64,000 bases of DNA from Devosia sp. 67-54 (lineage in GTDB: Bacteria > Pseudomonadota > Alphaproteobacteria > Rhizobiales > Devosiaceae), in the NCBI RefSeq assembly GCF_001899075.1, contig NZ_MKVA01000003.1, forward strand, positions 124,001 to 188,000. Direction: 5' to 3'. The notes beneath the pieces were generated by a model that saw nothing but the letters and a program-made list of their open reading frames with translations, made no database searches and was not told the origin of the DNA. Numbering within the stretch: the stretch's first letter is position 1; each line of letters starts with the position of its first letter. Below, in pieces: positions 1-64,000 of the stretch. A program made the translations under genes and the position numbers.

Positions 1-96
1 GCGCGGACCCATCTCAACCGCGTCTTCGACAAGACCGGCGTGCGCACCCAGCCGGCGCTGGTGCGCGTGCTGCTGACGGCGTTCGCCCCGGTCTGA
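1..96 (+). CDS. LuxR-type regulator, C-terminal fragment
   Basis: The window opens inside a reading frame that ends with TGA at 94-96. The 31 visible residues (RTHLNRVFDKTGV..., then QPALVRVLL) match the recognition helix and last helix of a LuxR/GerE helix-turn-helix, which binds DNA. The N-terminal sensing domain lies outside the window, so the signal and target genes cannot be inferred. It is a different protein from the complete LuxR-type regulator at 3154-3876. Confidence 0.75.
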   Translation, partial: ARTHLNRVFDKTGVRTQPALVRVLLTAFAPV

Positions 97-195
97 GCCG
101 TCCTCCGTTCGGAGGACACGCGATTGTCGCCGGTCCGGCTGACAAATGCCCGCCGCGCCCGCTGCTAGCCTTCTCCCATGCCGAGGGAGATCGCC

Positions 196-408
196 ATGAC
201 CCTGATCCTGACTGCGCCAGCCATTGCCAGCGACGCCGAGCCGCGCGCTGCCATCCGCCTTGCCGCCCACGCCCGGCTGCTGCGCCGCCGGCTCCGCCGC
301 CTGCAATTGCGCTGGCGGTTCCAGCACCGCGACCCGCGGCTGTGCGACGACGTCGGCGTCCGCCCGCGCCTCGCCCCGCCGTTCCTCGCCGAATTCCTGC
401 AGCGCTAG
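196..408 (+). CDS. small basic DUF1127-like protein
   Basis: A 70-residue basic protein. The arginine-rich middle is followed by a segment (RDPRLCDDVGVRPRL) resembling the DUF1127 core, in which a short Asp/Arg stretch precedes DIGLSR. DUF1127 proteins are small alphaproteobacterial proteins, some of them RNA-binding regulators of phosphate or carbon metabolism. The ATG at 196 is preferred over the one at 178 because GAGGGAGA lies just upstream. Its stop overlaps the stop of the convergent autotransporter gene by four bases. The family match is weak, so a chance frame is possible. Confidence 0.4.
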   Translation: MTLILTAPAIASDAEPRAAIRLAAHARLLRRRLRRLQLRWRFQHRDPRLCDDVGVRPRLAPPFLAEFLQR

Positions 409-2963
409 AACCGGCCCGCCAGCGTCGCCGTCAGCCCGCCCGACGCCAGCCCGCTGCCCAGCATGCCGCTATAGCCCAGCGACAGGCTGGTGCTCTCGCT
501 GAGGTCGAGCACCGCGCGCGCCTCCAGCACCGCCGCATCCGAGGCGACCGCCGTTCCACTGAGGCCGAACGGCCCGCTGCCGGCAAAGCTGTTGGCGATG
601 TCGATGCCGCCGCCGAACGCATGCCGCCAGCCGAGGCTGCCCCGCGCCGTCACCAGCAGCGTATCGCCCAGCACGAACTTGTCCTCGCCCGCCACGCCCA
701 GCGTCACGAACAGCGCGTTGACCACGCTCGCGGCGCTGTGCAGCTGCCCCTGGCCGCCGGTTTCGGTGAAGGCATCGGTCGCGTGGTTCACCGCATCGAC
801 GCGCGCGAACGGCGTCAGCGTCATGCCGCCCACCGCGAAATCGCGGCTGAGTTCGGCAAAAAGCTGCGCCGTGCCGGCGGCGTACGACGCCGTGACCGTG
901 TCGCTGACGCCGGGGAACACGATCGAGCGGCTGGTCTGGATCAGGTGCCGCGTATAGGCCGCCCCGGCCTTGAGCGTCACCACGCCCAGCCGGGCCCCGC
1001 CATAGACGGCGCCGCTCACATCGGTGCTGCTGCCGGTCAGCGCCTGCGCGCCGATGCCGGTGATGCCGATGCCGCCCAGCACGCCGAGCCGCACGTCCTC
1101 GTTCACCTTGCCGTCGGCGCCCAGCACGAAGCCGCTGGCGCCGCTCTGCCAGCCCATGGCGTTGCCATTGCCGGCCTGCGCCGCGAGCCCGCCATAGCCG
1201 GCGCCCCACACCGTCACGCCCTCGATCTGGCCGAGCAGCATCGGTCCGGCGCCATAGGCGCTGACCATGCCGCGGGTGTCGAGCGCGGCGAACGCCTGCT
1301 CGATGCGGCTGTTGATCGCCTGCGGCAGCGCCTGGCTGCCCTCGACCAGCGCGCCGGCAACGCCCGCATGCCCGGCGCCCGACAGCGCATCCATCGCCGC
1401 CGGCACCTCGGCATCGCTCAGCGCCGCAAGCTGCGCCGCGTAGGGCTGGCTGGCGCAGCCCATGGCGTCGAGCGCCGCCGCCGTGCTCGCCTGGTTCGGC
1501 GTGTTGGTGAAGCCCGTGAACAGCCGGCCGACGCCGTTGCTGATGTCGAGATAGGCGCTGGTCGCATCGTAGCTCAGCGACACATTGCTGAGCAGCGTGC
1601 TGAGCGAGAACGTGCCCGTCCGCCCGGTGCTGGTGAGGATCGGCAGCGAAAGGTTGCCGCATGCGGCGGGCGTGCCGGTCACGTTCAGCGTGACGTTGCT
1701 GCCGATGAACGCCGTTCCCGCCGCCACGATCCGGTCGGCGGTCGCGCCGTCGATCTCGACATCGTAGAAGCTGTCGTTGCCGAACACGATGGCGCCGGTG
1801 TGGAGCATGCCCACCGAATTGCCCGGCGCCACATGCCCGTTCGCCCGCACGTCGACCGCGCCGACCGTGCCGTTGCCGCCCAGCGTGCCGCCGCCGTTCA
1901 CCGTGATCGCGGTGTTGTGCATGTCGCCATTGATGCTGAGCAGTCCCGCATCGATCGTCGCGACCATCGCCGCGGCGTTGTCGCCGCTTAGCGACCATTT
2001 GCCCGTGCCCTGCTTGGCGATCGCCTCGAAATTGACGAGCTGGCTGATGGCGAAGCTGCCGCTCGTCGTGCCGTCGAGCACCAGCGTGTCGGTGTCGCCG
2101 CTGCCCCTGCCGTCCACGATGCCGGTGGTGGTCGAGCCGGTGACCAGCGTCACCGTGTCGTTGTTGTCGGTGAGGAGCATGGCGGTGCCGCTGCTGCCCA
2201 CGATCCGGCCGCTATTGGTGACGTGCACCGCTGCCGCGCTCGCATCGAACACCACGATGCCCGTCGTACCCGACAGCGTGCCGCTGTTGACGATGCTGTC
2301 GGCGCCGTTGCGCAGCCACACCGCCTCGCCATTGGCGGCCTCGATGGTGCCGCTGTTGGTGAGGCTGCCGACCCGTCCGGTGGCCACCAGCGCGTCGTCG
2401 CCGCTGTCCGCCGCCGTGTTGCGGATCGTGCCGGCGTTGACGAAGGTCGCAACCGTGCCGTGAAACACCAGCACGTCGTCGGAATCGCCGGTGATCGAGC
2501 CGTTGAGCGCGTTGGTGAAGGTGCCGGTGACATTGCCGGTGATGTAGATCGTATCGTAGCGGGTCGCCGCGATCGTGCCGTCATTGGTGAAGTCGCCGAC
2601 GTCGCCACCGATCCTGAGCGCGCCCGCATAGCTTGCGTCGCCGCCACGGATCGTCCCGTGGTTGACGAAGCTCGCCACATTGGCGGCGTTCGCCGAGTCC
2701 GGGCTGCCATTGTAGCCGATGAAGACGCCGGTGCTCTTGGTCCCGAAAATGTTGCCGCCGCCCTCGTTGAGGAACGACACGATGCTGCCGGTCGAGCGCA
2801 CCGCCGGCTTCTGCGACACATCCGTCACATTGCCGGTGGTGTCGAGCGATCCGCCCGTTACGATGTCGAGGCCGCCGGTGACATCCGCCGCCCATGCCGG
2901 CGCCGCCGACGCCAGCAGCATTGCCGTGACCAGCCCCAGCCGATGTCGCCTCGCAAATCCCAC
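405..2963 (-). CDS. autotransporter (type Va) with passenger repeats and C-terminal beta-barrel
   Basis: About 852 residues. An N-terminal signal peptide (RRHRLGLVTAMLL..., cleavage after AWA) leads into a passenger rich in Gly, Thr, Asn and Ser. The passenger has repeated VTNSGTI/FVNAGTI-type units of a right-handed beta-helix across roughly residues 50-400. A linker follows, and the last 270 or so residues form an autotransporter beta-barrel with amphipathic strands and a terminal phenylalanine. The product should be translocated across the inner membrane and inserted in the outer membrane, displaying the passenger. GTG at 2963 is chosen because GGGGGA lies six bases upstream and it gives a normal signal peptide; a TTG at 3029 would add 22 unusual residues. 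No catalytic motif is visible in the passenger, so its role (adhesion or other) is unknown. Confidence 0.85.
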   Translation of the reverse strand: MGFARRHRLGLVTAMLLASAAPAWAADVTGGLDIVTGGSLDTTGNVTDVSQKPAVRSTGSIVSFLNEGGGNIFGTKSTGVFIGYNGSPDSANAANVASFVNHGTIRGGDASYAGALRIGGDVGDFTNDGTIAATRYDTIYITGNVTGTFTNALNGSITGDSDDVLVFHGTVATFVNAGTIRNTAADSGDDALVATGRVGSLTNSGTIEAANGEAVWLRNGADSIVNSGTLSGTTGIVVFDASAAAVHVTNSGRIVGSSGTAMLLTDNNDTVTLVTGSTTTGIVDGRGSGDTDTLVLDGTTSGSFAISQLVNFEAIAKQGTGKWSLSGDNAAAMVATIDAGLLSINGDMHNTAITVNGGGTLGGNGTVGAVDVRANGHVAPGNSVGMLHTGAIVFGNDSFYDVEIDGATADRIVAAGTAFIGSNVTLNVTGTPAACGNLSLPILTSTGRTGTFSLSTLLSNVSLSYDATSAYLDISNGVGRLFTGFTNTPNQASTAAALDAMGCASQPYAAQLAALSDAEVPAAMDALSGAGHAGVAGALVEGSQALPQAINSRIEQAFAALDTRGMVSAYGAGPMLLGQIEGVTVWGAGYGGLAAQAGNGNAMGWQSGASGFVLGADGKVNEDVRLGVLGGIGITGIGAQALTGSSTDVSGAVYGGARLGVVTLKAGAAYTRHLIQTSRSIVFPGVSDTVTASYAAGTAQLFAELSRDFAVGGMTLTPFARVDAVNHATDAFTETGGQGQLHSAASVVNALFVTLGVAGEDKFVLGDTLLVTARGSLGWRHAFGGGIDIANSFAGSGPFGLSGTAVASDAAVLEARAVLDLSESTSLSLGYSGMLGSGLASGGLTATLAGRF

Positions 2964-3153
2964 GCTTCGTCCCCCGGCAGTCGCCTCGATGCCGGGCAAA
3001 AACGTAGGCGGCCCAGGCCGGTAGGCCAACTCTCGGATTCGATAGGGATAGAACGGTTTTGCACACCGGCGGACACCGCGACCGCATCGGCCGCCATATT
3101 TGCGCTCGGTGGGCCGTCATGGCACACTCTGCCGCCCCGAGGATCGCCGCTCC

Positions 3154-3876
3154 ATGCTCTCGAGAACCCTCGCCGAGATCGAAGCCGTGCTCGCCGCCGA
3201 CACGCCCGAAGCGGCCAGCCGGCGCTTCTTCGAAGCGCTGTCGCCGCTCGGCGCCACCTATCTGCAGACCCGGCTCTATCGCCGTCCGGAGGTGGCGCTC
3301 ACCTCCGAGACGCATTGGGCCGCCGGCGGCGTCGTTGCCCGCATCGCCCCGCACGACTGGGTCGGCAGCGCCGCCTTCAACTATGTCTGCTTCACCTGCA
3401 ATCCGCTGCTCGGCGCCATCCGCGAGAGCCGCACCCGCTACCGCTTCTCCGATTTCGCCCCGCATGGCGGCCGCGCCTTCGGCTCCTATTGGGACGCCAT
3501 GGGCGAGGCCGGCATCGGCGAGGCGCTATGCGCCACCTCCTACGGCCCCGATCGCGCCATCGCTTCGCTGCATCTGGGTTTCGCCCGGCGCGATTTCGCT
3601 GCCGACGAAGCCCGCGCCATCCATCTGGCCGGCCTCGTGCTCACCGAGCGGCTGATGGAGTTCGCCCGGCCCGCCGGCGACCTGCCGGCGCTCACTGGCC
3701 GCGAGCGCGATTGCCTCGCCTTCGTCGCCGATGGCCGCACCGACTGGCAGATCGCGGCGCTGCTCGGCATTTCCGAGCCTACGGTGCGCTTCCACCTCAA
3801 CAACGCCCGCCGCAAGCTCGGCGCCGTCAACCGCGCCCAGGCCGTCGCCCGCTTCGCCGGCCGCGGCCTGATGTAG
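3154..3876 (+). CDS. LuxR-family regulator with autoinducer-binding-like domain
   Basis: 240 residues. The N-terminal 160 or so have the pattern of an autoinducer-binding domain (aromatic residues around Y/W positions, a YGPD segment, then FAADEARAIHLAG). The last 65 residues are a clear GerE helix-turn-helix (LTGRERDCLAFVADGRTDWQIA then PTVRFHLNNARRKL). It probably senses an acyl-homoserine lactone or similar small molecule and regulates transcription. No luxI-like synthase is visible, so it may be a solo. It is divergent from the autotransporter with a gap of about 190 bases, so the autotransporter is an obvious candidate target. ATG at 3154 is preferred over an in-frame ATG at 3100, which would add 18 atypical residues. 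Confidence 0.85.
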   Translation: MLSRTLAEIEAVLAADTPEAASRRFFEALSPLGATYLQTRLYRRPEVALTSETHWAAGGVVARIAPHDWVGSAAFNYVCFTCNPLLGAIRESRTRYRFSDFAPHGGRAFGSYWDAMGEAGIGEALCATSYGPDRAIASLHLGFARRDFAADEARAIHLAGLVLTERLMEFARPAGDLPALTGRERDCLAFVADGRTDWQIAALLGISEPTVRFHLNNARRKLGAVNRAQAVARFAGRGLM

Positions 3877-3963
3877 CCCGCCGCCCCGATTTCCGCCGGC
3901 GCAATTGACCCCCGGCCCAGCGCCAACTAGGGTCCGGCCGCATTCCGACGGACCACAGACAAG

Positions 3964-4890
3964 ATGCCGAATACCCCCGCCGACATGGACCCCCGGACCT
4001 CGTTCCAGGGCCTCATCCTCACGCTGCAGCGCTTCTGGGCCGACCAGGGCTGCGTCATCCTGCAGCCCTACGACATGCAGATGGGCGCCGGCACCTTCCA
4101 CCCCGCCACCACGCTGCGCGCGCTCGGCCCGAAGCCGTGGAGCGCCGCCTATGTGCAGCCCTCGCGCCGCCCCAAGGACGGCCGCTATGGCGAAAACCCC
4201 AACCGCCTGCAGCACTACTACCAGTTCCAGGTGATCCTGAAGCCGTCGCCCGACAACATCCAGGAGCTGTATCTGCAATCGCTGGCCGAGATCGGCCTCG
4301 ATTCGACCCTGCACGACATCCGCTTCGTCGAGGACGATTGGGAGAGCCCGACGCTGGGCGCCTGGGGGCTGGGCTGGGAATGCTGGTGCGACGGCATGGA
4401 GGTCAGCCAGTTCACCTACTTCCAGCAGGTCGCCGGCTTCGAGTGCAACCCGGTGCCGGGCGAGATCACCTACGGCCTCGAGCGCCTCGCCATGTACGTG
4501 CAGGGCGTCGAGAACGTCTACGACCTCAATTTCAACGGCGGCGGCAACGACAAGGTCACCTATGGCGATGTGTTCCTGCAGAACGAGCAGGAGCAGTCGC
4601 GCTACAATTTCGAGGCCGCCGACACCGACATGCTGTTCCGCCACTTCGCCGACGCCGAGGCCGAGTGCAAGGCGCTGCTCGAAAAAGGGCAGGGGGCCGG
4701 CCCCGACGGCCACCATGCGCTGGCGCTGCCGGCCTATGAGCAGGTGATCAAGGCCAGCCACAATTTCAACCTGCTCGACGCCCGCGGCGTCATCTCGGTC
4801 ACCGAGCGGCAGAGCTACATCCTGCGCATCCGCGAGCTCGCCAAGGCCTGCGGCGCCGCCTGGCTGCAGACCGCCGGCGGCGGCGCCTGA
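3964..4890 (+). CDS. glyQ: glycine--tRNA ligase alpha subunit
   Basis: 308 residues, close to the usual 300 or so of the bacterial alpha subunit. It carries the class II aminoacylation core: motifs such as [42 protein letters not shown] and the GLGWECW segment. With the beta subunit it forms the alpha2-beta2 cytoplasmic enzyme that charges tRNA-Gly. glyS lies 5.4 kb downstream on the same strand, separated by unrelated genes, so the two need not share a transcript. No T-box leader is seen, as expected outside Gram-positives. Confidence 0.98.
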
Positions 4891-4892
4891 CG

Positions 4893-5375
4893 CTACGAGC
4901 TGGCCTTCGCCCTGAGCGCCGCGGCGGTCTTCTGGCCGGCCGGCAGCACCTTGATCATCACCACGCCGGGCTCCTCGTAGCCCTCGCGCCGATAGAAGGC
5001 GCGGGTGCGGGTCCGCGCCGCATAGGTCTCGAGCTTCACGATCTCGCAGCCCAGCCGCTCCGCCTCCGCCTCGATCCAGGCCATCAGCCTCGCGCCGATG
5101 CCGGCGCTGCGCTGCGCCTGGTCGACCACCACATTGTCCGGCTCGACATAGCGGCCGCACCACAGCGCCACGCCGGTCCAGAAGCCGGAAACGCCCACCA
5201 TGGCGCCGTCGCGATAGGCGGCGACGCAGCGGTAGCCGCCGGCCTCGAGCATGAGGGCCAGCCGCGCCTCGAACGTCGCTTCGTCCAGCTCGGGATTGGA
5301 TTGCTGGATCAGCGGCCGCATGCTCCGCATCTCGGCGAGCCCCACCAGCTCGCGCAGCTCGATGTCGCTCCCCAT
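4893..5375 (-). CDS. GNAT-family N-acetyltransferase (first of two paralogues)
   Basis: 160 residues with the GNAT fold. A VGVSGFWTG strand comes before the central region, followed by an acetyl-CoA-binding segment (QRSAGIGARLMAWIEAEAERLGC) and a C-terminal FYRREGYEEPG motif typical of motif B. It should transfer an acetyl group from acetyl-CoA to an amine, with unknown substrate. ATG at 5375 begins with MGSDIELREL, which aligns exactly with the start of its paralogue at 6010-6501; longer upstream frames lack similarity. The two proteins share most of their core motifs and flank the VOC gene, which points to local duplication. Confidence 0.88.
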   Translation of the reverse strand: MGSDIELRELVGLAEMRSMRPLIQQSNPELDEATFEARLALMLEAGGYRCVAAYRDGAMVGVSGFWTGVALWCGRYVEPDNVVVDQAQRSAGIGARLMAWIEAEAERLGCEIVKLETYAARTRTRAFYRREGYEEPGVVMIKVLPAGQKTAAALRAKASS

Positions 5376-5481
5376 CGCGGGTCTCCCGCCGATCCTGACG
5401 CGGCCCGACGATAGCAGCGGCGGCCGGCCCGGTCCACGCGCCGCCCTTGACGCCTGCCGGTTTCGAGGGCACGAAAATCCC

Positions 5482-5847
5482 ATGATCGCCCTCGACCACG
5501 TCAACATCCACGCCGAGGATCTCGAGGCGGCGCGCGACTTCCTGCTCGCCGTGCTGCCCGATCTGCGCCAGGGCTTCCGTCCGCCCTTCGGCTTCGAGGG
5601 CTATTGGCTGTATCTGGGCGAGGAGCCGGTCATCCACATGCAGACCCGCGCCGGCGGCATGGGTGGCCGCGGCTGGATCGACCACCTCGCCTTCGCTCCC
5701 TTCGACTTCGCGACCGAAAAGGCCCGCCTCGACGCCGCCGGCCTCGCCTACACCGAAGGCGGCATCCCCGGCAGCGGCATCCGCCAGCTCTTCGTCTCCG
5801 GCCCCGAAGGCCTGAAGATCGAGCTGCAATGCCCCGAAGCCGGCTGA
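5482..5847 (+). CDS. VOC-family (glyoxalase/bleomycin-resistance fold) protein
   Basis: 121 residues beginning MIALDHVNIHAEDLEAA, the normal opening of a vicinal-oxygen-chelate domain in which the first His is a metal ligand. A second His occurs in VIHMQT, another in WIDHLAF, and an acidic ligand in GLKIELQC. Such proteins are small metal-dependent dioxygenases, isomerases or antibiotic-binding proteins; nothing here fixes the substrate. It is divergent from the acetyltransferase at 4893-5375 (about 106 bases between starts). Confidence 0.88.
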   Translation: MIALDHVNIHAEDLEAARDFLLAVLPDLRQGFRPPFGFEGYWLYLGEEPVIHMQTRAGGMGGRGWIDHLAFAPFDFATEKARLDAAGLAYTEGGIPGSGIRQLFVSGPEGLKIELQCPEAG

Positions 5848-5871
5848 CGCTGCGACCGGCATGCTGTGATT

Positions 5872-5989
5872 GCCGCCCCCACCCCCAGCCCCTCCCCGCA
5901 AGGGGGGAGGGGAGCCTGACTGCATCACTGTGCCTGCGGCTCCATCGCCCCCCTCCCCCCTGCGGGGAGGGGCCGGGGGTGGGGGCCGC
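5872..5989. repeat. GC-rich palindromic repeat, inverted pair
   Basis: Two copies of a short element in opposite orientation. The left copy has CCCCCACCCCCAGCCCCTCC then GCAAGG; the right copy has TGCGGGGAGGGG then CCGGGGGTGGGGG. Each half forms its own hairpin around TTGC/GCAA, and the two halves can pair over nearly 28 bases with a spacer of about 60. It sits between the convergent VOC and acetyltransferase genes. The same unit recurs at 12352, 14822, 22486 and 27723. It resembles REP/BIME-type intergenic elements; a role as bidirectional terminator is only inferred. Confidence 0.85.
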
Positions 5990-6009
5990 GCGCACCAGAT
6001 GTGCAGTCC

Positions 6010-6501
6010 TCACTCCTCCGTCGCCGTCCGATGCGCCGCCGCCTCGGGAAACTCGCCATCGGCCCAGGCGCTCAGCGGCTTGATCACCACCAGGCTGTCG
6101 TCGGAATAGCCGCTGCGCTGGTAGAAATGGTGCGTGCGCTCGCGCCCCAGGATCATTCCCGCCCGCGTGATGTCGCAGCCGAGCCGCCGCGCCTCCGCCT
6201 CGATCCACGCCATCAGTTTTGCCCCGATGCCGCGGCTGCGCAATTCCCTGTCCACCACCAGGTGGTCCGCCTCGACATAGCGGCCCGACCACAATTGCGT
6301 GCCGGTCCAGAACCCGGCGACGCCCACCATCCGCTCTCCTTGCCAGGCGGCGATGCAGCGGTAATTGCCCTGCGCCAGCATGGCCGCCAGCCGCTCGGCA
6401 AACAGCGCTTCGGGCAGCGCGCCCGACTGGCTGTAGAGCGGATAGATCGTGCAAATCTCCGCAAGCCCCCTGAGCTCGCGTATCTCGATGTCGTCGGCCA
6501 T
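6010..6501 (-). CDS. GNAT-family N-acetyltransferase (second paralogue)
   Basis: 163 residues, clearly homologous to the acetyltransferase at 4893-5375: both begin with DIEL/IEIREL-GLAE, share YRC-AA, VG-GFWTG, GRYVE-D, GIGA-LMAWIEAEA-RLGC and a C-terminal FY-R-GY segment. The acetyl-CoA loop is RSRGIGAKLM. ATG at 6501 has a strong Shine-Dalgarno (GGGGGAG) upstream. Substrate unknown. Confidence 0.88.
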   Translation of the reverse strand: MADDIEIRELRGLAEICTIYPLYSQSGALPEALFAERLAAMLAQGNYRCIAAWQGERMVGVAGFWTGTQLWSGRYVEADHLVVDRELRSRGIGAKLMAWIEAEARRLGCDITRAGMILGRERTHHFYQRSGYSDDSLVVIKPLSAWADGEFPEAAAHRTATEE

Positions 6502-6686
6502 CCTGTGCTCCCCCCGGCGATAAAGCCGCCATCCTGACCTGCCGGGCTGCCGCCGTCCACCGCTTGGCGGATTTACAGATCGGTGTTCATCCGCCATTCA
6601 GCCGTTCTGCGTCAGTTGCAGCGTCCGCGCGCCGGTGCCAATGTCCGGCGGTGCTCGGCGCGAGGGGCGCGCCTGTGGAGGCTTTC

Positions 6687-7244
6687 ATGATCGGCTGGAT
6701 CGTTCTCGTCATCGTCGTGGTCGTGCTCGGCTACGCCGTCGTCGCCTACAACAATTTGGTCCGTCAGCGGCAGCTCACGCAGGAGGGCTGGTCGGGCATC
6801 GACGTGCAGCTCAAGCGGCGCGCCGACCTCATCCCCAATCTGCTGGAAGCGGTGAAGGGCTACATGGCGCACGAGCGCGATACGCTCGAGGCCGTCACCA
6901 AGGCCCGCACCAGCGCCATCGCGGCGCAGAACGGCACTCCCGAGCAGCGCGCTCAGGCCGAAGGCATGCTGTCGCAGGCGCTCGGCAAGCTGATGGCGGT
7001 CGCCGAATCCTATCCCGACCTCAAGGCCAGCCAGAACTTCCTGCAGTTCCAGGGCGAGCTCAGCAACACCGAGAACGAGATCCAGCTGTCGCGCCGCTAC
7101 TACAACGGCACTGCCCGCGATTTGAACACCGCGGTCGAATCCTTCCCCTCCAACATTCTCGCCAACATCTTCCACTTCGAGAAGGTGCAGTTCTTCGAGA
7201 TCGACAATCCCGCCGACCGCGCCGTGCCCACGGTGAAGTTCTAG
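6687..7244 (+). CDS. lemA: LemA family protein
   Basis: 185 residues. One N-terminal transmembrane helix (IGWIVLVIVVVVLGYAVV) is followed directly by the LemA signature YNNLVRQRQLTQEGWSGIDV and LKRRADLIPNLLEAVKGY, then a helical bundle ending in the conserved NTAVESFPSNILANIFHF and PVKF-type tail. LemA proteins are inner-membrane proteins of poorly defined function, often encoded beside DUF2207/TPM-type proteins. That is the case here: the DUF2207 gene begins 85 bases later. Confidence 0.95.
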   Translation: MIGWIVLVIVVVVLGYAVVAYNNLVRQRQLTQEGWSGIDVQLKRRADLIPNLLEAVKGYMAHERDTLEAVTKARTSAIAAQNGTPEQRAQAEGMLSQALGKLMAVAESYPDLKASQNFLQFQGELSNTENEIQLSRRYYNGTARDLNTAVESFPSNILANIFHFEKVQFFEIDNPADRAVPTVKF

Positions 7245-7280
7245 GGCACTCGCCAACGGCCATCACCCACCGCATCGTCA

Positions 7281-7298
7281 TTCCCGCGCAAGCGGGAA
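7281..7298. repeat. short palindrome TTCCCGC-GCAA-GCGGGAA
   Basis: A perfect 7-bp inverted repeat with a GCAA loop between lemA and the DUF2207 gene, within the wider string CGTCATTCCCGCGCAAGCGG. This resembles a dispersed palindromic element seen in many proteobacterial genomes. It could attenuate or stabilise the lemA transcript; only one copy was noticed in the window. Confidence 0.5.
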
Positions 7299-7329
7299 TC
7301 CGGTGCGGCGTCGCCACGGAGCACGATTC

Positions 7330-9282
7330 ATGGGCCTGATCCCCGCAGCACGCTGGCTTGGCAGCCTTGCCCTTGCGGTGGCTCGGCAACTGGCGCTGGT
7401 CCTCGCGACGCTGGTGGTATTCGCCGCCCCCGCTTTTGCAGTCGAGGCCATCCAGTCCTTCGACAGCAAGGTGACGCTCGCCGCCGACGGCACCGTCGAC
7501 GTGGTCGAGACCATCGCCGTCAACGCCGAGGGCAGCCAGATCCGCCACGGCATCTATCGCGACATTCCCACCCAGCTCATCAACGACGACAAGTCGCGCC
7601 AGCGCTCCGACCTCGACGTCAAATCGGTGTTCCGCGACGGCAAGCCCGAGCCCTATTCGCTCGAGGGCCTCGGCGCCGGCTTCAAGCGCATCAAGATCGG
7701 CGACGCCGACACCTGGCTCGACGACGGCATCCACACCTACCAGATCCACTACACCATGAGCCGCATGGGGCGCTTCTTCGCCGACCATGACGAGCTCTAC
7801 TGGAACGCCACCGGCAATTACTGGGCCTTCCCCATCCTCAAGGCCACCGCCGAGATCACCCTGCCCGCGGGCGCCAGGATCTCCGGCGTCGTCGGCTACA
7901 CCGGCGTCGCCGGCTCGCCGGAAAAGGCCGTGACCGCCAGCACCGATGGCGGCAATACCGCCAGCTTCGTCGCCCAGCGCGAGCTGCGCGCCGGCGAGGG
8001 CATGAGCGTCGCCGTCGAGTTCCAGAAGGGCATTCTGGTCGAGCCGCAGGGCGCCGCCGCGCTGGCCGACTGGCTGTCGGATCATCGCGAGCTGGTGTTC
8101 CCGCTGCTCGCCGCGCTCATCGTGCTCGGCTACAACCTCTGGGCCTGGAACGCCGTCGGTCGCGATCCGAAAAAGGGCACCATCATCCCGCTGTTTCATC
8201 CGCCCGAGGGGCTCGATCCGGCGCAGGTGCACTACATCTCCGGCATGGGCTTCAAGCAGAACGGCTGGACGGCGCTCACCGCCTCGATCTTCGATCTGGG
8301 CGTCAAGGGCCTCGTCACTATCGACACCGCCGGCAAATCCACCACCATCAACGCCACCAATGCGTCGCCCGCCGCCGCGCTGCCGCCCGGCGAGGGCAGC
8401 GTCTACGAGTTCATCAAGGCGCGCGGCAGCGTCAGCCTCGACAAGACCGACGGCCCGGCGCTCAACACCCGCCGCTCGGCGCTGGTCTCCGAGATCAAGG
8501 GCAAGAGCGGCGAGACCTATTTCAGGAACAACGTCGCCTACACACTGCTCGGCGTCGCCCTGGCGGCGGTGCTGCTGCTCGGCCTGGTCTGGCTCGACGT
8601 CATCGATTTCGGCATGCTCATCGTCGCCGTGATCGTCGCCATCGTGGTGGGCGTCGTCGTCGGCGTCTTCGGCAATCACGGCGGCGGCAGCGTCGTCGGC
8701 CGGGTGTTCCTGATCGTCTGGATCGGCATCGTCGGCTTCAACCTCGCCGGCTCGGCGCTGAGCTTCGTTTCCGGCATGCGCATCGACCTCGGCCTGGTCG
8801 GCGCCGCCTCGATCATCATCGTCGAGATCGTCTTCGCCTTCCTGATGCGCGCGCCCACCGTCGCGGGCCGCAAGCTGATGGACCAGATCGAGGGCTTCAG
8901 GATGTACCTGCAGACCGCCGAGGCCAACCGCCTCAACTACGTCGACAAGGGCGAGCCGCAGATGACCATCAAGCGCTTCGAGTCGATCCTGCCCTTCGCC
9001 ATCGCGCTCGGCGTCGAAAAGCTCTGGTCGCAGCGTTTCGAGGCCGACCTCGCCCGCAACGCCGTCGCCGACGCCACCGGCGGCAGCTACTCGCCGCTCT
9101 GGTACACCGGCGGCGACTGGTCCTCGGGCTCGCGCGGCTTCTCCAGCGCCGTCTCCTCGGTGGCCTCCGGCATGTCCGCCGCCATGATCGCCGCCCAGCC
9201 CTCCTCCTCCAGCGGCTCCGGCTTCTCCGGCGGCGGCGGCTCCGGCGGTGGCGGCGGCGGCGGTGGCGGCGGCGGGTGGTAG
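7330..9282 (+). CDS. DUF2207 domain-containing membrane protein
   Basis: 650 residues. A signal/anchor helix (cleavage near AFA-VEA) precedes an extracytoplasmic beta-rich DUF2207 domain (residues about 40-250, with IQSFDSKVTLAADGTVDVVE and GIYRDIP). Next come a membrane helix near LVFPLLAALIVLGYNLWAW, a cytoplasmic part (RDPKKGTIIPLFHPPEGLDPAQ), further hydrophobic helices, and a C-terminus that is nearly pure Gly/Ser ending in GGGGW. This tail is the hallmark of the family. Function is unknown; the pairing with lemA suggests they work together at the membrane. Start: ATG at 7330, matching the signal sequence. Confidence 0.92.
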   Translation: MGLIPAARWLGSLALAVARQLALVLATLVVFAAPAFAVEAIQSFDSKVTLAADGTVDVVETIAVNAEGSQIRHGIYRDIPTQLINDDKSRQRSDLDVKSVFRDGKPEPYSLEGLGAGFKRIKIGDADTWLDDGIHTYQIHYTMSRMGRFFADHDELYWNATGNYWAFPILKATAEITLPAGARISGVVGYTGVAGSPEKAVTASTDGGNTASFVAQRELRAGEGMSVAVEFQKGILVEPQGAAALADWLSDHRELVFPLLAALIVLGYNLWAWNAVGRDPKKGTIIPLFHPPEGLDPAQVHYISGMGFKQNGWTALTASIFDLGVKGLVTIDTAGKSTTINATNASPAAALPPGEGSVYEFIKARGSVSLDKTDGPALNTRRSALVSEIKGKSGETYFRNNVAYTLLGVALAAVLLLGLVWLDVIDFGMLIVAVIVAIVVGVVVGVFGNHGGGSVVGRVFLIVWIGIVGFNLAGSALSFVSGMRIDLGLVGAASIIIVEIVFAFLMRAPTVAGRKLMDQIEGFRMYLQTAEANRLNYVDKGEPQMTIKRFESILPFAIALGVEKLWSQRFEADLARNAVADATGGSYSPLWYTGGDWSSGSRGFSSAVSSVASGMSAAMIAAQPSSSSGSGFSGGGGSGGGGGGGGGGGW

Positions 9283-9324
9283 AAACTTCTAGAAATTGAC
9301 ATTTTCTTTCTAACTCCCTAAATC
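9280..9324 (+). promoter_or_regulatory. candidate promoter/operator of the vapBC-like pair
   Basis: An unusually AT-rich patch after the Gly-rich gene. TTGACA at 9296-9301 and TAAATC at 9319-9324 are spaced by 17 bases. The -35 is flanked by inverted sequences: TTCTAGAA (9287-9294) is itself palindromic, and TAGAAA (9280-9285) mirrors TTTCTA (9307-9312). The arrangement fits autoregulation by the downstream antitoxin, but this is inference. Confidence 0.45.
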
Positions 9325-9348
9325 TGCTGTTCCACCCGGGAGTGTGAA

Positions 9349-9855
9349 ATGACCACCAGCTACGCCAGACCTGCGGAAGGAACACTGACCCGCCGCGTGT
9401 GGGACATTGCCGACGAGGAAACCAGACGTGAGGGGCGGCTGGCGAGCCGCGCCCGCGTGGTCGAGCGCGTTGTCGCCGAGGGCGGCAATTTCAACACGGC
9501 CAGCACGCAATACCATCATTGGCGCAACGCCCAGGCAGGCGTCCGGGAGGGTACTGCCGGCAACGGCGTGTTTGCGGGCCGGCCGACCCCGGTCCGTCTC
9601 GATGTTGCGGACGCCGGACGTGTACTCTTGCCGGCCGATCTGCGCGCGGCACTCGGGGTGCAGCCGGGCGACCAGCTCTTTGGCGAAATTGTCGACGGGG
9701 AACTTCGACTGATGTCGCGGGACACCAGCGTCCGCAAGGCACAGGAACTGGTCCGGAAATACGTGCCGGACGAGGTTGGCCTTGTAGACGAACTCCTCGC
9801 CGAACGGCATGCCGAAGTTGAGCGAGAGGACGCACAGGCGCGCGAATCCGCCTGA
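9349..9855 (+). CDS. AbrB/MazE-type antitoxin with N-terminal extension
   Basis: 168 residues. Residues 82-122 (PVRLDVADAGRVLLPADLR, then ALGVQPGDQLFGEIVDGELRL) are an AbrB/SpoVT swapped-hairpin DNA-binding domain of the kind found in VapB/MazE antitoxins. About 40 C-terminal residues would bind the toxin. Residues 10-65 form a separate helical region (RRVWDIADEE, then FNTASTQYHHWRNA) that resembles a small helix-turn-helix seen in plasmid or phage proteins and is not part of a minimal VapB. The PIN-domain gene starts one base after its stop, so the two are translationally coupled. Confidence 0.8.
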   Translation: MTTSYARPAEGTLTRRVWDIADEETRREGRLASRARVVERVVAEGGNFNTASTQYHHWRNAQAGVREGTAGNGVFAGRPTPVRLDVADAGRVLLPADLRAALGVQPGDQLFGEIVDGELRLMSRDTSVRKAQELVRKYVPDEVGLVDELLAERHAEVEREDAQARESA

Positions 9856-9856
9856 C

Positions 9857-10237
9857 ATGCGCTTCGTGCTCGATGCATCGGCCGCACTGGCGCTGCTTCA
9901 CGACGAGCCCGGGGCTGGGCATGTCGGGGCTCGCCTGCATGATGCGGGCATCAGTGCCGTCAACCTGATCGAGGTGGGAAGCAAGCTCGTCGACGGGGGA
10001 GTCGATCTGGAAAACGCCCGACGCGCTGTGGCTCTACTCCGTGTCGAGACGGTCGATTTCGATCTCGGGCTGGCCGAAACCGCGATAGCGCTTCGTGCGC
10101 GAACACGGCCCTTCGGTCTGTCGCTCGCCGATCGGGCCTGCCTCGCATTGGCCATACGCGAGAATGCCATCGCCCTCACGGCAGATCGGGCCTGGGCGAA
10201 GCTCGACGTCGGCTGTCGGATCGAGCTCATTCGCTGA
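9857..10237 (+). CDS. vapC: PIN-domain ribonuclease toxin, VapC family
   Basis: 126 residues with all four acidic positions of the PIN active site: D6 (FVLDASA), E39 (NLIEV), D92 (SLADRACL) and D110 (LTADRAW). Such enzymes are Mg-dependent RNases, often cutting tRNA or rRNA when the antitoxin is degraded. The ATG at 9857 follows the antitoxin stop by one base. The pair sits between the DUF2207 gene and glyS. Confidence 0.9.
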   Translation: MRFVLDASAALALLHDEPGAGHVGARLHDAGISAVNLIEVGSKLVDGGVDLENARRAVALLRVETVDFDLGLAETAIALRARTRPFGLSLADRACLALAIRENAIALTADRAWAKLDVGCRIELIR

Positions 10238-10306
10238 TCAGCACACAGGTGGACTTAACGCCCCGCCCTTGCTACCTCGTCCGGGCCCAGAACTCCGGTC
10301 GCCGAC

Positions 10307-12334
10307 ATGCCTGAACTGCTGCTTGAACTGTTCTCCGAGGAAATTCCCGCGCGCTTCCAGCGCCGCGCCGCCGACGACCTGAAGAAGGCCGTCACCGACG
10401 CGCTGGTCGAGGCCGGCCTCCTCTACGAGGGCGCCCGCGCCTTCGTCACGCCGCGGCGCCTGGCGCTCACCGTCACCGGCATTCCGGCGCGCTCGCCCGA
10501 CCTGCGCGAGGAAAAGAAGGGCCCGCGTGTCGGCGCCCCGCAGCCGGCCATCGACGGCTTCCTGCGCGCCGCCGGCCTCGCCTCCCTCGCCGACGCCAAG
10601 ATCGTCTCCGACCCCAAGAAGGGCGACTCCTACGTCGCCGTCGTCGAGAAAAAGGGCGCCGAGGCGGCAAAGCTGCTCGCCGGCATCCTGCCGCGCGTCA
10701 TTGACGGCTTCCCCTGGGCCAAGTCGATGCAATGGGGCCATGGCGGCCTCATTTGGGTGCGGCCCATTCGCGCCATCACCGCCACCTTCGGCGCCGACCA
10801 CGACGAGCCCGCGATCATCCCGTTCCGCGCCGGCAGCGTCGAATCCGGCCAGACCACCTACGGCCACCGCTTCCTCGCGCCCGCCCCCATCCGCGTCCGC
10901 CGCTTCGACGACTACGTGGCGGCGCTGGAGAAGGCCAGGGTCGTGCTCGACCTCGACCGCCGCAAGGACATCATCCGCGCCGACGCCGACAACCTCGCCT
11001 TCGCGCAGGGCCTCAGCGTCATCCACGACGAAGCGCTGCTCGAGGAGGTCGCCGGCCTCGTCGAATGGCCGGTGGTGATGATGGGCTCCTTCGATCCGGC
11101 CTTCCTCGAGGTGCCCGAGGAGGTGATCATCGCCACCATCCGCGCCAACCAGAAATGCTTCTGCGTGCGCGACAGCAAGGGCAAGCTCGCCAACCGCTTC
11201 ATCCTGACGGCCAACAATCTCGCCACCGACAACGGCGTCACCATCGTCGCCGGCAACGAGCGCGTCATCCGCGCCCGCCTCTCCGATGCGAAATTCTTCT
11301 ACGAGACCGACCTGAAGCTGCCGCTCGAGCACGGCCTGCCCAAGCTCGAGGAATCCGTGTTCCACGCCAGGCTCGGAACGCAGTTCCAGCGCGTCGAGCG
11401 GCTGGTGAAGCTCGCCGCCGAAATCGCCCCGAAAGTCGGCGCGAACGTCGACGACGCCAAGCGCGCCGCCATGCTCGCCAAGGCCGACCTCACCACCAGC
11501 ATGGTGGGCGAGTTCCCCGAGCTGCAGGGCGTCATGGGCCGCTACTACGCGCTGAAGCAGGGCGAAAAGCCCGCCGTCGCCAACGCCGTCGCCGACCACT
11601 ACAAGCCGCTCGGCCCCACCGACCGCGTGCCGTCCGAGCCCGTCGCCATCGCCGTGGCGCTCGCCGACAAGCTCGATCTGCTCACCGGCTTCTGGGCCAT
11701 CGACGAAAAGCCCACCGGCTCGCGCGACCCCTTCGCCCTGCGCCGCGCCGCGCTCGGCGTCATCCGCATCGTCATCGACAACCAGTTGAGCTTCCCGCTC
11801 GCCGTCGAGCCCGATCTGCTTGCCTTCTTCCACGACCGCCTGAAGGTGTCGCTGCGCGACGCCGGCGCCCGCCACGACCTCGTCGATGCCGTCATCACCC
11901 GGGACAGCAACGACATTCTGGAAATCACCCGCCGGGTCGAAGCGCTCTCCGCGCTGCTCTCGACCGACGACGGCAAGAACCTCCTCGCCGGCTACAAGCG
12001 CGCCGCCAACATCCTCGCCGCCGAGGAAAAGAAGGACGCCCGCACCTACGAACCCAGGACCGCCGCCCGCGAGGTCTTCACCCTCGAGGCCGAGAACGCG
12101 CTGGTCAGCGCCATCGAATCCGTCGACGCGGCGGCCGCCGCAAAGGTCCGCGCCAACGACTACAAGGGCGCCATCGCGGCGCTGGCAACGCTGCGCGCCC
12201 CGGTCGATACCTTCTTCGAACAAGTCCTCGTCAACGACAAGGACGCCACCGTGCGCGCCAACCGGCTGCACCTGCTCGCCGCCCTGCGCAACACCATGCA
12301 TCTCGTCGCGGATTTCTCGAAGATCGCCGGCTGA
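10307..12334 (+). CDS. glyS: glycine--tRNA ligase beta subunit
   Basis: 675 residues, near the family norm of about 690. It begins [21 protein letters not shown], the conserved beta-subunit N-terminus, and contains GYKRAANIL and the anticodon-binding DALR-like C-terminal region ([22 protein letters not shown]). It partners with GlyQ in the alpha2-beta2 enzyme. An HD-like internal domain ([24 protein letters not shown]) is also recognisable. It is followed by a palindromic repeat unit and convergent genes. Confidence 0.98.
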
Positions 12335-12351
12335 CTCCGATATCGCAGTCA

Positions 12352-12395
12352 GGCTCCCCTCCCCCTTGCGGGGAGGGGACGGGGGTGGGGGCCGC
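12352..12395. repeat. GC-rich palindromic repeat, single unit
   Basis: Contains CCCCTCCCCCTTGCGGGGAG then GGGACGGGGGTGGGGG: the same unit as the right half of the 5872-5989 pair, with one or two substitutions. The C-rich and G-rich arms form a hairpin of about 9 bp around TTGC. It lies between the convergent glyS and the small secreted-protein gene. Confidence 0.85.
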
Positions 12396-12404
12396 ACCCA
12401 CCGG

Positions 12405-12725
12405 CTACTGGCAACTCACCTTGCCGCTATCGGTCGAAAACGAGAACGTCGTTCGGCCGGCCTCGGTGCTGAAGCTGCCTTGCCAGTGCGCATCGCCCAG
12501 CGGCCCGCTCAGCGCCTCGACGCTGTTCGAGGCCGAGGCGATCTGCCCGCTGCTGGCCATGCCATCCGCCGCCTGCCACTGATAATCGCCCGCCACCAGC
12601 AGCGACAGCGTCCCCAGCTTGTCCCCGTCGTCTCCGGCGCAGCTGTAAATGCCCGGCGGCGGAAACTGCGCCAGGGCAGGGGCGGTGAGGGCGATGAAGG
12701 CAAAGGCAGCAAGGGCAATGCGCAT
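12405..12725 (-). CDS. small secreted protein of unknown function
   Basis: 106 residues with a clear signal peptide (MRIALAAFAFIALTAPALA, cleavage before QFPPPG). The mature 87-residue protein has two cysteines (YSCAG near its start and VSCQ at the end), probably joined by a disulfide. It consists of alternating polar and hydrophobic strands suggesting a small beta-barrel (YQWQAADG, HWQGSFS, TTFSFSTDSG). No family recognised. It should be periplasmic. Confidence 0.7.
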   Translation of the reverse strand: MRIALAAFAFIALTAPALAQFPPPGIYSCAGDDGDKLGTLSLLVAGDYQWQAADGMASSGQIASASNSVEALSGPLGDAHWQGSFSTEAGRTTFSFSTDSGKVSCQ

Positions 12726-12861
12726 CGGCGGATATTCGCGCTGCCCGCGTTCACGTGCAAATCAACTCGCAGTCGCCGTTCCTCTCCCGGGGAACGGGGA
12801 CCACGCGCAGCGTGGTGGAGGGGGCAGCCACAGCACCGATGCGAGATGACGCACCCAACTG

Positions 12862-13332
12862 CTACACCGGCGGCGTCAGCCTCGCGCCCTTTTTCGGCTT
12901 GAACGGCGCCATCCCCTCATTGGCCAATTGGTCGGCGCGCTCGTTCATCTCGTCGCCATTGTGGCCCTTCACCCAATGCCAGGCGATGGTATGCCGCGCC
13001 ACCGCCGCGTCGAGCGCCTGCCACAGCTCCAGATTCTTCACCGGCTTCTTGTCGGCGGTGCGCCAGCCATTGCGCTTCCAGCCGTGAATCCATTTGGTCA
13101 GCCCGTCCTTGACGTAGACGCTGTCGGTATGGAGCTCCACCTCCACCGGCCGTTTTAGCGCATTGAGCGCCTCGATCGCGGCGGTCAGCTCCATCTGGTT
13201 GTTCGTCGTCAGCGCCGCGCCGCCCTTCAGCTCCTTGATCGTGCCGCCATATTGCAGCACCGCGCCCCAGCCGCCCGGCCCGGGGTTGCCCGAACAGGCG
13301 CCGTCGGTGTGAATGATCACCCGCGCGCTCAC
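12862..13332 (-). CDS. rnhA: ribonuclease HI
   Basis: 156 residues, the standard length. The four catalytic carboxylates are in the same numbered positions as in the E. coli enzyme: D10 ([16 protein letters not shown]), E48 (NNQMELTA), D70 (HTDSVYV) and D134 (NERADQLA), plus H124 in VKGHNG. It removes RNA from RNA-DNA hybrids during replication. The start is GTG at 13332, overlapping the TGA of the upstream acetyltransferase (GTGA), so it is the third gene of an ispH-acetyltransferase-rnhA operon. Confidence 0.97.
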
Positions 13333-13847
13333 GCCGCCGCCTCCAGCACATGGAACCGGCACTGCATGCCGTCGACATCGGCCACATGCGTCTCGCGCAT
13401 GCCGATCCGCCTGAGCACCGCCAGCGACGGCGCGTTGCGCACATCGGCAAAGCCGATGAAATGGTCCCAATCGGTCGCGCGGAAAATCCAGTCGCGCAGC
13501 GCGCTCGCGGCTTCGGTGGCGTAGCCATGGCCCTGATGCTCGCGGAACAGCGCATAGCCGATCTCGGGCTCGCCCGTCACCTCGTACACGCCGAAGCCGG
13601 CCCGGCCGAGCAGCACGCCGTCGGCCTTGCGCGTCACCCGCAGCTTGCCCAGCCGCTGCGTTTCGAACAGCTCGATCCAGTGCGCGAGGCTCTGCGCGCA
13701 TGTCTCGCGGCTCCACGCCGCGCCGCTGGCGGTGAAGTAGCGTGAAATCTCCGGGTCGCCATGCAGCCGCACCAGATCGTCGAGCTGCTCGCGCCGCCAG
13801 CCGCTCAGCACCAGCCGTTCGGTCTCGATCAAGGCGAGGTCGGTCAT
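13329..13847 (-). CDS. GNAT acetyltransferase, RimJ/RimL-like
   Basis: 172 residues opening with [22 protein letters not shown], the typical start of Acetyltransf_3 (RimJ/RimL-type) proteins. It continues with [19 protein letters not shown] and the acetyl-CoA loop [18 protein letters not shown]. It probably acetylates a protein N-terminus or small amine; substrate unknown. Its ATG overlaps the ispH stop (ATGA) and its stop overlaps the rnhA start. Confidence 0.9.
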
Positions 13848-14884
13848 GCGGCGGGAGCGGGGGTGGTCCCGCCGGGCACCGTTCCGCGCAACTCGCGCGG
13901 CAGGTTGAACACGATCGTCTCGCGTCCGGCGCCATGCGCGCTGACCTCGATGGCGAAGCGTTCGGCGAACGCTTCGATCACCTCGTCCACCAGCGTCTCG
14001 GGCGCCGACGCGCCGGCGGTGATGCCGAGCGTCGAAATCCCCTCGAACTGCGACCAGTCAATGCGGTCGGCCCGCTCCACCAGCACGGCGCGCGCGCAGC
14101 CGGCGCGGCGCGCCACCTCCACCAGCCGCACCGAGTTCGAGCTTTCCGGCGCGCCCACCACCACCATGGCGTCCACCTGCGGCGCCACCTTCTTCACCGC
14201 CTCCTGGCGGTTGGTGGTGGCGTAGCAGATGTCCTCCTTGTGCGGCAGCGCAATGGCAGGGAAGCGCCGGCGCAGCGTCTCCACGATGGCGCTGGTGTCG
14301 TCGACGCTCAGCGTCGTCTGCGTCACATAGGCCAGCTTGTCGGGGTCGCGCGGCTGAAATGCCTCGGCATCCTCCACCGTCTGCACCAGCGTGATGGCGC
14401 CCTTGGGCAATTGCCCCATGGTGCCGATCACCTCGACGTGTCCGGCATGGCCGATCAGCACGATCTCGCGGCCCTCGTTGAAATGCCGGTTGGCCTCGAT
14501 ATGCACCTTGCTCACCAGCGGGCAGGTGGCATCGAGGAAGAACATGTTGCGCGCCCTGGCGTCCGCCGGCACCGCCTTGGGCACGCCATGCGCCGAAAAC
14601 ACCACCGGCGCGGCCGACGGCGGGATCTCGTCGAGCTCCTCGACGAACACCGCGCCCTTCCGGCGCAGCCCCTCGACCACGTATTTGTTGTGCACGATGG
14701 CGTGTCGCACATACACCGGCGCCCCGTACTTCTCGAGCGCCAGCTCGACGATCTGGATGGCGCGGTCGACGCCGGCGCAGAATCCGCGCGGCGCGCACAG
14801 CGTGATCTGGAGCTTCGGTTTGCCCCCCTCCCCCTTGCGGGGAGGGGCTGGGGGTGGGGGCCGGTGGTTCCCGATGTCCTGCAT
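13844..14884 (-). CDS. ispH: 4-hydroxy-3-methylbut-2-enyl diphosphate reductase
   Basis: Last step of the MEP isoprenoid pathway, making IPP and DMAPP with a [4Fe-4S] cluster. The three cluster cysteines lie in [25 protein letters not shown] and DICYATTN. The conserved core starts at [13 protein letters not shown], but no ATG, GTG or TTG exists in frame between that point and the palindromic repeat just upstream. The usable in-frame starts are ATG at 14884 (chosen) or 14896, so about 25 residues ([16 protein letters not shown] among them) are read from the repeat. Neither ATG has a strong Shine-Dalgarno, so the start is uncertain. The enzyme identity is not. Confidence 0.95.
14822..14862. repeat. 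GC-rich palindromic repeat unit at the 5' end of ispH
   Basis: CCCCCCTCCCCCTTGCGGGG then AGGGGCTGGGGGTGGGGG; the same unit as at 5948, 12352, 22540 and 27723. Unlike the others it is not between convergent genes but inside the 5' coding region of ispH, where it is read as a Pro/Arg/Lys/Gly-rich segment. Confidence 0.85.
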
Positions 14885-14985
14885 GCCCCAGCACATGCTT
14901 TCGCCGCTTTGCCGAGTCAAGGCCGGTTGCGGGGCAGCAGCGCCGCAGGCACAATGGAAAGCGCGCCAGGACAAGGGGATAGTCG

Positions 14986-17226
14986 GTGAGCCTCGCTCTC
15001 GAAATGTTTGCGATCGCGCCTGCGTCGGGGCCCGCAAACCTCACCGCCCCGCAGCGCCGGCTGCTGACCGGCAAGGCCCGCTGGATTCGCGCCGTGTTCG
15101 AGGCGGGGGTGCCCACCGTCCCCACCATCGTCGTGACCCGCGCCGCCTGGGAGGCGCTGCAGGCCGAGCGCCAGCAGCGTGCCGACCGCCTGCGGGCGCA
15201 TTGGGTGGCGACGCTGTTCCGCCTCGTCGGCCCCGACGGCAGGCCGCCGCTGCTGGCCGTGCGCACCGCCGCCGACGGCCCGCGCCCCGGCCTCATGCCG
15301 GCGCGCACCGGCCTTCCGGCGCCCGCCAGCGAGGCCGAGGCCGTCGACCTGCGCGCGCCGCTCGGCCGCGCCATCGCCACCGCCTTCGACTCCTACCCCG
15401 GCGCCGCCGACTCCATCGTCCTCGTGCAGGCCATGGCACCCGGCGAGATCGTGCAGTTCATGTCGCGCGACGCCGCGACCGGCGCCATGGGGCCGGCGCC
15501 GCTGCAGAACGGCGATATCCCGCTGGCGCCCGACGCCGCGCGCCTGTGCGAGGTCGTCGACCGCGCCGCCGGCCGGCACATGGGCATCACCGCCGCCATC
15601 GAGGCCGGCACGCTGTCCTTCCTCTCGGCCCGGCCTTATCCGGCGAGCGCCTCCGCCGAGCTTGAGGCGGCGACCGACCGCGTCGAGCGCGGCACCTGGA
15701 GCGAGCAGCAGGCGGTGGCGAGCGTCAGCCCCGACCGCCTGCAATCGCTGCTGCATCCCAGTCTTCGCGGCGGCCATGGCGATCCTGTCGCGACGGGCCT
15801 CGGCGTCTCGCCCGGCGCCGCGCATGGCGGCATCGTCTTCACCGCCGAGGACGCCGCGCGCTGGAAGGCGAGGGGCCGTCACGTCATCCTCGTCGTCAAC
15901 GAAACCGGCCCCGCCGACATCGACGGCATGCGGGCGGCAACCGGCATCCTCACCGCCCGTGGCGGCATGACCAGCCATGCCGGCGTCATCGCCCGCATCA
16001 CCGGCAAGCCCTGCGTCGCCGGCGTGCGCAACCTCAGCGTCGATCCGGTGGCGATGACCGCGCGCATCGGCGACACCGTGCTGCGCGGCGGCGACCGCAT
16101 CACCATCGACGGCAGCGACGGCAGCGTCTATCTGGGCGCCCTGCCGCTCAGCCAGCCCCATATCGGCGGCGCGTTGGGCGAGCTGCTCGGCTGGTCCGAC
16201 GCCACCCGCAGCATCGAGGTGCGCACCAACGCCGAAACGCTGGAGGCCACCAGCACCGCGCTCAGCTTCGGCGCCGAGGGCATCGGCCTTGCCCGCTCCG
16301 AGCACATGTTCTTTTCGCGCGAGCGGCTGGTGGCGCTGCGCCGCCTGATCCTCAGCCAGGACGAGGCCGACCGCCGCGCCGCGCTCAACGGCCTCGTCGA
16401 TTTCCAGACCGGCGACTACTCCGCCATCTTCTCGCTCATGGCCGGCCGCCCGGTGACGGTGCGCCTGTTCGATCCGCCGCTGCACGAATTTCTGCCGCGC
16501 ACCGAGGAGGAGATCGACGAGACCGCGAAATCCCTCGGCCTCGAGCTGCGCGCCCTGAAGCAGCGGCTCGAGCGCATCTCCGAGATCAACCCGATGCTCG
16601 GCCATCGCGGCATCCGCCTTGCCGTGACCTATCCCGAAATCCTCGAAATGCAGGTGCAGGCGCTGCTGGCCGGGGTGCGCGCCGCCATGAAGACCGGCGC
16701 CGAGCCGGTGACGCTTGAGATCATGGTGCCCTTCGTCTCCACCGCGCACGAGGTGCTGTGGGTGCGCGAGCGGGTGATGGATCTGCTCGACGCCGCCAAC
16801 CTGCCGCGCTCGACCCGCGAGCGCTTCGCCTTCGGCACCATGATCGAGCTGCCGCGTGCCGCGCTGCGCGCCGCCGACATCGCCCGCCACGTCGATTTCT
16901 TCTCCTTCGGCACCAACGATCTGACGCAGACCACCTACGGCATCAGCCGCGACGACGCCCCGGCCTTCCTCGCCGCCTATCAGCGCATGGGGCTGTTCGA
17001 GCTCGATCCGTTCGTCACCCTCGACCAGAAGGGCGTCGGCGAGCTCATCTCGCTCGCCATCGCCCGCGGCCGCCAGGCCAATCCGGCGCTCCGGATCGGC
17101 ATCTGCGGCGAGCACGCCGGCGATCCGGCCTCGCTTGCCTTCTTCGCCAGGCTCGGCGTCGACTATGTGAGCTGCTCGCCCTATCGCGTGCCCATCGCCC
17201 GCCTCGCCCTCGCGCAGGCCGCCTGA
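14986..17226 (+). CDS. pyruvate phosphate dikinase-like PEP-utilising protein with degenerate N-terminus
   Basis: 746 residues against about 880 for pyruvate phosphate dikinase. The swivelling domain ([15 protein letters not shown], phosphorylated His at 331) and the C-terminal PEP/pyruvate TIM barrel ([39 protein letters not shown], and catalytic Cys 730 in YVSCSPYR) are intact. The N-terminal ATP-grasp region is short and eroded: [19 protein letters not shown] replaces the usual SVRSGA-x-x-MPGMMDT, and SRDAATGA replaces the TRNPxTGE loop. It may transfer phosphate between PEP and its own His without nucleotide, or with another partner; this is inference. GTG start at 14986 with AAGGGGA upstream; divergent from ispH. 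Confidence 0.85.
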
Positions 17227-17374
17227 GTTAACCACGCCTCGCAATCTGCACTGCCCCCGCCGGGCGGTTTACCTGCCGATAACCCTAATCCCGCATGATC
17301 CGGGTCGTCGGCATTTAAGCAACATTTGCCGAAGCGTCGTTTGTTGTGGCGTTGCGTGAGTAGTACCGCGTTCG

Positions 17375-18400
17375 ATGGCCCTTTTCGGACCAATCGCCCT
17401 ATGGGCCCGTCCCGGACATAGCGTTGCCGGTGTCTTTGCGTCGCTCGCGCTGTCGCTGCTCGCCTGGCCGCTGCTGACCGCCGGCGTCCAGGGCCCCGGC
17501 CTCGACATCAAGCTTCCGGCCGCCAGGGCCGCGTCGGCCCCCACGGCCACGCTCACCCGCAAGGGCAACGACCTCATCATCACCGGCTCGGTGGCGATGC
17601 TGTTCAACACCGGCAGCTTCTCCGGCCCCAACCGCGCCGAGAAGGTCAACCGCGCCCGCCTGACGCCCGACGGCGTCACCGTCTCGTCCGGGTTCGACGC
17701 CATCCGCACCCGGCTGGCGGAACTGCGGACGCCGAAGATGGCCCCGGCCGCCGGCGGCTGGCTGCCGCACGCCCTCCCGCCCTCGGCCGGCGCCGTCATG
17801 GGCGACAATCCCGACGGCACCCCGATCCGCGTCGCCAGCATCGATCCCAGCCGGAGCGCCGCCCTCGGTGCCATCGACCAGATCGTGCCGATGGCGCCCA
17901 CCCCGATGATGGCGACGCGCTCGCTGGCCTATGCGCGCGAAACCACCGGCCCGACCGACTTCAGCACCAGCATCGACAAATACGGCCACGCCGTCAGCCA
18001 GAAGGACATCTGGTGCATGGCCGAAGCGATCTATTTCGAGGCGCGCGGCGAATCCTATCGTGGCCAGGTCGCGGTGGGGCAGGTGGTGATGAACCGCCTG
18101 GCGCACCCGATCTATCCCAAGGACATCTGCCAGGTCGTGTTCCAGAACCAGCAGATGCACAATGCCTGCCAGTTCTCCTTCGCCTGCGACGGCCGGCCCG
18201 AAACCATCACCGACCAGAAATCATGGAAGCAGGCCGACGAGATCGCCAAGGGCGTGATCACCGGCAGCCTCTATCTGCCGGAAGTCGGCAAGGCCACGCA
18301 CTACCACGCCAACTACGTCTATCCGGATTGGGCCCCAAGGCTCAAACGCGTGACCAAGATCGGCAATCACATCTTCTACCAGTTCAAGCGCACGGCCTGA
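17375..18400 (+). CDS. cell wall hydrolase, SleB/Hydrolase_2 family
   Basis: 341 residues. An N-terminal hydrophobic signal-anchor (HSVAGVFASLALSLLAWPLL) and a 200-residue low-similarity region precede the C-terminal Hydrolase_2 domain. That domain begins DIWCMAEAIYFEARGESYRG, with the conserved Glu of SleB-type lytic enzymes, and continues AVGQVVMNRL, CQFSFACDG and AKGVITG. It is expected to cleave peptidoglycan glycan strands in the periplasm. Alphaproteobacteria do not sporulate, so the role is in growth or division. The stop directly abuts that of the convergent gene. Confidence 0.9.
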   Translation: MALFGPIALWARPGHSVAGVFASLALSLLAWPLLTAGVQGPGLDIKLPAARAASAPTATLTRKGNDLIITGSVAMLFNTGSFSGPNRAEKVNRARLTPDGVTVSSGFDAIRTRLAELRTPKMAPAAGGWLPHALPPSAGAVMGDNPDGTPIRVASIDPSRSAALGAIDQIVPMAPTPMMATRSLAYARETTGPTDFSTSIDKYGHAVSQKDIWCMAEAIYFEARGESYRGQVAVGQVVMNRLAHPIYPKDICQVVFQNQQMHNACQFSFACDGRPETITDQKSWKQADEIAKGVITGSLYLPEVGKATHYHANYVYPDWAPRLKRVTKIGNHIFYQFKRTA

Positions 18401-18901
18401 TCAGCGCCGCGGCACTGGCGCCCGCTTGAAGCTCGAGCTGGAGTAGACGAACGAGCCACGGCTGACATAGCTCCAGGTCCACGTTCCATAGTCCGAGGTC
18501 GCGACACCGAACCGGATGCGGGAGTGGGAGCAGTCGCAAAGCGCATTCGGCGTCACGTCGATGCCGGGATAGCGCACGTTCGGCGACACGATAGCGTCGC
18601 TCGAATAGGTCCCCGACGGCGTCGTCACGATCGACACCATCGTGCGCTTGCCGAAGCCGATCTTCTGTACCGTGGCGGTGCGCTGCACCGTCGTCGATAC
18701 GCTGTCGTCGGTGGTGATGTCGAATTTCTTGAGCCGGTCCAGGTCGAACGGCTTGGAGAAGATCTCGCCGGCGGTATCGAGCACGTGCTTTTGCGGCTCG
18801 GCGGCGAACGCGGCGGGAAACAGGCTCGGTGCTGCCAGCCCGCCGGCGACGATCGCGGCGAGCCCGCCGCTCAGGAAAACGGTGCGGATCGGAAAGGCCA
18901 T
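18401..18901 (-). CDS. secreted protein of unknown function
   Basis: 166 residues starting with a signal peptide (FLSGGLAAIVAGGLAAPSLF, cleavage near AFA-AEP). The mature part has a Ser/Thr-rich beta-strand character (VSTTVQRTATVQKIGFG, TWTWSYVSRGSF) and a CDC pair in ALCDCSHSR that could bind metal or form a disulfide. No family recognised. Its stop directly abuts the stop of the SleB-type hydrolase gene on the opposite strand. Confidence 0.65.
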   Translation of the reverse strand: MAFPIRTVFLSGGLAAIVAGGLAAPSLFPAAFAAEPQKHVLDTAGEIFSKPFDLDRLKKFDITTDDSVSTTVQRTATVQKIGFGKRTMVSIVTTPSGTYSSDAIVSPNVRYPGIDVTPNALCDCSHSRIRFGVATSDYGTWTWSYVSRGSFVYSSSSFKRAPVPRR

Positions 18902-18992
18902 GCCTGTCTCCGGCTGTGCGGGTTGACGTTAACCTCGCATCAACCATGCGGCCCCCGGATGCGTCAAAATGGAACGCCCGTTTACCTTAACT

Positions 18993-19613
18993 TTACGATT
19001 GCGTGTGGATGGCGGTCGCCAGCATGTCGACGGCGTCGACGAACCTCTCATGCGCCTCGCGAGTCGGCCACGGCCGGATCAGCTCGTCGAAGCGTTCGAG
19101 ATCGAACGCCGCCAGCGTCGGCTCGCCGAAGAATTTGCGCGCCTCGTCCACCTCGAAGCCGGCGAGATGCACCGCCTCGTGATAGGCGGCCTCGCGGTCC
19201 GCCCGCTTGATCTGGCGCTGGATCGTCGCCGGCGCCGCGGCGTTGAGCGCAAAGTGCAGGTGGATCGCCCCGAGCAGCCGGTTCTCGACGTCCTTGTAAT
19301 TGCCGCCCATCGCCGCCTTGAACGGCGAGATGATGTCGCCCATCACATATTCCGGCGCGTCGTGCAGCAGCGCGTAGAGCCGCGCCCTGCTGTCGGTCTC
19401 GGGCGCATGCGCCGCGAAGATGTCGAGCACCAGCACCGAATGCTGCGCCACCGAGAACGGATAGTCGCCCTTGGTCTGCCCGTTCCAGCGCGCGACGCGC
19501 GCCAACCCATGGGCGATGTCGGACAGTTCCACGTCCACCGGCGACGGATCGAGAATGTCGAGCCGCCGTCCGCTGAGCATGCGTTGCCAGGCTCTGTCCG
19601 CGCCGCGCGCCAT
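18993..19613 (-). CDS. HD-domain phosphohydrolase, YfbR-like
   Basis: 206 residues. Metal-ligand motifs of the HD superfamily occur in order: PFSVAQHSVLVLDIF (first His), LLHDAPEYVMGDIISPFK (the HD pair) and a later Asp in KRADREAA. This layout matches YfbR-type 5'-deoxynucleotidases and related HD hydrolases, which act on nucleoside monophosphates in the cytoplasm. The exact substrate is not certain. It starts 27 bases after the ygfZ stop and may share its transcript. Confidence 0.85.
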   Translation of the reverse strand: MARGADRAWQRMLSGRRLDILDPSPVDVELSDIAHGLARVARWNGQTKGDYPFSVAQHSVLVLDIFAAHAPETDSRARLYALLHDAPEYVMGDIISPFKAAMGGNYKDVENRLLGAIHLHFALNAAAPATIQRQIKRADREAAYHEAVHLAGFEVDEARKFFGEPTLAAFDLERFDELIRPWPTREAHERFVDAVDMLATAIHTQS

Positions 19614-19640
19614 CCTGCCTCCCCAAGGAAAGCCGGAAGG

Positions 19641-20420
19641 CTAATCGGCGGCGGGCGATTCCCCAAGCCGGTAGGTGGCCCAGTCGGGCAGGGTGACGGT
19701 CACCGGCCGGTCGGCCACCGTCACCGCGCCGCCATCGAAGCGGTCGAGCCGCACGATGGCCACGGCCTTGCCGTCCACCGCCGCGCCGACGCTGCCGGCA
19801 TCGCGGCCGCCCACCTTGATCGGCGTCTCCATCGGCGCCTCGACGCCCGACACGATCACCGGCCGCCGCCGCGCCGTCCCGCGCCGCTGCATCCGGCTCA
19901 CCACTTCCTGGCCGATATAGCAGCCCTTCTTGAAGTCGACCCCGCCGAGCAGATCCATGCCGATATCGTGCGGAAACACCGCATCGGCCGCGAAATCCGT
20001 CCCTTGCTCGGCGAGTCCCGCGGCGATCCGCGACGCCGCATGGCGGTCGTCGGCCGGCGCCCACGCCGCGGCCTCCGCCACGGTGCCGATCACCCGGGTG
20101 AGCGGCTTGCCGCCGTCCCAGCCCACCGCGTGGCTGTCGCGCAAATCGGCGATCTCCACCGCCGCCCGCAGCTTGTACATGCGCATCCGCTTGAGGAAGC
20201 TGTCGGCGACCGACCGGTCGACATCCAGCCAGAACGCCCCGTCCTCGAAGCTGGCGAGGCCCTCGGCCTGGATCTTGCCCTGCGGGCTGAGCAGCGCCCA
20301 CCAGATCGCCGGCCCCGGTTCGGCCAGCAGCCGGCCGGTCACCACGTCGAACAGCAGCTTCTGCGCCTCTGCGCCCGAGAAGCGGAACAGCGCGCGCGAC
20401 GGACGGGAAATCGTGGCCAT
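19641..20420 (-). CDS. ygfZ: YgfZ/GcvT-like folate-binding Fe-S assembly protein
   Basis: 259 residues with the family signature K-G-C-Y-I-G-Q-E at residues 165-172 (DFKKGCYIGQEVVSRM), preceded by FPHDIGMDLLGGVD. YgfZ (IBA57) proteins bind tetrahydrofolate and help maintain or build [4Fe-4S] clusters. The start at 20420 is an ATG shortly after the small gene upstream ends; its C-terminus (YRLGESPAAD) is complete. Confidence 0.92.
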   Translation of the reverse strand: MATISRPSRALFRFSGAEAQKLLFDVVTGRLLAEPGPAIWWALLSPQGKIQAEGLASFEDGAFWLDVDRSVADSFLKRMRMYKLRAAVEIADLRDSHAVGWDGGKPLTRVIGTVAEAAAWAPADDRHAASRIAAGLAEQGTDFAADAVFPHDIGMDLLGGVDFKKGCYIGQEVVSRMQRRGTARRRPVIVSGVEAPMETPIKVGGRDAGSVGAAVDGKAVAIVRLDRFDGGAVTVADRPVTVTLPDWATYRLGESPAAD

Positions 20421-20475
20421 GGCAGCCTTCCGGTTAGGCTCGAGACATGGCCCACTCCGGCGCGATCCGCAAGGA

Positions 20476-20754
20476 TCAGTGCGTCATCCGGTCGAGGGCG
20501 TATTCGCCCTCGCGAATGCGGGTGGGCAAGGCCTCGACCAGCAGCGCCGTGGCCTCGTCGCCATGCAGCCGCACCATCGTCGCCAGCGCCGCGAACAGCG
20601 AGGCATGCGCCAGCGCCAGCGTTTCGACGCCCTCGTCCTCGGCAGTGTTCCAGGCTTCGGCCAGATATTCGAGCGCAAGCTGCCGTGCCTCGCGCTGCTC
20701 GTCTCTGGCGCCGTCCGTGCTGAACATCGGGATCGTGGGTTTGCTGGGCCGCAT
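20476..20754 (-). CDS. small helical protein of unknown function
   Basis: 92 residues when started at MRPSKPTIPMFS (ATG at 20754). Mostly amphipathic helices (EQREARQLALEYLAEAWNTAEDEG, LALAHASLFAALATMVRLHGDE, ALLVEALPTRIREGEY). Small conserved proteins of this look occur in Hyphomicrobiales but I cannot assign a function. It is co-directional with ygfZ (55 bases apart) and could be cotranscribed. Confidence 0.6.
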   Translation of the reverse strand: MRPSKPTIPMFSTDGARDEQREARQLALEYLAEAWNTAEDEGVETLALAHASLFAALATMVRLHGDEATALLVEALPTRIREGEYALDRMTH

Positions 20755-20844
20755 GTCCCCCGACCTATCACGCCAAGTGTGGCAGGCGTGGGACACCTCA
20801 CCAAAGGGTTAACGCGACCTCTGGCCTTATACTTAACCCGGCCG

Positions 20845-21213
20845 CTACTCGGCGTAGCGCGTGTGGATGTCGCGCGCCGTGGCCTCCGCCTCGATCAGAA
20901 GCCGCGCCAGCGCCTCCGACGCCGACGGCGTGCAACTGCGGTAGAGCCGCGAATACGAGGCGAAACCGGCGTTGAACGCGCCGTAGAGCCGCTGCTGCCG
21001 GTCCTCGTCCGGCTGGTCGAGCTTCACCAAATCGGCGAGCTGCTGCCGCCAGTCGGTGCCGCCCGGCTTGCACAGCGGGTTGAGGAAATACAGGCTCCCC
21101 AGGATTTCGGCGAGCCGCTCCATCTGCGGCTCGTAAGGCGGATCGATCGCCAGCGCCGGACGCGGCAGCAGGGTGGTGGCAAGCAGCAGCAGGGCGGTCA
21201 GCGGGGCGCGCAT
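20845..21213 (-). CDS. TIGR02301 family secreted protein
   Basis: 122 residues: a signal peptide (LTALLLLATTLLPRPALA) and a mature helical domain with the pattern PYEPQMERLAEILGSLYFL then NPLC..GTDWRQQLADLV, followed by FNAGFASYSRLYRSCTPSA. This is the conserved alphaproteobacterial TIGR02301 family of unknown function. The two mature cysteines probably form a disulfide. Periplasmic location expected. Confidence 0.85.
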   Translation of the reverse strand: MRAPLTALLLLATTLLPRPALAIDPPYEPQMERLAEILGSLYFLNPLCKPGGTDWRQQLADLVKLDQPDEDRQQRLYGAFNAGFASYSRLYRSCTPSASEALARLLIEAEATARDIHTRYAE

Positions 21214-21255
21214 GCTGCATTCCTAGTCGCACCATCGTGGCGGCGGCAAGGCGTC

Positions 21256-21645
21256 TCAGCTGCGGTCGAACAGGCGGAAGGCGCCGGCCAGCACCTCGCC
21301 CAGCTCCGGCGTCGTCGGCAACCGGCCGATCTGCTCCGGCCGTATCCAGCGCCAGGCGCGGATCTCGGCCGCATCCGGCACGATCTCGCCGTCATAGGTC
21401 TGCGTGCCGAACACCTGCAGCTCGAAGCCGCGAAACCGCAGCACCCGCACCGGCCTGAGGGCGAACACGTCGAGCCCCAATTCCTCCTTGAGCTCGCGGA
21501 TGGCGCATTGCTCCGCCGTCTCGCCCGGCTCCAGCCGTCCGCCGGGCAGCGTCCACAGCCCTTCCGACGGCGGCCGGTTGCGCTGGATCAGCAGCACATC
21601 GAACTGCCGGACGATGGCCACGCTGGCGGCAAACAGGACGGGCAT
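21256..21645 (-). CDS. NUDIX hydrolase
   Basis: 129 residues. The Nudix box is complete at residues 36-58: G-x5-E-x7-R-E-L-x-E-E-x-G-L (in GRLEPGETAEQC and IRELKEELGL), coordinating Mg for cleavage of a nucleoside diphosphate linked to another group. The preceding strands (LLIQRNRPPSEGLWTLPGG) suit MutT/ADP-ribose-type members. Substrate not determined. ATG at 21645 is chosen because it opens directly on the first strand; an upstream start would add basic non-conserved residues. Divergent from the SRAP gene. Confidence 0.93.
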   Translation of the reverse strand: MPVLFAASVAIVRQFDVLLIQRNRPPSEGLWTLPGGRLEPGETAEQCAIRELKEELGLDVFALRPVRVLRFRGFELQVFGTQTYDGEIVPDAAEIRAWRWIRPEQIGRLPTTPELGEVLAGAFRLFDRS

Positions 21646-21709
21646 GGACTGAGATTGCAATTTGCGGCGCAGCCGGCAAGCACCTACTTTCGCCGGCAAG
21701 GAGACCGCT

Positions 21710-22444
21710 ATGTGTGGCCGTTACGCATTCCTGCTGCCCCCCGAGGCGATGGCGCAATTGTTCAAGGTGCTGAACGAGGTGGCCGGCTACCCGCCGCGCT
21801 ACAACATCGCCCCCACGCAGCCGGTCATCACCGTGCTCGAGCGCGAGGGGCGGCGCACCGCCGAGCTGTTCCGCTGGGGTTTCGTGCCCGGCTGGGTGAA
21901 AGACCCGCGCGTCTTTCCGCTGCTGATCAACGCCCGCGCCGAATCGATGGCCGACAAGCCGGCGTTCCGCGACGCCCTGCGCAACACCCGCTGCATCGTG
22001 CCCGCCAGCGGCTATTACGAATGGCGCAAGCGTCCCGACGGCTCGCGCTGGCCGTACTACATCGCCAATGTCGATGGCGGCACCATGGCCTTCGCCGGCC
22101 TCTACGCCACCTGGGCCGGGCCCAACGGCGAGGAGATCGACACCGTCTGCATCGTCACCACCCGGCCAAATCCCGAAATCTCGGCCGTGTACGACCGCAT
22201 GCCGGCGCTGCTCGCCGGCGACGCCGTCGACGCCTGGCTCAACACCCGCGACGTCGAGGCCCGCGACGCCGTCGAGCTCATCGCCCCGGCGCCCGCCGGC
22301 ACGCTCGCGCTCCACCCCGTGGCGCGCACCGTCAACAAGGCCGATGCAGATGGCCCCGCCCTCATCGTGCCTGCTCTCGAAGAGGCCGAGCCGGAACGGC
22401 CGAAGAAGCGCGCCGGTGGCGGCGCGCAATTGGATCTGTTCTAA
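21710..22444 (+). CDS. SRAP-domain protein (HMCES/YedK family)
   Basis: 244 residues beginning MCGRYAF. Cys2, exposed after Met removal, is the nucleophile that forms a thiazolidine cross-link to abasic sites in single-stranded DNA. The other conserved catalytic residues are visible: N74 (LINARAES), E104 (ASGYYEWRKR) and a later His (LALHPVAR). These proteins shield abasic sites at replication forks. The start is fixed by the invariant MCGR and AAGGAG upstream. Confidence 0.95.
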   Translation: MCGRYAFLLPPEAMAQLFKVLNEVAGYPPRYNIAPTQPVITVLEREGRRTAELFRWGFVPGWVKDPRVFPLLINARAESMADKPAFRDALRNTRCIVPASGYYEWRKRPDGSRWPYYIANVDGGTMAFAGLYATWAGPNGEEIDTVCIVTTRPNPEISAVYDRMPALLAGDAVDAWLNTRDVEARDAVELIAPAPAGTLALHPVARTVNKADADGPALIVPALEEAEPERPKKRAGGGAQLDLF

Positions 22445-22485
22445 CGCTGTTCACATGCGACTTGCCGCACGGCCGGTGCCTGCTG

Positions 22486-22580
22486 CCTCCCCGCAAGGGG
22501 GAGGGGAGCCCGACTGAAGCACCGGAGAATGCGGCTCCATCGCCCCCTCCCCCTTGCGGGGAGGGGCCGGGGGGGGGCCC
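22486..22580. repeat. GC-rich palindromic repeat, inverted pair
   Basis: Left half CCTCCCCGCAAGGGGGAGGG then GAGCCCGACTG; right half CCCCTCCCCCTTGCGGGGAG then GGGCCGGGGG. Same arrangement as 5872-5989, including a shared spacer fragment (GCGGCTCCATCGCCC) in both. It lies between the convergent SRAP and FAD dehydrogenase genes. Confidence 0.85.
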
Positions 22581-22602
22581 AATCACCGGGCAGCCGTTTA
22601 CC

Positions 22603-24009
22603 TCACCCCAGCATCTTGCCCGGATTTAGAATTCCGTTCGGGTCGAGCGCGCGCTTGATCGCCCGCATCATCTCCAGCGCCACCGGGTCCTTCACCTCGC
22701 CCAGCAGCTTCGCCTTCAACTGCCCGATGCCGTGCTCCGCGGAGATCGAGCCGTGGAGCCGCAGCACCACCTCGTACACCGCGTCGTTGACGGCTTTCTC
22801 GCACGCCATGAACGCCTTGCCGTCCATGCCCGCCGGCTGGCTGAAATTGAAATGCAGATTGCCGTCGCCCATGTGTCCGAACGAGCAGGGGCGGATGCCC
22901 GGCAGCACCCGCTCGGCCGCCGCGACGCCCTCGGCGATCATCCGCGGCACCGCCGCGATCGGCACCGAGATGTCGTGCTTGATCGAGGCGCCTTCCTTGC
23001 TCTGCACCTCGCTCATCTGTTCGCGCGCCGTCCACATCAGCGTGCGATCCGCCTCCGATTGCGCGATGCTGGCGTCGCCGACGAGACCATCTCCCAGCGC
23101 CTCCTCCAGCGCCGCCTGCAACGCCCCGGGAACGCCGCCCTTGGGCCGGCTGACCTCGACCAGCGCGTACCAGGGCGCCAGGCTCGCCGCCGGATCGCGC
23201 GCGATCATGCCGTGCTTGAGCTGCAGTTCGATGCCGAAGCGCGGCATCAGCTCGAACGCCGTCAGCCGCGTGCCGACGCGCTCGCGCATCAGCGTGAACA
23301 GCTCCAGCGCCTTCTCCGGCCCGTCGACCGAGCAGAACGCCGTCTCCTGCGCCTCGGGCTTTGGAAACAGCTTCAGCGTCGCCGCCGTGATGATGCCGAG
23401 CGTGCCCTCGGCCCCCACCAGCAGATCCTTGAGATCGTAGCCGGTATTGTCCTTCTTGAGCGCATTGAGCCCCCGGTACAGCCGCCCGTCGGCCAGCACC
23501 GCCTCGACCCCGATGCACAGCTCGCGCGCATTGCCATAGGCCAGCACCTGCACCCCGCCGGCATTGGAGCTCAGCACCCCGCCGATCCGCGCCGACCCCT
23601 GGCTCGCGATCCACAGCGGGAACATCGCCCCCGCCGCCTCCGCCACCTCGTGCGCCCGCTGCAGGATCACCCCGGCCTCGAGCGTCATGTGGCCGGCCGC
23701 GGCGTCCACCTCGCGCACCCGGTCCAGCCGCTGCATCGAGACGATCACCTCGTCGCCCGTGGCCGGCACCTGCGCCCCCACCAGCCCGGTATTGCCGCTC
23801 TGCGGAATCAGCGGCACCCGGTTGTCGTTGGCCCAGCGGCACAACGCCTGGACCTGCGCCAAATCGGCCGGCCGGGCCACCGCCAGGGCGGGCGTGTGGT
23901 AGCGTTTGCGCGGCTCGTTCAGGTAGGCCGGCATCAGCGCGGCGTCGCCGATCACCGCGGTTTCACCCAAAAGACCGGCCAGTTCGGTGAGGACCTGGGA
24001 CTTGTTCAT
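22603..24009 (-). CDS. FAD-binding 2-hydroxyacid dehydrogenase, GlcD/D-LDH-like
   Basis: 468 residues: an FAD_binding_4 (PCMH) domain in the first 220 or so (PLIPQSGNTGLVGAQVP, SQGSARIGGVLSSNAGG, GAEGTLGIITAATLKLFPKP) and an FAD-oxidase C-terminal domain with SFGHMGDGNLHFN and SAEHGIGQLK, ending in LDPNGILNPGKML. This is the architecture of D-lactate, D-2-hydroxyglutarate and glycolate (GlcD) dehydrogenases. The exact substrate cannot be read; the D-2-hydroxyglutarate type is likeliest for a single-gene version. ATG at 24009 (MNKSQVLTEL) is preferred to 24030. Divergent from fabI. Confidence 0.92.
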   Translation of the reverse strand: MNKSQVLTELAGLLGETAVIGDAALMPAYLNEPRKRYHTPALAVARPADLAQVQALCRWANDNRVPLIPQSGNTGLVGAQVPATGDEVIVSMQRLDRVREVDAAAGHMTLEAGVILQRAHEVAEAAGAMFPLWIASQGSARIGGVLSSNAGGVQVLAYGNARELCIGVEAVLADGRLYRGLNALKKDNTGYDLKDLLVGAEGTLGIITAATLKLFPKPEAQETAFCSVDGPEKALELFTLMRERVGTRLTAFELMPRFGIELQLKHGMIARDPAASLAPWYALVEVSRPKGGVPGALQAALEEALGDGLVGDASIAQSEADRTLMWTAREQMSEVQSKEGASIKHDISVPIAAVPRMIAEGVAAAERVLPGIRPCSFGHMGDGNLHFNFSQPAGMDGKAFMACEKAVNDAVYEVVLRLHGSISAEHGIGQLKAKLLGEVKDPVALEMMRAIKRALDPNGILNPGKMLG

Positions 24010-24062
24010 GCGGCGCAGCATATGGCACAAGCCTCGAAACTGAGAAAGCGAAGGAAATTCCC

Positions 24063-24878
24063 ATGGCCGACGGACTGATGGCAGGCAAGCGCGGGCTGAT
24101 CATGGGCGTCGCCAACAACCGGTCCATCGGTTGGGGCATCGCCAGGGCGCTGGCCGGGCAGGGCGCCGAACTCGCCTTCTCCTACCAGGGCGAGGCGCTC
24201 AGGAAGCGCGTCGAGCCGCTGGCCGCCGAAATCGGCTCGACCTTCCTGGTCGAATGCGACGTCACCAACGACGCCGCCATGGACGAGACCTTCCGCCAGA
24301 TCAAGGAGCGCTGGGGCCACCTCGATTTCCTCGTGCACGCCATCGGCTTTTCCGACAAGAACGAGCTCGACGGCCGCTACGTCGACACCAGCGCCGGCAA
24401 TTTCGCGCTGACCATGAACGTCTCGGTCTACTCCTTCACCGCCGTCGCCAGGCGCGCCGAACCGCTGATGACCCCTGGCGGCGCGCTGCTGACGCTGACC
24501 TATTACGGCGCCCAGCGCTATATCCCCAACTACAACGTCATGGGCGTCGCCAAGGCGGCGCTCGAGGCGTCCGTCCGCTATCTCGCGGTCGACCTCGGCA
24601 AGGCCGGCATCCGCGTCAACGCCATCTCCGCCGGCGCCATCAAGACGCTGGCCGCCTCCGGCATCGCGGGCCTGCGCGACATGCTGCACTGGCAGGAGGC
24701 CAACGCCGCGCTGCGCCGCAACGTCGACATCGACGATGTCGGCAAGGCCGGCCTCTATCTGCTCTCCGATCTCTCCTCCGGCGTCACCGGCGAAATCCAT
24801 TACGTCGATGCCGGCTTCAACGTCGTCGGTATGAAGCTCATGGACGCCGACGCACCGGCCGAAACGCCCACCGCCTGA
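24063..24878 (+). CDS. fabI: enoyl-[acyl-carrier-protein] reductase (NADH)
   Basis: 271 residues. NAD-binding motif GVANNRSIGWGIARAL near the N-terminus, and the FabI catalytic set Y147, Y157 and K164 (TYYGAQRYIPNYNVMGVAKA), numbered one off from E. coli. It reduces the enoyl-ACP double bond in the last step of each fatty-acid elongation cycle. A GAAGGAAA-like ribosome site precedes the ATG. The histidine-phosphatase gene follows after seven bases. Confidence 0.97.
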   Translation: MADGLMAGKRGLIMGVANNRSIGWGIARALAGQGAELAFSYQGEALRKRVEPLAAEIGSTFLVECDVTNDAAMDETFRQIKERWGHLDFLVHAIGFSDKNELDGRYVDTSAGNFALTMNVSVYSFTAVARRAEPLMTPGGALLTLTYYGAQRYIPNYNVMGVAKAALEASVRYLAVDLGKAGIRVNAISAGAIKTLAASGIAGLRDMLHWQEANAALRRNVDIDDVGKAGLYLLSDLSSGVTGEIHYVDAGFNVVGMKLMDADAPAETPTA

Positions 24879-24885
24879 GATCGAC

Positions 24886-25515
24886 ATGTCCGAACTGGTC
24901 TGGCCGGAGCTGTACTTCATCCGGCACGGGGAAACCGACTGGAACGCCGAGGGCCGCTACCAGGGCGCGCGCGACATTCCGCTCAATGCCCGCGGCCGCG
25001 GCCAGGCGGCGCTCAATGGCGAGATGCTGGCGCGGTTGCTGCGGCGCGCCGGACGCAATGCGGTGGATTTCTCCTGGTACGTGTCGCCGCTCGGCCGCAC
25101 CCGCGAGACCATGGACAATATCCGCGCCCGGGTCGGCGAACCGCTGCCCGACGTGACCATCGATCCGCGCCTCATCGAGATTTCCTTCGGCGCCTATGAG
25201 GGACGCCTCCACACCGAGCTTGCCGCCGGCGCCATGGCCATCGCCGGCGAGCGCGACGCCAGCTTCTGGCACTTCCGCCCGCCCGAGGGCGAAAGCTACG
25301 CCGACGTCGCCGCCCGCCTCGGCGATTTCGGTGCCTCCCTCACCGGCCCTTCGGTGATCGTCGCCCATGGCGGCATCCTGCGCGTCCTCCGCCACCTCAT
25401 CGAAGGCCTGCCGCCCGAGCAGGCCGTGAACTGGTTCCCGCCGCAGGATTCGGTCGTGCACTTCACCGACGGCAAATCCGCGGTGTATCCGGCCGGTCAA
25501 AGCTGGGACGATTGA
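24886..25515 (+). CDS. histidine phosphatase family protein
   Basis: 209 residues. The phosphate-accepting RHGET motif is in YFIRHGETDWNAEGRYQG. The rest of the branch-1 histidine phosphatase core follows: VSPLGRTRETM, EISFGAYEGR and VIVAHGGILRVLRHL with the second catalytic His. It may dephosphorylate a metabolite (phosphoglycerate-mutase-like). Coupled closely to fabI, an arrangement common in this order. Confidence 0.92.
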   Translation: MSELVWPELYFIRHGETDWNAEGRYQGARDIPLNARGRGQAALNGEMLARLLRRAGRNAVDFSWYVSPLGRTRETMDNIRARVGEPLPDVTIDPRLIEISFGAYEGRLHTELAAGAMAIAGERDASFWHFRPPEGESYADVAARLGDFGASLTGPSVIVAHGGILRVLRHLIEGLPPEQAVNWFPPQDSVVHFTDGKSAVYPAGQSWDD

Positions 25516-25524
25516 CTGGCTGAT

Positions 25525-25550
25525 ATTTGGTACTATATTTCGTACCAAAT
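25525..25550. promoter_or_regulatory. operator of the RelBE-like module
   Basis: A perfect inverted repeat ATTTGGTAC-N8-GTACCAAAT directly upstream of the antitoxin gene, with ACGGAG (25551-25556) as its ribosome-binding site. The AT-rich spacer (TATATTTC) could hold the -10. Type II antitoxins commonly bind such a palindrome to repress their own operon; binding here is inferred. Confidence 0.75.
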
Positions 25551-25562
25551 ACGGAGCTTGAA

Positions 25563-25970
25563 ATGAACCAGATTTTCCAGCGGGTGGACGCCGACCTGGC
25601 CGTAAGTATCAGCGACCTCAAGAAAAATCCCGGCGCGGCCTTCGTTGCCGCCGAGACGCAGGCTGTCGCGGTGCTGAACCACAACCGCGTGGTGGGCTAC
25701 ATCATTTCGCCTGTGGCATGGGAGGGGATGCTGGAGGCGCTTGACGATCTCAACATCCTCGACATGCTGAGCAAACAGGAGCCGGAGGCCGGCATCGAGG
25801 TGTCGTTGGATGAGCTATCGGCTGATATTCACCCCAGACGCCACAAGAAGCTGGAACAAGCTCGGGGCGACCGTCCGCAGCCAGTTCGAAAAAGTGCTGC
25901 GGCGACGCGTGGAAAACCCGCACGTTCCAGCAGCAAAGCTCCGCGCCCGGCAGCAAACATACAAGATTAA
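25563..25970 (+). CDS. Phd/YefM-type antitoxin with read-through C-terminal extension
   Basis: 135 residues. The first 85 match Phd/YefM antitoxins (LAVSISDLKKNPGAAF, AVAVLNHNRVVGYIISP, ending VSLDEL). In relatives with this end the frame stops right after DDL/DEL, where the stop overlaps the toxin start. Here that codon is TCG (25818-25820), so translation continues 50 more residues (SADIHPRRHK..., basic and Ser/Ala-rich) to TAA at 25970, inside the toxin gene in another frame. It should neutralise the RelE-like toxin and bind the upstream palindrome. Whether the tail is functional or merely tolerated is unknown. Confidence 0.85.
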   Translation: MNQIFQRVDADLAVSISDLKKNPGAAFVAAETQAVAVLNHNRVVGYIISPVAWEGMLEALDDLNILDMLSKQEPEAGIEVSLDELSADIHPRRHKKLEQARGDRPQPVRKSAAATRGKPARSSSKAPRPAANIQD

Positions 25971-26115
25971 GCTGCGCGGCGCCGGTTATCGGCTGGTCTA
26001 TGAAGTCCACGACGAGGTGCTGACGGTGCTGGTCATCGGCATCGGCCGCCGCGACGAGGGATATGAGCAATTCCTGGCCATAGGGCGGCAAAGCCTGAGC
26101 GGCGATGAAGATTGA
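25810..26115 (+). CDS. RelE/ParE-family toxin
   Basis: 101 residues beginning MSYRLIFTPDATRSWNKL, then RRRVENPHVPAAKLR, YKIKLRGAGYRLVYEV and VIGIGRRDEGY. This is the RelE/mRNA-interferase fold with conserved basic residues (K76-R81 region and R98-type positions) for ribosome-dependent mRNA cleavage. Its start codon lies inside the antitoxin frame and the two genes overlap by 161 bases. Confidence 0.9.
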   Translation: MSYRLIFTPDATRSWNKLGATVRSQFEKVLRRRVENPHVPAAKLRARQQTYKIKLRGAGYRLVYEVHDEVLTVLVIGIGRRDEGYEQFLAIGRQSLSGDED

Positions 26116-26183
26116 CGTTCGGCGCCCCCGCTCCTAGAGCAACGGCCGTCGCCAGGCGCCGCTAGTCAGTTCGAGCACCCCCC

Positions 26184-27290
26184 ATGAGCTTCAACACCTT
26201 CGGCCACATGTTCCGTTTCACCACCTGGGGCGAAAGCCACGGGCCGGCCATCGGCGTGGTGGTCGATGGCTGCCCGCCGGGCATCCCGATCAGCGCCGAG
26301 CTGATCCAGCGCGACCTCGAGCGGCGCAAGCCCGGCCAGTCGCGCTTCACCACGCAGCGGCGCGAGGAGGATCTGGTCAACATCCTCTCGGGCGTCGTCG
26401 AGGACGAGCGCGACGGCCTCGTCAAGACCACCGGCACGCCCATCTCGATGCTGATCGAAAACACCGACCAGCGCTCCAAGGATTATTCCGACATCAAGGA
26501 CAAGTTCCGCCCCGGCCACGCCGATTTCACCTACCAGCAGAAATACGGCATCCGCGACTACAAGGGCTCGGGCCGCGCCTCGGCGCGCGAAACCGCCGCC
26601 CGCGTCGCCGCCGGCGCCGTGGCCCGGCAGGTGATCCCCAACGTCACCATCCGCGGCAGCCTCGTGCAGATGGGGCCGCACCGCATCGACTACCGCAATT
26701 TCGACTGGGCCGAGGTCGAGAACAATCCGTTCTTCTGCGCCGATGCGCAGGCCGCCGCGGCATGGGAGCCGTACCTCGACGGCATCCGCAAGGACGGCAA
26801 TTCCGTCGGCGCCGTCATCGAGGTGGTGGCCGAGGGCGTGCCGGCCGGCTGGGGCGCCCCGATCTACGGCAAGCTCAGCGCCGACCTCGCCTCGGCCATG
26901 ATGTCGATCAACGCCGTCAAGGGCGTCGAGATCGGCGAGGGCATGGCCGCCGCCGCCCTCACCGGCACCCAGAACGCCGACGAGATGCGCGCCGGCAATG
27001 CCGGGCCGCGCTTCCAGTCCAACCACGCCGGCGGCATCCTCGGCGGCATCTCCAACGGCGATCCCATCGTCGTCCGCTTCGCCGTCAAGCCGACCTCCTC
27101 CATCCTCACGCCGCGCCAGACCGTGACCGTGACCAACGAGGACACCGAGGTCCTGACCAAGGGGCGCCACGATCCGTGCGTCGGCATCCGCGCCGTGCCC
27201 ATTGGCGAAGCCATGATGGCCTGCGTGCTGGCCGATCATTTCCTGAGGCACCGCGGCCAGACCGGCCGCGAAGGTGGAGTGGGGTTCTGA
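26184..27290 (+). CDS. aroC: chorismate synthase
   Basis: 368 residues with the three family signatures: [18 protein letters not shown] near the start, [20 protein letters not shown] in the middle and [17 protein letters not shown] near the end. It converts EPSP to chorismate with reduced FMN, the last common step to aromatic amino acids and folate. The stop codon shares two bases with the start of the next gene (TGATG). Confidence 0.98.
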
Positions 27291-27682
27291 TGCCCGTTGC
27301 GACTGGTCCCTTCGATGTCAAGCTGACGCCGCTGCCCGGCGACGAGCGCGAGGCGGCGGCTTTCCTCGGCCGGCTTGCCCTCGACAAGCAGTTTCACGGC
27401 GATCTCGAGGCGACGAGCGTCGGCCAGATGCTGGCCGGCCGCGGCGAGCGTCCGGAATCGGCAGGCTATGTCGCGATCGAGCGGGTGACGGGAAGCCTTG
27501 CCGGCAAGAGCGGCAGCTTCATGCTGCAGCATTCCGGCCATTCGAGCCCGGCCGGCCAGTCGCTGGCCATCAACGTGATTGCCGACAGCGGCACCGGTGA
27601 GCTCGAGGGCCTGTCCGGCACGATGACCATCGCCATCGCGCCGGGCGGCGCCCATACCTACAGCTTCGACTATAGCCTTTGA
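27290..27682 (+). CDS. DUF3224 domain protein
   Basis: 130 residues. A single DUF3224 beta-barrel: GPFDVKLTPL, QFHGDLEATSVGQML, AGYVAIERVTGSL, GSFMLQHSGH then SGTGELEGLSGTMTI and YSFDYSL. Members are small cytoplasmic proteins of uncertain role, distantly related to allene-oxide-cyclase-type barrels. Translationally coupled to aroC by a TGATG overlap, though no functional link is known. Confidence 0.88.
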   Translation: MPVATGPFDVKLTPLPGDEREAAAFLGRLALDKQFHGDLEATSVGQMLAGRGERPESAGYVAIERVTGSLAGKSGSFMLQHSGHSSPAGQSLAINVIADSGTGELEGLSGTMTIAIAPGGAHTYSFDYSL

Positions 27683-27722
27683 TCAGCGAATGGCGTGCTG
27701 AGCCTGCGCACCGTTTTCCGTC

Positions 27723-27758
27723 GGCTCCCCTTGCGGGGAGGGGCTGGGGGTGGGGGCC
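27723..27758. repeat. GC-rich palindromic repeat, shortened unit
   Basis: GGCTCCCCTTGCGGGGAGGG then GCTGGGGGTGGGGG. Same family as the other four loci, but the left C-rich arm is truncated. Located between the convergent DUF3224 and aldo/keto reductase genes. Confidence 0.8.
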
Positions 27759-27792
27759 ACAGCCACCGCGGAATCCGTGAATAGCGCGGCCT

Positions 27793-28788
27793 TTACACCC
27801 GCGACAGCGACACCGGCACGTCCGGCTTGTTGCCGAGGATTTCTTCGATCTTGGCCAGCACGTCCGGCGTCAGTTTCGACTTGGCGTCGAGCGCCTTGAG
27901 GTTGTCCTCGAGCTGGCTCTTCCGGCTGGCGCCGAGGATCACCGTCGAGACGTGCGGGTTGTTGAGGCACCACAGCAGTGCCATGTGGTGCACCGGCAGG
28001 CCGATATCCTTGGCCAGTACCGCCAGCTTCTTCACCTTCTCGATCTTGGCCTTGCCGGCCGGCGATTCGAGGTTCCGCTTCAGCCATTCGTAGCCGGGCA
28101 GGTTGATGCGGCTGTCGGCGGGGATGCCGTCATTGTACTTGCCGGTCAGCAGCCCCGAGGCCAGCGGCGACCAGATCGTCGTTCCAAGCCCGAGCTGGTA
28201 GATCGGCAGGTAGTCGACCTCGACCTTCTGCCGGTTGAACATGTTGTATTCGGGCTGCTCCATCGTCGGCGGCGTGAGGTTGTCGCGCCGCGCCACCAGG
28301 TGCGCCTCGGTCAGTTGTTGCGCCGTCCATTCCGACGTGCCCCAATAGATCACCTTGCCCTGCACGATGAGATTGTGCATCGCCCGCACCGTCTCCTCGA
28401 TCGGCGTGTCGAGGTCGGGGCGGTGGCAGAAATAGAGATCGAGATAGTCGACGCCCAGCCGCTTCAGCGCATTGTGCGCGCCGTCGGTCACGTGCTTGGC
28501 GCTGAGGCCCTTCTGCGTCGGCTTCTCGCCGCCCCAGAACACCTTCGACGACACCATGTAGCTGTCGCGGCTCCACTTCAGCGCCTTCAGCGCCTCGCCC
28601 ATCACGATTTCGGCGTTGCCCGCCTCGTAGCCCTCGGCATTGTCGAAGAAATTGACGCCATGGTCGTAGGCATAGCCCATGATCGAGGTGGCATCGTCCT
28701 CGCCCACCTGCTTGCCGAAGGTGACCCAGGCACCAAAGGAAAACTCGGAGACCTTGAGGCCGGATTTGCCCAAGCGGCGGTATTGCAT
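27793..28788 (-). CDS. aldo/keto reductase (Kv-beta/YghZ-like)
   Basis: 331 residues. Starts MQYRRLGKSGLKVSEFSFG. The AKR catalytic tetrad is present: D in NFFDNAEGY, the Tyr of that same motif, K in VSSKVFWGG and H in LYFCHRPD. The NADPH-binding end is VILGASRKSQLEDNL. The overall sequence resembles the potassium-channel beta-subunit/YghZ group, which reduces aldehydes such as methylglyoxal. Natural substrate unknown. Confidence 0.93.
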   Translation of the reverse strand: MQYRRLGKSGLKVSEFSFGAWVTFGKQVGEDDATSIMGYAYDHGVNFFDNAEGYEAGNAEIVMGEALKALKWSRDSYMVSSKVFWGGEKPTQKGLSAKHVTDGAHNALKRLGVDYLDLYFCHRPDLDTPIEETVRAMHNLIVQGKVIYWGTSEWTAQQLTEAHLVARRDNLTPPTMEQPEYNMFNRQKVEVDYLPIYQLGLGTTIWSPLASGLLTGKYNDGIPADSRINLPGYEWLKRNLESPAGKAKIEKVKKLAVLAKDIGLPVHHMALLWCLNNPHVSTVILGASRKSQLEDNLKALDAKSKLTPDVLAKIEEILGNKPDVPVSLSRV

Positions 28789-28884
28789 CGCATCACCCGT
28801 TGATTCGTCGTGTTTCGGAAACGATCGCGTCCCAACCGGGGAGGTCGGCGCCGCTCGAGCGGCTTCAATCGTCGATTGGCGATA

Positions 28885-29625
28885 TTAGAGCGTTCGGGTG
28901 AAGAGCGCCACGATTTCTTTGTTTCCGTCCCCGCCCGCGATCGGCGAGGGCAGGGAGGCGCGATGTGTCCAGCCCTCGGCGGCCATGAACCGGACAATGC
29001 CCGCCTCGGCATCGGCGATCGCTGCTCCATCGCTGACGATCCCGCCTTTGCCCACATGCTCGCGCCCCACCTCGAACTGCGGCTTGATCAGCAGTACGGC
29101 GTCGGCGCCGGGCCGGCAGAGCGCGAGCGGCGGTGCCAGCACCTTGGCGATCGACACGAAGCTGATGTCGCAGACGACGACCTCGACCGGCTCCGGGATC
29201 TGCGCCGGCGTCAGGTCCTTGACGTTCACTCCCTCGAGCGCCACCACCTGCGGCAGGGCGCGGACAATCGGGTGCAACTGCTCGTGCCCCACGTCCACCG
29301 CATAGACCTTCGCCGCTCCGCGCTCGACCAGCACCTGCGTGAAGCCGCCGGTCGAGGCGCCGAGGTCGAGGCAGAGTCTGCCGCGAACGTCGATGGCGCC
29401 GGCATCGAGCCCCGCCAGCAGCTTCAGTGCCGCCCGCGACACATAGCCATTGGCCGGATCGTCGATCGCCACGATGTCGCCTGCGCCGACCATCGCCGCC
29501 GGCTTCAGCGCTGGAACGCCGTTCACCCGCACCGTCCCGCGCAGCACCGCATCGCGGGCCCGGGCCCGGCTCTGCACCAGGCCGCGCTGTTCGAGGGCAA
29601 TGTCGAGGCGGACCCGTTCCGCCAT
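28885..29625 (-). CDS. tlyA: TlyA-family rRNA methyltransferase
   Basis: 246 residues: an N-terminal S4 RNA-binding domain (RLDIALEQRGLVQSRARARD) and a FtsJ-like Rossmann methyltransferase with SAM motif CLDLGASTGGFTQVLVERGA, then VYAVDVGHEQL and VCDISFVS. TlyA 2'-O-methylates ribosomal RNA; old annotations call it hemolysin A. It begins three bases after the Sco1-like gene in a four-gene minus-strand operon. Confidence 0.93.
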   Translation of the reverse strand: MAERVRLDIALEQRGLVQSRARARDAVLRGTVRVNGVPALKPAAMVGAGDIVAIDDPANGYVSRAALKLLAGLDAGAIDVRGRLCLDLGASTGGFTQVLVERGAAKVYAVDVGHEQLHPIVRALPQVVALEGVNVKDLTPAQIPEPVEVVVCDISFVSIAKVLAPPLALCRPGADAVLLIKPQFEVGREHVGKGGIVSDGAAIADAEAGIVRFMAAEGWTHRASLPSPIAGGDGNKEIVALFTRTL

Positions 29626-29628
29626 GGC

Positions 29629-30228
29629 TCAGGAGCCGATCAGCCGCTTGATCTTGGCTTCGGCGCTCTGCTTGTCCTCGCCATAGGCGATGGTGCCCTC
29701 GAACTCGCCGTTCCGGCCGATCAGGAACACGTTGGCCGTGTGGTTGACCAGATAGCCTCCGGTCTTGTCGACCTGGCCCTTTTCCGAGAACACCCCGAAC
29801 GACGCCTTCGCCGCGGTCGTCTGGTCGGCGTCGCCGACGAGCCCGATGATGTTGGGATCGAACGCGGCCAGGTACTCGGTCAGCACCTGCTTGGTGTCGC
29901 GCTCGGGGTCCACCGTCACGAAGATGGTGCGCAATTGCTCGGGCTTGATCCCCAGCTCCTCGCGCCACTGCACGCTCTCGGCCATGGTGGTCGGGCAGAC
30001 GTCGGGGCAGAACGTATAGCCGAAGAAGACGAGGCTCGGCGTGCCCTTGAGGTCGGCCTGCGTGAACTCCCCGCCCTTGGTCGAGCTGAGCGTGAACGGC
30101 GTCCCGCTGACGCCCACCGGCAGGGCGGGCGGCCTGAACACATAGAGCGCCGTGGCCGCCAGCGCCGCCACCACCACCAGCGTCCACAGGATGATGCGCG
30201 TACGCGCGACAACGGGCGAGACTGTCAT
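29629..30228 (-). CDS. SCO1/SenC family copper chaperone
   Basis: 199 residues: an N-terminal membrane anchor (IILWTLVVVAALAATALYV) and a thioredoxin-like domain with the copper-binding CxxxC at C74 and C78 (YTFCPDVCPTTM) and H163 (LVNHTANVFLI). It delivers copper to the CuA site of cytochrome c oxidase or acts as a periplasmic redox protein. Located between tlyA and xseB. Confidence 0.93.
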   Translation of the reverse strand: MTVSPVVARTRIILWTLVVVAALAATALYVFRPPALPVGVSGTPFTLSSTKGGEFTQADLKGTPSLVFFGYTFCPDVCPTTMAESVQWREELGIKPEQLRTIFVTVDPERDTKQVLTEYLAAFDPNIIGLVGDADQTTAAKASFGVFSEKGQVDKTGGYLVNHTANVFLIGRNGEFEGTIAYGEDKQSAEAKIKRLIGS

Positions 30229-30241
30229 GGCCGGGCGCTCC

Positions 30242-30487
30242 CTACTGGTCGAGCGGCTCGGTCCCCACGGGCTTGCCGTTCTTCAGCGTGATCTTTTCGA
30301 TCCGAGCTTCTGCCGCCTTGAGCAGCCCTTCGCAATGCGACTTAAGCGCCTCGCCGCGCTCGTAGATGGCGATCGATTCGGCCAGCGGCGCCTTGCCGCC
30401 CTCGAGCCGCGACACGATGCTTTCGAGCTCCGACAACGCGGCCTCGAAGCTCATGTCCTTCACGTCGTCGTTCGTCGTTTCGGCCAA
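30242..30487 (-). CDS. xseB: exodeoxyribonuclease VII small subunit
   Basis: 81 residues with the family pattern [20 protein letters not shown] then [20 protein letters not shown]. The small subunit wraps around XseA to form the single-strand exonuclease VII. xseA is not in the window. It starts four bases after the deacetylase-like gene ends, an association common in alphaproteobacteria. Confidence 0.95.
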
Positions 30488-30490
30488 TAT

Positions 30491-31414
30491 TCAGCTCATC
30501 AATGCGGTGACATGCGCGGCGACCCCGGTCGCCAGGCCCTGCCGGTCATAGCCGCCTTCCAGCAGCGAGACAATGCGCCCGCCGCAGCGGCGGTCGGCGA
30601 TCTCGCGCAGCTTCAGCGTCAGCCAGGCAAAATCCTCCGGCCGCCAGTTGAGCTGCGCCAGCGGGTCGCGGTAGTCGGCGTCGAACCCGGCCGAAATCAG
30701 CAGGAAATCCGGCGCGAACGCCTCGAGTGCCGGCAGGATGATTCCGCCATAGGCCGCCTGCATCTCGTCCTTGCCGGTGCGGGCGGCCAGGGGAGCGTTG
30801 CAGATATTGCCGACGCCCCGCTCGTCACGCGCCCCGCTGCCCGGAAACAGCGGCATCTGGTGCGTCGAGCCGTAGAACACGCTGCCGTCGTTGTAGAAAA
30901 TGTCCTGCGTGCCGTTGCCGTGATGCACGTCGAAATCGACGATGGCGACGCGCTCGGCGCCGAATTTCCGCTGCGCCTCGCGCGCCACCACGGCCACCGT
31001 GTTGATCAGGCAGAATCCCATCGGCCGCTCGCGTTCGGCATGGTGACCCGGCGGCCGTACCGCGCAGAAGGCATTCTCCGCCTCGCCCAGCGCCACCGCT
31101 TCCAGCGCCAGCAGCCCGCCGCCGAGCGCCGTCGCCACTGCATCCAGCGACCCGGACGAAATGAAGGTGTCCTCGTCGATCTGCGCCATGCCTTCGGCCG
31201 GCCGAATCTGCGCGAGGCGCTGGATGTGGCCGGGGGCATGGACCAGATCCGCAAGGCTCAGATCCCCCGCGACTGCATCCCTGCGCACCAGCCCGGCGAA
31301 TTCCGGGGCGCTCAGCGCCTCCTCGATGGCGCGGATGCGGTCGGGCCGCTCGGGATGTCCGGGGGGCGTCTGGTGGCTCGCGAAGTTCCGCTGGCTGACG
31401 AGAAGGCTGGCCAT
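30491..31414 (-). CDS. histone deacetylase family protein
   Basis: 307 residues starting MASLLVSQRNFASHQTPPGH. Zinc-site motifs are all present: RPPGHHAERE, VDFDVHHGNGTQDIFY, LISAGFDADYRDPLA and LEGGYD. Bacterial members deacetylate acetoin-utilisation proteins, polyamines or other amides; the substrate here is unknown. First gene of the deacetylase-xseB-sco1-tlyA operon and divergent from the threonylcarbamoyl-AMP synthase gene. Confidence 0.93.
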   Translation of the reverse strand: MASLLVSQRNFASHQTPPGHPERPDRIRAIEEALSAPEFAGLVRRDAVAGDLSLADLVHAPGHIQRLAQIRPAEGMAQIDEDTFISSGSLDAVATALGGGLLALEAVALGEAENAFCAVRPPGHHAERERPMGFCLINTVAVVAREAQRKFGAERVAIVDFDVHHGNGTQDIFYNDGSVFYGSTHQMPLFPGSGARDERGVGNICNAPLAARTGKDEMQAAYGGIILPALEAFAPDFLLISAGFDADYRDPLAQLNWRPEDFAWLTLKLREIADRRCGGRIVSLLEGGYDRQGLATGVAAHVTALMS

Positions 31415-31459
31415 GTTGATTCCTTGACGGCCCGGCGCGCCCTTGTCAAACAGCCGGCG

Positions 31460-32389
31460 ATGCCGAAATCGCCCGAGATCACCGAGAATTTGGCCGAATA
31501 CGCCGCCCGGCTGCGTGCCGGCGAGGTGGTGGCCTTCCCCACCGAGACCGTCTACGGCCTCGGCGCCGACGCGACCAATTCCGATGCCGTGCTCAGGATT
31601 TACGAGACCAAGGGCCGGCCGCGCTTCAACCCGCTGATCGTCCATGTCGCCGATCTGGCGATGGCGCAGCGGCTGGTCGTGTTCTCGCCGCTCGCCGAAA
31701 CGCTTGCGGCGTTTTGGCCCGGCCCGCTGACCCTGGTGCTGCCGCGGCGCCCGCAGGGCGGATTGAGCGACATCGTCACCGCCGGGCTCGACACCGTCGG
31801 CATCCGCATTCCCGACCACAAGCTGGCGCTGGCGCTGATCCGGCAGGCCGGCCGGCCGCTCGCCGCGCCCTCGGCCAACCCGTCCGGCCGGCTGTCGCCG
31901 ACCACCGCCGAGCAGGTGCGCCGCGGCTTTGCCGGGCGCGTCTCGGTGCTCGACGGCGGCCCGAGCCGCGCCGGGGTCGAGTCCACCATCCTTGCCGTCG
32001 ACGGCGACACCGTGACCCAGCTCCGCGCCGGCGCCCTGCCGCGCGACCGGATCGAGGCCGCCCTCGGCCGCCCTGTCGCGGTCGCCCGGCCCGGCGCCGC
32101 CATCGCCTCGCCGGGCATGCTCGCGAGCCACTACGCGCCCCGCGCGCAGCTCCGCCTGAACGCCGAAGGACCGATGGGAAACGAAGCCTATCTCGCCTTC
32201 GGGCCGCGGCTGGGAACGCTCAACCTGTCGCCGGCCGGCGACCTGCATGAGGCGGCGCGCAACCTGTTCGCCATGCTGCACGAGCTCGACGAGCGGGCCG
32301 ACCGCATCGCCGTGGCGCCGATTCCGCTGCACGGTCTCGGCGAAGCCATCAACGACCGGCTGCAGCGGGCCGCCGCGCCGCGCGGCTGA
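31460..32389 (+). CDS. L-threonylcarbamoyladenylate synthase
   Basis: 309 residues, Sua5 type (longer than TsaC). The YrdC domain has GEVVAFPTETVYGLGADA, KGRPRFNPLIVHV, FWPGPLTLVLPR and AAPSANPSGRLSPTTA; a C-terminal Sua5 domain follows SPGMLASHYAPRA. It makes the threonylcarbamoyl-AMP used for t6A37 of tRNAs decoding ANN codons. ATG at 31460. Confidence 0.95.
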   Translation: MPKSPEITENLAEYAARLRAGEVVAFPTETVYGLGADATNSDAVLRIYETKGRPRFNPLIVHVADLAMAQRLVVFSPLAETLAAFWPGPLTLVLPRRPQGGLSDIVTAGLDTVGIRIPDHKLALALIRQAGRPLAAPSANPSGRLSPTTAEQVRRGFAGRVSVLDGGPSRAGVESTILAVDGDTVTQLRAGALPRDRIEAALGRPVAVARPGAAIASPGMLASHYAPRAQLRLNAEGPMGNEAYLAFGPRLGTLNLSPAGDLHEAARNLFAMLHELDERADRIAVAPIPLHGLGEAINDRLQRAAAPRG

Positions 32390-32579
32390 GCCCGCTGTCA
32401 CGCGTGCCCGGTACTCGAGCGAAAGCGCGATTACGGTGCTTGACAGCATCCACCGCAAGTCGCATCTGACCAGCATCGATGCGCCAGCGCGTCGAAATGA
32501 GCGGAGTCTCAATCCCATGCCCAGCGACAGTCCCAGTCGATCGTCGATGCCGTCTGGCGCTGTGTGAGCTGAGATTTCC
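32390..32579. other. upstream part of the mgtE leader, no gene
   Basis: Of the 238 bases between the Sua5-type gene and mgtE, this part holds no convincing reading frame. TTGACA occurs at 32440-32445 but its best -10 (CATCTG, 17 bases on) is weak. If it is the promoter, the mgtE mRNA has a leader of about 150 bases ending in the hairpin at 32580-32624. It does not match an M-box (ykoK) consensus that I can recognise. Confidence 0.4.
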
Positions 32580-32624
32580 GGGCTCGCGCAGGTCGCCGGA
32601 TGGCGATCGGCGGAAAGCGAGCCC
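32580..32624 (+). promoter_or_regulatory. hairpin directly before the mgtE start
   Basis: GGGCTCGC (32580-32587) pairs perfectly with GCGAGCCC (32617-32624). Inside, CGCC (32594-32597) pairs with GGCG (32602-32605). The only Shine-Dalgarno-like string, GGAAAG (32612-32617), sits at the foot of the outer stem, three bases of linker remain before ATG 32628. Folding would hinder ribosome access, consistent with control of Mg uptake at translation; no ligand is shown. Confidence 0.45.
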
Positions 32625-32627
32625 AAC

Positions 32628-33977
32628 ATGCATACCGATATCAATGCGGCCGACCTGGCCGCGCTGCTCCCCCTGACCGCCGCAGACGCGGTGGAACTGC
32701 TCAATCCCATGGACGCGGCCGCCGCCGCGTCGATCCTTGAACGGCTGCCGTTCGCGCAGGCCGTCGGCATCCTCGAACAGCCCGAGTTGACCGATGCCTC
32801 GGCGATCGTCTCCGCCTTGCCCGAGGACCTCGCCGGCCGTCTGCTGGAAGCAATCCCCGACGACCGGGCGGCAGACGTTCTGGGGGCGCTCGAGCCTGAC
32901 GTCGGAGCCCGCCTGATCCGCCGGATCGGTGCGGCCAGCCGATCCTCGATCGAGGCGCTGCTGGCCTATGCGCCGGGCACCGCCGGATCGATCATGACCA
33001 CCGAATATGTCGCGGTGCCTTCGACCTTCACCGTCGGGGCGACGCTGGAGCATGTGAGGCGGGTCGAAAGGACGCGCGAAACCATCTACGCGATCTACCT
33101 GCTGGCGCCCGGCAGCGGCCGGTTGGTGCAGGTGGTGACGCTGCGTCGGCTGATCATGGGCGATCCGCTGGCGCCGGTGCTGAGCCTCGCGGCATCCACG
33201 GCGCCGGTGACGGTCGGGCCGCTGGTGTCGCGCGAGGACGCGGCCCGGCTGATCCGCCGCCACGATCTGCTGGCGCTGCCGGTGGTGGACGCGGCGCAGC
33301 ATATCCTGGGGATCGTCACCGTCGACGACGTCATCGATGCGTTGATCGCCGAGCAGACCGAGGACGTTCACAAGTTCGGCGGCCTCGCGGCGCTGGAGCG
33401 GCCCTACATGCAGATCAGCTTTCTGGGCATGATCCGCAAGCGCGCCGGTTGGCTCTGCGCGCTCTTCCTCAGCGAGATGCTGACGGCCAGCGCCATGCAG
33501 ACCTTCTCCGACGAGCTGAGCCGCGCCGTGGTGCTGACACTGTTCATCCCGCTGATCATGAGCTCGGGGGGCAATTCCGGCTCGCAGGCGACCTCGCTGC
33601 TGATCCGCAGCCTGGCGCTGAACGAGATCAGGTTGCGCGACTGGTGGCGGGTCGCGGCGCGCGAGCTGCCCACCGGCGTCGTCCTCGGGGCGATCTTGGG
33701 CGTCATCGGCATCGTCCGCATCAGCGCCTGGCAGGAGCTCGGACTGTTCGACTACGGGCCGCACTGGGTGCTGATCGCTGCGACCGTCGGTGCGTCCCTG
33801 GTGGGCATCGTCACCTTCGGCTCGCTCGCCGGCTCGATGCTGCCGTTCGCGCTCAAGGCGCTGCGGTTCGACCCGGCCAGCGCCTCGGCACCGTTCGTCG
33901 CGACGCTCGTCGACGTCACCGGCCTCGTGATCTACTTCAGCATCGCGCTGATTTTCCTGCGAGGCACGCTGCTCTAG
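32628..33977 (+). CDS. mgtE: MgtE-type magnesium transporter
   Basis: 449 residues: an N-terminal helical MgtE_N domain (PMDAAAAASILERLPFAQAV, VSALPEDLAGRLLE), two CBS domains (about 130-260, GSIMTTEYVAVPSTFTVGATL and ALPVVDAAQHILGIVTVDDV) and a C-terminal five-helix pore with FIPLIMSSGGNSGSQATSL. It imports Mg2+ as a dimer, the cytoplasmic domains closing the pore when Mg is plentiful. Start ATG 32628 follows a stable hairpin. Confidence 0.95.
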   Translation: MHTDINAADLAALLPLTAADAVELLNPMDAAAAASILERLPFAQAVGILEQPELTDASAIVSALPEDLAGRLLEAIPDDRAADVLGALEPDVGARLIRRIGAASRSSIEALLAYAPGTAGSIMTTEYVAVPSTFTVGATLEHVRRVERTRETIYAIYLLAPGSGRLVQVVTLRRLIMGDPLAPVLSLAASTAPVTVGPLVSREDAARLIRRHDLLALPVVDAAQHILGIVTVDDVIDALIAEQTEDVHKFGGLAALERPYMQISFLGMIRKRAGWLCALFLSEMLTASAMQTFSDELSRAVVLTLFIPLIMSSGGNSGSQATSLLIRSLALNEIRLRDWWRVAARELPTGVVLGAILGVIGIVRISAWQELGLFDYGPHWVLIAATVGASLVGIVTFGSLAGSMLPFALKALRFDPASASAPFVATLVDVTGLVIYFSIALIFLRGTLL

Positions 33978-33992
33978 CGGCGGGTCGTGGCG

Positions 33993-34955
33993 TCAGTCGC
34001 GCACCTTGTACGGCTTCTGGTCGCGCCAGAAGCGCATCAGGCTTTCGAGGTCGGGGTCGCCGTTTTCCGGCAGCACGATCTTGAGGCTGGCGTAGAGGTC
34101 GCCATTGCCGTGCAGGCCCTTGCCCTTGAGGCGCAGCGCCTTGGCGGTGTTGATGTTGGGCGGCAGGGTCAGCTCGGCCGAGCCGTCCAGCGTCGGCACC
34201 CGCACCTTGCCCCCCAGCACCGCCTCGTACAGCGTGATCGGCACGTCGACGCGCAGATCGGCGCCGTCGCGGCGGAATTTCGGATGTCGCTCGAACTTCA
34301 CCGTGACGATGGTGTCGCCCGGCTCGCCGCCCCAGGGCGAAACCTGGCCCTGGCCCTTGAGCCGGATCTGCTGGCCGTCCTCGACCTTGTCGGGCAGCTT
34401 GACGTTGACGACCTTGTTGTTGGGCAGCCGCAGCGGCACCGAACCGCCCCTGTGGGCGTCTTCGAGGCTCACGGCGATCGTCGCCTGCGTGTCCTCGCCC
34501 TTGGCCTGCGGCTGGCGGGCGCCGCCGGCAAAACCCTGGCTGAAGCCGCCGCTGCCGGCGCCACCGAACGGATCGAACCCGCCGCCGCGGCCGCCGCGCG
34601 CCTGCGCGCCGCCGAAGCCGCTCATGAATTCCTTGAGGATGTCCTCGGCCGAAAACCCGCCCGCCGCCGACGCCCCGGCGCCCCGGCGCGCGCCGCCGCC
34701 CATGCCGCCGCCGTTGAAGCCGGCGAATTTCGGATTGCCGTCGGCGTCGATCTCGCCGCGGTCGAAGGCCGCCTTCTTGTCCTTGTCGGTGAGGAAATCG
34801 TAGGCAGCCGAAATCTCGGCGAACTTCTGCTGCGCCTTCGGGTCGGATCGGTTCTGATCGGGGTGATTGGCCTTGGCCAGCTTGCGGTAAGCCGACTTCA
34901 AGTCCTTCTCGCTCACAGAACGAGGCACCCCGAGCACGCTGTAGGGATCGCGCAT
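33993..34955 (-). CDS. DnaJ-family co-chaperone (type II, CbpA-like)
   Basis: 320 residues. J domain at the N-terminus with the HPD motif (KANHPDQNRSDPKAQQKF), a Gly/Phe-rich linker (GGGMGGGARRGA..., FDPFGGAGSGGF) and two C-terminal substrate-binding beta domains (VSLEDAHRGGSVPLRLP, LYEAVLGGKVRVPTLDG). The zinc-finger of type I DnaJ is absent. It stimulates DnaK ATPase. ATG at 34955 (MRDPYSVLGV) is the canonical start. Confidence 0.94.
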   Translation of the reverse strand: MRDPYSVLGVPRSVSEKDLKSAYRKLAKANHPDQNRSDPKAQQKFAEISAAYDFLTDKDKKAAFDRGEIDADGNPKFAGFNGGGMGGGARRGAGASAAGGFSAEDILKEFMSGFGGAQARGGRGGGFDPFGGAGSGGFSQGFAGGARQPQAKGEDTQATIAVSLEDAHRGGSVPLRLPNNKVVNVKLPDKVEDGQQIRLKGQGQVSPWGGEPGDTIVTVKFERHPKFRRDGADLRVDVPITLYEAVLGGKVRVPTLDGSAELTLPPNINTAKALRLKGKGLHGNGDLYASLKIVLPENGDPDLESLMRFWRDQKPYKVRD

Positions 34956-35068
34956 TGGGTTCCTTCGAAATCTTTGGGCGGATTGAAACTCCGCCCCGTC
35001 GCGACCTATATGGCCACGCGGTCCCGGCTTGTCCAGATCGCCCAAAGCCTTGTGGAGCGCGTATTTTC

Positions 35069-35704
35069 ATGGCCGCAGACACCCTTTCGGGCCGAATCTT
35101 CAACGACGACGACAGCGCCCCGATCGACCCCTTCGCGCTGTTCGAGGACTGGTTCGCCGCCGCCAGGGCGAGCGAGCCCAACGACCCGCATGCCATGGCG
35201 CTGGCCAGCGTCGACAAGACCGGCCTGCCCGATGTACGCATGGTGCTGATGAACGCCCGCGACCACCGCGGCTTCGTATTCTTCACCAATTTCGACAGCC
35301 GCAAGGGCGAGGAACTGCTGGCCCATCCCAAGGCGGCGCTGGTCTTTCACTGGAAGTCGCTGCGCCGCCAGGTGCGCGCCCGCGGGCCGGTAGAGGTGGT
35401 GGCGCCGGAGGAAGCCGACGCCTATTTCGCCACCCGTTCGCGCACCAGCCAGCTCGGCGCCAATGCCAGCCGGCAGTCGCAGCCGCTCGCCAGCAGGGCC
35501 GAACTGATGCAGGCGGTCGAGCGCGTGCGCGCCGGCATCGGCGACGACAACCCGGTACCGCGGCCCAGGCACTGGTCGGGCTTTCGCATCATCCCCACCG
35601 AGATCGAGTTCTGGCAGGATGGCGAGTTCCGCCTGCACGACCGGGTGCGCTTCACCCGTGCCGATTCGATCGGCCCGTGGACACGCCAGCGCCTCTACCC
35701 GTGA
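35069..35704 (+). CDS. pdxH: pyridoxamine 5'-phosphate oxidase
   Basis: 211 residues. FMN- and PLP-binding segments: MALASVDKTGLPDVRMVLM, GFVFFTNFDSRKGEEL, ALVFHWKSLRRQVRARG, SRQSQPLASR and the C-terminal IGPWTRQRLYP. It oxidises PNP or PMP to pyridoxal phosphate. Divergent from the dnaJ-like gene with about 110 bases between. Confidence 0.97.
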   Translation: MAADTLSGRIFNDDDSAPIDPFALFEDWFAAARASEPNDPHAMALASVDKTGLPDVRMVLMNARDHRGFVFFTNFDSRKGEELLAHPKAALVFHWKSLRRQVRARGPVEVVAPEEADAYFATRSRTSQLGANASRQSQPLASRAELMQAVERVRAGIGDDNPVPRPRHWSGFRIIPTEIEFWQDGEFRLHDRVRFTRADSIGPWTRQRLYP

Positions 35705-35763
35705 TCCCTTGCGGCCCGCCGCGTCGCATGAAATCGTAAGTCACGGGCAAGTCGTCGGAAACC

Positions 35764-36987
35764 ATGAACGATACGGCGTCAGCGGCGAGGGTGGGGCGCG
35801 TCGAGTTCACCGGCTCGCGGCACGAGCTGTTCGGCATCGTCATCCGCGGTTATGCGCTGATGCTGCCCACCATCGGGCTCTACCGCTTCTGGCAGGCCAC
35901 CTGGAAGCGCCGCTTCTACTGGCAGAACACGGTCATCGACGGCGATCCGCTGGAATATACCGGCACCCCCACGCAATTGCTGCTCGGCTTTTTCTTCGCG
36001 CTCGCATTTTTCCTGCCGATCTACGTCGCGCTCTTCGTTCTCGCCATGCAGGAGAGCACGCTGGTCGTCCTCGGCTATCTCGGCATCGGGCTGATTGTCT
36101 GGTTCCTGATGGGCTATGCCACCTACCGGGCGCGCGATTTCCGCCTGTCGCGCACGCTCTGGCGCGGCATCCGCTTCGACCTGCGCGGCAACGCCTGGGC
36201 CTACGCACTGCGCCGCTTCCTGTGGTCCATCCTGATGGTCGCAACGCTCGGCCTCGTCTATCCATGGATGGCGTCGAGCCTGTGGAAATACCGCTGGCGC
36301 AACACCTGGTTCGGCGACCGCAAATTCGACATCGCCGGCAATTGGCGCGCCTTCGCTGCCCCGTACTACGCCACCTATCTCCTCAACCTCCTGACCATCG
36401 GCGGCGCCCTGATCTGGGCCGTTTCGACCCACGATTTCGTGCTCGTCGGCGCGCTTCCGGTCCCCGGTGCGCTGTCGTGGCTGGCAGCCATCGGCTGCGT
36501 CGTCGTCTTCGCGCTGAGCCTTGCCTGGTACCGCACCCGCACGGCCTCGCGCATGCTTTCGACCGTCTCCTGCGGCGAGGCGGCGCTGACGGTGAGGCTG
36601 GGGACTGGCGCCCTGTTCGGCCAGTTCGTCGCCTACGTCTTCGGCGTCCTCGGCGTGCTGCTGCTGCTCGGGCTCACGGCCGCGCTGGTGCTCGGCGGCA
36701 TTTACGCCATGGCCTCGGCGGGCGGTAAGGCCGACGCGGCATCCATCGTCTCGATGTTCCAGTCGGGCACGCTCAACGTGGCGCTGCTGATCGTCGCCTA
36801 CCTCGTCGTCCTCGGCGCCTTCGGCATGCTCGCCGAAGTGGTGCTGAGCTTCGGCTGGTGGCGGCTGCTGGCGCGCGGCGCGAGCCTCTCCAACCCCGAT
36901 AGCCTGCGCAGCGTGCGGGCCACCGCCGAGGACCGTGCGCTGATCGGGCAGGGGCTCGCCGACGCGCTCAATGTGGGGGCGTATTGA
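35764..36987 (+). CDS. DUF898 (YjgN-like) membrane protein
   Basis: 407 residues. Opens with VEFTGSRHELFGIVIRGYAL, the usual start of DUF898/YjgN proteins, and contains about eight hydrophobic helices with conserved aromatic/basic loops (YRFWQATWKRRFYWQNTVIDG, PWMASSLWKYRWRNTWFGD). Function unknown. The next gene begins at its stop (TGATG), and the DUF898-M48 peptidase pairing suggests a joint envelope role. Confidence 0.9.
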   Translation: MNDTASAARVGRVEFTGSRHELFGIVIRGYALMLPTIGLYRFWQATWKRRFYWQNTVIDGDPLEYTGTPTQLLLGFFFALAFFLPIYVALFVLAMQESTLVVLGYLGIGLIVWFLMGYATYRARDFRLSRTLWRGIRFDLRGNAWAYALRRFLWSILMVATLGLVYPWMASSLWKYRWRNTWFGDRKFDIAGNWRAFAAPYYATYLLNLLTIGGALIWAVSTHDFVLVGALPVPGALSWLAAIGCVVVFALSLAWYRTRTASRMLSTVSCGEAALTVRLGTGALFGQFVAYVFGVLGVLLLLGLTAALVLGGIYAMASAGGKADAASIVSMFQSGTLNVALLIVAYLVVLGAFGMLAEVVLSFGWWRLLARGASLSNPDSLRSVRATAEDRALIGQGLADALNVGAY

Positions 36988-38141
36988 TGGAGTTCGCCGC
37001 CCGCTACACCGACGGCCTCACCGCCGATGTCCGCGACGTGCTCGGCGTCATCGACCTCGCCGCCGATCCGGTGGCGCTGGTCATCCTCGATGCGCAGAGC
37101 CGCGAGGTGATCGACCGCTGGCCGGCGCTTGACGTCTATCTGCTGCATTCGCGCATGGCCGAGCTCAGGATCGCCAATCGCCAGAAGTCGCCCGGCGCCC
37201 GCCTCGCCGTCGCCGGCATTGCCGACACGCGCAGCGCGCTCGCGGCTCTGCCGACGCTGGCGCAGCGCCAGCGCGCCGAAGGCTGGGGGCAGTTCCGCAT
37301 CCTGGTGCTGGCGACCGCCGCGCTGGCGTCGGTGATCGTCGCCTATCTCTACGGCATCCCGCTGCTCGCCGATCGCCTCGTGCCCTACGTGCCGCCCGCC
37401 TGGGAGAGCAAGATCGGCGACACCGCCGCGGCGCAGGTCGAAAATTCGATGACCAAGGGCAAGGGCTATGTGTTGTGCGACCCCGACCCCAACTCCGTCG
37501 GCAACCGCGCCATCGCCCGCTTCGTCGCCAACGTCTTCGACGGGCTCGGCTCGCCCTTTTCGCCGCACGTCACCGTGGTCCGCTCCCCCATCGCCAACGC
37601 CTTCGCGCTGCCCGGCGGCCGGACCTACTACCTGTCGAGCCTGATCCAGGCAGCCCGCACGCCTGACGAATTTGCCGGCGTGCTCGCGCACGAGCTCGGC
37701 CACGTCTACTATCGGCACGGCATGGAAACCCTGCTCGCAAACTCGACCACCGGCCTGCTCGTCGGCTTCGTCCTCGGCGACATGACCGGCATTTCGGCCG
37801 CCGCCGCCGTCGGCACCTCGCTGATCGACAACCGCTTCTCGCGCCGCGCCGAAGCGCAGGCCGACCGCTTCGCCGCCGAAACCGCGCAACGCCTCGGCTT
37901 CAGCCCGAAGGGGCTGGTGGACCTGCTCGAACGTGTCGCCCGGGACGACGAGTTCTCGCGCGCCCTGGCGCTGTTCTCCAACCATCCGCTGACCGACGAG
38001 CGCCGCGCCGCGCTTGAGGCGCTGGCGACGCCCGTCGCCGACCCGCGGCCGATCTTCACCGCCGCCGAATGGCAGGCGATCCGCGACATGTGCCCGCCGG
38101 CGCCGCCGCCACCGCTGCCCAAGCCGGTCTCGGTGCTCTGA
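36987..38141 (+). CDS. M48-family zinc metalloprotease
   Basis: 384 residues. An N-terminal cytoplasmic segment (about 105 residues), one membrane helix (ILVLATAALASVIVAYLYGI) and a periplasmic M48 domain with the zinc motif HELGH (VLAHELGHVYYRHG), followed by the third ligand Glu in AEAQADRFAAE. HtpX/BepA-like proteases degrade misfolded membrane or outer-membrane proteins. Ends with a Pro-rich tail. ATG at 36987 overlaps the DUF898 stop. Confidence 0.92.
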   Translation: MEFAARYTDGLTADVRDVLGVIDLAADPVALVILDAQSREVIDRWPALDVYLLHSRMAELRIANRQKSPGARLAVAGIADTRSALAALPTLAQRQRAEGWGQFRILVLATAALASVIVAYLYGIPLLADRLVPYVPPAWESKIGDTAAAQVENSMTKGKGYVLCDPDPNSVGNRAIARFVANVFDGLGSPFSPHVTVVRSPIANAFALPGGRTYYLSSLIQAARTPDEFAGVLAHELGHVYYRHGMETLLANSTTGLLVGFVLGDMTGISAAAAVGTSLIDNRFSRRAEAQADRFAAETAQRLGFSPKGLVDLLERVARDDEFSRALALFSNHPLTDERRAALEALATPVADPRPIFTAAEWQAIRDMCPPAPPPPLPKPVSVL

Positions 38142-38923
38142 TGCGCATTCTCATCCGCACCTCGAAATGGGCGATCTGGGCGCGCCGGGTGGGGGCGTTG
38201 GCCCTGCCGCTGGCGCTGATCCCGGTGCTGCTGCATCGCGCCCACGTCATCACCAGCGACAATTTCCTGACCATCGAGACGATCGCGCTGGGCCTCGCAG
38301 CGCTGGCCGTGCTGATGGCCATCGTCGCCTTCATCCGCCTGTGGTTCACCGGCGACCAGGGCTGGTGGAAGGCGACGCTGGCCTTCGTCTTCGGCCTCGT
38401 CTGCCTCGCCCCGCTCGGCTATTTCGGCTATCTCTATTTGCGCCAGCCCGCCTCGCCCGACATCTCCACCGACTTCACCAATCCGCCGGCGCTGGTGAGC
38501 TACATCGACGCCCGCTTCATCACCCCCGGGCAGCGCGCCGCGCTCGAGGCACAGTTTCCCAACGCCCGCTCGCGCAACTACCCGATCGCGGCGCCCGAAA
38601 TGTTCGATGCCGTGGCCGATCTCGTCGACGATCGCGGCTGGGACGTGCGCGCCTCCCGCCGCCCCGCCACGCAGGTCGAGAGCGGCGAGCTCAACGCCGT
38701 CATCACCACGCTGCTCGGCTTTCGCGAGGAGGTGGCGATCCGCGTCACCGGCACCGCCGACGGCACCACCATCGCCATGCGCTCGGCCTCGCTCTCGACC
38801 TTCCCCGATTTCGGCGAGAACGGGCAGCGCGTCGAAGCCTTCATGCTCGACCTCGACAACCAGGTGACGCTGATGCTGCGCAACGCCACGCCCGCCCAGC
38901 CGGGCGACAATGGCGACGGCTAG
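38141..38923 (+). CDS. DUF1499 family membrane protein
   Basis: 260 residues. Three hydrophobic helices in the first 100 residues (WARRVGALALPLALIPVLL, IALGLAALAVLMAIVAFIRL, ATLAFVFGLVCLAPLGYF), then a soluble DUF1499 domain (APEMFDAVADLVDDRGWDV, DFGENGQRVEAFMLDL). Unknown role; the third member of a TGATG-coupled operon with DUF898 and M48. Confidence 0.87.
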   Translation: MRILIRTSKWAIWARRVGALALPLALIPVLLHRAHVITSDNFLTIETIALGLAALAVLMAIVAFIRLWFTGDQGWWKATLAFVFGLVCLAPLGYFGYLYLRQPASPDISTDFTNPPALVSYIDARFITPGQRAALEAQFPNARSRNYPIAAPEMFDAVADLVDDRGWDVRASRRPATQVESGELNAVITTLLGFREEVAIRVTGTADGTTIAMRSASLSTFPDFGENGQRVEAFMLDLDNQVTLMLRNATPAQPGDNGDG

Positions 38924-39843
38924 GGCCTGGCCGGCGACAGGCGCAGGCCGAACAGGGTGCGGTGCATGTGGATGCGGTGCTGGTCGTCGAGATATTCGAC
39001 ATGCGCCCGCAGATTGAGCGTCGCGGCGAAGCGCAGCATCGGCGACAGCGTCGGATAGATCCGGCGCAGCAAGTCGCCGATGCTGCGCGCCCCGCCATCG
39101 ACCGCGTCGGCAATCTGCCGGTTGCGCAATTCGCGATGCGCCAGCAGGGCGCGCGCGAAACCGGCGCCGTCGGCGATCGGCCCGCCATGCGCCGGCACAT
39201 AGCGCCGCGCGCCGAGGCCGATGAGCTTGCGCAGCGAGGCGAGATAATCCGCCATCGAGCCGTCGGGCACCGCCACCAGAGTGGAGTTCCAGCCCATCAC
39301 ATGGTCGCCCGACAGCAGCAGGTCGCTGCCGTCGATCCCGAAGCAGAGGTGATTGGCGCAATGGCCGGGCGTGGTGATCGTGGTGAGGCGGATGCCGCCG
39401 ACGTCCACCTGCTCGCCGTCGACCAGCGTGCGGTCCGGCACCAGCGCCCAGTCGCAGTCGCGGCCGATCGGATTGCGCTCGAACGGACGGAGCGGCCGGC
39501 TCAGCCGGTGCGGCCCGCCGAACCACAGCGGCGCGCCGAGCTCGGCCTTGAGCCGCGCCGCGCTCGCCGAATGGTCGCTGTGCGTGTGCGTGAGGATGAT
39601 CGCCTCGACCGGACGCCTGGCGATGGCCTGCCGCAGCGCCGCGAGGTGCCGCGGATCGTCCGGCCCCGGATCGAGCAACGCCACCCGGCCGTCCCCGATC
39701 ACGAAGCTGTTGGTGCCGGTGAAGGTGAAGGGGCCGCCATTGGGGGCGGTGACCCGGCCGATCCCCGGCGCGACCGCAACCAATTGCCCGGTTTGCGGGT
39801 CGAAGCTGGTGTCGAGGGGCAGGGGAGGCGGGGTGTCGGCCAT
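38920..39843 (-). CDS. metallo-beta-lactamase fold hydrolase
   Basis: 307 residues. Zinc motif HTHSDHS (IILTHTHSDHSASA), later TPGHCANHLCF and GDHVMGWNST with further ligands, and a C-terminal winged-helix-like segment with the FAATLNLRAHVEYLDDQ stretch typical of LACTB2-like members. It probably hydrolyses a thioester or phosphodiester; the LACTB2 relatives include ribonucleases. ATG at 39843 is preferred to 39861. Its stop overlaps that of the DUF1499 gene. Confidence 0.9.
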   Translation of the reverse strand: MADTPPPLPLDTSFDPQTGQLVAVAPGIGRVTAPNGGPFTFTGTNSFVIGDGRVALLDPGPDDPRHLAALRQAIARRPVEAIILTHTHSDHSASAARLKAELGAPLWFGGPHRLSRPLRPFERNPIGRDCDWALVPDRTLVDGEQVDVGGIRLTTITTPGHCANHLCFGIDGSDLLLSGDHVMGWNSTLVAVPDGSMADYLASLRKLIGLGARRYVPAHGGPIADGAGFARALLAHRELRNRQIADAVDGGARSIGDLLRRIYPTLSPMLRFAATLNLRAHVEYLDDQHRIHMHRTLFGLRLSPARP

Positions 39844-39905
39844 TGCGCTCCAACGGGTCAAAGTCTAGAAACTGCGTGGATCCACGCCCAATAGAAGGTA
39901 ACGCA

Positions 39906-40523
39906 ATGGCCGCTGCAATGACCACTTCCAACACTTTGTTGGAGACGTTCCAGCCCCGCACGCGCACTGCGCGCCTCGTCGGCAATATCGTGCTCGTCGT
40001 GCTCGGCACCGCGTTGCTGACGCTGTCGGCCAAGTTCAGCGTGCCGGTCTGGCCCGTACCGGTGACGCTGCAGACCGCGGCGGTCGCTGCGCTCGCCGCC
40101 GCCTTCGGCTGGCGCATCGGCGTCGCCACCGTCGCCGCCTACATCCTCGAGGGCCTCGCCGGCCTGCCGGTGTTCGCCGGCGCCGTGGCCGGCCCGGCCT
40201 ATCTGCTGGGGCCGACCGGCGGCTTCATCGTCAGCTGGCTGGCGATGGCCGCGATCATCGGCGTCGCCGCCGATCGCGGCCTGTCGCGCCGCATGCTGCC
40301 GCTGTTCGCGGTGATGCTGCTGGGCGACGCGGTGAGCTTCGCCGTCGGCTATGGCTGGCTGGTGACCGTGCTCGCGAGCCTCAAGGGCGTCGGCATCGGC
40401 GACGTGCTGGGCAGCGCCTTCGACGGCGCGATCAAGCCGTTCGTCGTCTGGGACATCCTGAAGATGGCGCTGGCCGCCGTCACCATCTCGGCCGCCTGGG
40501 CCGCGTTCCGCAAGCGCGCCTGA
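39906..40523 (+). CDS. bioY: biotin transporter BioY
   Basis: 205 residues, six hydrophobic helices. The substrate-specific S-component signature is present in TLSAKFSVPVWPVPVTLQTAAV and LEGLAGLPVFAG...GPTGGFIVSW. It works with an ECF energy-coupling module, not found in this window. No BioR-type operator was recognised upstream. Confidence 0.95.
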   Translation: MAAAMTTSNTLLETFQPRTRTARLVGNIVLVVLGTALLTLSAKFSVPVWPVPVTLQTAAVAALAAAFGWRIGVATVAAYILEGLAGLPVFAGAVAGPAYLLGPTGGFIVSWLAMAAIIGVAADRGLSRRMLPLFAVMLLGDAVSFAVGYGWLVTVLASLKGVGIGDVLGSAFDGAIKPFVVWDILKMALAAVTISAAWAAFRKRA

Positions 40524-40555
40524 GGCAAATCTGTCGGGGAGTTGTCGGTAAAGGA

Positions 40556-40582
40556 AAAGGCCGGTCGCGAAGACCGGCCTTT
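40556..40582. terminator. bidirectional intrinsic terminator (bioY / tRNA-Pro)
   Basis: A perfect 11-bp stem AAAGGCCGGTC-GCGAA-GACCGGCCTTT, flanked by short A and T runs on both sides. It lies between the end of bioY on the plus strand and the 3' end of tRNA-Pro on the minus strand, so it can end both transcripts. Confidence 0.85.
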
Positions 40583-40586
40583 CTGT

Positions 40587-40663
40587 TGGTCGGAGTAGCG
40601 TGATTCGAACACGCGACCCCCTGCTCCCGAAGCAGGTGCGCTACCAGGCTGCGCTATACTCCG
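40587..40663 (-). tRNA. tRNA-Pro (anticodon CGG)
   Basis: 77 bases including encoded CCA. Read on the minus strand: acceptor CGGAGTA pairs with TACTCCG, D-arm GCGCAGCCTGGTAGCGC, anticodon stem CCTGC/GCAGG with loop TTCGGGA (anticodon CGG), and T-arm GCGTG-TTCGAAT-CACGC. All four stems pair. Confidence 0.96.
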
Positions 40664-40800
40664 AAAAGGTCCCGGGCAGGCGGCTCGCCCACCGGAATGG
40701 CCGGCGTTATAGCGGCGCCTCCCGCCCGTTTCAAGCGCCGTTTCCGCCCCACCTCCATCGCGTTGCGCGCCCACGCTTTAGCGTGTAGGAACCGCGCCGT

Positions 40801-40875
<75 letters not shown>

Positions 40876-41169
40876 GTTTTGCCTTCAAAGCCCCGCGCTG
40901 CCTGACCTTCCACCCATCTGGGTGGGCTGCGTAGCACAAGGGTGTGTGGCACAAGACGGTCACGCTGAGGTCCATGCCCGCGAAAGGGAGGCTTCTTGGC
41001 GCGCATTCCCTATGCCTACGGTGCGGCGCGATCTGCTATTGGCGGCGCTGGATTCCGGGTTGTCACGAGCGCGCGACACGTGCTTCCTCGTATCCTAAAG
41101 GAGATGTCACCGTCACATCCCCTAATCTTAGATTTTCTGTGCGCGCTATTGGCCGTGCCGCAAGGCGGC
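40876..41169. other. gap between tRNA-Gln and the caspase-like gene
   Basis: About 294 bases with no supported gene. It contains GCCCTTGTG/CACAAGG-type short repeats around 40935-40955 and an AT-rich patch at 41120-41145. There is no integrase and I see no repeat of the tRNA 3' end, so no evidence of an island boundary. Confidence 0.5.
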
Positions 41170-43716
41170 TCAGGACCAGGCTTGCAAGATCTGGTCGAAC
41201 GTCGCCAGCCGTTGGGCGAAGTAGTCCTGCAACTGGCCCTGCGCCGCATAATAGTCGCGCGCCTCGACGACGTCGCTCCGGCCTTCCTCGACCATCGCCT
41301 TGTCGCCGATATCGACGCCGTGCATGCCGAGCGCCCAGCCGAGATCGTTCATGCTGCGCGCCCACAGCGCCGGCGCCGCCGCCCTGGTGCGCACCTCGAG
41401 GGCGGCGCGGAACGACGCGATGGCTTGCTCCAGCACACTCTGGTCGCCGAGCGTACCGAGATCGACCAGGGCATGGCCGAGCCCGGCTTCGGCCAGCGCC
41501 CAGTCGAACGGCACCGTCTCGCGCGGCAGGGCGCCGAGCGCGCCGCGGAACGTCTCCGCCGCCTGCTTCACCTCGTCGGCACTGTTGTCCGCTTCCGCCA
41601 GCGTCAGTTGCGCGGCCCCCAGATTGATCGTCGTGATCCCCCAGTCGAGCGGCATCGTCTCGCGCGGCCTGAGCTCGAGCACGGCGTCGAACAGGCCGAA
41701 CGCCTCGGTCATGTGCGCCCGGTCGTGGTCGGCGTTGAAGCCGCTGATGAGGACGGCCGCGAGATTGCCGGCGGTCGTGGCCCAGTCGGTGGTCGATCGT
41801 GCCTCGCCGAGCGCGGCCAGCCCGTCGCGCAGCGCCGCGATGGCCTCGAAGCTGAAGCGGCTGTCGCCCTCGAGCGTGGCCAGCGTCTGCAGCACATTGC
41901 CGATGCTGGTCTGCATCATGCCCCAGCCGTAGGCATCCTGCTGCCGGTCGATGCGCGCCAGCGCCTCGCGGTAGGTCGCCAGCGCCCGCTCCGCCATTGG
42001 CGCGTCGCCGGTGCGGCCGGCGAGGTCCCATAGAGCGTTGCCCAGGCCGGACAGCGCCACCGCCCGCAGCGCCGGGTCGTCCCCGCTGCCCTCCGCCGCG
42101 GCCTGGAACGCGGTGACGGCGGCTTCGAGCGGCTGGGGGTCGCTGCTGCGCTCGCCGCTGATCGCGAGCGCGATGCCATAGTCGCTTTCGATCGCCGACC
42201 ACTGCTCTTGCAGCCCCGCCGTCGACGCCCGCGACAGTAGGTGCGGATAGAGCGCCAGCGCCTGGGCCAGCGCGCCGCCCTCGTCGCTCTGGCGCCCGAG
42301 CCGGCTCAGCGCCAGCGCCTGCATCGCGCCGTAGCGAACAGCGAGCGCCTCGTCCCAGCGGTCCACCTGCGCGAGAGCTTCGGCGAATTTCCCGGCCGCC
42401 ACGCGATAGTCGAAATTGAGCATCGCCGTCTGTGCGTGCTCCGCAAAGGTCTGGCCCAGTTCCAGCCGGTCGGATTTGAGCTGATCTTCGAGCGCGTCGC
42501 GCTGCTTCGCCAGATCCTCGGCCCGCGCGCTGGCCGCCGCGCGATATTTCAACGCCAGGCCGATCGCGCCTTCCTGTTGCGCCCGGTCGGCGAGCCCGCT
42601 CAGCCGCCTGAGCTCGTCGTCCTGCTTCACCGCGCCGGGCTGCTGCGCCAGCAGCGCCTTGAGCTGCAACGCGCCTTCGCGCAACTGGCTCTCGAGGTCG
42701 GCCTGGCCCTTGCCGGTATCGACGCCCAGCACGTCGAGCATGCCGTAGAGCGCGTCGAGCGGCACCGCCTGGCTCGTCGCCACGGTCTCGACATAGGCCC
42801 TGGTCGCGTCCGGCGTGGCCGCGATCGACAGCAGCAGGTCGCGCCGGCCCTGCTTGATCGCCGCCTCGTCGGGGTCCTTGTCGACGATCGGCCGGCCGAA
42901 CTGCAGCACGCGCCGCAGCGAGGAGTTGACCCAGGGCAGTTGCCGCGCCCTGGTCTTGAGATAGACCTCCTCGCTCACCATCGTCATGACGTCGGCGAAC
43001 GAATAGCCGCCGGCGCCCAGATGCTTCAGCAGGGCGGCGGCATAGGGCGAGTTCTCTTCTCCCGGGGCGCCGTCGAGCGCCGGCTGTCCGGGCGCCGCGG
43101 CAAAGCCGATGACCATGCCGAGGCTGTCGGCCGACACGCCCGGGCGCGCCAGCGGAACCGGGCCGCGCAGCTCGCCCAGGCCGGACGGCGCAATCGGCAG
43201 CGGCGCCGGCGCGCCCGGCGGCTGCACCGTCAATCCGGCGGGAAACAGCTCGCTGCGGCAGGCATCGAGCAGCGCGATCGTCACCGGCACGGTTCGGGCG
43301 AGACGATCGAGAAGCTGCGACACCTCGATCACGTCGGCGCCCGCCGCCTGCGGCGAGCTCAAATCCGCATCGACGGGCACGAGGTAGTTCTGCCCGCCGG
43401 CCGCGAAGCCATGGCCCGAATAATAGATCAGCGCCACGTCGGCATCGGCGGCGTCTTCGACGAAGCGCGCAATCTTCTCCCGCAGCTTGTCACCGTCGGC
43501 ATCGAGCACCCGCGTAACGTCGAAGCCGAGCTTGTCGAGCAGGTCGTCCATCGCCCGCGCATCGTTCCCGGGGTTGCCGAGCTTGGGCAGCGCCGCATAG
43601 TCCGCCTCGCCGACCACCAGCGCCACGCCGCGCAGCCGCGGAGCGTCGGCATGCGCCGCCCCGACCATGAACAGCATGGCCGCAAACGCAGCAAGAGCGA
43701 GCCAGCGCAAATCCAA
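41170..43716 (-). CDS. secreted caspase-like (C14) protein with helical-repeat C-terminus
   Basis: 848 residues. Signal peptide (LALAAFAAMLFMVGAAHA), then a caspase p20-like domain (about 28-200: VALVVGEADYAALPKLGNPG, with the His/Cys pair H102 in YYSGHGF and C153 in LLDACRSE). Residues 340-848 are a long array of helical TPR-like repeats (for example LEAAVTAFQAAAEGSGDDPALRAVALSGLGN). Bacterial orthocaspases cleave after Arg/Lys or act in stress responses; here export to the periplasm is predicted. No partner gene is adjacent. Confidence 0.88.
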   Translation of the reverse strand: MDLRWLALAAFAAMLFMVGAAHADAPRLRGVALVVGEADYAALPKLGNPGNDARAMDDLLDKLGFDVTRVLDADGDKLREKIARFVEDAADADVALIYYSGHGFAAGGQNYLVPVDADLSSPQAAGADVIEVSQLLDRLARTVPVTIALLDACRSELFPAGLTVQPPGAPAPLPIAPSGLGELRGPVPLARPGVSADSLGMVIGFAAAPGQPALDGAPGEENSPYAAALLKHLGAGGYSFADVMTMVSEEVYLKTRARQLPWVNSSLRRVLQFGRPIVDKDPDEAAIKQGRRDLLLSIAATPDATRAYVETVATSQAVPLDALYGMLDVLGVDTGKGQADLESQLREGALQLKALLAQQPGAVKQDDELRRLSGLADRAQQEGAIGLALKYRAAASARAEDLAKQRDALEDQLKSDRLELGQTFAEHAQTAMLNFDYRVAAGKFAEALAQVDRWDEALAVRYGAMQALALSRLGRQSDEGGALAQALALYPHLLSRASTAGLQEQWSAIESDYGIALAISGERSSDPQPLEAAVTAFQAAAEGSGDDPALRAVALSGLGNALWDLAGRTGDAPMAERALATYREALARIDRQQDAYGWGMMQTSIGNVLQTLATLEGDSRFSFEAIAALRDGLAALGEARSTTDWATTAGNLAAVLISGFNADHDRAHMTEAFGLFDAVLELRPRETMPLDWGITTINLGAAQLTLAEADNSADEVKQAAETFRGALGALPRETVPFDWALAEAGLGHALVDLGTLGDQSVLEQAIASFRAALEVRTRAAAPALWARSMNDLGWALGMHGVDIGDKAMVEEGRSDVVEARDYYAAQGQLQDYFAQRLATFDQILQAWS

Positions 43717-44098
43717 TCCCCCAGACTGCCGAGCAGCACGGGAGCTATCTCAGCATGTCGTCGCGAAGATGGCAGCAGCAATCTCGCGCGCCGACCACGA
43801 AGCAAGTTTGCAGATGAGTTCGATGTGAATGACCCACAGATTGTCGTCGAGGCTGGGTCGATGCGCCGATGTCGCCGAGACGATCCTGGGCCAGGCGCTG
43901 ACCGGAGGGCAGGGTTGAATCCGTCGTGCCAAGCCGAACTGCCAGATGCTGCGCCTACGGCGTTGGTCGGGTGTGCGGTCGGATCTGCACGCCGTGGCGG
44001 TGACATGCAGCAATCACGTCACCGCTGACGCCGCTTCTCGGCTTCTTCGGCATGCCGGACAAGAGAGGGCCTCACCTCCCACGCCCGTCAGTTTCCGC
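43717..44098. other. gap of about 380 bases without a recognised gene
   Basis: Between the caspase-like gene and the amidase. Short open frames exist on both strands, but none has a ribosome site plus family-like sequence. It should hold the promoter of the caspase-like gene; I see no clear -35/-10 pair. An inverted pair GCGGTGACATG/ATCACGTCACCGC around 43996-44028 could form a hairpin. Confidence 0.5.
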
Positions 44099-44926
44099 TC
44101 AATACACGCCTGGGCGGCGATCGGCGCGGTAGGTTGCGATGCTGCGCCACTGGGCGAGCGCCTCGCTCTCGTGAACGATGTCGGCCGTGGCGACCGCCTC
44201 CTGGTTGCCGGCCGAGGCCAGGACCTTGCCCGAAGGGGAAACGATGCACGAGTGGCCGAGTGAGTCGAAGCCGGCTTCGGAGCCGATGCAGTTGGCCATC
44301 ACCAGCCACACGCCGTTCTCGAGCGCCCTGGTGAGGGCCAGCGACTCCACCGCCTCTCCGGTCCAGCCCATGCCGCGCTGGAAATCGTTCGAGATCCAGT
44401 TGGTGCTGTTGATGACGATCTCGGCGCCGTCATCCACCAGCCGGCGAATGAACTCGGGGAACATGAAGTCGTAGCAGATGCTCAGGCCGATCCGGCCGAG
44501 CGCTGTGTCGATCACGACCGGCGTGTCGCCGGCGCCGTACCATTCGCGCTCGGCCGAGAACAGGTGCACCTTGCGATAGGTGGCGACCCGCTTGCCTTCC
44601 GGCGAAAACACGAGCTGCGCGTCGTAGTATGTGCCGTCGGCGACGATCGCCATGCCGACGGCGAGATACACGCCGCACTCCCCCGCCAGCGCCGCGAGCG
44701 CAGTGGCGGAGGGGCCGTCCTCGGGCTCGGCGAGCCGATCCAGCCGGTCGGCGATGAAGTAGCCGGTCGTGGCCGTCTCGGGCACCACGACGAGCCGGGC
44801 CCCGTCGCGCGCGGCGCCGCGGACCATCGCACCGATCCGCGCGAGGTTGCCCGCCACATCGTCGGGCACGGGGTGCAACTGCGCGACAGCGGCGAGGATG
44901 GGGTCGGTTCGCGAGAGAGCGCTCAT
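44099..44926 (-). CDS. carbon-nitrogen hydrolase (nitrilase superfamily)
   Basis: 275 residues with the catalytic triad E50 (VVVPETATTGY), K119 (TYRKVHLF) and C151 (SICYDFMFPE), plus NSTNW after it. Members hydrolyse amides, carbamoyl groups or nitriles; the sequence looks like a C-N amidase rather than a true nitrilase. Last gene of the six-gene minus operon; its start overlaps the ATPase stop (ATGA). Confidence 0.92.
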   Translation of the reverse strand: MSALSRTDPILAAVAQLHPVPDDVAGNLARIGAMVRGAARDGARLVVVPETATTGYFIADRLDRLAEPEDGPSATALAALAGECGVYLAVGMAIVADGTYYDAQLVFSPEGKRVATYRKVHLFSAEREWYGAGDTPVVIDTALGRIGLSICYDFMFPEFIRRLVDDGAEIVINSTNWISNDFQRGMGWTGEAVESLALTRALENGVWLVMANCIGSEAGFDSLGHSCIVSPSGKVLASAGNQEAVATADIVHESEALAQWRSIATYRADRRPGVY

Positions 44927-46422
44927 GCGGTTTCCTCGTTCGTCATCGTGCCGCCGGCGGCGGCGGTGAGGATTGCGGCTTCGCTGGCGGCCTCGACGGG
45001 CATCCTGGCGACGAAGCGCCGATCCGACATCACCACGATGCGGTGCGCGAGCCCCAGCAACTCGTCGATCTCGGACGAGATGACGATCATGGCCGTGCCC
45101 TGCATGGCAAGTTCGCGCAGCAGGTCATGGATTTCGGCCTTGGCCCCCACGTCCACCCCGCGGGTCGGCTCGTCGATGACCAGAAGCTTCGGCGCCATCA
45201 TCAGGGCGCGCCCCAGCACGACCTTCTGCTGGTTGCCCCCCGAGAGCTTGCCGATCGGCGTGTCGAGGCTCGCCGCGACCAGCCGCAGCCGATGGAGGAT
45301 GGACTGCGACTTTTCTCGTTCGCTGCCGCGGTTGCGGAGGCCGAGACGGCCGAGCAATGGCAGCGCGGCGGCAGTGGCGTTGCCGATGATGTCGATGCCC
45401 GCGAAGATTCCGTCGCGCTTGCGATCCTCGGTGAGGTACACCACGCCGCCGCGCATCGCCGCTTCCGGCGTCCGGTTGTTGAGGGCCGTGCCGTTGACCG
45501 TGATGCGGGTGGCAGCCGTCCTGCCGCCGGCGCCGACCAGTGCGCGGGCGAAGGTCGTCCGCCCCGCCCCGACGAGGCCGGCGAGCCCCAGGATCTCGCC
45601 ACGCTGCACGGTGATGGCCTGAGTGCCGTCTGCGGTGGTGTAGTCAATGTCGAAGCAGGGTGCGTCGGCGGGTACGGCGCTGCGTTGCGGCGTCGAGCGC
45701 CGGCTCTCTCCGATCATCATGTGGACGAGACTGTCCATCGAGAGGTCGGCAATCGGGCGCGTGCCCACCTTGCTGCCGTCGCGCATCACGGTCACGCGGT
45801 CGGCGATGGCGAGCACTTCCTCGAGCCGGTGCGACACATAGAGGATGAGCATCCCCTCGCCGCGCAGCTGGCGCATGATGGCGAAAAGGTTGTCCTGCTC
45901 GCTGAGCGAGAGCACCGCCGTGGGCTCGTCCAGAATGAGGATGCGCGCCTTGAACGACAGCGCGCGCACGATCTCTACCAATTGCTGCTCGGCGACACTG
46001 AGCCCGGACACCTCGATGCGTGGATCGAGCCCGATGTTGAAGCGCAACAGGAGCTGCGCCGCGTCGGCGTTGAGCCGGGCCTCGTCCACCAGCCCGAACG
46101 CGCCGCGCGGCTCGCGGCCGAGAAAGATGTTGCGTGCCACGCTGAGCTGCGGCACGAGGCTGAACTCCTGATAGACGGTGGCAACGCCAGCCGCCTGGGC
46201 TGCCAGCGGGCTCGTGAGCCGCACCGGCGCGCCATCGAGCAGGATTTCGCCGCCCGTCGGTGCCGTAACGCCGGAGATCAGGTTCATCAGCGTGGACTTG
46301 CCGGCGCCATTGGCTCCGACGATGGCGTGGATCTCTCCGGCATCGCCGGAAAAATCCACGCCCTGGAGCGCCGCTACACCCGGATAGTGCTTGTGGAGGT
46401 TGCGGACCTCGAGCAAAGGCAT
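44923..46422 (-). CDS. sugar-type ABC transporter ATP-binding protein (CUT2, RbsA-like)
   Basis: 499 residues, two fused nucleotide-binding domains. The first has Walker A GANGAGKST, signature LSVAEQQLVEI and Walker B ILILDEPTA. The second has the degenerate GLVGAGRTTFARAL P-loop usual for CUT2, then LSGGNQQKVVLGRAL and LLVIDEPTRGVD. It powers the permease pair encoded upstream. Confidence 0.95.
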   Translation of the reverse strand: MPLLEVRNLHKHYPGVAALQGVDFSGDAGEIHAIVGANGAGKSTLMNLISGVTAPTGGEILLDGAPVRLTSPLAAQAAGVATVYQEFSLVPQLSVARNIFLGREPRGAFGLVDEARLNADAAQLLLRFNIGLDPRIEVSGLSVAEQQLVEIVRALSFKARILILDEPTAVLSLSEQDNLFAIMRQLRGEGMLILYVSHRLEEVLAIADRVTVMRDGSKVGTRPIADLSMDSLVHMMIGESRRSTPQRSAVPADAPCFDIDYTTADGTQAITVQRGEILGLAGLVGAGRTTFARALVGAGGRTAATRITVNGTALNNRTPEAAMRGGVVYLTEDRKRDGIFAGIDIIGNATAAALPLLGRLGLRNRGSEREKSQSILHRLRLVAASLDTPIGKLSGGNQQKVVLGRALMMAPKLLVIDEPTRGVDVGAKAEIHDLLRELAMQGTAMIVISSEIDELLGLAHRIVVMSDRRFVARMPVEAASEAAILTAAAGGTMTNEETA

Positions 46423-46438
46423 GCGGCTGGTCGTCCCG

Positions 46439-47494
46439 TTACTGCGGCAGGAACTCGGCGGGCAGGTCGCTCGCCCACCAGTCGTCCGGCCGATCGGGCG
46501 CCGTCAACGGTCCGATATCCGCCGGCGCGACGTATTCCGACGGCACGGCGATGCCGCGCGTCACCGGTTTGCCGGCAAGGATATCCATGCCGATCTGCAC
46601 CGCCACCTGGCCGGCCCGCGTCGGGAAGGTCACCGCGCCACCCTGCTTGTGGGCCGCGACCCATTTCAGCCAGCCATTGTACTCGTCGCCCGGGGAGAAC
46701 ACGGTCTCGCCCAGCCGCCCGGCTTCATCGAACGCCTCGGCCATGCCGATCGACATCTGGCCTGCGGGCGAATAGACGCCATCGATCTCGGGGAAGCGTT
46801 GCAGCAGGTTCTCGGTGATCTGCTTGGCTTTGGCGCGGTTCCAGTCGCCATACTCGACGCTGAGCAACTGGACGTCCGGATATTCCTTCAGCACCGTGTT
46901 GAGCGCGTCGAGCTGGTCGACTGCGGCGGTCGTGCCGGCGATGGGCAGCATGGCGACGATCTTGCCCTTGCCGCCGATGTCGGTCATCAGGTGCCGCGCC
47001 ACCATCTCGCCCAGCTTCCACTGGCTGATATAGGCATTGGATACGACGCCCGGCGCGTCGGTGAAGCCGCCGCCGGCCTGCACCGTCGGCACGCCGGCAT
47101 CGACGGCGCGCTTCAGCACATCGGCCACCGAGGCATCGTCCACCGGCCAGTAGATCAGCAGGTCGATGTTCTGGCGCAGCAGATCCTCGATGTCGGACAC
47201 CTGCTTGGCCGGATTGAACGCGGCATCGGTGACCACCACCTCGCTCACATTGTGCTTGCTGGCTTCCCAGCGCACATGCTGCAGGGCGAACACCACCCAT
47301 GAGTTGGCAAGATAGCCGGCTGAGACGCCGATCTTGTACGGGCCCTCCTTCTTGAAGGCGGTGGTGTCGACCGTTTCCGCGGCCTTGGCGGTCTGTGCCG
47401 CGTCGCTTGCCTGGTCGGCGAACGCCGGACCGACGGCAAGCGACGCGGTGGCGAGGGCAGCCACCCCTAGTAGCAGTCGTCGCGTGAGTTTCAT
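46439..47494 (-). CDS. sugar-type ABC transporter substrate-binding protein
   Basis: 351 residues. Signal peptide MKLTRRLLLGVAALATASLA, cleavage near AFA-DQ. The mature part is a Peripla_BP_4 (type I) fold: YKIGVSAGYLANSWVVFALQ, DIEDLLRQNIDLLIYWPVDD, VYSPAGQMSIGMAEAF. It captures the ligand in the periplasm. ATG at 47494 is chosen over 47503 because AGGGATGGA is then correctly spaced. Ligand unknown; the amidases at both operon ends suggest it is an amide or carbamoyl compound rather than a plain sugar (inference). Confidence 0.92.
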   Translation of the reverse strand: MKLTRRLLLGVAALATASLAVGPAFADQASDAAQTAKAAETVDTTAFKKEGPYKIGVSAGYLANSWVVFALQHVRWEASKHNVSEVVVTDAAFNPAKQVSDIEDLLRQNIDLLIYWPVDDASVADVLKRAVDAGVPTVQAGGGFTDAPGVVSNAYISQWKLGEMVARHLMTDIGGKGKIVAMLPIAGTTAAVDQLDALNTVLKEYPDVQLLSVEYGDWNRAKAKQITENLLQRFPEIDGVYSPAGQMSIGMAEAFDEAGRLGETVFSPGDEYNGWLKWVAAHKQGGAVTFPTRAGQVAVQIGMDILAGKPVTRGIAVPSEYVAPADIGPLTAPDRPDDWWASDLPAEFLPQ

Positions 47495-47522
47495 GTTGTC
47501 CATCCCTGTTGGTTTTTCCTGA

Positions 47523-48494
47523 CTAGCCGACACGCTCGCTGATCCGCCCGTAGAGGGCGGAGGCAAGGATGATGATGCCGCCCATGACGATGAGCTGCAT
47601 TTGATGGGGGAGGCCCGCGATGTTCACGAGGTTGAAGGCGATCACCAGCACCAGCGTGCCGGCCACCGTGCCCGCGATGCCGCCGCGGCCCCCGACAAAG
47701 GTCGTGCCGCCGAGCACCACCGCCGCCAGCACCTGGAATTCGAGGCCCTGTCCGGCAACCGTGCTCGACACGCCCGAGCGCGCCAGCAGCGCAATGCCGG
47801 CCAGCGCTCCGAACAGGCCCGACAGCGCATAGGCCGCAATGGTGACACCGCGCACCGGCAGCCCGGAAAGGATCGCCGCGGCGCGGTTGGTGCCGACGAG
47901 AAAAAGTTGGCGGCCGAAGGTTGTCGCCTTCTCGATGAACAGGCCGATCCCCGCCAGCAGCAGCAGCGCCAGTGCGAGCACCGGCACGAGGCCGCCGACG
48001 CGAAAATTGAAGAACTCGCGGAAGCCTGGCGAGACGATGCCCTTGGCCGTTCCGCCGGTGAACATCTGCGTCAGCCCCATCACCGCCACGCCCATGCCGA
48101 GCGTCAGGATGAAGGGCGACACCCGGGAGAACGCGGCGATCACGCCATTGAGCAAGCCGATACCGAGGCCGGCGGCGCAGGCCACGAGGATGGCGGGTGC
48201 GATATTGCCGGGGTTGCCAGCCATGACGCTCGCAGCCAGCACCGCCGTCAGCGAGATGACCGCTCCCACCGAAAGATCGACCCCGCCGAGGATCATCACC
48301 AGGGTCACGCCGACCGCCGCAATGCCTACGGGTGCGATCTGGCGCAGGACGTTGAAGAGATAGTTGGGCTCGGCGAAGGCGGGCGACACGGCCAGCCCGA
48401 CGAGGTAGACGGCCGCCAGAACGAAAAAGATCGCGTGGCGCGACGCGCCGGCCAGGGCGACGCCCTTGCGGGGAAACGTGGCGGCGGCGGTCAC
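47523..48494 (-). CDS. sugar-type ABC transporter permease (second)
   Basis: 323 residues, eight or more hydrophobic helices with the BPD_transp_2 (RbsC-like) pattern: VTLVMILGGVDLSVGAVISL, GLLNGVIAAFSRVSPFILTLG and AVVLGGTTFVGGRGGIAGTV. GTG start at 48494 overlaps the stop of the first permease (GTGA). The two permeases presumably form a heterodimeric channel. Confidence 0.93.
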   Translation of the reverse strand: MTAAATFPRKGVALAGASRHAIFFVLAAVYLVGLAVSPAFAEPNYLFNVLRQIAPVGIAAVGVTLVMILGGVDLSVGAVISLTAVLAASVMAGNPGNIAPAILVACAAGLGIGLLNGVIAAFSRVSPFILTLGMGVAVMGLTQMFTGGTAKGIVSPGFREFFNFRVGGLVPVLALALLLLAGIGLFIEKATTFGRQLFLVGTNRAAAILSGLPVRGVTIAAYALSGLFGALAGIALLARSGVSSTVAGQGLEFQVLAAVVLGGTTFVGGRGGIAGTVAGTLVLVIAFNLVNIAGLPHQMQLIVMGGIIILASALYGRISERVG

Positions 48495-49438
48495 GCGTTC
48501 GCTCCGCGCGGCTGGTTGAGCAGGATCGCGACGATCACGATCACGCCCTTGATGAACTGCTGCACGAAAGCGGAGACGCCGAGCAGGTTGAGGACGTTGG
48601 AAATCACCGCCAGCATCAGCACGCCTGCCAGCGAGCGCCAAATGCTGCCGCGGCCGCCCGAAAGCAATGTGCCGCCGAGCACCACCGCCACGATGGCATC
48701 GAGTTCGAGCCCGTTGCCGGCAAGCGGGTAGCCGGTGCCCAGCCGCCCTGCCAGCAGCACGCCGGCCAGTGCCGCGGTGGCGCCGGAAATGACGAAGACC
48801 GCCAGCCGGATGCGCTCGACATTGATGCCGGCGCGCCGGGCGCTTTCGGGATTCCCGCCCGCCGCCACGAGGTGATAGCCGAACCGCGAGCGGGCAAACA
48901 GGAAATGCGCGCCGACCGCCAGCCCCATCAGCAGAATGGCGATCCACGGAATGCCGAAGATGTCGCCATTGGCGAGGATGGAGAGCGGTTCGGAGGTGCG
49001 GCCCACGCTCTTGTCGGTGAACGAGAAGATGGCGCCCTGCAAGACTGACAGCATCCCGAAGGTAAGGATCAGTGGGTGGAGCCGCAGCGTGTTGAGGAGC
49101 ACCCCGTTGAGCAGGCCGATGCCGGCCCCCACCAGGATCATGAGCGCGACCACGGGAAGCGTCAGCACCGCATTGCCATTGAGCAGCACCGAGCTCAGCA
49201 CCACCACCAGCCCGGCAATCATGCCGATGGAGAGATCGATCATCCCCGCGACGATGACGAAGGTCTGGCCGATGGCGAGGATGCCAAGCACGCCGGCCTG
49301 TCGGAAGAGGTTGGCGAAATTGGCCGGATCGCGGAAGGCAGGGATGGTCAGCGCTGCGATGATCACCGTCGCCGCCAGCAGCAGGAAGATGCCGTCGCGG
49401 TCGAGGGCGAGCCGTCGCGGCGCGCGGACTACAGCCAT
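48491..49438 (-). CDS. sugar-type ABC transporter permease (first)
   Basis: 315 residues, RbsC-like: TFVIVAGMIDLSIGMIAGLVV, GLLNGVLLNTLRLHPLILTFG and AVVLGGTLLSGGRGSIWRSL. Its start lies ten bases inside the preceding hydrolase gene. Confidence 0.93.
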   Translation of the reverse strand: MAVVRAPRRLALDRDGIFLLLAATVIIAALTIPAFRDPANFANLFRQAGVLGILAIGQTFVIVAGMIDLSIGMIAGLVVVLSSVLLNGNAVLTLPVVALMILVGAGIGLLNGVLLNTLRLHPLILTFGMLSVLQGAIFSFTDKSVGRTSEPLSILANGDIFGIPWIAILLMGLAVGAHFLFARSRFGYHLVAAGGNPESARRAGINVERIRLAVFVISGATAALAGVLLAGRLGTGYPLAGNGLELDAIVAVVLGGTLLSGGRGSIWRSLAGVLMLAVISNVLNLLGVSAFVQQFIKGVIVIVAILLNQPRGANA

Positions 49439-50076
49439 GAAATCACCGTCTCTGCATCGGCCACCCAGCCGAACTTCATGGCAAAGTTCTTGAGCGTCGC
49501 TGCGTGAAGGTCGGGGGCGAAGGACGAGACGGCGTCGGCCACCAACGTGGTGCGGTAGCCGCGGTCGAAACCGCCCCGCGCCGTTTCGTCGACGCAGATC
49601 TGGGTGACCGTGCCGGTCACCACCAGCGAGGTGACGCCGAGCGTGCGCAAATGCCCGTCAAGGTCGGTGCCGTGGAATGCGCCGTAGCTGTACTTCTCGA
49701 TGCGCAGGTCGCCGGGCTCCGGCTGCAACTCGGCAATGACCTCGGTGCAGTCGAGCTCGCCTTGGGCGTCGTCGTAGCGCCGCCGGAAGCCCTTCCAGCA
49801 GCACATCGTGTCGGGCCGGCACTGCGGCGACCACAGCCAGAGAAGGTTGTCCGTCTCGCGCGCCAGGAACTGGGTGAAGATCACCGGGCGGCCGCGGCTG
49901 CGAAACTCGGCGATAAGGCGCTGCTGCGCGGCGATCGTGCCGCGGGCGTCGGGCACTTCCAGCGGCGCGCCGACGCGGACGAAATCGTTCTGCATGTCCA
50001 CGACGACGAGCGCCGGCTGCTCGACGCGCGCGGCCGGCCCGACTTCCGCCGCTGTTGCAGGAAAACGCACCACCAA
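49429..50076 (-). CDS. isochorismatase-family cysteine hydrolase
   Basis: 215 residues. Catalytic triad of the family: D27 (ALVVVDMQNDFV), K128 (LRIEKYSYGAFHGTDLD) and C161 (TGTVTQICVDETARGGFDRGY). Related enzymes are N-carbamoylsarcosine amidase, ureidoacrylate amidase, nicotinamidase and biuret hydrolase. First gene of the minus operon; its presence with a C-N hydrolase and CUT2 transporter suggests use of a carbamoylated or amide compound. Confidence 0.92.
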   Translation of the reverse strand: MVVRFPATAAEVGPAARVEQPALVVVDMQNDFVRVGAPLEVPDARGTIAAQQRLIAEFRSRGRPVIFTQFLARETDNLLWLWSPQCRPDTMCCWKGFRRRYDDAQGELDCTEVIAELQPEPGDLRIEKYSYGAFHGTDLDGHLRTLGVTSLVVTGTVTQICVDETARGGFDRGYRTTLVADAVSSFAPDLHAATLKNFAMKFGWVADAETVISWL

Positions 50077-50133
50077 CCCCCACTTCTTGCAGCGATCGAC
50101 GCCGAAACTTGTAGGGGAGTGTGGGGCGCGTTA

Positions 50134-50150
50134 TGTCTTGAGTCAAGACA
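50134..50150. promoter_or_regulatory. 17-bp perfect palindrome in the divergent promoter region
   Basis: TGTCTTGA-G-TCAAGACA, a perfect inverted repeat around a single G, between the isochorismatase-type gene (minus) and the TetR gene (plus). It is adjacent to but different from the TetR-type operator at 50154-50168, so it may bind a second regulator. Confidence 0.6.
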
Positions 50151-50153
50151 ATC

Positions 50154-50168
50154 CAACTGGTTGGTTGA
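50154..50168. promoter_or_regulatory. putative TetR operator 1
   Basis: CAACTGGTTGGTTGA, six bases before the TetR ATG. It matches 12 of 15 positions of CAACCGGATAGTTGA at 50845-50859 in front of the next operon. Located so that binding could repress the TetR gene and perhaps the divergent transporter operon. Confidence 0.65.
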
Positions 50169-50173
50169 GATTC

Positions 50174-50818
50174 ATGAAAGCTGTCGACAAGGATCCCGCG
50201 GCAGCGGACGGCACCAAGGGAGTGCTGCTTCGCGCGGCGCGCGCCGCCTTCGCTGAAGGCGGCCTCGAAGGCGCGCGGGTTGACGACATCGCGCGGCGTG
50301 CCGGCATCAACAAGCAGTTGCTGTATCACTATTTCGGCAGCAAGGACGGGCTCTACACGGCGGTGCTCGAGCAGGTCTACCGCGAGATCCGCGAGCAGGA
50401 GGCCGCCCTGGCGCTCGACGCGCTGCCGGCCGAGGAGGCGATGCGCAAGCTCGTCGAGTTCTCTTTCGACTACCTGCAGAAATTCCCGGATTTCGTGCGC
50501 ATCCTGGCCGATGAGAACGCCCACCACGGCCGGCACATGCAGGCCTCCCGGACGGTTGAGCAGATGAACCGGCCGATTATCGAGCTCATGCGCAAGACCC
50601 TGGAGCGGGGCGCCGGGGAGGGCGTGTTCCGCCGTGGCCTCGATCCGCTGCACGTCTACCTCTCGATCGCCGGCATGAGCTTCTTCTTTTTCGCCAATGT
50701 CCACACGCTGAGCCGGGCATTCAACCGCCCGCTGGGCACGCCCGCGGCCATCGAGGAGCGCCGCGCGCACATTACCGATTTTGCGCTCAACGCCATCCGC
50801 CGCCGCAGTTCGGCTTGA
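50174..50818 (+). CDS. TetR-family transcriptional regulator
   Basis: 214 residues. N-terminal TetR helix-turn-helix (LLRAARAAFAEGGLEGARVD then DIARRAGINKQLLYHYFGSKDGLY), followed by a ligand-binding helical domain resembling TetR_C_6-type (FVRILADENAHHGRHM, YLSIAGMSFFFFANVHTL). Probably a repressor released by the substrate or product of the neighbouring transporter and catabolic genes. ATG at 50174. Confidence 0.92.
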   Translation: MKAVDKDPAAADGTKGVLLRAARAAFAEGGLEGARVDDIARRAGINKQLLYHYFGSKDGLYTAVLEQVYREIREQEAALALDALPAEEAMRKLVEFSFDYLQKFPDFVRILADENAHHGRHMQASRTVEQMNRPIIELMRKTLERGAGEGVFRRGLDPLHVYLSIAGMSFFFFANVHTLSRAFNRPLGTPAAIEERRAHITDFALNAIRRRSSA

Positions 50819-50860
50819 CAACTCCCTGCCGCTGACCCGAATATCAACCGGATAGTTGAT
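50815..50860 (+). promoter_or_regulatory. promoter with TetR operator 2
   Basis: TTGACA (50815-50820, overlapping the TetR stop) and GAATAT (50839-50844) spaced 18 bases form a plausible promoter. ATCAAC-N6-GTTGAT (50843-50860) is a perfect 6-bp inverted repeat overlapping the -10 and start site, the normal place for a repressor. GGGGAGGAG just after it serves as ribosome site for the epimerase gene. Confidence 0.7.
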
Positions 50861-50877
50861 CCGGGGAGGAGACGTGG

Positions 50878-51894
50878 ATGGAAGCCGGCTTCGCCGACAT
50901 CGAGGCGCTGGAGGAGCGGCTTTCGCGCCCGGATGCAGACGTGGTTGCCGACCTCGCCGAGCTCGATGGCGATATCCTGGTCCTTGGCGCCACCGGCAAG
51001 ATCGGCCCGAGCCTCACCCGGATGGCGCGTCGCGCCGCCCCAGGCAAGCAAGTCATTGCCGTGGCTCGCTTTTCGGATCCGTCGCTGATCGACCAGTTCC
51101 GGCAGCAGGGGATCGACACGATCCAGTGCGACCTGCTCGACCCGGTGGCGGTGGCGGCCCTTCCGGCCGTCAGGAACGTCATTCTGATGACTGGCTATAA
51201 ATTCGGCGCGACCGGCGATCCGGCTCGCACCTGGGCGGTCAACACCTTGCTGCCGGCGCGGGTCGCGAGCACCCTCGGCGAGCGCCGGCTGGTCGCCTTC
51301 TCAACCGGCTGCGTTTATCCGTTCGTGTCGGTCAATTCGAACGGGGCCACGGAAGACTTCCCGCTCACTCCGCCCGGCGAGTATGCCAACAGCTGTGTCG
51401 GCCGCGAGCGGTCGGTGGAGTGGGAGGCGAGGCGCAACGGCACTGCGGCGCTGATGTTCCGGCTCAACTATGCGATCGACTGCCGCTATGGCGTGCTGTT
51501 CGATATCGCCTCGAAGGTGCTGGCGAACCAGCCGGTCGACGTGTCGACGGGCTACGTCAACGTCATCTGGCAGGGCGATTCCAACGCCATGACCCTGCGG
51601 GCGCTGCGTCACGTCGGCACGCCGGCCGTGCCGCTCAATGTCACCGGGCCGGAAACGCTCTCGGTGCGCTGGCTGGCGCAACAGTTCGGCGAGCGGCTGG
51701 GCCGGACGCCCAGCTTCGCCGGCGAGGAAGCGCCCACGGCATGGCTCAACAATGCGGCCAGGGCCTTCGGGCTGTTCGGCTACCCCAAGGTGGCGCTGGC
51801 ACAGATGCTGGACTGGGTTGCCGATTGGGTGGCGCGCGACATGCCGGCGCTCGGCAAGCCCACCGGCTTCGAGGTTCGAGATGGAGCCTATTGA
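50878..51894 (+). CDS. NAD-dependent epimerase/dehydratase-like protein
   Basis: 338 residues. Rossmann nucleotide motif GATGKIG at residues 37-43 ([15 protein letters not shown]), then strand-helix repeats with TGCVYPF and a substrate domain. The usual SDR catalytic Y-x3-K reads Y169-A-N-S-C173, so the lysine is missing, as is common in divergent members. It heads a three-gene operon with the acetyltransferase and DapA-like genes; function probably in the breakdown of the transported compound. Confidence 0.8.
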
Positions 51895-52699
51895 GGGCGA
51901 GCTCGCCCTGATCCCGCTCACGCTCGACGACATCGACGACGGCATGGCGCTGGTGACGGAAGCCGGCTGGAACCAGACGCCGGCGGACTGGCGCTTCATG
52001 CTCACCGCCGGTCGCGGGATGGGCCTGCGGGGCGATGCGGGCCGGGTGGTGGCAACCAGCATCGTGCTGCCCTATCGGCCGAGGGTGGGCTGGATCGGGA
52101 TGGTCCTTGTCGCGGGTGGGTATCGGAAGCGCGGCATTGCCACTCGGCTGCTCCGGGCTGCGATCGAGCACTGCCGCCGCCAGCAACTGACCCCGATGCT
52201 CGATGCCACGCCGGCCGGGCGTGAGGTGTATCGGCGGCTGAGCTTTGCGGGCGGCGAGACGATCGAGCGCTGGCGCGGCGCGGGCGCCGGGGCAGGGGAG
52301 CCGGCCGGGCCGGTGGACGTCGACCTCGCTGCCCGGATGGATCGTGACGCCTTCGGCGCCGACCGCCGGAACCTGCTCGCGGACCTTGCGATGCGAGCCG
52401 GCGCACCGCTGTTCCAGCGGCACGGCAGCGTATTGCTGGGCCGCCGCGGCCGCACGGCGACGCAATTGGGACCGCTGCTGTCGCATGATGAAGCTGCGGC
52501 GCTGGCGCTCTGCGAACGCGCCGTCGGCGCCATCGCCGGACCCTTGCTGATCGACGTCCCGGTGCGCGAAGAGGCGCTGCGCGGGTTGCTCGCTTCGCGC
52601 GGCTTCGGCGTTGAGCGTTCCTTCACGCGCATGAGCCTTGGGATAGCCGCTCCGATGGGCGAAGCCATGCGGGCCATCGCCGGCCCCGAACTGGGATAG
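51881..52699 (+). CDS. GNAT acetyltransferase with Acetyltransf_18-like C-terminal domain
   Basis: 272 residues. Residues 1-140 are a GNAT domain ([55 protein letters not shown]). Residues 145-272 form a second GNAT-like half ([40 protein letters not shown]). This tandem form occurs beside catabolic operons. Its start lies 14 bases inside the epimerase gene. Confidence 0.85.
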
Positions 52700-52704
52700 A
52701 ACTG

Positions 52705-53748
52705 ATGCACTGGTCCGAGATTCCCGCCGAAATCCTCGCCGCTTTCCGCGACGGTACCGTCATTCCTGCCCACCCGCTGGCCCTCGGTGCCGAGCGCAGA
52801 CTGGACGTGCGCCGCCAGCGCGCCTTGGCCCGCTACTACATCGATGCCGGAGCCGGTGGCCTCGCGGTCGGCGTGCACACCACGCAGTTCGCCATCCGCG
52901 ACGCCGGCCTCTACCGGCCGGTGCTGGAAACGGCGGCAGAGACGGCGTCGGAGTGGACCGACCGGCCGCTGATGCTGATCGCCGGTGCTGTGGGCAGGAC
53001 CGCGCAGGCGGTCGAGGAAGCGAGGACTGCGCGGAGCCTGGGCTATCACGCCGTGCTGCTCAGCCTCGCCGCGCTCAAGGGGGCGAGCGAGGACGAGTTG
53101 ATCGAGCATTGCCGGACGGTGGCGCGGGAAATGCCGCTGATCGGCTTCTACCTGCAGCCTGCGGTGGGCGGCGCCCGGCTGCCCATGAGCTTCTGGCAGC
53201 GCTTTGGGGCCATCGACAACGTCATCGGCATCAAGGCCGCGCCGTTCAACCGCTATGCGACGCTGGACGTCGTGCACGGCGTTGCCGCATCGGGCGCCGG
53301 CGACCGGATCACGCTCTACACCGGCAACGACGACCACATCGTGCTCGACCTGATCCTGCCCTTCGCCACGCCGCAGGGGGAGATGCGCTTTGCCGGCGGC
53401 CTGCTCGGCCACTGGTCGGTGTGGACGCAGAAGGCCGTCGAACTGCTCGAGCGCTGCAAGGCTGCCCGGGGGCAAAGCGCGATCTCGGTCGATCTGCTGC
53501 GTCTCGACAGCGCCGTGACCGACAGCAACGCCGCCTTCTTCGACGTCGCCAACAACTTTCACGGCGTCATTGCCGGTTGCCACGAGGTGCTGCGCCGGCA
53601 GGGACTGCTCGAAGGGCGCTGGTGCCTCGATCCGCACGAGGATCTCAGCCCCGGTCAGGCCGAAGCGATCGATCGCGTGTATCGGCTCTATCCCGACCTC
53701 AACGACGACGCATTCGTTACTGCCAATTTGGAACGCTGGTTGGCCTGA
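52705..53748 (+). CDS. dihydrodipicolinate synthase/N-acetylneuraminate lyase family protein
   Basis: 347 residues, TIM-barrel class I aldolase family. K177 in IGIKAAPFNRY is the likely Schiff-base lysine and Y149 (GFYLQP) the partner tyrosine. It is longer than DapA (about 290) with a C-terminal helical extension. Such paralogues cleave or dehydrate keto-sugar acids. As third gene after an epimerase and acetyltransferase it probably performs an aldol or retro-aldol step on the imported compound. Confidence 0.88.
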   Translation: MHWSEIPAEILAAFRDGTVIPAHPLALGAERRLDVRRQRALARYYIDAGAGGLAVGVHTTQFAIRDAGLYRPVLETAAETASEWTDRPLMLIAGAVGRTAQAVEEARTARSLGYHAVLLSLAALKGASEDELIEHCRTVAREMPLIGFYLQPAVGGARLPMSFWQRFGAIDNVIGIKAAPFNRYATLDVVHGVAASGAGDRITLYTGNDDHIVLDLILPFATPQGEMRFAGGLLGHWSVWTQKAVELLERCKAARGQSAISVDLLRLDSAVTDSNAAFFDVANNFHGVIAGCHEVLRRQGLLEGRWCLDPHEDLSPGQAEAIDRVYRLYPDLNDDAFVTANLERWLA

Positions 53749-54046
53749 TTGCAGCTGCCTGGCGACGGCTTCCAGGCCCCTCGCCGGCGGCGCCACTCCT
53801 TGTTGGTCACTGCTTCTTGGAATCAACAGCAGGCAACCGACGTCGCTCTCTGCCGCCAAAGACCGAAAGCCCAACGGCATCTAGTTTGGCGATGCTATCC
53901 GGGCACCGATCGATACAGCGCCGTCAGCGAAATCGTCATCTGTTGACAGTTGGCAATTATTATGCCCCATTCACTGTCGAATGTCGGAGGCTGGCTGCCG
54001 GTCGGGTCTCCGCAAAGGGCTGAACCAATGACCAGGGAGGTGCTCC
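53749..54046. other. gap before the solitary binding-protein gene
   Basis: 298 bases without a supported gene. It contains the regulon site at 53939-53950 and an AT-rich stretch (CAATTATTATG, 53954-53964) suitable for a promoter. AGGGAGGT just before ATG 54047 is the ribosome site of the binding protein. Nothing else recognised. Confidence 0.55.
53939..53950 (+). promoter_or_regulatory. regulon site 1 (TCTGTTGACAGT)
   Basis: Eleven of twelve bases match ACTGTTGACAGT. It lies about 97 bases before the binding-protein start, just upstream of TATTAT (53958-53963), which may be the -10. Part of a set of four such sites in the 54-63 kb region. Confidence 0.65.
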
Positions 54047-55558
54047 ATGTCTTATGTGGGTAAACTGAGGGGCGTGGCCGCCGTGGCCATGCTGGCGTCG
54101 GTGTCGCTGCTCGCGGGGTCGGCAGTTGCCGTCGCGGCGCCGACAGAGCTGACGATCGCGCTGTCGGGCGATATTCCGACACTCGATCCGAGCAAGGATA
54201 CCTCGCCGATCGGTCTCAATTACCGCCTGAACGTCTTCGAGGCACTGACGCAACTCGACCGCGATGGCAAGGTGCAGCCGCAACTGGCCGAAAGCTGGAC
54301 CCACAGCGACGACTGGACCGAATGGACCTTCAAGCTCCGGCCTGGCGTCAAGTTTCACGACGGCTCGGCGATGACGGCCGCCGACGTGGTGTTCACCATA
54401 GATCATGTGCTGGCGGACAAAACCTCGCCCGTGCGTACCTTCATGCGTCTCGTCAAGTCGGCCGAGGCGGTCGATGACCACACGGTCAAGTTCACCCTGA
54501 CGCAGGGCTATGCCACCTTCGATCGCCAGGCAAAATATCTCTACATCATGTCCAAGGCCTACTACGACAAGGCTGGCGATACCGGCTACGCGTCCAAGCC
54601 GATCGGCACCGGCCCCTACCGCCTGACCGAATGGGTCAAGGACGACCACATGACCCTCGAAGCCTTCCCCGACTACTGGGGCGGCGAGCCTGCCATCAAG
54701 AAGGGCATCTTCCACCCGATCCCGTCCGATTCCGCACGCGCCAACGCCCTGCTCTCGGGCGAGGTGGATCTCGTTCCCAGCCTGCCGCCAAGCCTGATGG
54801 ACATGCTGAAGGGGAATGCCGGCCTGAAGGTCGCGACCGCGCCGGGCTACCGTGTGGCCTTCATGGAAATGGATCCGACCCGGGCTCCCTTCGACAAGCC
54901 GCAGATCCGGCAGGCCGTGGATGTCGGTATCGATCGCGTCGCCATCTCCGACCGTCTGCTGCGCGGCACCGCCAAGGCTTCGGGTATCATCGTTCCACCC
55001 TCCAACGTCGGCTACGATGCCTCGCTGACGCCGACTCCGTACGATCCGGCGCTCGCCAAGAAGCTCGTGCAGGAATCGGGCTACGACGGCACCGTCTTCA
55101 AGCTGGACTATCCGAACAACAATTTCCCCATGGCAAATGAGGTGGCCCAGGCCATCGCCAGCTACATGACTGACGCCGGCCTCAAGGTTGAGCTCAATCC
55201 CATGGAGTTCACCGCGTTTTTCCCGGCATGGGTTCAGAACAAGGTGAGCCCAGTGTACTACTTCGCCTACGGCTCGTCGCAGTTCACCGCGGAATCGGTG
55301 CTCTCGACCCTCTATGAAACCGGCGGCTCGCCCGCAGGCCATCACACCGATCCGCAGATCGACACCATCATGAAGGCGGAGCGCGCCGAGCAGGATCCCG
55401 CCAAGAAGCAGGCGCTGATCACTCAGGCTCTGCGCCTTGGCAACCAGGATCGGCAGATCCTGCCGCTCTACGAGATGCTGCAGGTCTACGGCGCCAAAGC
55501 CGACATCGACTACGTCCCGTACCCGGACGAAATTGTGCGCCTCGCCACTTTCAAATAG
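54047..55558 (+). CDS. solitary ABC transporter substrate-binding protein (peptide/SBP_bac_5 type)
   Basis: 503 residues. Signal peptide (LRGVAAVAMLASVSLLAGSA, cleavage near AVA-AP), then a type II SBP_bac_5 fold: LTIALSGDIPTLDPSKDTSP, WTFKLRPGVKFHDGSAMTAADV, IGTGPYRLTEWVKDD, GEVDLVPSLPPSL. Such proteins bind di/oligopeptides, nickel or small aromatic/opine-like ligands. No permease or ATPase genes follow; two terminators do. It must use a transporter encoded elsewhere, or the rest of its operon was lost. Confidence 0.92.
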   Translation: MSYVGKLRGVAAVAMLASVSLLAGSAVAVAAPTELTIALSGDIPTLDPSKDTSPIGLNYRLNVFEALTQLDRDGKVQPQLAESWTHSDDWTEWTFKLRPGVKFHDGSAMTAADVVFTIDHVLADKTSPVRTFMRLVKSAEAVDDHTVKFTLTQGYATFDRQAKYLYIMSKAYYDKAGDTGYASKPIGTGPYRLTEWVKDDHMTLEAFPDYWGGEPAIKKGIFHPIPSDSARANALLSGEVDLVPSLPPSLMDMLKGNAGLKVATAPGYRVAFMEMDPTRAPFDKPQIRQAVDVGIDRVAISDRLLRGTAKASGIIVPPSNVGYDASLTPTPYDPALAKKLVQESGYDGTVFKLDYPNNNFPMANEVAQAIASYMTDAGLKVELNPMEFTAFFPAWVQNKVSPVYYFAYGSSQFTAESVLSTLYETGGSPAGHHTDPQIDTIMKAERAEQDPAKKQALITQALRLGNQDRQILPLYEMLQVYGAKADIDYVPYPDEIVRLATFK

Positions 55559-55565
55559 AACCTTC

Positions 55566-55590
55566 GCGGGCCGGGAAACCGGCCCGCTTT
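55566..55590 (+). terminator. intrinsic terminator after the binding-protein gene
   Basis: Perfect 9-bp stem GCGGGCCGG-GAAA-CCGGCCCGC with a GNRA tetraloop, followed by TTTAGCCTTT, eight bases after the stop codon. Confidence 0.85.
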
Positions 55591-55629
55591 AGCCTTTAGC
55601 CTCCCCGGCTCACATCCAATCCGCAAGCG

Positions 55630-55664
55630 GCCCCGCTCACGAGTCCACGAGTGGGGCTTTTTTT
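55630..55664 (+). terminator. second intrinsic terminator
   Basis: Stem GCCCCGCTC (55630-55638) with GAGTGGGGC (55649-55657), one G-T pair, followed by a run of seven T. It backs up the first terminator and shields the convergent oxidase gene. Confidence 0.8.
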
Positions 55665-55674
55665 GTTGACAGCT
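55663..55674 (+). promoter_or_regulatory. regulon site 2 (TTTGTTGACAGC)
   Basis: Nine of twelve bases match ACTGTTGACAGT, including TGTTGACAG. It directly follows the second terminator and has no gene start downstream on the plus strand, where the convergent oxidase ends. It may be a remnant of a lost promoter. Confidence 0.4.
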
Positions 55675-55720
55675 ATGCCAAAGCAAAGGCCCGGCCATGA
55701 CTGGCTCGTAGTCCGCCGCC

Positions 55721-57298
55721 TCAACTGGCGATGCTGAAGAGATTACCGGGGCTCATAATGTCCATTGGATCGAACTGCGTCTTCAGCCGCTCAAGCACAG
55801 CACGCATGGAAGGAGAACGAGTCTCCATATAGGGGTACTTCCGTCCGATCTGCATGTGCACGCCGCCCAATCCGCGCCACTCCGCCAGAATTTCGCCCGC
55901 CAACACCTTGAGACGCTCCCGGGCGGCCGGATTGTCTCCGCGCGGCCGCAGCGCTGCTCTTTGGGCATCGTTCATGAAGTGCAGGTGGATCGGCAGCGGC
56001 GCATCCGCCCAGCGTATCAGCGTTTCCACGCCGATGCCCGACGGCCCATGGGTCGACAGCAGATAGCCATGCGAGATGCCGAATTGCTTGAGCGAGTCTG
56101 CGTTACGCTGAAAGACTGCCTCGGTTCGGGCGAAGCACACCTTGCCGAGCGAATTCGGCACCACCGTGTGGAGCCACGCCATGCGCTTACCTGAGGGAGT
56201 TAGCAGACCTGACATGGTAGGGAACGGCATCGATCGCATGACGCGTGGAATCGAGGCAGGGATTTCGCGTCCGCCTGCGTTGCGGGCGATGCTGGATATG
56301 CGCCTCCGCCTGCGCTCGGCGTCGTGGCGGTCGGCGCCCTCAACGATGCAGTTCATTAGGTACCCGATATTGCGCGCGAAGCGCCGCCCGTGAAAGGCGA
56401 TCAGCGCTGCATCGCGCAGGCCGGCCGTGAGGCTGGAAGCGTCGCGAACCATTTGGACCAGCGTCTTCAGGTCGGAGGCGAGTCCTTCGCTCTGCATGCG
56501 CGATTGAGCCGAGAACGGATCCATGCCGAGGCATTCCGAAGCGAGCATCTCGGCACCGATCTGTGCCATGGCGCCCATCTGGGCTTCGGGATCATCAAAT
56601 GAAAAAGACGCAAAGGCCACTCCTGCAGCCGCAGGAATGAGCTGGAGCGTGATTGCGGTCTTGATGCCGAAGGCGCCGCAATCGCCGAGAAACAGGCCGG
56701 TCACGTCGGGGCCGTAATTGCGGAAGAATGGACCTGTGTTTTCGCCCGACGCCGACCCCGTCTGCAGCACCTCGCCAACGCCGGTGACGACGCGCAAGCC
56801 GAGGACGGATTCCGCGGAGCTGCCGCGGGAGGCCGAGCCGAAGAATTTGGCGCCCTGCGACACCGACGCACCGATCGTGGCGTGCAGGCCGGAAAACGTG
56901 CCCCAGAACGGTGTTGTTAGTTCCAGCGGGCGCAACGCATCCCGCAGCGCGGCCCAGGTCACCCCAGGCTCGACGGTCACATAGCGGTCGAAGGCATTGA
57001 TCTCGATGAGCCGATCGAGACCGGAAAGGTCCACGATGGCACAACCGGCGCGTGCCGGCAGATAACCAGCGCTATAGGAAAGTCCGCCGCCGCGGCTATA
57101 AAGGCCGGCGCCGGTCTCACGTGCCTGCCGGACCAAGGCAAGGACATCAGCTTCGTTGCGCGGCCGGAAAACGGCGATCGGCCGATGTTCGGCCTCGTAG
57201 TAGACGTCGCTGCTGTAGAGCTCCAGATCGTCGGTGACCTTGGGAACGTCCGGCAGTGCTGCCGCAAAGGCGGCTGCTACATCAGCACTGTTGGTCAT
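55721..57298 (-). CDS. FAD-linked oxidase (vanillyl-alcohol-oxidase/4-cresol-dehydrogenase type)
   Basis: 525 residues. The FAD_binding_4 domain covers roughly 30-230 (GLYSRGGGLSYSAGYLPARAG, VEPGVTWAALRDALRP, TIGASVSQGAKFFGSASRGS). The C-terminal substrate domain ends in QFDPMDIMSPGNLFSIAS. This resembles VAO/PCMH-family enzymes that oxidise 4-alkylphenols or other alcohols and amines. Last gene of the three-gene minus operon. Confidence 0.87.
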   Translation of the reverse strand: MTNSADVAAAFAAALPDVPKVTDDLELYSSDVYYEAEHRPIAVFRPRNEADVLALVRQARETGAGLYSRGGGLSYSAGYLPARAGCAIVDLSGLDRLIEINAFDRYVTVEPGVTWAALRDALRPLELTTPFWGTFSGLHATIGASVSQGAKFFGSASRGSSAESVLGLRVVTGVGEVLQTGSASGENTGPFFRNYGPDVTGLFLGDCGAFGIKTAITLQLIPAAAGVAFASFSFDDPEAQMGAMAQIGAEMLASECLGMDPFSAQSRMQSEGLASDLKTLVQMVRDASSLTAGLRDAALIAFHGRRFARNIGYLMNCIVEGADRHDAERRRRRISSIARNAGGREIPASIPRVMRSMPFPTMSGLLTPSGKRMAWLHTVVPNSLGKVCFARTEAVFQRNADSLKQFGISHGYLLSTHGPSGIGVETLIRWADAPLPIHLHFMNDAQRAALRPRGDNPAARERLKVLAGEILAEWRGLGGVHMQIGRKYPYMETRSPSMRAVLERLKTQFDPMDIMSPGNLFSIAS

Positions 57299-57375
57299 GA
57301 TGCGCTCCTGCCTCCCCGTCCGGGCTTGCGTGTTCCGTAGCCACGGCGACCACGCTGCTTCCCGTGCTGCAAATC

Positions 57376-58767
57376 CTATCTGAGGCTACGGCGCTGATAG
57401 CGGCCGTGCCCTTGCGTTGCAGCAACGATGGAGCCATCGCGATACACCTCGACACCGCGGACGAACGTGGTCATGACTCGTCCACGTAGCGGCACGTCCT
57501 CATAGATGCTGTAGCCGGCATCGCTGAAAAGATCGGCAGGCTTAAGGACGTAGTCGGCATCGAGGTCGACAAGCACGACGTCCGCGTCGAACCCCGGCTC
57601 TATCGCGCCTTTGCGACCCCACAGGCCCATGGCGCGCGCCGGCTTCTCGCACAGCATCGAGACGATCCGTTCGATCGTAACACCGCGCTTGCTGTGGCCT
57701 TCAGACAGCATGATCGGCAGCAGGGTTTCGAGACCCGGGCAGCCAGGCGATGCTTTCCAGATGCCACCTTCCTTGGACGCTGCGGTGCGATGCACGTGAT
57801 CGGAGGCGACGGTGTCGATATCTCCCGAGGCAATACCCCGCCATAGCGCTTCCCGGTCGGTTGGCTCCCGCAGCGGTGGATTGATCTTGCCGACTACGCC
57901 TCGCTTCCAGGTGACGTCATGCGTCAAATAGTGCGGACAGGTCTCGATGGTGATGTCGACACCGCGCCGTCGCGCATCGATGGCGGCGTCCAGCGCTTCG
58001 CCCGAGGATGTGTGCACCACATAGATCGGCGATCCAGCCGCGCGGCAAAGCCGCGCGGCGCGCTGGATCGCGTCCGCCTCCACGAAAGGCGGACGGGTGG
58101 CATTCCAGGAGGCGAGGCCGCCGGTTCCTTCCGGGTCGGCGGCCATCACCTTGTCACGCAACGAATGAACGACTTCGATATTCTCGGGGTGTGGGCATAC
58201 CATGCCACCATGAGCGGCGCAGGCTTCTGCGAGCCGATAGAGAAAGGCATCGTCGATATCGGGCAGACCGAGCCGCTTGCCTTCGCCGCCGCGATTGTTC
58301 ATGAATATCTTGAAGCTGGGCACCCCGAGCTCGTCGACATATTGCGGCACTCGGGCAAGTTGCGCTTCCGTCGAGATGATAAGGTGATAGCCGAAATCGA
58401 CGTGACTGCCCTGCTCAGTGATCGCGCAGACTTCCTCGAAAATCTCGGAATGCTCCTGTGGCGACAGGATATAGGGCACGATCGTAGTCACGCCACCGCT
58501 CGCCGCCGCGGCGGTTTCGCTTGCCGCGTCCGAAGCGGCACGCGGAAACGAGATGTCGTTGCCATGACCCAGATGCACATGCACGTCGAGCGCGCCGGGC
58601 ATCACAAGTTTGCCGGTTGCGTCGACTAGCCGACGCGCCTCGGCCGGGGTACCCGGCACCATGATGGCAGCGATCTTGCCGTCCTGGATGGCGATGTCGA
58701 GCGCTACCGGCGGCATGCCCGCACGGGCTACGTTACCGCCGCGAATGACGAGATCGAACATCTTCAA
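57376..58767 (-). CDS. cyclic amidohydrolase (dihydropyrimidinase/allantoinase-like)
   Basis: 463 residues. Metal ligands H63 and H65 in GALDVHVHLGHG, the carboxylated-lysine candidate K153 (PSFKIFMNNRGG), His in YVVHTSSGEA and ETCPHYLTHD, and the catalytic Asp in TVASDHVHRT. It hydrolyses a cyclic amide or imide (hydantoin, dihydropyrimidine, allantoin or similar). The NNR after the lysine is unlike the usual dihydropyrimidinase loop, so the substrate may be unusual. Confidence 0.92.
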   Translation of the reverse strand: MKMFDLVIRGGNVARAGMPPVALDIAIQDGKIAAIMVPGTPAEARRLVDATGKLVMPGALDVHVHLGHGNDISFPRAASDAASETAAAASGGVTTIVPYILSPQEHSEIFEEVCAITEQGSHVDFGYHLIISTEAQLARVPQYVDELGVPSFKIFMNNRGGEGKRLGLPDIDDAFLYRLAEACAAHGGMVCPHPENIEVVHSLRDKVMAADPEGTGGLASWNATRPPFVEADAIQRAARLCRAAGSPIYVVHTSSGEALDAAIDARRRGVDITIETCPHYLTHDVTWKRGVVGKINPPLREPTDREALWRGIASGDIDTVASDHVHRTAASKEGGIWKASPGCPGLETLLPIMLSEGHSKRGVTIERIVSMLCEKPARAMGLWGRKGAIEPGFDADVVLVDLDADYVLKPADLFSDAGYSIYEDVPLRGRVMTTFVRGVEVYRDGSIVAATQGHGRYQRRSLR

Positions 58768-58788
58768 ACTTCCTGAAACGACGCATGC

Positions 58789-59652
58789 TCATCTGTAGGA
58801 TTTCTCTTGCGTGTCGAATTCGCCCTTCCGCACGGCATTCTGCCGCATCTCAAAACTCGCCAGCGCGTCCTTTATGGCTTCGAGAGAGCCTGTGCGGCGC
58901 AGCTCGCCGAGCACGTTGTAGACCGACAACAGCGCGGCCTGCAGCGCGGCATTTGCAAAGAGCGCCGCGCCAAACTGCATGTCCTTGAGGCCGGCGTGGT
59001 CGACCGGCGGCGTCTTGCCGCCGAAAACATAATTGAACACCTGCGGCACCGGCAATTCGCGGGCAATGCGCGCGATGTCATCTACGTTCAGAGGAGCCTC
59101 GACGAAGGTTACATCCGCTCCCGCCTCGATGTAGCGATGGGCGCGCTCGAGCGCGTCTTCGAGACCATTGACCGCGATCGCGTCGGTACGCGCGACGATC
59201 TGGAAATCGTCATCGCGCCGGGCGTCGGCGGCCGCCTTGATCTTCTGCACCATCTCTTCGGTCGGGATGACGCCTTTGCCATTGAAGTGGCCGCACTTCT
59301 TGGGAAAGACTTGGTCCTCGATCTGAATGCCCGCCGCGCCGGCGCATTCGTAGGCCCTGACGGTACGATAGGTATTCACCGGGTTGCCGAAGCCGGTGTC
59401 GCCGTCCGCGAGCAGAGGGATGTCGACAGATTCCGCAATCGCGGCGATATGCTGCACCATCTCGCTCATCGTCACCAGACCGATATCCGGCGCGCCCAGA
59501 TACATGTTGGTGACGCCCGCGCCGGTGACATAGGCGCACTCGTAACCCAGTTCCTGAATCACGTTGGCGAACAGCGCGTTGGGCGTCCCGGGCATCAACA
59601 CGGCATGGCGGCGGGCCAAGAGGCTCTTGAGCTGTGCAGCGGGTCTACTCAA
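58789..59652 (-). CDS. isocitrate lyase/PEP mutase superfamily protein
   Basis: 287 residues. Mg site D83/D85 (LLADGDTGFGN) and E112 (GIQIEDQVFP), with the lyase loop K118-K-C120-G-H (PKKCGHFNGKGV). The catalytic cysteine marks it as a lyase (methylisocitrate, 2,3-dimethylmalate or similar) rather than a mutase. The start is TTG at 59652: AAGGAG stands seven bases upstream. The nearest ATG (59656) is out of frame and stops after three codons. First gene of the minus operon. Confidence 0.9.
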   Translation of the reverse strand: MSRPAAQLKSLLARRHAVLMPGTPNALFANVIQELGYECAYVTGAGVTNMYLGAPDIGLVTMSEMVQHIAAIAESVDIPLLADGDTGFGNPVNTYRTVRAYECAGAAGIQIEDQVFPKKCGHFNGKGVIPTEEMVQKIKAAADARRDDDFQIVARTDAIAVNGLEDALERAHRYIEAGADVTFVEAPLNVDDIARIARELPVPQVFNYVFGGKTPPVDHAGLKDMQFGAALFANAALQAALLSVYNVLGELRRTGSLEAIKDALASFEMRQNAVRKGEFDTQEKSYR

Positions 59653-59725
59653 GCATGGTCTCCTTGGTCGGTATGGTCGGCCGTTGGGATTGTGGGATCC
59701 GGCCGCCTTAGGGGGTGCTGGACAT

Positions 59726-59758
59726 ATTCTCGGTTGTATGTTGTAAACTGTCAACAGT
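59726..59758 (-). promoter_or_regulatory. regulon site 3 with minus-strand promoter
   Basis: On the minus strand ACTGTTGACAGT (59758-59747) contains TTGACA, and 17 bases later GAGAAT (59731-59726) can serve as -10, giving a leader of about 65 bases to the lyase start. The site lies 20 bases before the divergent hydrolase-fold gene (ATG 59779), so one bound regulator could control both directions. Confidence 0.75.
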
Positions 59759-59778
59759 GCTGCTGATAGCTCTGCCGC

Positions 59779-61482
59779 ATGCCGACCTTCTCTCCAGAGG
59801 AAATCTTCTTGGATCCAGCTCTTCACGGGAACGGCGCGCCGCCGATAGCCGACGCGGCGGCGACGAGTGTGCACAAGGGGTTCGTCGAAGTCGATGGTTT
59901 GCGTCTGCACTATGTGAGGCGTGGACGCGGCCCAGCAATCGTCATGCTGCACGCCAGCCCATGCTCGGCCAAGGTCATGGCGCCGCTGCAATCCCTGTGG
60001 GGTGACGAATTCACCACCATTGCCTTCGACCTGCCGGGCTTTGGCCTGTCGCAACCGCCTGAAACAGGCGAGATCACCATCCCGCGCCTGGCCGACATCA
60101 TCGCTGCCGGCATGCGCGCGCTAGGCCTTGCCAACGCCGCTCTTTACGGTCGGCATACTGGCGCCAGCGTCTGCCTCGAAATCGCGCTGCGTTGTCCCGA
60201 CCTGGCCGCCATGCTGCTGACCGACGGCTTGCCTGTCTTTGCCGCGCCCTACACCGAAGAGCGCCTGCGCGAATATCTGCCGCCCATCGAGACGCGCTGG
60301 GATGGGGGGCATCTCACCTGGGCATTTTTCCGCTATCGCGAACAGCACATGTTCTGGCCGTGGAACAGCGCCGATCTCACGCACCGGGCCGACACCGACC
60401 TGCCTGATATCGACTTCCTGCATCGTGGCACTGTCGAGCTGCTCGAGGCTGCGTCCACCTATGCAAGGGTCTATCGCTCGGCGTTTCTGCACGAGACGCT
60501 GCCTCGCATTGGGGAGTTGTGCATCCCGGCTTATTTCGGCAACCGGCCGGGCGACAGCCAGTACAAGACCATTCCTCGCTATCCGCCCGGAGCGGCAGTG
60601 CACGTCATGCCGCGCGATCACGACTTGGCGGCACTGGAGGAATTGGCGCTGTTGCGGCGGCATCCGGCCTCGAGCACCGCGCCGCCCCATATCAGCCGCT
60701 TCGCGCAGCGGCCGCTGCCCGACCGACTGCGCGACTACATTACCACCCGCCATGGCGATGTGGGAGCAATCGGCTGTGGTCTCGCGAAGCCGGGCGTCCC
60801 CCTGCTTTATCTTCACGATATTCCCGGTGGCATAAGCCTGCACGAGGCCGAGATCACCACGCTGTCGCAAGCTCGCCCGGTTGTGGCAATCGAACTGGCC
60901 GGCAACGGTGAGTCGGATGCGCGACAGGCACCAGATATCCAAGTCTGGCTCGATCAGATCGCCGATGTTCTGGCGCTGCTCGGCTGGAGTGTCATCGAAG
61001 TCTACGCCCACGGAACGTCGGCGGCGTTGGCGCTGGCTTTGGCAGCACGACATCCTGCTTGCGTCTCCGGCATTGTCTTGCGCTCGCCACCTATTCTCGA
61101 TGCCGGAGCCCGACAGCGCTTGGTGACCCGCTACGCCCCCGATATCTCGCCGTCCGAGGATGGCAGTTATCTGCTCAGGCTCTGGCACCATCTGCGTGAC
61201 CAGGAATTGTGGTGGCCATGGTTTGAGCGCACCCACGAAGCGCGCAAGGCGACCGAGCCACGCATCGATCCCGATCTGCTGCACCGAAAGGCGGTGACGC
61301 TGCTCAAGCAACCTCGCCTGTACGCTGCGCTCTGGCAGGAAGTTCTGTCGCACGACTTGCCGGCAGCTCTGGGCCGCGCCAGCGTTCCCGTGCAAATCGT
61401 GGTCGAGCCTACAGACACTTTTGCCGGCATTGCCGCGCACCACATGGCGTGCCGCACGCAAGGAGCCGGTACGAGCGGTTGA
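59779..61482 (+). CDS. tandem alpha/beta-hydrolase-fold protein with altered nucleophile elbows
   Basis: 567 residues, two consecutive alpha/beta-hydrolase domains (about 30-300 and 320-560). Domain 1 has the oxyanion strand IVMLHASPCSAKVM, FDLPGFGLSQPP and LYGRHTGASVCLE, in which His126 occupies the nucleophile position of G-x-S-x-G. Domain 2 has LLYLHDIPGG, IELAGNGESD and VYAHGTSAALA, with Gly412 at the nucleophile position. It may therefore be a lyase, binding protein or cofactor-independent enzyme rather than a serine esterase. No strong Shine-Dalgarno precedes the ATG. Confidence 0.85.
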   Translation: MPTFSPEEIFLDPALHGNGAPPIADAAATSVHKGFVEVDGLRLHYVRRGRGPAIVMLHASPCSAKVMAPLQSLWGDEFTTIAFDLPGFGLSQPPETGEITIPRLADIIAAGMRALGLANAALYGRHTGASVCLEIALRCPDLAAMLLTDGLPVFAAPYTEERLREYLPPIETRWDGGHLTWAFFRYREQHMFWPWNSADLTHRADTDLPDIDFLHRGTVELLEAASTYARVYRSAFLHETLPRIGELCIPAYFGNRPGDSQYKTIPRYPPGAAVHVMPRDHDLAALEELALLRRHPASSTAPPHISRFAQRPLPDRLRDYITTRHGDVGAIGCGLAKPGVPLLYLHDIPGGISLHEAEITTLSQARPVVAIELAGNGESDARQAPDIQVWLDQIADVLALLGWSVIEVYAHGTSAALALALAARHPACVSGIVLRSPPILDAGARQRLVTRYAPDISPSEDGSYLLRLWHHLRDQELWWPWFERTHEARKATEPRIDPDLLHRKAVTLLKQPRLYAALWQEVLSHDLPAALGRASVPVQIVVEPTDTFAGIAAHHMACRTQGAGTSG

Positions 61483-61527
61483 GCTCCGGCCGACGCCAGA
61501 CTCGAAGATCAAGACTGGAGATTCTCG

Positions 61528-62907
61528 ATGCCCGCTGATGTCCCCATCTACACTCTGCCCGACATTCAGCGCCAACCGCTCAACGCGGTACGAGCGTTAC
61601 AGAACGACCTGCTGCGGCAGATGGTGGCGCTTTGCTATGAGCACCATCCGTTCTACTCCATGCGAATGCGGGAACTCGGGCTGACGCCGGACGATATTTC
61701 GACCGTCGACGATCTGAAGAAGCTGCCGCCTTCATCCAAGTCCGATTTTCTCGCCGACCCGGAAGCGTTCCGGCTGCGTCCCGAAGGCCTGCCAGTGGCG
61801 GAGGGAACGCTATGGAAGATCATCTACACCACCGGCACGACATCGGGGCGCCCGGCGCCGATCTTCGTTACGGCGCATGATCATTTCGCCTACCAGGATC
61901 TGTTCCGGACGCGGCAGGAGCTGATCGGGCTCAAGAATACGGACCTCATTGCCAATCTGTTCCCCATGACGTCTTTCCCTCTTGGTGCCTATTCGCGTGG
62001 GCCAGACGAAGCGGCGGCGGTGGGAGCGGCGATGCTGGTGACCAATACCGGTCGCGTCGACAGCTACTACCCGGTCAATCGCAGCGTCGATGAGGCGGTC
62101 GCGGCCATTGCGCGACACCGCGCCACGGTCCTTTGGGGCGTTGCCGGTTTCGTGCGGCGCATCCTGCTCAGGGCCGCCGAAACCGGCGCCGAATTCACGT
62201 CGGTTCGCATGGTGATGACGACCGGCGAGGCTGCCTCTCCCGCCATGCGCGACGACCTGCGCCAGCGCATGCGCGACCTCCGTTGCGCCGATACTGTGAT
62301 CGTCAACCGCTATGGTTCGACCGAGCAGGGCGGCACGATGATCGAATGCCGCGATGGCTCGGGCTTTCACAGTTCGATGCCCGACCAGGTGTTCCATGAG
62401 ATCGTTGACGACGAAACGGGCGAAAGGCTGGCGGATGGGCAAAACGGCATGCTGGCCATCACCCATCTCAATCGGCGCGGCACGGTGTTTCTGCGCTACA
62501 AGCTTGGAGACATGGGCGCGCTTGACCACGCACAATGCCCCTATTGCGGCCGCACCTCGGTTCGCCTCTCGTCAAAGCCGGTGCGAATAGGCGACATTAT
62601 CAAGATCAAGGGCGCGCTGGTGAACCTCGCCAACCTCAAGGTTGAACTCGACAAGATCGGCCAGCTCGATGAATATCAGATCGTGGTGACATCCGAATCC
62701 GAGGCTGATCCATTCTCGCCCGACGTCCTGCTGGTGCGGCTCGCTCCCGCTACGGGCGCCAATGAGACCATCGGCGACGATATCGCGTCTCTGGTGACGC
62801 AACTGACGAACTTGCGGCCACGCATCGAGATCACCCGACGCGACGCCATCTACGACCCTGTCACCATGGCGAAGCCTAAGCGTATCGTGGATGTTCGCAG
62901 GCGGTAG
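61528..62907 (+). CDS. phenylacetate--CoA ligase-like adenylate-forming enzyme
   Basis: 459 residues. The AMP-binding loop is IIYTTGTTSGRPAPIF. Later motifs: VNRYGSTEQGG, FLRYKLGDMG, CPYCGRT, and the C-terminal AMP-dependent synthetase domain with KIKGALVNLANLKVEL. It resembles PaaK, which activates aryl acids to aryl-CoA. A Cys pair in CPYC may bind metal. It suggests the cluster converts its substrate to a carboxylate that enters CoA-dependent breakdown. Confidence 0.9.
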   Translation: MPADVPIYTLPDIQRQPLNAVRALQNDLLRQMVALCYEHHPFYSMRMRELGLTPDDISTVDDLKKLPPSSKSDFLADPEAFRLRPEGLPVAEGTLWKIIYTTGTTSGRPAPIFVTAHDHFAYQDLFRTRQELIGLKNTDLIANLFPMTSFPLGAYSRGPDEAAAVGAAMLVTNTGRVDSYYPVNRSVDEAVAAIARHRATVLWGVAGFVRRILLRAAETGAEFTSVRMVMTTGEAASPAMRDDLRQRMRDLRCADTVIVNRYGSTEQGGTMIECRDGSGFHSSMPDQVFHEIVDDETGERLADGQNGMLAITHLNRRGTVFLRYKLGDMGALDHAQCPYCGRTSVRLSSKPVRIGDIIKIKGALVNLANLKVELDKIGQLDEYQIVVTSESEADPFSPDVLLVRLAPATGANETIGDDIASLVTQLTNLRPRIEITRRDAIYDPVTMAKPKRIVDVRRR

Positions 62908-62941
62908 TTCCAGGCCATCTGCTGGCCTCGAAAGATCGTTA

Positions 62942-62974
62942 ACTGTTGACAGTACGCCTGTGCGTTTTTAGGCT
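62942..62974 (+). promoter_or_regulatory. regulon site 4 with internal promoter
   Basis: ACTGTTGACAGT (62942-62953), identical to site 3. TTGACA (62946-62951) and TAGGCT (62969-62974), 17 bases apart, make a promoter for the amidohydrolase gene, whose ribosome site AGGAGG follows at 62984-62989. Confidence 0.72.
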
Positions 62975-62995
62975 CTACTCAGCAGGAGGCATGTC

Positions 62996-63898
62996 GTGGC
63001 CAAGACCGATTACCCGTTTAATGCAAACGCGACCAAAGACGGCTATGGAGCCGTCGACATCGTGGTGAATTTCTATACGCCACAGGTGATCGCCGAGAGG
63101 CGCGTGCCCACCGATGAGAATTTCCGCGACCAGGTCCGCATGGCTGATGATCATCGTCGCGGGCTAACGCCGGAACAGTATATCGAGAAGATGGATCGCG
63201 CCGGCATCGAGCGCTCCTTGCTGATCGCTGCGCGGTGTGGCGATCGCCGGATGAGCACCTCGACCGAGATTCCTTATTCCTACATCTACGAGACCTGCCA
63301 GCAATATCCTCACCGCTACTCTGGTGTCGCCGGCATCAATCCGCTGCTGGGCATTGCCGGGCTTAAGGAGCTGGACCATGCGGTGAAGGATTACGGATTC
63401 GTCGCTGCGCATCTGTATCCACATTGGTTCGGCCAGGCGCCCGATGCCGCGATCTATTACCCCTACTATGCCCGCTGCGCGGAGCTGGGCATTCCGATCA
63501 TGATGCAGGTTGGTCATTGCCTGATCTACAGATCCGACAATCGCCTCGCGACCGTCGCCAAGCCGATCACGCTCGATCGTATCGCCATTGATTTCCCCGA
63601 GCTGACCATTGTCGGGATTCATCTGGGCTATCCCTGGACCGAGGAAATGATCTCGGTGGCAACCAAGCATAAGAATGTCTACATGGCCGGCGATGCCTAT
63701 GCTCCGAAGCATTGGGGGCAGTCGGCGGTCCATTTTGCCAATACGTTCGGGCAGGACAAGTTCATGTTCGGCACCGACTGGTGGGTTATCGATCCCGAAC
63801 GGGCGGTAAAGGACGTCGATGAGCTTGAGTTCCGCGCTCATTCTAAGCGCAAGATCATGCGCGACAATGCGATGCGCGTCTTTAGCCTGCCGGGCTAG
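62996..63898 (+). CDS. amidohydrolase-2 family protein
   Basis: 300 residues. The TIM-barrel features KDYGFVAAHLYPHWFG, MMQVGH (H174), IVGIHLGYPW (H209) and MFGTDWW (D261) match amidohydrolase family 2 (decarboxylases and lactonases). The first-strand HxH motif is missing: D21-I-V-V-N-F stands where D-x-H-x-H is expected, so metal binding is altered. GTG start at 62996 is set by AGGAGG six bases upstream; the ATG at 62991 is in another frame and too close. Confidence 0.85.
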   Translation: MAKTDYPFNANATKDGYGAVDIVVNFYTPQVIAERRVPTDENFRDQVRMADDHRRGLTPEQYIEKMDRAGIERSLLIAARCGDRRMSTSTEIPYSYIYETCQQYPHRYSGVAGINPLLGIAGLKELDHAVKDYGFVAAHLYPHWFGQAPDAAIYYPYYARCAELGIPIMMQVGHCLIYRSDNRLATVAKPITLDRIAIDFPELTIVGIHLGYPWTEEMISVATKHKNVYMAGDAYAPKHWGQSAVHFANTFGQDKFMFGTDWWVIDPERAVKDVDELEFRAHSKRKIMRDNAMRVFSLPG

Positions 63899-64000
63899 AG
63901 GAGAAGTGTTGGCCGCCTCTTGGATCGCCGCCAAATCGCCGGTAAACAGTCAGCTACCGCTAGGACAAGGTGGGTGTCGGCGGAACCGAGGGCGAGTATG

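Follow-up and report, generated by a model that had tools for sequence, protein, structure and literature searches.

The 12-bp site ACTGTTGACAGT is probably (at roughly 0.87) the operator of a GntR regulator of the FadR/FCD type, whose predicted gene begins at position 63998 of the window, that is, of the whole 64,000-nucleotide stretch of Devosia sp. 67-54 DNA analyzed here. As judged from sequence, operator and regulator appear to be a new and well-supported instance of a gene switch of familiar type. A regulator dimer would bind the palindrome ACTGT-NN-ACAGT as well as weaker half-sites that lie another 7 bp out. The operator would be fused to the promoter, its central TTGACA being a consensus -35 box, and the bound regulator would exclude RNA polymerase, silencing uptake and breakdown genes until their compound appears. 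Five operators would in this way control up to seven transcription units: the solute-binding protein gene; a lyase-hydantoinase-oxidase unit; the divergent alpha/beta hydrolase-CoA ligase unit; the Amidohydrolase_2 gene with the regulator; an isochorismatase-like hydrolase; an alcohol/aldehyde dehydrogenase unit; and a divergent ABC transporter with an MBL hydrolase. The features are as follows (window coordinates; ranks refer to the matrix described below).

53939..53950, + strand: predicted operator TCTGTTGACAGT, 96 bp upstream of the SBP gene start; matrix rank 1
54047..55558, + strand: SBP_bac_5 solute-binding protein, peptide-type (SBP); Pfam PF00496
55662..55673, + strand: fourth copy of the initial annotation, TTTGTTGACAGC; 3 mismatches, not supported as an operator
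55721..57298, - strand: FAD-linked oxidase (FAD_binding_4; GlcD-like); Pfam PF01565, GlcD/GlcE models below cut-off
57376..58767, - strand: hydantoinase/allantoinase-like cyclic amidohydrolase (HYD); NCBIfam and PDB matches
58789..59700, - strand: PEP mutase/methylisocitrate-lyase superfamily enzyme (PEPM); Pfam PF13714, start codon assumed
59747..59758, - strand: predicted operator ACTGTTGACAGT, divergent region between PEPM (-) and ABH (+); matrix rank 3
59779..61482, + strand: alpha/beta hydrolase with two hydrolase stretches (ABH); Pfam PF00561, 2 stretches
61528..62907, + strand: PaaK-like AMP-binding CoA ligase; Pfam PF00501, PaaK models below cut-off
62942..62953, + strand: predicted operator ACTGTTGACAGT, 42 bp upstream of AMH2, TTGACA-N17-TAGGCT; matrix rank 4
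62996..63898, + strand: Amidohydrolase_2 family enzyme (AMH2); Pfam PF04909
63939..63950, + strand: weak candidate autoregulatory site CCGGTAAACAGT, 47 bp upstream of the GntR start
63998..64000, + strand: start codon of the GntR/FCD regulator; remainder outside the window, gene at C3:187998-188669
64708-64719, outside the window: predicted operator upstream of the isochorismatase-like gene
68221-68232, outside the window: predicted operator between the alcohol dehydrogenase and ABC permease genes

A pattern scan of the genome (4.21 Mb) found six copies of ACTGTTGACAGT at up to one mismatch, against three of the backwards control. Five of the six lie inside 14.3 kb (C3:177939-192232), a cluster that extends beyond the end of the window, with three copies inside it (53939, 59747 and 62942) and two beyond (64708 and 68221). 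The control rate predicts 0.01 copies in 14.3 kb, and the Poisson probability of at least five is about 1e-12, a value that assumes independent sites, which these are not. The scan recovered both exact copies (62942-62953, + strand; 59747-59758, - strand) and the 11/12 copy (53939-53950) of the initial annotation, and its expectation that the motif would not be genome-wide was borne out. The looser palindrome ACTGTNNACAGT (any centre, one mismatch) showed no genome-wide enrichment (14 places versus 18 for the control); the signal is the TG/CA-centred form of the palindrome plus its clustering. The sole genome site off the cluster, C9:278775, has flanks unlike those of the other sites and no clear target gene, and it falls outside the top four matches of its 18-kb stretch in a matrix that penalizes rare flanking letters heavily; for these reasons it was taken as chance.

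The initial annotation had also held that four clustered copies exceed chance. This stands for the three in the window, which the two outside now join, and does not stand for the fourth, a 9/12 match given as 55663-55674 and actually located at 55662-55673. At up to three mismatches to ACTGTTGACAGT, the window contains 22 matches versus 15.5 expected, a count also attained by 9 of 100 shuffles; a lone 9/12 match therefore carries little weight. This copy sits between the stops of convergent genes (SBP ends at 55558 and the FAD oxidase at 55721) and ranks 10th, within shuffle range, with the matrix trained on other genomes.

Conservation was analyzed in 78 loci, derived from the best 80 of at least 594 pattern stretches and divided into 22 close loci and 56 remote paralogs; the set of close relatives may therefore be larger. 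At up to one mismatch, ACTGTNNACAGT matched 54 times in the 22 ortholog loci listed (374 kb), versus 4.7 in 50-bp block shuffles, and six times around the 56 remote-paralog loci listed (1.04 Mb). Among 151 genomes, the exact 12-mer occurred in 22 copies in the five genomes that encode the regulator at 85 to 100% identity, 19 of them no more than 16 kb from the regulator gene. The remaining 146 genomes, 13 of which carry a 40 to 51% relative of the regulator, held five copies, and the backwards control gave 16 copies across all 151. Conservation upstream of homologous genes, which the initial annotation had named as decisive, is seen in other genera, and the sites accompany PEPM, ISO, AMH2, ABH, SBP, and HYD homologs despite changed gene order. 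In a matrix scan with training restricted to relatives, the five own sites took ranks 1 to 5 in 104 kb (scores 18.1 to 28.1; best score from five shuffles, 14.0), a ranking that is independent for the own genome only, the relatives' own sites being part of the training.

The sites were gathered at up to one mismatch to the palindrome, and conservation of the ten fixed bases is therefore partly by construction; in addition, related promoters are non-independent samples. The centre, which was not used in the selection, is TG or CA in 50 of 59 sites. These 50 sites have A directly before in 42 cases and T directly after in 40, and the outer G at -4 and outer C at +15 are present in 38 and 30, respectively. 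A modelled target gene is lacking for 11 of the 59 sites. Gene calls in relatives were made with a simple script. Locus L043 has no site at up to one mismatch to the palindrome, and the one site of L050, roughly 4 kb away from the regulator gene there, has no modelled target.

Most sites include TTGACA, followed after 17 bp by a weak -10-like signal. At this spacing nAnnnT is found in 22 of 50 sites (the runner-up among 39 spacings reaches 9), while TATAAT is matched in at least four of six letters in just 6 of 50. At 59747, TTGACA is directed at PEPM, with the -10-like GAGAAT 17 bp on; 53939 is one of the five own sites and lacks even nAnnnT. Of the 16 one-sided cases, 14 have TTGACA directed at the target gene and 2 have it facing the wrong way. 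Seven divergent regions have two sites, and in five of them (L032, L034, L036, L040, and L041) TTGACA is directed at the own gene on both sides; in the other two (L031 and L038) one site each lacks the TG/CA centre. The presence of TTGACA and of a -10-like signal at 17 bp makes repression by covering the -35 box likely.

The initial annotation had guessed at a GntR-type regulator and placed its gene beyond the window. The predicted GntR/FCD gene starts within the cluster, its ATG being the last three bases of the window. Its product has an N-terminal GntR winged helix-turn-helix domain (PF00392, 49.1 bits) and a C-terminal FCD domain (PF07729, 84 bits), both above cut-off. D136, D138, H140, H185, and H207 are invariant in an alignment of 13 of 23 members, and we take this Asp/His set to be the conserved FCD ligand signature, with a metal role. 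Among solved structures, the closest regulator is 7xp0 (E 6e-46; no other match falls below 1e-20), named in the database as a probable transcriptional regulator and presumably PmiR; a literature word search for 7XP0 found no mention. ACTGT-NN-ACAGT matches the GntR-family operator form NyGT-Nx-ACNy (consensus from PMC4494728). In the matrix scan, the regulator gene itself is preceded by a weak site only, CCGGTAAACAGT, with a score of 4.9 and rank 17, a score equalled in 1% of 200 random 150-bp segments.

By sequence, the regulator may be related to PrpR/PmiR (PA0797), the Pseudomonas GntR-FCD repressor that controls the 2-methylcitrate operon. The regulator tree has 58 rows and long branches, covers 27 of the 56 remote paralogs, and is without a named PrpR. 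PMC9765439 gives the predicted PrpR motif as ATTGTCGACAAT, a 12-nt palindrome with a TGTNNACA core; the own motif shares both traits but is ACTGTTGACAGT, with T instead of C as second base and TG instead of CG at the centre. The regulator clade is likewise usually paired with a methylisocitrate-lyase-like enzyme. However, the own genome has no PrpB above the curated cut-off of TIGR02317 (354.4 bits), its two matches being PEPM (262.5 to 262.7 bits) and another at 72.1 bits, and the cluster contains hydantoinase-like and isochorismatase-like hydrolases. No PrpD-like gene was recognized among the cluster's called genes, which were viewed without a dedicated prpC/prpD search. Published FadR-subfamily motifs include some with a 2-nt GT/AC distance and extra half-sites 7 to 12 nt from the centre, and the local regulons described (GntR, HpxS, HypR, MdcY, PrpR, and UxuR) share with ours the palindrome type, the FCD domain, the extra outer half-sites, and sites in divergent promoters; the own motif and gene set are absent among those named in the portion of the source we had (PMC4494728).

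Several other readings of the sites have to be weighed against this operator. Chance clustering of a short word can draw on the 9/12 matches, which occur at roughly the expected frequency, and it does hold for 55662; for the five strong sites it is refuted by the genome cluster with its Poisson probability, the ortholog-locus enrichment, the 151-genome survey, and the matrix ranking, and we give it practically no credence. The copies might instead be merely strong sigma-70 promoters whose -35 box is at consensus, acting without any regulator, as the central TTGACA and the -10-like signal at 17 bp would suggest. Yet the arms beyond TTGACA, the flanking A/T, and the outer half-sites are conserved too, the exact 12-mer follows a single GntR clade and falls to the control level across 146 related genomes, and five of the seven two-site divergent regions have each TTGACA directed at its own gene, which makes this account very improbable.

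We regard it as just as improbable that the sites belong to another regulator and the adjacent GntR is a bystander. Adjacency of a gene does not prove binding, and the window has a TetR-like gene near 50.1-50.8 kb (named from its translation), but across loci from at least six families the sites accompany the GntR clade, with other neighbours varying, and known GntR/FadR regulators have the same TGTNNACA core. Somewhat less remote, though still unlikely, is activation or mixed action by GntR at these promoters, as both activators and repressors exist among FCD regulators. Against it, the -35 box itself lies under the operator, an arrangement that fits repression, and the Pseudomonas PrpR, a GntR/FCD regulator that has been studied and whose motif is similar, is a repressor (PMC9765439).

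The sequences show the sites, their clustering and conservation, their association with this regulator clade, and their overlap with promoters; GntR would bind the sites and repress, with a carboxylic-acid intermediate as the inducer. Pathway assignment is based on family names, and an NCBIfam cut-off was reached by none of the ten cluster proteins scanned (dehydrogenases, permeases, and the ATPase left out). The best NCBIfam matches of HYD were allantoinase and dihydropyrimidinase/hydantoinase, all below cut-off (best 25 of 61), and its best PDB match was 1gkr, an L-hydantoinase; PEPM was closest to 1zlp, petal death protein, and AMH2 had no NCBIfam match. The maleamate amidohydrolase, N-carbamoylsarcosine amidase, and hydantoinase pathways have ring-opening and amide-cleaving enzyme families in common with the cluster, whose PDB matches include N-carbamoylsarcosine amidohydrolase, RutB, and hydantoinases (best 3ot4/3uao, which we assume to be maleamate amidohydrolase). 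Unlike those pathways, the cluster links a lyase, Amidohydrolase_2, a CoA ligase, and a double alpha/beta hydrolase, and its enzymes reach no curated NCBIfam cut-off. HYD might open a cyclic imide, ureide, or lactam ring, the isochorismatase-like enzyme might remove the amide, and the PEPM lyase might cleave the resulting hydroxy-di- or tricarboxylate, the lyase substrate being the inducer.

A PEPM (PrpB-like) gene above 120 bits was present, among the matches listed, in 16 of 22 close, 7 of 8 intermediate, and 0 of 56 remote loci, the intermediate loci being the flanks of 8 of 13 intermediate relatives. These eight had a PrpF-type gene nearby in four cases, MmgE/PrpD in two, TctA in five, and TctC in four, and MmgE/PrpD was found in four close loci (among the matches listed); names were given to gene clusters from one representative each by Pfam. 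Such genes near the regulator's relatives are what an origin of the route in tricarboxylate metabolism would predict. Two long open reading frame families near L038/L041, considered as hydantoinase A/B genes, had no Pfam match and overlapped each other, and were thus set aside as gene-calling artefacts. We tentatively propose, as a possibility we would not favour over its negation, that a PrpR-like GntR repressor clade and a PrpB-like C-C lyase were recruited, mainly in Alphaproteobacteria, into an undescribed catabolic route of hydantoinase-like ring opening, isochorismatase-family deamidation, and lyase cleavage, with the regulator sensing the lyase's hydroxy-polycarboxylate substrate through an operator that doubles as a -35 box. 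A literature search on isonicotinate/citrazinate and cyclic-imide pathways as the substrate route gave nothing usable, no paper came up in one that combined GntR, isochorismatase, hydantoinase, isocitrate lyase, and operon, and the motif, searched as text in both orientations, was found only in papers unrelated by title and abstract.

Overall, the analysis defines a putative catabolic regulon by its candidate regulator, its operator matrix, and its genes, and several families of Alphaproteobacteria have relatives of it. The regulator-lyase pairing suggests where to seek the inducer. More transporters for the same compound are indicated by remote sites in two related genomes.

We scanned the Devosia sp. 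67-54 genome for the 12-bp palindrome ACTGTTGACAGT. Both exact copies described in the initial annotation were found in the window, as was its near copy at 53939, which carries one mismatch. Allowing one mismatch, ACTGTTGACAGT matched six places in the whole 4.21-Mb genome, compared to three for the motif read backwards, our measure of the chance rate. One site is on contig C9, and the other five lie within 14.3 kb (chance about 1e-12 by the backwards-control rate), a clustering far beyond chance. In window coordinates, these predicted operators (at most one mismatch) and the features around them are as follows.

47523-53748: separate, catabolic-looking gene set adjoining the cluster (sugar-type ABC permeases, TetR-like, epimerase-like, and DHDPS-like genes, named by translation only)
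49429-50076: second isochorismatase-like protein (translation only)
53939: operator site
59747 (-): operator site, exact
62942 (+): operator site, exact
63998-64000: ATG of a GntR/FCD regulator (GntR, 223 aa), the rest past the window end
64708: operator site just beyond the window end
68221: operator site just beyond the window end

The cluster encodes, in order, a solute-binding protein, an FAD oxidase, a hydantoinase/allantoinase-like enzyme (HYD), a PEP mutase/methylisocitrate-lyase superfamily enzyme (PEPM), a double alpha/beta hydrolase (ABH), a PaaK-like ligase, an Amidohydrolase_2 enzyme (AMH2), and GntR, followed by an isochorismatase-like hydrolase (ISO), aldehyde and alcohol dehydrogenases, two permeases, a double ATPase, and an MBL hydrolase; dehydrogenases, permeases, and ATPase were named from translations and not by family search. 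The stretch 47523-53748 contains no such palindrome, even when one mismatch is allowed. The further copy proposed at 55662 did not hold up: it has three mismatches and is placed between the ends of two convergent genes. At the three-mismatch level, the entire window gave 22 matches versus 15.5 expected, with 9 of 100 shuffles equally high, and is hardly enriched.

We then analyzed the genome contigs around relatives of the regulator, the best 80 matches giving 78 loci. Twenty-two of these (L029-L050) encode close relatives (52 to 86% identity), while the remaining 56 encode regulators of 37% identity or less. With at most one mismatch, ACTGTNNACAGT matched 54 times in the close loci (374 kb), compared to 4.7 in block shuffles, and six times in the remote loci (1.04 Mb). 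Conservation upstream of orthologous clusters, suggested as a check, was indeed observed, since the sites precede homologs of the same genes despite rearranged gene order. Two loci, L035 and L037, each carry two copies of the regulator gene.

Examples of gene pairs with sites in related loci
PEPM(-)/ABH(+), site: L029-L031
AMH2(-)/PEPM(+), two sites: L032, L034, L036
PEPM(-)/GntR(+), two sites: L038, L040, L041
HYD(-)/PEPM(+), site: L045, L046, L048

A symmetrised 22-bp matrix built on the 54 sites of the relatives, own sites excluded, offered an independent test of the predicted operators. These ranked 1 to 5 over all positions of 104 kb (scores 18.1 to 28.1), and the top scores in five block shuffles were 8.8 to 14.0. 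The 55662 copy ranked 10 (8.0), and a weak candidate 47 bp upstream of the GntR start ranked 17 (4.9). Best scores within 150 bp upstream of the regulator gene varied among the relatives, from strong (19 to 29) in L038-L042, L047, and L049, at sites within the training set, to no site at all in L032, L034, and L044 (below -6).

We counted exact copies of the 12-mer in 151 genomes, our own plus 150 relatives. There were 22 in the five genomes that carry a close regulator and five in the remaining 146; the backwards control occurred 16 times over all 151. Three of the 22 copies, in two related genomes, lie far away from the regulator and mark candidate remote regulon members: L134:6455, before a solute-binding protein 53% identical to that of the cluster; L135:6712, before an ABC transporter operon; and L137:7217, before an unnamed 361-aa ORF. 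In Devosia relatives, more sites (L136:11291, L136:11578, and L030:19187) accompany an extra permease pair, which is absent from the gene calls of our own stretch. One exact copy (L138:7685, genome G061) precedes a gene that, read by eye, resembles another GntR type; a search of G061 for a close regulator at 1e-30 gave no match.

The nearest solved relative of the regulator is 7xp0, named a probable transcriptional regulator in the database and presumably PmiR. In a tree, the regulator grouped with the 22 close and eight intermediate relatives (drawn from 13), separate from 27 remote paralogs (support 97/96, with long-branch warnings). A PEPM homolog was present in 16/22 close loci (some of them short), 7/8 intermediate loci, and 0/56 remote loci. 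The intermediate loci (L139-L146) also encode members of the PrpF (4/8), MmgE/PrpD (2/8), TctA (5/8), and TctC (4/8) families. In L146, ATTGTCGACAAT is present without mismatch at 8189, 67 bp ahead of the aligned part of the regulator, whose gene start is unsure. PMC9765439 describes Pseudomonas PrpR (PA0797) as a repressor of the GntR/FCD type and predicts ATTGTCGACAAT as its motif, and PMC4494728 reports a shorter 2-nt distance for FadR-subfamily groups including PrpR, and extra half-sites 7 to 12 nt off centre for groups of this subfamily. Our regulator thus looks similar to PrpR in sequence and gene company. However, it is probably not the methylcitrate regulator, because its motif and gene set differ and no PrpB was found over the cut-off in its genome.

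Fifty sites, including our five, were aligned with TTGACA forward. The 12-bp core is directly preceded by A in 42/50 and followed by T in 40/50, and weaker outer signals, G at -4 (38/50) and C at +15 (30/50), lie 7 bp beyond the main half-sites. The centre, which played no role in selection, was TG or CA in 50/59 sites. At 17 bp downstream of TTGACA, nAnnnT was found in 22/50 sites, compared to nine at the best other spacing, and TATAAT matched in at least four letters in only 6/50. Four of our five sites fit nAnnnT (PEPM, AMH2, ISO, and 68221); the 53939 site does not fit at 17 bp. TTGACA was directed at the target gene in 14/16 one-sided cases with a TG/CA centre, the other sites lying in divergent regions (29), lacking a TG/CA centre (3), or lacking a modelled target (11). 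The operator overlaps the -35 box, which favours a role of the regulator as a repressor.

None of the ten cluster proteins scanned against NCBIfam reached a curated cut-off, and our literature search named no comparable gene cluster. Homologs of ISO (17), PEPM (16), HYD (14), ABH (7), and AMH2 (7) were found in the 22 close loci, and the ISO, PEPM, and HYD families suggest a pathway that would hydrolyse an amide, cleave a C-C bond, and open a ring.
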